Origin: Baffinella frigidus
Taxonomy: Eukaryota > Cryptophyceae > Cryptomonadales > Baffinellaceae
NCBI GenBank assembly: GCA_026770585.1
Contig: MU646694.1
Coordinates: 24,335 to 45,090 of the forward strand
Direction: 5' to 3'
Length of the DNA: 20,756 nucleotides
Numbering within the stretch: position 1 is the first letter of the stretch; every line of letters begins with the position of its first letter. Position numbers and translations under genes: made by a program. Below the pieces are notes generated by a model. The model made no database searches, had not been told where the DNA came from, and saw only the letters and a program-made list of their open reading frames with translations. This document shows positions 1 through 20,756 of the stretch, one piece after another.

Positions 1-118
1 TTGTGTTGTGTTGTGTTGTGTTGTGTTGTGTTGTGTTGTGTTGTGTTGTGTTGTGTTGTGTTGTGTTGTGTTGTGTTGTGTTGTGTTGTGTTGTGCTGTG
101 TTGTGTTTTGGTGTGCTG
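1..118. repeat. (TTGTG)n microsatellite
   Basis: About 20 perfect TTGTG units then decayed ones, within the last visible intron of the minus-strand gene. Shorter decayed stretches of the same motif recur near 463-500 and 865-925, once in each larger unit of the array that follows. Confidence 0.9.
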
Positions 119-199
119 TAATGAGTGGTGGTGTTGGCACTGGAGCAATGAGCTGTGGTGTATGCACTGGAATGTTGTGACGTGATGAGTTGTGGTGTA

Positions 200-1465
200 T
201 GCACGGGAAGCAGTTGTACCGCACATCCCAGCGCCCTCCAACCCATCACCCGACGCCACCGAGCATGGCTAACTGATTCAATAAAGATGCATAAGTAAAT
301 TTACCCATGCTATAGTAATTTCTCCTATGGTTTCTCCTATGAAATCAAGTTTTGGTTTGAAACTCCTCTGGATCACACCAAAGCCGCCGAAGCGCCTTTA
401 CACGAACGCGCAACCTTGGTTGTGGTGAATGCACAGGAAGGGGGTGCATCGCGCGTCCCGAAGTGTTGTATTTATGTTGTGTTTTGTGGTGTTGTGCTGC
501 AAAATGCTGTGATGTAATAAGTTGTGGTGTTTGCTCTGGAAGGAGGTGCACCGCCTTCCAGTGCCAACATTCAGCGCACACACCACAACCGAGGTTGTGT
601 GTTCTTGCAGGGGGTGTACCGCGCATCCCAGCGCCCTCCAACCCATCACCCGACGCCACCGAGTATGGCTAATGGATTTAATAAAGATTCATAAGTAAAT
701 TTACCTATGCAATAGTAATTTCTCCTATGGTTTCTCCTATGAAATCGAGTTTTGGTTTGAAACTCCTCTGGATCACACCAAAGCCACCGAATCGCCTACC
801 CACGAACACGCAACCTCGATTGTGGTGTTTGCACGGGAAGGGGTTGTACCGCGCATCCCGACGTGTTGTGTTTATGTTGCTGTGTGTTGTGTTATGTGTT
901 GTTGTGCTGTAATGTGTTGTGATGTAATGAGTTGTGGTGTATTTGCACTGGAAGGGGATGTTCGCACTGCAAGGGGATGTGGTGTATGCACGGGAAGGGG
1001 TTGTACCGCGCATCCCAGCGCCCTCCAACCCATCACCCGACGCCACCGAGTAGAGTTCAATGATTTAATAAAGATTCATAAGTAAATTTACCTATGCCAT
1101 AGTAATTTCTCCTAATATTTCTCCTATGAAATCAATGGGTTGAAACTCCTCTGGATCACACCAAAGCCGCCGAAGCGCCTACCCACGAACGCGCAACCTC
1201 GATTGTGGTGTTTGCACGGGAAGGGGTTGTATCGCGCATCCCGGCACCCTCCAACCCATCGCCGGACGCCACCGAGTAGAGCTTATTGATTTAATGAAGA
1301 TTCATAAGTAAACTTACCTATGCCGTAGTAATTTTCTTCTACGATTCCCCCGAAACCCCTCTCTCAACCCGAAACGCGAAACCTCGGTTGTGGTTTATGC
1401 ATGGGAAGGGGTTGTACCGCGCATCCCAGCGCCCTCCAACCCATCACCCGACGCCACCGAGTAGA
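200..1465 (-). repeat. tandem array built from exon 29 end plus intron
   Basis: The last 50 bases of exon 29 and its splice donor recur at about 1228-1278, 1003-1052, 610-662 and 214-267. Between them a shared block (about 680-860 against 285-440 and 1066-1220) repeats with few changes. Larger units are about 390-410 bp, smaller ones about 185-220 bp. The copies still read SVASGDGLEGAGMR in the minus frame. Confidence 0.9.
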
Positions 1466-1538
1466 GCGCGCTGGTGGGGCCTGCTGACACCACCACCTTC
1501 TTTGGAGTGGGGAAGAGCGGTTTTCCGCGCACGGTGAC
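1418..1538 (-). CDS. exon 29: end of filamin repeat 3, start of repeat 4
   Basis: Residues 862-902. VTVRGKPLFPTPKKVVVSAG closes repeat 3. PTSALYSVASGDGLEGAGMR opens repeat 4 (S-x-x-x-G-x-G-L). Phase 0 in after gcgtgcag, phase 1 out (ATGCGCG before gtacaa). Four more copies of its last 50 bases lie downstream. No further exon of repeat 4 was found before the window edge. Confidence 0.88.
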
Positions 1539-4500
1539 CTGCACGCGAAACACAGTTGGAACCAAAAAAACTGCAAACGCAACGCAGTTTGAGTGATGTG
1601 GCGTGCGGTGGGGGTACATGTTGTTGCCGGAAGAGCAGTGGAATACTGCTCACCGAGGCATACGGCGAGAGTGTTAACTTTAAGGATTTTCTGGTGAAAT
1701 TTGGTCACGTACCCCCTTGGAATCCAGGCCCAACAAAACCCTCGAATCCCACCATGTGGTAACGTTACCGCAGGACTGCTGTTCGGACAAGTTGGCTCGT
1801 CAAGAGTCCTTGGACTCTCGTTGGAAAAGCTCCCCTCGGGGGAGGAGGTCTTGAACAGAGTTCAAGACCGGGACACTCATTCCCCGAGTAGCGTGCAGGT
1901 GCCTTCAGAGTAGCGTGCAGGCGCCTCCCCCTCTAGCTTTGTCCCACTTAGATCTGGGCTTTCCATAAAAGCGCAAATCCGATGTAGAAATCTCGGCAAC
2001 AGGGAGGGGCACCTGGACGCTGAGCGTCCCGGTCTTGAACGCTGAGTAGAACACCTGTGCGAGTGAACCCCCCGTGTTTAGGGTTGATGGTCGAGTGTTG
2101 AAGGTTTAGGGTTGAGGGCTGAGGGTTGAGGGTTGGGAGTTTGTCACTTTATCAGCACTCCGTCTGCACATGCTTTCAGGGAAAACGAACAACGTTCAAA
2201 CCCGGGTTCTGATTTTTGGAACCATTGCCTGAACCCTAAACCCACATCACGTGGCGCAACCAAACTCGGTGCATTCAACGAGGGTCCCGCCAACTCTCGA
2301 CCCTCACGGTTCAGGATTTAGCGTTCAATGTCCAGAGTTCAGGATTTCGGGTTCGAACCCGTTGAGGGTGTAGGGTTCAACTCGGTACCTCAAACATGCA
2401 CTCCGCACCACATCAGCACTCCGTCGGCACCAGCCCAGGTTCCGGACCGACGACGCTCGAGTTCAGGGTTCAGTTCCCACGGTTTCGGATTTCGGGCTTG
2501 AAAGCGCAAACCCGATGTAGGGGTTAAGGTTCAGGACCTCGAGAGGTTAAGATTCAGGACCTCAAACGCGCTCTCGCGGTATCCCTTCCCAAGCTGGATC
2601 CCGCGCGAAGAGACATCCACGCCCGAGAGTCTCGCGCCGTGCCCACCGTCCTTGAGCGTCTCGAATATCGCGATGGACATCGGGATGTTTGCCGACTCGA
2701 CGAATTCCTGCCGAAGGTGGATACGGTTTGATTGACGAAGAGGAGGGGGGGAGTTTGTTGAGGAAAGGGCTGCACACGTGGATGTTTGGTGTATACACAT
2801 CGTTTTGAACTTCCTGTGATGGGAGTCCCACGCAGGATAGCAGGCACGCCATATGCAGCGTCCTGTCCTACCCACGACCCAAGAGCAGAACACGACACAG
2901 GACACCCAGCCGACAATGCTGGGGAGGGGGTACACACCGAGGCATAGCCGTCCTTGACATCCAACGCCGGGTTCCCGAACCTGCTCCCGGGAGTAGCGAT
3001 GCTTCAGTGGTTCATGCCCCGCACATCTTCATCTGTGAAGCGATGAGTCAGAGGTGCAGACCCCTTACACCCCATACGCTGCTCTTCGATTGTGCGGAAG
3101 GTTTAAGTGGAACAACCAAGCAACAGTCGGACAAATACGAGACCTGTTGCGCAGCACGACATCAAAACTGAACCACTCGAGGCTAGAAATGGGACCATGG
3201 TAAATGTGGGGTTGTTAAATTTAGTACCAGTCACGGGCAGGTTTGGTCACGTTGCTGGGGGAATTCCCCCAGCAACGTGACCAAACGCCCCTCTTTGTGT
3301 GAAAATTAATACACATCTCTTTTTGCCCTTCACTTGTAAAAGATGCTCTGTTTTAAAATGGTCCCATGTCTGGCCTCGAGTGAAACACTTCAGCTTCGTG
3401 CAGAAGACAAGTGTCACCTGAAGGTTCACGTACTACAAACACGCGACCATCAGACAAACGTGTTACAATCGGACAAACAAGTGACAATCGGACAAACACG
3501 TGACACCAAGACACACGTGTGATCATCGGACACTTGAGTGATTCAGGCCCCATCCAACGTGAGATGTGAAGCGATTATTCAGAGGTGCAGACCCCTTACA
3601 ACCGTTCAGCTGCTTTTCGAACCAGCTCAAGGTTCTAGTGCTACAAATAAGTAACATCGGAGGGTGCACCTATCGCGCAGAACGACATCGAAGCTCGCGC
3701 CATCCCCGCACTTGGCCCCCTCCAGCCCCGGACCTTCCGCGAAGCACTTGCTCGGGTCTACCGCACCCGGGACAACGCTCGCCTGCCGAGGGAACAGGAA
3801 ACAACACGCAGGGTGGTTTAGCACACGGCACTAGGCGTTACTGAGAAACATCGATTTCTGTTGATTCCTGCGCCCGGGACAACACTCGCCGGCCGAGAGA
3901 GGAAAGGAGATACACGTCATGTAGTTGAGAAAACACACCTTAGGTAGCACACGGCGTCAGACGTTGCTGACGCGAATCGATGTCCGTTGACTCCTGGTGC
4001 AAATTCACTACACCCAGATGATGAAAATACTTAACGGTTCGGAAGGCGGGTGGAGTGCGTGAGGTCAGTGAGGGGCCTCTCTCTCGCACATCTCGGCTGG
4101 TGGGAAGAAGGTGGAACAAGATAAAAACACGTGTTCATTGCGGATCAAAACCAACATGGCCACCATACGAGAAGGAGGGGCGGAAGGGCGGAGATGGACC
4201 TCAATCGGAGATGTGGCCAGTTCGACACCTCCGACAGTCACCCGCACCTGATCCATTCGTGCATTGTCAATGATAGAAAGCGATTTCTCTACGGGTTCCA
4301 ATTCGACCTCGAACTCCACACATAGACAGAAATTCAAATTATTTCTAGCAATCAAAAGCATACCCACAAATTCAAAGCACGCAAAGAAATAACTCCCGCC
4401 ACGCAATGACAGCAGCCACTCGAGCAAGGACCAAACGCTGCACCGACGCATGTCTGTCGTAAGGCTCATAGACGGCTGACTCACTCATCTCCAGGCTTGA

Positions 4501-7500
4501 GAGTAATAGTAAAAAAAAACAAAAAATGAGTGAGAAAAAAATCCCGTGTGAGCCGACCTCGAGGGACCCGACAACGTCCGGAGAGAAGAAGAAGCGAAGG
4601 CGTCGAGTGTAATAATAAGAAGAAATGGTAATAATGACAAATAAAAACCCAAGAGTATAAGAAGAATAATGAGAAGAAAAACTTGAGAGGAATAATAATA
4701 ACAAAAACAATGAGTTTCGCGTGTGAGTCGACCTCGAGGGAGCCGACAACGTCCGGAGAGAAGAAGAAGCGGAGGCGGCCGTCTTTCTCGACCTCGCTTG
4801 TCACCTTGGGACACGCAACCAAAACACATGATCAGAACGCGATCACACGCCGCACGATCAAACAACGATCAAACGCCACGCAATCACAGCACCAGTTCCC
4901 TTCAGAGGGCCGGTTCGAGAGTGCTCTGCGAATCTGTGGTTCTCCATCCTCCACTGCAGGGTTTGCTAGAGGCATGCCTCTAGTGGTTCTTCACTGCAGA
5001 TGGCGCACGGGAGAGGGAATTACTGTAAAACAAACAGCAGACCGGGACTGCAGAAACCCCAGCCACGTAATCAGTGCATATCCCGAAGAGAGAAGTCGTG
5101 GAACCTTAACGGCGATCTTCGCGCCTTCTTTGGGTTCGATGCTCGCCGTGACCGAGACCTCCCCCGCCTCTCCAGCACCATCAGAACACGATCAAAAACC
5201 GCAAGCTCAAACAACGATCAAACGCCACGCAATCACAGCACCAGTTCACTTCAGAGGGCCGGTTCGAGAGTGCTCTGCGAATCCGTGGTTCTCCATCCTC
5301 CACTGCAGGGTTTGCTAGAGGCATGCCTCTAGTGGTCATTCACTGCAGATGGCGCACGCGACAGGGAATTACTGCCATGCAAACAGCGGACCGGGGTGAC
5401 ATACAACCCATAACATGTACGTGGCCCGAACACCGGGCGGGTAGAACCTTGACGGTGATCTTGGCCCCCTCTTTCGGTTCGATTCTCGCGGAGACCGAGA
5501 CCTCCCCCGCCTCTCCAGTCTTGGGCGCCGCCGTCGCATTCCCTGCAATCACAAAACCCTTGATATGTTTGAGGGTACCGAACCTGATGTTTCGGTGTTC
5601 CGCAGCCGCGTTCCCTGCAGTCACAAAGCCCCTCACCGGTTTAAGGGTGCTCCTGGGTCGGATGGCGCCGTGGGGACGACCACCCTGACACCGGTGAGGG
5701 GTTTTGTCACTGCAAGAAACGCGACGGTGTTTCCTGCATTTGGGACCCCCAATACCAATACGGTATTGGGCAGCCAGCCGTATTGCCGTCGCTTTCCCTG
5801 CAGTCACAAACCATCCATAGAAGCCAGTGTGAGAATAGGTACATGATGGTCGTGGTGGTGTTAACCTCATCAGTTTGAGGGTACCTCTCGGCCGGCCACA
5901 CGAACAACAAACTTTGCTTCGGAGGGCACATGGGTAGTACAACTTCGACACCCCCGACCGGTAGCACTAATACTACACTACTCCTGTATCCAGCGAGATT
6001 CGCGAGCTTTGTAACCTTATCGCCGGCGAAGAATTACCCCCACACACCCTGAACCCTAAACCATCAAACCTCACACGCCCCAAACCGAGGTACAGTGTCT
6101 GAGTTCTCCTCCCCATAAAAAGTTGATGGATGTGAGACCGTTCACGTCGCGACAGCGGTTCTGATCGCGTGCTCCAAGGTGACAAGCGAGGTCGAGTGAA
6201 CCCATACGGAGGCAACCTTCCCAACCTGTTGGCACCCTAAGCCCCTATCACAATGCGGGGGGCCCTACCAACAACGAGGGAGGTTCTTTTGACCGTGGAT
6301 GTCGCGGCAGCGGACCCGGACGGAGGCAACCTCGCCAACCTCGTGACACCAATCGTCGGCGGAGACTTACCCGCACACACCCTCAATCCTCCATCCTGAA
6401 TCCTGAATCCTGAATCCTCAATTCTCAAGCCTCAGGCCTCAAACCTCAAGCCTCAAACCGGTGAACAGCGTCGGAGTTCCCCTGCCCACAATAAAAGAAG
6501 AGCAATACCGTGGATGTCGCGGCAGCGCACCCAGACGGAAGCAACCTCGCCAACCTCGTGAGACCCTAATCCCCTACCACAATGCGGGGAGCCCTACACA
6601 CGACCAAGGTGTGGGGGGGGGGGTTGACCGTGGATGTCGCGGCAGCGCACCCAGACGGAGGCAACCTCGCCAACCTCGTGGCAGCCTGATCCGGACGAGA
6701 AGAGCGCGGATGCTTCCGAGGCCTTTGAGGACACCGCTGCACGCCGCGAGGTTTTCTAAGTTTAAGGTTTACGTTTAAAGGTACCGCCAAGTGTTGAACA
6801 TAGGCCCGCCACACGATCGACAGGCTTTGGTGGCACCGCTGCCTGCCGCGAGGTGGTTACGTTTGTGTGAACTGGGTTGAGTTTGATTCGAGGTAGGTTG
6901 CGTCCCATTCGAATACATACATGGTGAACACGTGGCGGTATGCAGCGGTGTCAGTACATACATGGACCTGATCCTCCCTCACACGGGCTTTCCCCTGATC
7001 CGGGCGAGAAGAACGCGGATGCTTCCGAAGCCTGGGATGACACCGCTGCAGGCCGCGAGGTGTTTCAGTTCGTTTGAACTGGTTTGAGTTTGGTTCGAGT
7101 TAGACCTTTGTAAGTACATACAGGGGACATGTGCGCCGGCCACACGATCGGCAACCTGCAATGCTTCCGAAGCCTTCGATGGCACCACTGCTCGCCGCGA
7201 GGTGGTTACGTTTGTGTAAACTGGTTTGCGTTCGATTTGTGGTAGGTTACGTCCTATTGGAGTACATACCTGGTACCATTGGACCGGCCTCACGATTGTT
7301 AAGCTGCGAAGCGTCGGAGACCTTCGATGACACCGCTGCATACCAATTTTTCAAGTGCAAGGGTGCCGGCGTGCACTTCATTTGCGCAACATCGGGCGAA
7401 GACAGCGGCACATGGTGCGTCCTCCTCCTCTGCGTCCGGGATGAATCAACGCCAGCGAACAGTGGGGTGCCGCGCACAAAACGGCTCATTAAAAGTGGCC

Positions 7501-10500
7501 AGCGAGACAGGAGGGGGCGCACCTGGCTCGAGAGCAAATCAAGAAAAAAAAGGGATACACAATATGCCGTTAAGCGAAAACCGGTGGAGGGGGGTTGCAC
7601 CAGCGGGATGGACGGCGACGCGGAAGGGGCTTCCGTGGATGGGCACGGCACCGAGCGTGACCCAGAGCATCGCCGCCCCCGCCTTCGTGGCAGTGTACGA
7701 CCTGGCGAGAAATCCGAGGTTACTCCGAGGTCACTTCGTGTCTTATATATCATATTTTAATGGGTTCCCGTGGACGGAGACGGCACCCAGCGTGATGTAA
7801 CAACGCAAGGCAGTCACCCCGGACAGTTGGCTTCGGCGTCCGCGTGACCGGTCACGCGGATAGCATCGCTGCCCCCGCCTTCGTGGGGGTGTACGGCCTA
7901 GCCAGGAATCAGAGGTTACTCCTTGGTGACGTCGTGTCGTCTATGAATTGCAAGGGGCTTCCGTGGACGGGGAATGCGCCGAGAGTCACCCATAGCATAG
8001 CCGCCCCCGCCTTCGTGGCCGTGTAAAACCTAGCGAAGAATCCCATGTCACTTCATCAAAAGTTTTAAGTCTTGGCATAGCCTCACTCTTCTTCTTCGGC
8101 GTCTTTACTCTCACGCCTGGAGATGAGTGACCTGTAAGTCTATGAACCTTGAGACAGGCCCAGGTGAGTGATCCGTAAGTCTAGGAGCCTCGAAACAAGT
8201 ACAGTGGGAGTCCTGAACGGCGAACGTTCGAACGGTCACTTTTGACAACCACCCCCTCCAAATCAAGTCTGGTTTCACAAGGAAATCTGTTTGCACGGAT
8301 GAAATCGAATCAAATGGGGTTGGAGCAGGACCCGGAAAAGGAGCCGTCAATGTTGTCAAATCAAATGAGAAAGTGTTGGGGTTTGCACTCTAGTGCACTC
8401 TGAATACTCTACGTGCTACGTGCCTCACTCGAAAACAAATGGGTTGGAGCAGGAAAGCTGAACGAGTTTGCAAGGATCAAATCAAATCAGAGGGGGCTTC
8501 AAATCAAATCAAATGGAGTCAAAACAAATGCGGACCCGGAATAGGAGCCGTCCATGTTGTCGTCGACCTCCACGTTCAAGTGGCAGTCTCCGTCATCCTG
8601 GTATTGAGGATTTAGGGTTTAGGGTTTGGGGTTTGGGGTGTGGGGTGTGGGTTTTGGGGTTTGGGGTTTGGGGTTTGGGGTTTGAAGTTTGGGGTGTGGG
8701 GTTTGGGGTGTGGGGTTTGGGGGGTGGGGGGTGGGGTGTTGGGTGTGGGGTCCAGGGTTCAGAGTTTTGGGTTTGGGGTTGTTTGGGGTTTAGGGTTTAG
8801 AATTTAGGATTTAGGATTTAGGGTTTAGGGTGCAGGGTTCAGGGTGTAGGGCGTAGGTTTGAGGGTTTAGGGTGTAGAGTTTGGGGTTTAGGGTTTAGGG
8901 TTTAGGGTATGGGTATAGGGTATAGGGTATAGGGTATAAGGTTTAGGGTTTAGGGTTTAGGGTTTAGGGTTTAGGATTTTGGGTTGAGAGTTTAGATTTT
9001 AGGGTTTAGGGTTTGGGGTTTAGGGTTTAGGGTTTAGGAACCGTGAAAAGTAGGGCGTCAAACCGATCCCCGCCAGCATCCATTTTGTCCCCCTGCGAAG
9101 AAATGCGTTAAGTTAACTTCCCCAATAAACGTTACAAAATCACACAACGGACCACACAGAGTTCGCGAATAACTCACACGTGCATTAGCCCCAACGACCC
9201 TATGGTAGGCCATTTGTAGGGACACACGGGGTTTTATTCGTAAATCCTAACCGAAACCTGGTTGATATCCAATCAGGTTTCCCTTTGTAGCCCGCGCTGT
9301 GTGGCACGAAACCAGAACCGCAATGTTGACCAAAACCAGAACCACAGTGTTGACTTAATTAGACGGGTAGCAGAGACCTGGGTGTCGATATCCTAACCAA
9401 AACCTGGTTTTCCTCGGATATCAGACCGAACCCTGGTTGATATCCAACCAGATACCCCATCGTAGCCCGCTGTGTTGGGAGACAGGATATACCTGGGTGT
9501 CGCGTGCTTCGATAGAGAACTTGGCCCTCTTCCCGGCAGTGGCCGTCTCGGCCCCGCCCCCTGCCCGCGCCACGAATTTAACCGGCCGAAACGGGGGTAG
9601 ATTATCTTCATTACCCTAAAACCGCGCCACTGCAATATTTTGCTGAGCACGTATGGCTCTGTTGGTTCAGGTTCAGATGATCTCATTATCTCCTCAGGCA
9701 AAGTCTCTTCCACTTTCGAGCGAGAAGGGTCCTACATAAGGGTTCTCAAGATCTGTACATGAACCCAGGTGCGGATTCCGGACCTGGACTTTTAACATTT
9801 TCCGTTTCTGCTCGAGAGCGGTAATGGGCGGCGAGTGGCTCTGTTGGTTCAAGTGATCTCATCATCTCCGCAGGTCAAGTCTCTTCTAGTAAACGTGAAG
9901 ACTATGTGAAGTCTTTTTTGGGCGGCCGACATGTTACGGTAGTTTCAGCGACAGAAGTTCCCCGCAGGGTCGCCATTATCTCCTTTTAGGTTCCTTCATT
10001 ATGAGTCCAGGCTAAAAAGGATGCGCCGGTACTTGTTGGAGTTAGCCGTTCGACTCTTCACGCAGACCCGCGCCCCTGCATTGTTCTGTGGGAGACGATT
10101 TTCAAAAGTCCCCTCGAAGAAGATTTGTGTGAACCGACCTGTGACGGTGGTCTCAGCGGCCGAAGTTCCCCGCAGGAGCGCGACGAGGTGCCTCCGCCCG
10201 CATTCAACTGTCTCCAATTTCTTCTTCCTGAACCATGATAGCTCCGATACCTCCCCCGTAGCGCCTGGTGTTGTTTTTTGGGGTTTAATGTTTTGAGGTT
10301 CGTGCTACAAATTTTGGATTTCGTCCCGAATTTTTCGGGTTTCGTCCTTCAGGTTTCAGGTATAGGCGCCGGCCGCACTCAACTGTCTCCACCTTCTTCT
10401 TTCTGAACCACGACAACTCGCTTACCTCGCCTGTGTCGCCTGGTGTTGGGTCTCAGGCTTTGGGTTTCGGGGTGCGGGTTTCGCGTTTCGGATTTCGTTA

Positions 10501-13500
10501 GTTCGCATTCGACTGTCTCGACTTTCTGCTTTCTGAACCACGATAGCCCCGATACCTCGCCTGTGGCGCCTGGGATCGGAGTTGGGGGTAGGTGATTAAG
10601 GGTTGGGGGTTGGGGTTTGGGGGTTTGGGGTTTGGGGTTTGGGGTTTGGGGTTTGGGGTTTGGGGTTTGGAGTTGGGGGTTGGGGATTGGGTGTTGGGTG
10701 TTGGGTGTTGGGTGTTGGGTGTTGGGGGTTGGGGGTTGGGTGGTGGGAGTTGGGGGTTGAGGGTTGGGGATTGACGGTTGGGGTTGGGGTTTCGTGTTTC
10801 GTGTTTCGGGTTGGTTGGGGTTTCATGTTTCGAATTTCGCGTTTCGTGTTTCGAATTCCGGGGTTCGTGATTCGTGCGTCAGGTGTCGGGTGTCGGGTGG
10901 ATGGAGAGTGACCGCCGTCGCCGATCCCCGCCGTGCCTTCCCCGCTCCCAGACAGCAGCGCCTGCACGCAAGTCCCACGTACGCCGGTTCAGAAAACCCC
11001 GAGCACACCGGAAACTAAACCGGGCATGCACTGGAAACTAAACCGGGCATGCAGATCCCCCGTTCTACAGTTCAGTAACAACCGGGCGCGATGTGCACCA
11101 CACCGGAAACTGCACCGGAAAGGGTGTGTCCCAGGGGATCAGATGGCCATCACTTGTAAGAATCTCGAGTAGTGATCGGTCTCTTCCCTGATCTCACATC
11201 GGACTCTTCGCTCGCAGATGCTGATCTGATCGAAACTCTGATCTGATCTAATCTCAGATCGCATAAAGGGTTCGGGATATTCTCGCACCTTAATCTGCTC
11301 AGAGCTAAGCGCGCCGCCAGAAGGGGAGAGAGCGCTCTCGGGCGATCCCCACGTCAGCGCTTGTCCGTCCGCTGTGACTGCCATAACCTGTTCGTTTTGC
11401 TCGAGAGTGTGAGGGCGCCGAGTGCGAGTGTTCACTTTGAACGCTTGACTGACATCACCTGTGCGTGTGTGTTTGTTCGCGCGTGTCAGAAGCGCTCGCG
11501 TGGGCTCAGGGACTACGACCTTTTTAACGGGAGATGTGTCTGGTAAAAAAATGTCCTGCGTGTTCCACATTCCGATCAGTTCCGTTCAGTATGGAGAGGA
11601 GCGTCCTGTCGTTGATACCCCTCACATGACTTCCAAACCAACAGACCAACTCTACGATTACACCATATGGTAATTACCCTGGTGCATCTTCACCAGCACC
11701 GCAGCGTGGGCTGAAATTTCGATTCGAGTCAATTAAATTAAATTGCACGTGCGGGACAGGACCTGGGACTAGGTGCAGCGGATGAGGTGGACGGAGTTCC
11801 CGTCAAGTGCCGCCAGACCCTCAGGTCGGCGCTCTCACACGCTCGGTATCTTTGACCATGGCCCATCACCGTAGATGGGGTGGCTGGAGCTAGGGCACGT
11901 GCGGGAGAGCAGCCTGACAAGGTTACTAAATGTGAACTGAGCATGGAAGTCCTTTTTGAGATGGTAACAGGAACATCAAGGGGAGAGGACCTGCGACTGG
12001 GTGCAGCGGAGGAGGTGGACAGACTTCCCGTCGAGGGACTTCCAAACCAACAGACCAATTCTACGATTACACCATATGGTAATTACCCTGGTGCATCTTC
12101 ACCAGCACCGCAGCGTGGGCTGAAAATTTTCGAGTCAATTGAATTAAATTGCACGTGCGGGAGAGGACCTGGGATTGGGTGCAGCGGAGGAGGTGGACGG
12201 ACTTCCCGTCAAGTGCGGCGAGGCGCCCGGGCGTGGCGCGCGTTTCGCACTCCTTTGTTGGTATCCCGAGCTGCCCAACGTTGTTCAACCCTGTGGGTAA
12301 TGGGCCCGCCTCAGCTTTGATTTTTTGTTTCAAGTGGACGGGAGGAGGGGAAGTTGGGGGGAGTAGGGAACGCCGGTGATGGGGGGGGGGTGAGTCGACG
12401 ATATCCTTTCAAGTGGATGGGAGGAGGGGAAGTTGGGGGGAGTGGTAAATGGCACTCAGCGGTGCTGGAGCGACAGGGGGAGTCAACAAGATGAGACTCC
12501 TCCATACCGGGGTACGACAGTCGACGGACATAGTCCAATTCGAGGTGGTTGTGGTGTGGGGCGCACCGAAGGCGAAAGCAGCGCGGTTGGCGGAGAGGGC
12601 GAGGGTGAACTGCTTTTGCCAACCTCTTACGTCGCCAGTAAAACGCCCTACACCAGTAAAGATACCAAAAAAAACGCCCTACACCAGTAAAACCGGACGC
12701 CCTGCACCGTACCGAAAGCGAAAGCAGCGCGGTTCGCGGAGAGGGCGAGGGTGAACTCCTCGCCGCACGCGACCATCGCCACCACCTCTCTGCCGAATGT
12801 CGTTGGGTGCGTCTCAGGTCACACACTCCTTCGTGTTTCGGGTTTCGTGGCAGGTTACGGTCACGGGTGTTGCGGAACCGCGTCAAGTCTCGCAACGTAC
12901 TGCAGCCCCACGAGTCGCGGAGTGTTCCCGGTACAACCGGACAATCACAGCGGGAAACGGGACGTTGGCCTCAAACCCGATCAGAACCCAGCGTCCTTAC
13001 CACAACAATCAACGTTTCGGGCCTCGTACCCAATGTGAGCCCCGCCGCACTGCAGAACCACACGTGACGTGAGAACCGAAATCGAACAGTGCTGCCGGTA
13101 TCACAGGGTAATAACAGCTAAAGGGCAGGTGGCCTCTCGTACCCAGAAAGAGCTTCGACGCGCTTAGGCGAAGGGGAATCGGTGCTGTCGCCGTGCCCGA
13201 GCTGTCCGCACGACCCCGATCCGAACGTGTAGAGCGCGCCGGCGTGCGTCACCACCGCGGAGTGCCCTGCATAAGGTCGGTCCTGTGAGACTCGCCCCAT
13301 GGGTCCGATACCGGATGGTGTATTTGTTAACTGCGTACAATCCGTGTTAAAGGATATTGTAATTTTGCAAACCCATAGAGGGAGAACCTGCACCGCACGA
13401 CGTGTACTCACATGATATATCCGAAATGAGGGACCAAGTTTCAGATTTGCCCTGAATTTGAACCCTCACATGGAACATTTTGGGGCATTCAAAAGAGCAC

Positions 13501-16500
13501 CCACGCCGTACGACGCGCGCTGGACCGTAGCTGAGTTTAGAGGGGGGTCGGGAGAGGCCCACGACTCCTAACAACACCAGACAGGTTATGTACCAGAGAG
13601 ATATCCTTCTTGCAACTCGTGGTCCGTAAATCCATCGAGAGGGAACCTGCGCTGCAAGACGCATACGCATACAGTGAATCCAAAACGTCCATCCTAGCTT
13701 CAGGTGTGCCATGGGTTTTAACACGTGCCTGCGCCGCACGACGCGTGCTGGACCGTGGCGCGCCCGGGCAGCCTGATCTCCGTCGGGACCAGCGCATCGC
13801 TCCCGCCGGCCGTTCCACACTGCATTGGGGACGCTTTAAGTTTATGGTTCGACGTCATAAGTTTCAGAAAAAATATATTTTTCTCTCTGCATCATGGAGG
13901 GTTCACGATCTCAGTTAGCACAAGCGCGTCGCCCCCCCCCCGGATGTTCGACACTCAAGGGATGGAGAGGGTGCATTCGAGAGACGCAACAGTTGTGGGT
14001 CACACAATTGACCATCAACGCCTGTCACATTTCTGCCACGCGCGTGAAGCGTGTCCCAAACGCTATTTCCAGATCCACACCAGAATGTGTCGTACGGATG
14101 GGGGTGGGTGGGTCGTGGAGGAATTCCCATACAGGGTTTCACGTCTGATCGTAGAGGGTTTCACGGACCTGACCAGAGCTGTTCAAGCCGCACGCGAGGA
14201 GGGATCCCACCTTGGGTAACAATCAGCGTGTGCCCCGAGGACGTGTCCAGTACTAATTTGTGTGTGCCCCCAGGACGCACCGGTACTAACCCAGGACGCG
14301 CCAGTAGTAACGTGGATCGTGGAGGGTGTCACGGACCTGCCCAGAGCTGTTCCAACCGCACGCGAGGAGCGATCCCGCCTCGGTGACGATCAGCGTGTGC
14401 CCGAAGCCACACGTCGTCGCGAGGATTCTTGTGCCTGCTCGTTGTTGCAAATCGCTTTGTCACACCACAGTCCTCAGTGACGAATCGTATTTACCATAAA
14501 CACGAGCCTTCCCTAGGATCCCGCCTCGGTGACGATCAGCGTGTGTCCAAAGCCACACGTCGTCGCTAGGATCCGCGTGCCTGCACCATGTGGTCGTCAC
14601 TCACACGACGCATTTGCTGGGAACATAAGTCTCTCGGGGTACATACCTGTACTGAGGGGGCGGGTGCGAACCTGAGAGGGCAGCGATGGGAGTAGGCAGC
14701 GCAACCTGGGCCCTCGCGCCATGCCCCAGCTGCCCTGACGCCCCCATCCCCCTGCAACAGGGCAGTTGTTTCAGGTCATTCATTCAAAATCCTTCACGGT
14801 TTCTGTCCGCAGTGTCCCAGCTGATCTGACGCCACCATTCCCCTGCCGCGGTTCCAAGCCATTCACTCAAATTCGCAACAGGTTCTTTCACCAGAGTCCC
14901 AGCTGACCTCACCCCCCCATTCCCCTGCGGCAATGGTTCCAGGCCGTTTGTTCAAAATCCCTCACGGGTTCTTTCCTCAGTGTCCCAGCTGATCTGACGC
15001 CACCACCCCCCTGCGTGAATTGTTCCAGCCCGTGTGTTCAAACAATCTTGCACAGATTCCTTCCTCTCAGACTAGTCGAAACATCCCCCCCCTGCGGCGG
15101 TTCAAGCCCGATCACAGGTCGTCCTTGACAGGTTCGTTGGCAAAGACCGCATTGGCAGAGTAGTTGGCATGCTGATCTGACGCCACCATTCCCCTGCCGC
15201 GGTTCCAAGCCATTCACTCAAAATTCGCAACAGGTTCTTTCACCAGAGTCCCGGTATTGGGCACCGGTAGGCTGTCCTGCTGCTCCCATCCCCCTAGGGG
15301 TAGTTGTTCCAAGTCGTCTGATCAAAAATTATGCACAGGCTCTTTCATCAGTGTCCCAGCTGATATGACGCCCCAATCCCCATGCGGTGGTTCCAGGCCG
15401 ATCACTCGTCATCCTTGATGGGTTTGGGGGGAATCCCCGCGACTACAGGGAAGTTAGCATACGGTATTGGACTACAGTAGGCCCGAAGGCTCCTGGTACC
15501 GGGTTTCTCGACGGAGTGCTAGGCCATACCTTACACCATACATCAATCACATGTTTGCAGGCGTGGCGGGGGGCACAGGCGGACCACACGAAGACCGGTT
15601 GTAACTTCAGAAAAATTAACCCTTTCTGAAATTCAGAACGAAGATCCTAAACCCCCACAGCCACAAACCTAAATTACAAAAACAGAGGCGTGGCGCGCAA
15701 ACCACGAGTAGATCTTCTCCGCTTCAGAGATGAGGGCAGAGTGCGCGCCGCCGCATGCCACATAACCTCTGTATGGAGCCCAGAAAAGTGAAACACCAAA
15801 CCCCTACCCCAAACACCAAACTCGTTTTCAGGGGCATAGGCGGACCATGTGTAGATCTTCCCAGCCTCGGAGATGACGGCAGAGTGGGCACCACCTTAAT
15901 GCCAGAACCTCTGTCTGAAGTCCATACAGAGGAACCCTACACCCCCAAACCCCACACCCCAAACATGTTTCCACAGGCGGAGCGAGGGGTATTGTCGAAC
16001 CACGAATAGATCTTCCCAGTCTCGGAGATGACGGCGGAGTGGGCACCGCCACATGCGACAGAGCGGATGCGCACGCCGAGCAGCGCGCCGAGGAAGACGG
16101 GGCGCGCAACGGGCGTTGTGCCGGAGGTGCCACACTGTGGTGCAGGGCCGGAGTCAGGTCTTGGTGTGTAGAGGATATGTCAACGGAAATGACTATCGGT
16201 TATGGATCTAATTCTGAATCACGTTCGATCCAAACCTCGACTAAATTGAAGCAAACCTCAAGAAAAATGAAATCCACAAGTGACTGGAAGGACAGACCTG
16301 GGAGTACTTGTTTTCGCCCCAGGCGAGGACCTCGCCGCCCTCGGTGACCAGCACCGTGTGCGCCAGCCCGCACGCTAGATCTCTCACCTGCCACAGAGCA
16401 TCCGCCACCCTCCAATTCAGGGACTTGAAGCATTATACGCTGTTGGACTACGGTAAGCCCGAGGGCTCCTAGGACCTCCCAGATCCCGATTCTGCCAGAG

Positions 16501-19500
16501 TGTAGAGGTTATGAGCCCTACGGAAACAATCCGTTTGATACCAACCTGCGGGCCCGCACGCCAGATCCCGTACCTGCAAGAGTGCGCAGGTTGTGGTCCC
16601 TAAGAGTTGAGAGGTGGTGAGCCCTGTGAGAACGACATGTTTGCTAATACCAAGGCCCCCACATTTTTGGTACCGCACGGTACTGAACCATGGCAGGTCT
16701 GAGGACTTTGCGATCCATCCATGACAAGCGCCGGCGCTCACCCACAAGGAAGCTAGCTGGTAGAGCCCTGGAGGAGATTCATCTAGGATGCGAGGTCGAT
16801 AGGGGGGGTGACACCTGGCGCCCGACAGCGCCGTCGAGCTGGGTGGGGGAGGGGTTCCTCGCCCCGACCCGCTCCCCGGTTCCACGCCTCCTCATCAACT
16901 TCACCAGGGAGGTCACATACTTGGTGGGTTGTAGGATCATAGAGCTATTCCGGTAGGACTTGTCGCGTTCTCGAATTCGAGATTTCAAGATTTCAGACTT
17001 CAAAAAGGTTTCAAAGGTCGTAAAACGTTTTAAAATACACCGTTTCAAATCGCATGGTACAAATGAAGTCTGAAATTCTCAAATCCCAAATTCGAAAACG
17101 CGACAAGTCCTACCGGAACAGCTCTACCTGGCGTCCAACAGCGCCGTCGAGCTGCTTGGGGGTGGCGTTGCTGGCCCCGGCGCGCCCCCCGTCCCCGCGC
17201 CCCGTCGCCTCTGCCGCGTAACGCTTCAGCCAACGCCTGAAAATATAAACCGGGTGAAAGGAAGTAGGCGGGGGTTCGGATCGCAACCACCTTGGCAAAT
17301 ATGATACCCTCCCGAGGAGGCCTTGGTTGGCTGGGACTGAGGGTGTACTTGTGAAGACCCTTCACGCCTGGCTACTACTGCATCGAGTAATACAGTCCTT
17401 GAGTCATGTACAAGGCCAGACGCGACGTCGTACAGTCAGCTACAGGGCCGAGAATCCTCAGGTGCCAATCCGAAAAATACAAGCGACCACGCGCTTCACT
17501 CAGGAGGACGGGTGGGAATGGAGCGCGCCTGCAGCGCCCCACGTGTACCCGTAGCTCCTCTGCCGCCGAAGGGTGTAGACAACGGGTTATATTATAAACT
17601 TGATGCGAGAGAAAGTATGCGGGGGTTCGGATCGCAACCAAGACACCCTCCTGAGGAGGCCTTACTTGACTTGGAGGTATGGCACATTTGTTACGCACTA
17701 ATAAGCCTAGCTGCTGGATGGGTGGGTGGGACGGGCGCGCGCCTGTTGCGCCCCACGTGTACGCGCACTGGAACGAACATTACAGTGCCGATATCCCTGA
17801 GGTGCCAATCTGGAAAACCGGAGGTGCCAATCTGGACCGATACCCCTGAGGTGCCAATCTGGAAAACAAAAACGACGGAAAATGCTTCACTTCGGAGTGG
17901 TGTAGGGGGAAGGGCGCGCGCCTGTAGCGCCCCATGTGTAGACGTAGCTCCGTCCCCCGGGGAGGCACAGCTTCTCCGTTTTCTCCAGCTCGACCCGAAC
18001 CTGCAGCGCAGCGCGTCAGAGCAAGCGCCTGCCCTCCATACGGGAGGTGTATTTTTGGAAGTCATCTGGGTTACGATGACTGGCATTCAACTGGCGAGAT
18101 TCCACCGTACACCATCCAGGATTCCGCAATTTTATGGGTATGCAATAAATGGCATCCAGAAAGCGTCAGTGGCGAGGGCGCCAATGCCGCGGCATCGTCC
18201 TCTTCATTCAAATTGGGGTAAAAAAATAAGAAAACTCTAAGTGGAGGGGCGTGCAGGGTGTGGGGTGTAGCGTCAATACCGCGGCATCATCCGGCGTGAG
18301 GGCAAGAGCCTTGCGGAAGCATTCCGTGGCAGCCGCGTGCTTCCCCCCGAGAGTGAGCGCCTGCCCAAGCCTGAAGTACCCCTTCGGCCTGCGAACACGC
18401 CACGCGTTCCCGTCGGTCAGCTGAATCGCGCGGGATTTTCACTGAGGCTGTAAGAGGCGAGACCATCAGTAATACCAACACGGAGGCTGCGTTGCATCCG
18501 TAGCCGACTAACCAACATAACTAGGCGGTGTCGAGCGTCCCGCGCTAGTGGATGTCCGAACCTGAAGTACTCTTTCGGCCTACGAACACGCCGCAGGTTC
18601 CCCGTCAGGTTGGACGGCCTCATTTCGGCGTTAATTTACTTACGGCAATCTGTCAAGTGCTATTGCACGCATAATTCCGGCGTCCAACTAATACGGCCTG
18701 CCCGAGCCTGAAATATCACTCCGGCATGCGAGCACGCCGCGCGTCGCAACATCACTGATTCAGTTGCACATCGCACATGCTATGATAGGCTTTGATTCGT
18801 GGTATTTTAGGGTGGGTGGTGTTATTTCGGTATAAACCCCATGCCTAACATATAATTAACTTCCCCCCAGGTATAAAGTACCCCTTTGGCCTGCGAGCCA
18901 GCCGCGCGTCTCCCGTGCGGCGGTTAGCTAAGCCGCGCTCGGTTTGTACCGGGGATGTACGCGGAGAGATCTTTATGAATACCATCTTAGTTAGTTATCC
19001 TGCAACTCACTAGCATGACTAGGAGAAGTCAAGGGAGAGGGCGTTGGCGGGGAGTGGACCAGGTGGGGGCGAGGGAGACGCAGGAGAGAGCGTCAGAGAC
19101 GGCGAAGCCTGGCTGATTCAGCTTCAGGCGCGCCGCCGATCGGTTCGAGTGCACCGTGTGGTCCTGCACAACACCCTCAGGTGTCAGAACCATCTCGGAG
19201 ATTCCGAAGCAGGCATCGAACCCCGATACTGGCGCATGGTTGCGAGTGCGGGAGAGGGCCTGTGGGGCACGTGGATGCATCTTGTACGCCTGGGATTCGG
19301 CGTGCGGTTCCTAGGTTCATGATCAGCGTGAAGGGTGAAACCTCGGAAGGTCTCTCTAACACACATTCATCCGCCCCGGGAGGGTCCATGGACCTGCGGA
19401 TCGGCATCGAGCGCCTGCGAGTAGATCAGGACCGCGTCGGCGTAGCGTCCAGCCTTGAAGTGCTCGTTGCCCTTGCCCTTGATGTCCCCGCACACGGACA

Positions 19501-19513
19501 CCGTCCCGCCCAT
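1418..19513 (-). CDS. TPR - RCC1 propeller - filamin-repeat protein (29 exons seen, 3' partial)
   Basis: One spliced gene reconstructed by reading the minus strand. Exons in order: 19394-19513, 19060-19163, 18280-18388, 17922-18000, 17128-17210, 16298-16387, 16001-16134, 14672-14751, 14337-14434, 13729-13819, 13143-13266, 12713-12789, 12169-12290, 11289-11387, 10913-10961, 10139-10264, 9493-9560, 9042-9092, 8536-8597, 7601-7701, 6629-6736, 5913-5966, 5448-5542, 4733-4804, 4164-4247, 3670-3782, 2938-2980, 2561-2707, 1418-1538. They sum to 2704 nt (901 codons plus 1 nt) with no internal stop, and each intron's phase matches on both sides. Residues 1-111 are three TPR motifs, about 130-520 seven RCC1 blades, about 529-902 filamin Ig repeats. 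TPRs bind peptide tails, RCC1 propellers are binding or exchange platforms, and filamin repeats are elastic scaffolds; the combined function is unknown. No signal peptide or membrane segment is seen, so a cytosolic or nuclear protein is inferred. The last intron runs off the left edge, so the C-terminus is missing. Confidence 0.85.
1859..2041. repeat. foldback element in intron 28
   Basis: The arm starting GTTCAAGACCGGGAC near 1860 is matched in reverse by GTCCCGGTCTTGAAC near 2027-2041, with further imperfect pairing inward. Small perfect palindromes sit at the ends (TCTTGAAC/GTTCAAGA near 1849-1867; GGACGCT/AGCGTCC near 2017-2031). MITE-like, but no target duplication is clear. Confidence 0.5.
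2060..2550. repeat. degenerate GGGTT/GGTTCAGG low-complexity stretch (intron 28)
   Basis: Loose runs of GGGTTGAGG, GGTTCAGG and GGATTTCGGGTT, probably decayed telomere-like or minisatellite sequence. No coding signal seen. Confidence 0.6.
2561..2707 (-). CDS. exon 28: filamin repeat 3, middle
   Basis: Residues 813-861, 49 codons, phase 0 on both sides, the longest exon. EFVESANIPMSIAIFETLKD then GGHGARLSGVDVSSRGIQLG and KGYRESAFE. Less like filamin in itself, but bounded by clear filamin sequence and with G-x-Y before the last strands. Confidence 0.8.
2938..2980 (-). CDS. exon 27: filamin repeat 3, GNP segment (43 nt)
   Basis: Residues 798-812. Joining restores VVLRDRFGNPALDVKDGYAS, an exact match to the D-x-x-G-N-P step of filamin repeats. 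The split Arg codon proves phase 2. Acceptor gagcag, donor GCCTCG before gtgtgt. Confidence 0.85.
3241..3286. repeat. perfect 46-bp palindrome
   Basis: Reads GTTTGGTCACGTTGCTGGGG into a central GAATTC and back without mismatch. The two arms pair completely with no loop. It lies in intron 26. Confidence 0.95.
3430..3540. repeat. 22-bp minisatellite with CACGTG-like cores
   Basis: About five units of the type CGGACAAACACGTGACAAT, varying at the core (ACGCGA, ACGTGT, AAGTGA, ACGTGA). Inside intron 26. Confidence 0.8.
3670..3782 (-). CDS. exon 26: filamin repeat 3, start
   Basis: Residues 761-798. ASVVPGAVDPSKCFAEGPGL then GDGASFDVVLRD, a very clear filamin start. Phase 0 in after ctcggcag, phase 2 out (GCGATAG before gtgcac). 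A copy of the end (SFDVVLRN) lies at about 3134-3165. Confidence 0.9.
3755..3998. repeat. 128-bp tandem duplication at exon 26 acceptor
   Basis: The sequence around the exon 26 acceptor, including CCCGGGACAACGCTCGCC, recurs at about 3873-3895. The following text also recurs (GGTGGTTTAGCACACGGC against a shorter version; ATCGATTTCTGTTGATTCCT against ATCGATGTCCGTTGACTCCT). Confidence 0.75.
4164..4247 (-). CDS. exon 25: filamin repeat 2, last strands
   Basis: Residues 733-760. Joins as GSLE|VRVTVGGVELATSPIEV, the closing strands with the SP motif. Start after atcag is firm. The end (CGTATG before gtggcc) is inferred from phase; the frame itself stays open to a stop at 4065. Confidence 0.78.
4540..4790 (-). 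repeat. exon 24 end duplicated with intron start
   Basis: About 4545-4612 repeats about 4716-4783, carrying FFFSPDVVGSLEV and the gtcg donor. A/T-rich AATAAT-type sequence lies between and after the copies. Confidence 0.85.
4733..4804 (-). CDS. exon 24: filamin repeat 2, DGRL segment
   Basis: Residues 709-732, 72 nt, phase 0 on both sides. VTSEVEKDGRLRFFFSPDVV then GSLE matches D-G-x-x-x-F-x-F-x-P-x-x-x-G of filamin repeats. Acceptor cccaag, donor CTCGAG before gtcgac. A copy of the exon end lies at about 4563-4605. Confidence 0.84.
4855..5530. repeat. 350-bp tandem duplication in intron 23
   Basis: About 4862-5010 matches about 5212-5360 at well over 90 percent, and the block continues into copies of the exon 23 end (about 5105-5172 against 5450-5518). 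The copies read EAGEVSVSARI and EAGEVSVTASI in the minus frame. Confidence 0.9.
5448..5542 (-). CDS. exon 23: filamin repeat 2, middle
   Basis: Residues 677-708. NATAAPKTGEAGEVSVSARI then EPKEGAKITVK, alternating beta-strand pattern. Phase 1 in after attgcag, phase 0 out (GTCAAG before gttcta). Its 3' end recurs at about 5105-5172 inside a 350-bp duplication. Confidence 0.8.
5535..5830 (-). repeat. exon 23 acceptor copies in intron 22
   Basis: GGTTTTGTGAYTGCAGGGAA-type sequence, the exon 23 acceptor with first bases, occurs at about 5540-5560, 5610-5633 and 5795-5817. A more decayed version lies at about 5700-5730. Several are preceded by GGTACCCTCAAAC. Confidence 0.8.
5913..5966 (-). CDS. 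exon 22: filamin repeat 2, middle (tentative)
   Basis: Residues 659-677. VLPVGGVEVVLPMCPPKQ after gtattag gives a GG-x-x-V strand where filamin repeats have GGDxFxV. The donor AAA before gtttgt is weak. It was chosen because it alone keeps phase with exon 23. A stronger-looking donor 29 nt further on (GAGAG before gtaccc) breaks the frame. Confidence 0.55.
6125..6690 (-). repeat. exon 21 end copies in intron 21
   Basis: The end of exon 21 (EVASVWVRCRDIHG) recurs at about 6510-6560, 6289-6345 and 6140-6230, each followed by a gt. The last copy is split by about 37 bases that resemble, in inverted orientation, the start of exon 24. Confidence 0.85.
6629..6736 (-). CDS. exon 21: filamin repeat 2, start
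   Basis: Residues 623-659. VSSKASEASALFSSGSGCHE then VASVWVRCRDIH: the S-x-x-x-G-x-G ... VRxRDxxG start of a filamin repeat. Phase 1 on both sides. Copies of its 5' end lie in the intron before it and of its 3' end in the intron after it. Confidence 0.86.
6780..7345 (-). repeat. exon 21 start copies in intron 20
   Basis: Four copies of the exon 21 acceptor plus start stand before the real one: about 7310-7342, 7163-7192, 7003-7052 and 6815-6846, spaced roughly 150-190 bp. The 7003-7052 copy still reads SSQASEASAFFSPGSG. Confidence 0.82.
7601..7701 (-). CDS. exon 20: filamin repeat 1, C-terminal half
   Basis: Residues 589-623. Joins exon 19 as SYSG|SYTATKAG, then LWVTLGAVPIHGSPFRVAV, the V-x-V-x-x-G-x-x-I-x-G-S-P-F end of a filamin repeat. 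Phase 2 in, phase 1 out (CGCTG before gtgcaa). Two older copies stand upstream at about 7950-8028 and 7760-7885. Confidence 0.9.
7755..8030 (-). repeat. two relic copies of exon 20
   Basis: Copy at about 7950-8028 reads YTATKAGAAMLWVTLGAFPV and then loses the exon end. Copy at about 7760-7885 is interrupted by about 60 foreign bases holding a perfect 22-bp palindrome (7839-7860). Confidence 0.85.
8536..8597 (-). CDS. exon 19: filamin repeat 1, DGSY segment
   Basis: Residues 569-589. DDGDCHLNVEVDDNMDGSYS carries the D-x-x-D-G-(S/T)-Y motif of filamin repeats. Phase 0 in, phase 2 out (TTCCGG before gtccgc). Confidence 0.86.
8607..9040. repeat. telomere-like TTTAGGG/TTTGGGG repeats inside intron 18
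   Basis: Some 430 bp of GGGTTTAGGGTTTAGGG and GGGGTTTGGGGTGTGG variants on the plus strand, ending 2 bases from the exon 18 donor. The intron transcript would carry CCCTAAA runs. Coding exons on both sides show it is interstitial, not a chromosome end. Confidence 0.92.
9042..9092 (-). CDS. exon 18: filamin repeat 1, GGD loop
   Basis: Residues 552-568, 51 nt, phase 0 on both sides. GDKMDAGGDRFDALLFT joins RDTQ to give the D-x-x-G-(N/D)...GGDxF signature of filamin repeats. Acceptor cttcgcag, donor ACG before gttcct. Telomere-like repeats start directly after the donor. Confidence 0.84.
9230..9480. repeat. duplicated block in intron 17
   Basis: ACCTGGTTGATATCCAATCA and following text at about 9255-9305 recurs at about 9430-9480. 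A copy of the exon 17 end (IDTQ plus donor) lies at about 9378-9395. Confidence 0.75.
9493..9560 (-). CDS. exon 17: filamin repeat 1, strands A-B
   Basis: Residues 529-551. GGAETATAGKRAKFSIEARD is the A-B strand start of a filamin/ABP280 Ig repeat (G-x-x-x-x-F-x-I-x-A-R-D). Phase 1 in, phase 0 out (ACCCAG before gtatat). Confidence 0.84.
9640..9990. repeat. duplicated blocks and exon 16 end copy in intron 16
   Basis: GGCTCTGTTGGTTCA with following sequence at about 9655-9710 recurs at about 9836-9895. The exon 16 end recurs at about 9915-9985, reading LRGTSVAETTVT in the minus frame. Confidence 0.75.
10139..10264 (-). CDS. exon 16: RCC1 blade 7
   Basis: Residues 487-529. ATGEVSELSWFRKKKLETVE then CGRRHLVALLRGTS, the last propeller blade, and AAETTVT as a linker. 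Enters at phase 1 after caccag, leaves at phase 1 (GTCACAG before gtcggt). Copies of the exon start lie upstream at about 10372-10448 and 10500-10580, and of its end downstream at about 9915-9985. Confidence 0.8.
10300..10585 (-). repeat. exon 16 start copies in intron 15
   Basis: About 10372-10448 reads TGEVSELSWFRKKKVETVEC and about 10500-10580 reads TGEVSGLSWFRKQKVETVEC. Both break off before HLVALL. Spacing is about 130-180 bp. Confidence 0.85.
10588..10880. repeat. GGGGTTT/GGGTGTT repeat in intron 15
   Basis: Runs of TTTGGGG, then TTGGGTG, then TTTCGTG on the plus strand. Open frames across it (GWGLGFGVWG-like) are by-products of the repeat. Confidence 0.9.
10913..10961 (-). CDS. exon 15: RCC1 blade 6/7 (short)
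   Basis: Residues 471-487. ALLSGSGEGTAGIGDG after gcgtgcag, phase 0 in, phase 1 out (GACGGCG before gtcact). At 49 nt it is the least certain RCC1 exon by itself. It is accepted because phases fit both neighbours and it supplies the loop expected before blade 7. Confidence 0.62.
11015..11130. repeat. 23-bp repeat CCGGAAACTAAACCGGGCAT
   Basis: Two adjacent units at about 11008-11053, with shorter CACCGGAAACTGCACCGGAAA at about 11100-11125. Intron 14. Confidence 0.75.
11289..11387 (-). CDS. exon 14: RCC1 blade 6
   Basis: Residues 438-470, phase 0 on both sides. VMAVTADGQALTWGS continues blade 6 and GGALSSEQIK leads on. Reading through the donor would hit a stop at 11139. Splicing to exon 15 instead continues the RCC1 pattern in frame. 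Confidence 0.85.
11631..12230 (-). repeat. 409-bp duplication of exon 13 end and intron 13
   Basis: From 11631 about 185 bp repeats from 12040 with over 90 percent identity, running into the exon 13 end at both places (11763-11812 and 12169-12228). A third copy of the exon end lies at 11991-12037. One copy has a TAG in place of Gln (CTSQ region). Confidence 0.9.
12169..12290 (-). CDS. exon 13: RCC1 blade 5/6
   Basis: Residues 397-437. Joins as FAF|GLNNVGQLG, then TPGRLAALDG and SVHLLRCTQSQ. Phase 1 in, phase 0 out (TCCCAG before gtcctc). Copies of the last 50 bases occur at about 11991-12037 and 11763-11812 within a 409-bp duplication. Confidence 0.9.
12332..12445. repeat. 77-bp-spaced direct repeat in intron 12
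   Basis: CAAGTGGACGGGAGGAGGGG and following bases near 12330 recur near 12408. Further on, TACTGGTGTAGGGCG appears three times at about 12635-12685. Confidence 0.75.
12575..12622 (-). repeat. exon 12 end copy in intron 12
   Basis: Repeats the exon 12 end (FTLALSANRAAFAF) nearly unchanged, followed by gtgcgc. It has an ag directly before it, so it could act as a short alternative exon, but the frame gives no gain. Confidence 0.85.
12713..12789 (-). CDS. exon 12: RCC1 blade 5
   Basis: Residues 371-397. EVVAMVACGEEFTLALSANR then AAFAF. Phase 2 in, phase 1 out (CTTTCG before gtacgg). A near-identical copy of the last 45 bases lies at about 12575-12622, also followed by a gt. Confidence 0.9.
13143..13266 (-). 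CDS. exon 11: RCC1 blade 4
   Basis: Residues 330-371. With exon 10 it gives CGAGHSAVVTHAGALYTFGS, then GSCGQLGHGDS and PKRVEALSG. One of the clearest RCC1 segments in the window. Enters at phase 1 after ttatgcag, leaves at phase 2 (TTTCTGG before gtacga). Confidence 0.92.
13380..13665 (-). repeat. exon 10 end copies in intron 10
   Basis: Three decayed repeats of TCGTGCGGCGCAG plus donor at about 13640-13660, 13500-13530 and 13386-13405. The outer two have GT after CAG, where the real exon has GC. Confidence 0.8.
13729..13819 (-). CDS. exon 10: RCC1 blade 3/4
   Basis: Residues 300-330. Joins as SGQ|CGTAGG at phase 0, the same place and phase as the exon 6/7 join, then DALVPTEIRLPGRATVQHAS and CGAG. 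The donor is GC (GGCGCAG then gcacgtg), phase 1. Three tail copies further into the intron carry GT at the equivalent place or nearby. Confidence 0.82.
13890..14215 (-). repeat. relic copies of exons 9 and 10 in intron 9
   Basis: About 14165-14215 reads GHTLIVTQGG like exon 9. About 13897-13943 reads GGGDALVLTEI like exon 10. Neither has both splice sites in phase. Confidence 0.75.
14337..14434 (-). CDS. exon 9: RCC1 blade 3
   Basis: Residues 267-299. TRILATTCGFGHTLIVTEAG then SLLACGWNSSGQ. Phase 1 in, phase 0 out (GGGCAG before gtccgt). Copies at about 14512-14592 (stop codon after the Gly-Ser) and 14165-14215 (no usable continuation) are taken as relics. Confidence 0.9.
14512..14592 (-). 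repeat. relic copy of exon 9 in intron 8
   Basis: Has an acceptor and reads TRILATTCGFGHTLIVTEAG, then stops (TAG) where the real exon has Leu. Confidence 0.85.
14672..14751 (-). CDS. exon 8: RCC1 blade 2/3 loop
   Basis: Residues 240-267. Joining to exon 7 rebuilds W-G-M-G-A-S-G-Q-L-G-H-G, then PTPIAALSG. Leaves at phase 1 (CTCTCAG before gttcgc). The intron upstream holds about seven decayed copies of this exon's acceptor. Confidence 0.9.
14755..15400 (-). repeat. 85-90 bp array of exon 8 acceptor copies
   Basis: At least seven units with CAGCTGATCTGACGCCACCA and CCCCTGC on the plus strand, equal to the reverse of the exon 8 acceptor and first 30 bases. Units start near 14811, 14895, 14981, 15070, 15168, 15255 and 15352. 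Confidence 0.88.
15540..15910 (-). repeat. exon 7 end copies in intron 7
   Basis: About 15848-15905 reads GGAHSAVISEAGKIYTW. About 15710-15768 reads VACGGAHSALISEAEKIYSW. A shorter copy lies near 15570-15600. Each is followed by gt at the same point in the Trp codon. CCCCAAAC-rich text lies between. Confidence 0.9.
16001..16134 (-). CDS. exon 7: RCC1 blade 2
   Basis: Residues 196-240. Joins exon 6 as SQ|CGTSG at phase 0, then VRIRSVACGGAHSAVISETG and KIYSW. Leaves inside the Trp codon (phase 2). Three copies of its 3' end follow in intron 7. Confidence 0.92.
16298..16387 (-). CDS. exon 6: RCC1 blade 1, second part
   Basis: Residues 166-195, phase 0 on both sides. VRDLACGLAHTVLVTEGG followed by EVLAWGENKYSQ is a canonical ACG-x-x-H-T ... 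WG RCC1 segment. A copy of the exon start lies upstream at about 16555-16580. Confidence 0.9.
16809..16890 (-). repeat. relic copy of exon 5
   Basis: Reads GARNPSPTQLDGAVGRQ with a gt donor. No upstream ag gives phase 1, so it cannot replace exon 5 without a frameshift. Confidence 0.8.
16942..17124. mobile_element. 183-bp foldback (MITE-like) element at the exon 5 donor
   Basis: Arms of about 62 bases (GAGCTATTCCGGTAGGACTT from 16942; its reverse complement ends at 17124) pair at roughly 89 percent around a 60-base loop. TA flanks both ends (16940-16941, 17125-17126), as expected for a Tc1/mariner-type target duplication. The right-hand TA is the T of the exon 5 GT donor plus the next base. 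No transposase is present. Confidence 0.78.
17128..17210 (-). CDS. exon 5: RCC1 blade 1, first part
   Basis: Residues 138-165, entered at phase 1 after gcggcag, left at phase 0 (CGCCAG before gtagag). Reads GRGDGGRAGASNATPKQLDG, the GxxGRxGxG...P loop of an RCC1 repeat. A second copy at about 16809-16890 has no acceptor in the needed phase. A foldback element begins two bases into the intron. Confidence 0.75.
17530..17870 (-). repeat. exon 4 end copies and GAGGTGCCAATCTGG repeat in intron 4
   Basis: About 17735-17770 and 17530-17565 repeat the exon 4 end (YTWGATGAR, YTWGAAGAL). At 17798-17863 GAGGTGCCAATCTGG occurs three times, with another near 17458. Confidence 0.82.
17922..18000 (-). CDS. 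exon 4: linker and first propeller strand
   Basis: Residues 112-138. VRVELEKTEKL is a short charged helix ending the TPR block. RSYVYTWGAT is the first RCC1 strand, the one that would close blade 7. The only donor that keeps frame is GC (CTACAG then gcgcgc), phase 1. Two decayed copies of the exon end at about 17735-17770 and 17530-17565 keep the same GC dinucleotide. Confidence 0.75.
18165..18910 (-). repeat. copies of exon 3 start and end in introns 2 and 3
   Basis: Exon 3 start copies at about 18560-18600 (PKEYFRFG), 18697-18740 and 18870-18910 (PKGYF). Exon 3 end copy at about 18165-18205 (DDAAALA). The real exon lies between. Confidence 0.82.
18280..18388 (-). CDS. exon 3: TPR motif 3
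   Basis: Residues 75-111. Joining to exon 2 restores W75-P-K-G-Y-F-R, the usual W-x-K-G-Y-x-R of TPR 3. K77 and R81 complete the clamp. FRKALALTPDD closes the domain. Partial copies of the exon start lie upstream at about 18560-18600, 18697-18740 and 18870-18910, and of its end at about 18165-18205. Only this copy is open throughout and has both splice sites in phase. Confidence 0.86.
19060..19163 (-). CDS. exon 2: TPR motif 2
   Basis: Residues 41-75, entered at phase 0 after gtgcag and left at phase 2 inside the Trp codon (ACCTG before gtccac). HSNRSAARLKL matches the second TPR of HOP-like proteins. N47 is the third clamp residue. No further copies of this exon were seen. Confidence 0.87.
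19394..19513 (-). CDS. exon 1: start codon and TPR motif 1
   Basis: Residues 1-40. The ATG follows an in-frame TGA three codons upstream, so this start is well fixed. The text KGKGNEHFKAGRYADAV is a textbook STI1/HOP-type TPR helix pair. K12 and N16 sit at the first two dicarboxylate-clamp positions. The exon ends CCGCAG before gtccatgg, phase 0. Confidence 0.88.
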
Positions 19514-19696
19514 CACTGCTCAATCGGGTCCTTGCACGATCTTCCAATCGTGGGAGGCTTAGCAAGCTCTTGTAGCAAGACCCCCCCCGCGCCTTCTCCC
19601 CTCCCAGCCCTCCCACAGAAGATCCCTCCGGCTTGCGCTCCGGTTTGACCACCGCCGGTCAAAATCTGTGGCGGAGAGCTGTGACGCGGAGGAGAC
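19514..19696. promoter_or_regulatory. divergent intergenic region (shared promoter candidate)
   Basis: Only 183 bp separate the two start codons, so both 5' UTRs and core promoters must fit here or overlap the genes. Two inverted repeats stand out: CACGAT/ATCGTG at 19535-19552 and TTTGACC/GGTCAAA with a 6-base spacer at 19644-19663. A C-rich stretch lies at 19579-19615. No TATA box is evident. The regulatory role is inferred from position only. Confidence 0.5.
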
Positions 19697-20756
19697 ATGT
19701 CTCGGCAGGACACGAGGCCCGTGTTTACAAGGATGCTCGCAGGCACTGCGCTCGTGTTGCTGCTGCTGCTGGACGAAGCAGCACCGTTCTCGCTGCTTCC
19801 GCCACCCGGGGCAATGCTCCGCCCCCAGCTCAGCTGCAACACGCCAACTGGGAGGATGCGGCCAGGGCCAGGTGTGCGTGGAGTGGGGATGCTGCTGCTG
19901 AGAAATGATGTGTACGTGGCGGCTGGACGATCTGGGTGGGCGGTTGGAGTTGCACTGGGAGCCGGAGCTATTTCGTTCGCAGAATCCAAGAGGCAGACCG
20001 ATATGATCAAGAGTTGCAGAAATGTGGGGCAGCTTGCGGAGATCGTGTCGGAGTACGTAGAGAGGTTCTCGCACGTCAACGTGAATACTGCGTGGCTCAG
20101 CATGGCCCGGCTTCCGGCAGGGACCCAGGACAAGGAGCTGTCCGTGGCCCTGCAAAACTGCACGCGGAAACTGCTTGGAAAGATGGAAGGACGGCACCTT
20201 GCGAACTTGCTGCACTCGGCAGCGACGCTGCACGTTGCCGGGAGGGCGCGTGCCGACGATGAGTTGGTGCAGCAGCTGGCTTCTCGATCGCTGGAAGTGC
20301 TTCGAACGCAGCCGGGCTCCTTCGACTCTCAGGGTGTTGCGATCACGATGTGGGCGCTGGGGAAGCTTGGTGCGAGGGTGGACCAGGAGCTGGCCACAGC
20401 GATGCAGCGTCAGGCGATCGAGATCGCAGATGACTTCAACGAACAGGGCGTCTCGAACCTGCTGTGGGGGCTTGCGACGCTGGGGGTAGAGGTGGATCCG
20501 CAGCTGGTAACGGTGATGCAGAACCGGGCGATCGAGATCGCAGATGAATTCAACTCGCAGGGCGTCTCGAACCTGTTATGGGCGCTCGCGAAGCTGGGGA
20601 TGGGCGTGTATCCGGCGCTGGCCAAGGCGATGAAGCGTCGGGCGATCGAGATCGCAAATACTTTCAAGCCGCAGGAGGTCTCGAACCTGATGTGGGGGCT
20701 CGCGACGCTGGGGGTGGAGGTGGATCCGCAGCTGGTCACGGTGATGCAGAACCGGG
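19697..20756 (+). CDS. plastid-targeted helical-repeat (OPR/HPR/RAP-like) protein, 3' partial
   Basis: An uninterrupted frame of 353 codons reaches the window end. The ATG is the first after an in-frame TGA at 19682-19684. Residues 13-25 are a hydrophobic run (MLAGTALVLLLLL) followed by DEAAPFSLLPP, which looks like a signal peptide with Phe at or near the cleaved end. That, plus a basic Ser/Pro/Arg stretch after it, suggests the two-part leader used for complex red plastids. A second weakly hydrophobic stretch lies at 81-95. Residues 207-353 carry 38-residue units with the core QGVSNLLWALAKLG, three of them in exact 114-bp register starting at 20414, 20528 and 20642. Such repeats occur in organellar RNA-binding proteins of the OPR, HPR/RAP and FASTK-like groups, so a role in plastid or mitochondrial RNA processing is inferred. 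A C-terminal RAP domain, if present, lies outside the window. No intron is visible, unlike its neighbour. Confidence 0.85.
   Translation, partial: MSRQDTRPVFTRMLAGTALVLLLLLDEAAPFSLLPPPGAMLRPQLSCNTPTGRMRPGPGVRGVGMLLLRNDVYVAAGRSGWAVGVALGAGAISFAESKRQTDMIKSCRNVGQLAEIVSEYVERFSHVNVNTAWLSMARLPAGTQDKELSVALQNCTRKLLGKMEGRHLANLLHSAATLHVAGRARADDELVQQLASRSLEVLRTQPGSFDSQGVAITMWALGKLGARVDQELATAMQRQAIEIADDFNEQGVSNLLWGLATLGVEVDPQLVTVMQNRAIEIADEFNSQGVSNLLWALAKLGMGVYPALAKAMKRRAIEIANTFKPQEVSNLMWGLATLGVEVDPQLVTVMQNR

Follow-up and report, generated by a model that had tools for sequence, protein, structure and literature searches.

Copies of exon edges and their splice sites line most introns of a TPR–RCC1–filamin gene of Baffinella frigidus and differ from the exons mostly silently

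The window, i.e. the whole stretch of 20,756 nt that was analysed, carries a TPR–RCC1–filamin gene on its minus strand with an ATG at position 19513. We placed 27 exons; exons 22, 28 and 30 of the 30 in the initial annotation were left out of this set. Exons 1–13 and 14–20 were checked by comparison with relatives. Exons 1–21 are in frame, with AG acceptors at exons 2–21 and GT or GC donors, and the frame links beyond exon 21 are less certain. The splice sites given here as used in the gene are predicted ones. Exons are very short (median 98 nt), and each kb of coding sequence is interrupted by about 10 introns. A 63-nt inverted-repeat element is located within intron 5, a few bases from its edge, and one relative shows open reading from exon 1 into exon 11. 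The relative P0004, with 82% identity, has 39 additional residues at intron 1 which, judged from the protein, resemble a retained 117-nt intron. The window contains no tRNA genes and no Rfam match at gathering score, and no relatives were found among viral contigs. The placed exons are:

19394..19513, minus: exon 1, ATG, TPR
19060..19163, minus: exon 2, TPR
18280..18388, minus: exon 3, TPR
17922..18000, minus: exon 4, GC donor
17128..17210, minus: exon 5
16298..16387, minus: exon 6, RCC1
16001..16134, minus: exon 7, RCC1
14672..14751, minus: exon 8, RCC1
14337..14434, minus: exon 9, RCC1
13729..13819, minus: exon 10, RCC1, GC donor
13143..13266, minus: exon 11, RCC1
12713..12789, minus: exon 12, RCC1
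12169..12290, minus: exon 13, RCC1
11289..11387, minus: exon 14
10913..10961, minus: exon 15
10139..10264, minus: exon 16
9493..9560, minus: exon 17, filamin
9042..9092, minus: exon 18, filamin
8536..8597, minus: exon 19, filamin
7601..7701, minus: exon 20, filamin
6629..6736, minus: exon 21
5448..5542, minus: exon 23, frame inferred
4733..4804, minus: exon 24, frame inferred
4169..4247, minus: exon 25, frame inferred
3670..3757, minus: exon 26, edges less certain
2561..2707, minus: exon 27, edges less certain
1418..1544, minus: exon 29, donor at 1417, start more likely 1538 (judged by eye)

According to the initial annotation most introns of this gene hold copies of the neighboring exon edge together with its splice site. 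We compared the 44 edges of the 22 complete introns with their own intron and with 100 dinucleotide shuffles of that intron. 23 of the 44 edges matched their own intron above all 100 shuffles, including narrow cases at the exon 17 donor (score 24, best shuffle 20), the exon 18 donor (26 versus 24) and the exon 10 acceptor (26 versus 23). 24 of the 44 matched their own intron better than all 21 other introns. With at least one significant edge in 18 of the 22 introns the claim holds. A strict BLAST scan for matches crossing the junction detected 37 copies (17 acceptor, 20 donor) of 21 edges in 18 introns by exon number. Some copies are missed, as tandem copies within a single match were counted as one and matches reaching less than 4–6 nt beyond the junction were discarded; conversely, among the 37 the exon 14 copy is weak and, of the six at exon 29, two have an exon part of just 10 nt. 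The strict set includes 17 of the 18 edges named in the annotation, and the remaining one, the exon 10 donor, is significant in the shuffle test. Edges beyond that list are the donors of exons 3, 9 and 19 and the acceptor of exon 14. Three further copies are inverted. The copies are located as follows:

18553..18984, minus: exon 3 acceptor edge, 3 copies (junctions 18890, 18725, 18579)
18178..18200, minus: exon 3 donor edge, copy
17445..17761, minus: exon 4 donor edge, 2 copies (17742, 17528), GC donor in both
16552..16585, minus: exon 6 acceptor edge, copy
15701..15895, minus: exon 7 donor edge, tandem copies, unit 155 nt
14813..15407, minus: exon 8 acceptor edge, at least 4 copies (15293, 15193, 14924, 14842)
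14517..14584, minus: exon 9 start repeated upstream of the exon, acceptor side
14147..14235, minus: exon 9 donor edge, copy, exon part gapped
12562..12614, minus: exon 12 donor edge, copy
11628..12035, minus: exon 13 donor edge, 2 copies (11990, 11762)
11442..11489, minus: exon 14 acceptor edge, weak gapped copy
10369..10573, minus: exon 16 acceptor edge, copies
9926..9968, minus: exon 16 donor edge, copy
8302..8357, minus: exon 19 donor edge, copy
7862..8052, minus: exon 20 acceptor edge, 2 copies (8029, 7897)
6825..7274, minus: exon 21 acceptor edge, copies (7187, 7045, 6838)
6200..6348, minus: exon 21 donor edge, copy; additional repeat at 6507–6572
5600..5810, minus: exon 23 acceptor edge, 2 copies (5797, 5614)
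4900..5175, minus: exon 23 donor edge, copy within a 343-nt head-to-tail duplication
4496..4602, minus: exon 24 donor edge, copy
3002..3169, minus: exon 26 donor edge, copy
189..1282, minus: exon 29 donor edge, array of 6 copies
6926..6952, plus: exon 21 acceptor edge, inverted copy, weak (E 0.03)
6158..6196, plus: exon 24 acceptor edge, inverted copy, 1.3 kb distant
5699..5727, plus: exon 23 acceptor edge, inverted copy

Copies are located on one side only at 13 of 17 exons, as had been proposed, and on both sides at exons 3, 16, 21 and 23. None of the 37 spans both edges of its exon. That the copies do not form one repeat family was confirmed: no significant edge was matched equally well by any other intron of the set of 22, and a DNA search with the exon 7 stretch found a single place in the 382-Mb assembly, namely itself. 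The proposed decay with distance from the exon was not supported: the Spearman coefficient was 0.01 without and 0.27 with exon 29, and of 27 pairs of copies 15 had the better match nearer to the exon. A head-to-tail layout is clear for several units, of 343 nt (with a match of 345 nt), of 155 nt (with 210 nt) and of 82–86 nt; other copies are spaced or nested.

Most copies retain the splice dinucleotide of their edge: 16 of the 17 at acceptors have AG, and 18 of the 20 at donors have GT or GC. Among long alignments it is kept in 21 of 21 (p = 0.002). This candidate signal of splice-site preservation vanished in comparison with internal AG and GT (Fisher p = 0.60). Of the 34 copies whose splice dinucleotide is usable, 28 have at least one phase-compatible partner site within 60 nt (raw count, uncorrected for chance). 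Among the 6 copies lacking such a partner are those of the exon 24 donor and of exon 16, which are well conserved.

Intron length follows the number of copies closely (Spearman 0.85, 20 introns). For comparison we simulated random duplications without effect on the protein, with unit lengths drawn from the copies themselves, on 40 edges. On average 13.5–15.5 of the 40 edges were struck (sd 2.3–3.0). On the same edges we observed 15 in the strict scan and 21 in the shuffle test, the latter lying 2.1–2.8 sd above the simulated means. The share of detectable local repeats touching an exon was 0.64, and simulations with decay reached at most 0.62 with means of 0.32–0.44 (n = 100; parameters chosen by us). 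Given the 21 edges and the excess of exon-touching repeats, random duplication alone falls short. Of the proposal that introns grew by local tandem duplication across exon edges, the own-junction copies and the relation to length are supported; the three inverted copies show that tandem duplication alone does not produce every copy.

Next, we assessed the differences between copies and exons by codon in 35 of the 37 copies, leaving out the gapped exon 9 donor and exon 14 acceptor copies. In this gene 92 differences are synonymous and 46 are missense or stop. The synonymous share of 0.67 compares with 0.42 in a simulated null, and dN/dS between copy and exon is 0.19 (edge bootstrap 0.15–0.23), whereas approximately 0.5 is expected under simple decay. 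Likewise, dN relative to intron divergence is 0.31 (0.23–0.41) against a null of 0.5. In a separate count, changes by codon position amount to 33/443, 17/435 and 100/437. Neither CpG nor base composition explains the third-position changes, since with A or T at the third position 32 of 86 cases differ and with A or T at the second 3 of 189. Rates by codon position are 0.075, 0.037 and 0.230 between real edge and copy and, without exon 29, 0.163, 0.158 and 0.282 between copies, the latter comparison being small and many of its second-position changes stemming from exon 8 copies of copies. Stops account for 3 of 44 non-silent codon changes, with about 5% expected from a random mix, and the missense spectrum could not be distinguished from random (p = 0.145).

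Exon parts and intron parts of the copies differ as well. Gap openings number 3 in 1318 exon-part columns versus 93 in 2727 intron-part columns, and the ratio of exon-part to intron-part divergence is 0.49 (0.41–0.59; gaps counted, without exon 29). At silent sites divergence is 0.29, higher than the 0.175 of the intron parts. The array of exon 29 shows another behaviour, with 6 changes in 209 positions of the exon part and 88 in 399 of the intron part. Overall, the copies of this gene differ from their exons mostly silently and do not look like simple decayed leftovers.

The pattern extends beyond this locus. Another RCC1 gene on a different contig of the same genome (382 Mb in 1364 contigs) also shows edge copies. 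Its codon counts are 18 silent versus 17 non-silent changes with one probably intronic match dropped, and 19 versus 21 when this match is kept. The silent share fits plain decay (p = 0.18) and lies below that of the window (p = 0.04; p = 0.009 if the dropped match is counted). The description of the copies as plainly decayed is not supported in the TPR–RCC1–filamin gene; the second gene agrees with it. A silent excess that is present in one gene and absent in the other points to exchange with functional versions, to occasional use or to a peculiarity of this gene.

The reading we favour, at slightly less than an even chance, is local duplication across exon edges that is masked by splicing, together with sequence exchange with functional versions of the edge and later drift. 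A gene with short exons and many introns would repeatedly gain local duplications of roughly 70–530 nt. Where a duplicated segment straddles the boundary between an exon and the intron next to it, the protein would not change provided that splicing still uses the site joined to the exon body; the duplication would then survive and the intron lengthen. Selection would presumably remove most duplications within exons or over whole exons. As a result introns would become lined with partial exon edges bearing their own GT/GC or AG. In a second step, which could precede or follow their arrival in the intron, many copies may have shared sequence with functional versions of their edge. Unequal exchange, or conversion, involving diverged alleles or related copies would have made much of the divergence silent. 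Afterwards the copies would drift as junk, and the random-like stops and missense changes argue for this present status. Diverged alleles or paralogs were not seen, the exon 7 stretch having no second place in the assembly. The excess of silent over intron-part divergence is not predicted by the exchange idea alone. The inverted copies, which are not tandem duplicates, and the differing behaviour of the exon 29 array also count against duplication plus exchange. In a further reading that we consider rather improbable, introns would be a reservoir of spare exon edges under coding selection. As many of these are arranged head to tail with the genuine one, recombination or splicing could return a spare edge to the coding sequence, and the spare edges would therefore be kept readable.

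The same data can be read in other ways. If copies were still in use, being included at some rate as alternative ends of exons, as mini-exons or as swapped edges, selection would keep both amino acids and splice sites. The low dN/dS in this gene, the splice dinucleotides retained in 34 of 37 copies, the near absence of gaps from exon parts, the over-representation of exon-touching repeats and the frequency of phase-compatible partners would all fit, and in the RdRp gene of potato such a duplicate is spliced in as added coding sequence (PMC4974935). However, a copy carrying both exon edges is missing among the 37, 6 of 34 lack a nearby partner, stops and missense changes look random, splice dinucleotides are no better kept than internal AG and GT, and the second gene lacks the silent excess. 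We regard continued use as unlikely. The initial annotation had proposed neutral tandem duplication of the very edge with subsequent decay in place. Locality and head-to-tail layout, the strict edge count in agreement with the simulation and the codon counts of the second gene favour this, and an exon part diverged about half as much as the intron part is what a frozen exon and a drifting copy would give. Under such decay, though, the strong silent excess would demand that the real exon mutates approximately 3–4 times faster than the copies, and we give the proposal a low probability.

An assembly artefact, in which diverged haplotypes or strains were strung together, would account for silent differences and intact splice sites. 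It is extremely improbable: 3 copies have stop codons and 2 are gapped, tandem units are as short as the 82–86 nt at exon 8, the contigs are large, the exon 7 stretch has no second copy and the same pattern occurs on another contig. Descent of the introns from a mobile intron-making element (introner) or from AGGT-type exon duplication could be suspected from the very high intron density, the inverted-repeat element inside intron 5 and the relative that is open from exon 1 into exon 11. Since, among the 22 introns compared, the significant edges match their own intron only, we consider this very unlikely. AGGT-type intron gain (Rogers) shares with our case ready-made splice sites from duplication, but predicts intron ends that resemble the far edges of the neighboring exons. 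In the 22 introns the intron start is on average no more like the start of the next exon, and the intron end no more like the end of the previous exon, than in other pairs, and the birth signature was absent (means of 10.3 and 11.1 for own versus 11.0 and 11.3 for other pairs).

Mutually exclusive tandem exons likewise place additional exon sequence within an intron; they are whole exons with both splice sites, whereas here a single edge is copied. Introners are one sequence common to many genes, unlike the affected introns here, each of which repeats its own junction. The likeness lies in repeated intronic material with splice sites (PMC9860276). The statement that no standard description exists was too strong, as single boundary-crossing duplications are already known. 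In the potato RdRp gene a tandem duplication runs across an intron–exon boundary and brings the splice signals of the edge with it, as the copies do here; RNA reads document the splicing of the new intron. The potato case is a single event (PMC4974935), whereas we find 37 copies of 21 edges with putative splice sites within the introns of one gene. Internal gene duplication is frequent as well: duplications of about 0.1 kb occur within genes, both intronic and exonic, and across six genomes as many as 17% of the genes contain one (Gao and Lynch 2009, as cited in PMC7969005), in comparison to 18 of 22 introns of a single gene in our case. A gene-wide array of edge copies did not turn up in searches of open-licence papers.

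For most introns of this gene, growth may go back to duplications that lie across exon edges and that splicing conceals; the copies bring putative splice sites that look functional. Should this hold genome-wide, the alga would serve as a natural experiment in which the spliceosome has to distinguish genuine edges from closely similar copies. If the silent excess is found in other genes too, intronic coding pieces could have a coding history, which is unexpected for junk, and if the reservoir reading is true, introns would store alternative exon edges. Local repeats in the window show a weak 3-base rhythm, with 6 of 59 matches versus 3 expected; in another stretch (L010) 4 of 24 matches follow it, and 0–2 in each of eleven others.

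The gene carrying the copied exon edges (exon ends or starts with their splice sites) belongs to the nuclear genome of an intron-rich alga and lies on the minus strand of its contig. The window is a single stretch of this contig, one of the 1364 that make up the host assembly of 382 Mb. Pfam identified TPR, RCC1 and filamin repeats in the gene product. Joining exons 1–14 gave a 470-residue protein. Among the 120 matches listed, the highest identity to a sequence with an organism name was 51%, to the cryptophyte Guillardia theta; a plant protein had a better E-value, yet only 29% identity, and metagenome proteins were nearer, with up to 67% identity over 38% of the query. Judged from these matches, the alga is probably a cryptophyte. 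Most splice joints of exons 1–13 are gap-free in the alignment with seven relatives, and exons 14–20 are covered by one other relative. The following parts of the gene are referred to below:

189–1463, minus strand: array of edge copies at exon 29
13729–13819, minus strand: exon 10, with a GC donor
17922–18000, minus strand: exon 4, with a GC donor

Exons 4 and 10 have the only GC donors among 27, and at the exon 4 edge the GC is retained in both strict copies. Two aligned relatives seem to differ in intron content. P0001, a relative at 57% identity, reads openly from exon 1 into exon 11 and seems to lack those ten introns, unless the sequence, from a record with no contig above 9568 nt, is a transcript. 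P0004, available as protein only, has 39 additional residues where intron 1 sits. Within exon 6 it carries an added stretch that follows one VL and closes with a second VL, which looks like the gain of an intron whose ends are repeated.

Each donor and acceptor edge of the 22 complete introns (40 nt of exon plus 15 nt of intron, n = 44) was scored against the remainder of the intron it borders and, for comparison, against 100 dinucleotide-shuffled versions of this intron and the 21 remaining introns. Scores exceeded all shuffles for 23 edges and all other introns for 24. At least one significant edge was found in 18 of the 22 introns; the others (introns 1, 6, 11 and 14) are among the shorter ones (163–353 nt). 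A stricter scan for junction-crossing matches yielded 37 copies at 21 edges, at distances of 71–1198 nt. The claim of the initial annotation that introns carry their own neighbouring exon edges together with the splice sites is thus confirmed. Seventeen of the 18 edges it named are in the strict set, the remaining one is significant in the shuffle test, and four edges are added. It also rightly denied a single repeat family, as each affected intron repeats its own junction alone when compared with the 21 others. A decay with distance was not found: nearer copies are no better matched than farther ones.

All 37 copies span the junction by selection criterion. In each the match stops within the exon, and none spans both edges of an exon (0/37). 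In some arrays the units simply follow one another head to tail; they measure 343 nt at exon 23, 155 nt at exon 7 and 82–86 nt at exon 8. Three acceptor-edge copies lie in inverted orientation; of these, one is weak and one is 1.3 kb distant. Intron length rises with copy number (Spearman 0.85, n = 20 introns). Copies in the exon 29 array differ by 22% in their intron part and at only 6 of 209 positions in their exon part, which suggests local conversion.

We simulated random duplications with the observed unit lengths, real exon lengths and starting introns of 80–200 nt, accepting events solely if the coding sequence was left intact. The shortness of exons and ancestral introns is by itself enough to predict many junction copies: 41–50% of accepted events crossed a junction, and on average 13.5–15.5 of 40 edges were hit. 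In the same gene part 15 of 40 edges have a strict copy, and 21 of 40 are positive by the shuffle test, 2.1–2.8 sd above the simulated means. When sequence decay was included, the exon-touching share of local matches had means of 0.32–0.44 and a maximum of 0.62 (100 runs). The observed share is 0.64 (29/45), and junction copies are therefore somewhat over-represented among detectable repeats. By our reading, 10 of the remaining 16 local matches are copy–copy pairs within the same arrays.

Changes between copy and real edge are concentrated at third codon positions (100/437, compared with 33/443 at first and 17/435 at second positions). With 92 silent and 46 non-silent changes, dN/dS is 0.19 (edge bootstrap 0.15–0.23; 35 of 37 copies). 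Under a simple-drift model with a frozen exon, silent changes occur at the full neutral pair distance and non-silent changes at half of it. Simulation of this model gave a silent share of 0.42; the observed 0.67 was never attained in 400 runs, and to match it the exon side would have to mutate 3–4 times more. Base composition does not account for the excess, which in this gene was unexpected under simple drift. Gap openings are also few in the exon part (3 in 1318 columns, against 93 in 2727 in the intron part), with the caveat that local alignments tend to keep short parts free of gaps.

Stops occur in three copies and gaps in two; stops have about their neutral share among non-silent changes, and missense changes show no detectable bias towards milder replacements compared with random (p = 0.145). 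A history in two phases is proposed because the silent excess and the few exon-part gaps are combined with stops, gaps and random-like missense changes: the ancestor of a copy would have been, or have exchanged sequence with, a working exon edge, and the copy would have drifted afterwards. Searched at the DNA level, the whole assembly contained no second version of the exon 7 stretch, hence the source of such an exchange is not visible. In a rival reading, the copies may still be used part of the time.

The initial annotation proposed looking at other genes of the genome. Twenty more stretches were taken, of which 7 were entirely N. Local repeats separated by no more than 700 nt make up 12–30% of the stretch in 12 of the remaining 13 (N included in length) and are absent from the thirteenth, which is mostly unreadable sequence; in two 10-kb parts of the window they cover 52% and 34%. 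The pattern is present in an RCC1 gene on another contig. Upstream of one of its exons lie two acceptor-side copies, at 134 and 208 nt, and 345 nt downstream of the same exon a donor-side copy; another exon has one donor-side copy and three on the acceptor side, at 100, 200 and 300 nt, and a third has two donor-side copies. An edge test of ten exon cores gave 6 significant edges out of 19, and this second gene accounts for 5 of them; 8 of the 10 cores were negative, or without a test, on at least one side. The second gene's codons show 18 silent and 17 non-silent changes after one probably intronic match was dropped (19 and 21 with it retained). Plain decay is compatible with these counts (null silent share 0.42, taken from the window's codons; p = 0.18), and their silent share is below the window's (p = 0.04, or 0.009 if the dropped match is kept). 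The silent excess therefore rests on a single gene.

The observation is thus confirmed as real and as reaching beyond this locus. Of the mechanism first suggested, local duplication across exon edges stands in outline, decay with distance does not, and plain decay is incomplete for the window's gene. In potato, duplication over an intron–exon boundary gave rise to a new spliced intron (PMC4974935), and internal duplications of ~0.1 kb have been described as common (Gao and Lynch 2009, cited in PMC7969005). The signature of the AGGT model (PMC3443670) is absent from the window's introns. Introners (PMC9860276) do not fit, since each affected intron repeats only itself when set against the other 21. 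Among the matches listed from the open-licence literature, none reported a gene-wide array of such edge copies. The main interest lies in the density of the copies and the silent-change excess.

Further elements are located in and beside the gene:

3174–3382: inverted-repeat element, 31-nt arms (87%) around a perfect 23+23 nt palindrome (3241–3286)
8607–9038, intron 18: array of the 7-nt unit AGGGTTT, telomere-like
10581–10876, intron 15: arrays of the 7-nt units GTTGGGG and GTTTCGT
16940–17126, intron 5, nearly at the exon 5 donor: inverted-repeat element, 63-nt arms (89%), 61 nt between
19697–20756, plus strand: divergent neighbouring gene; repeat of 38 residues (114-nt unit; LMWGLATLGV...)

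The element at 16940–17126 looks like a small DNA element. In the neighbouring gene the leader before the repeat, by our reading, resembles a plastid-targeting signal, and the sole Pfam result is a sub-threshold HEAT-like match. In L011 (C302), the stretch with the second gene's copied edges at 100, 200 and 300 nt, CCTAAACC precedes two copied acceptor edges and ACTAACCC the third; both resemble the window's heptamer arrays.
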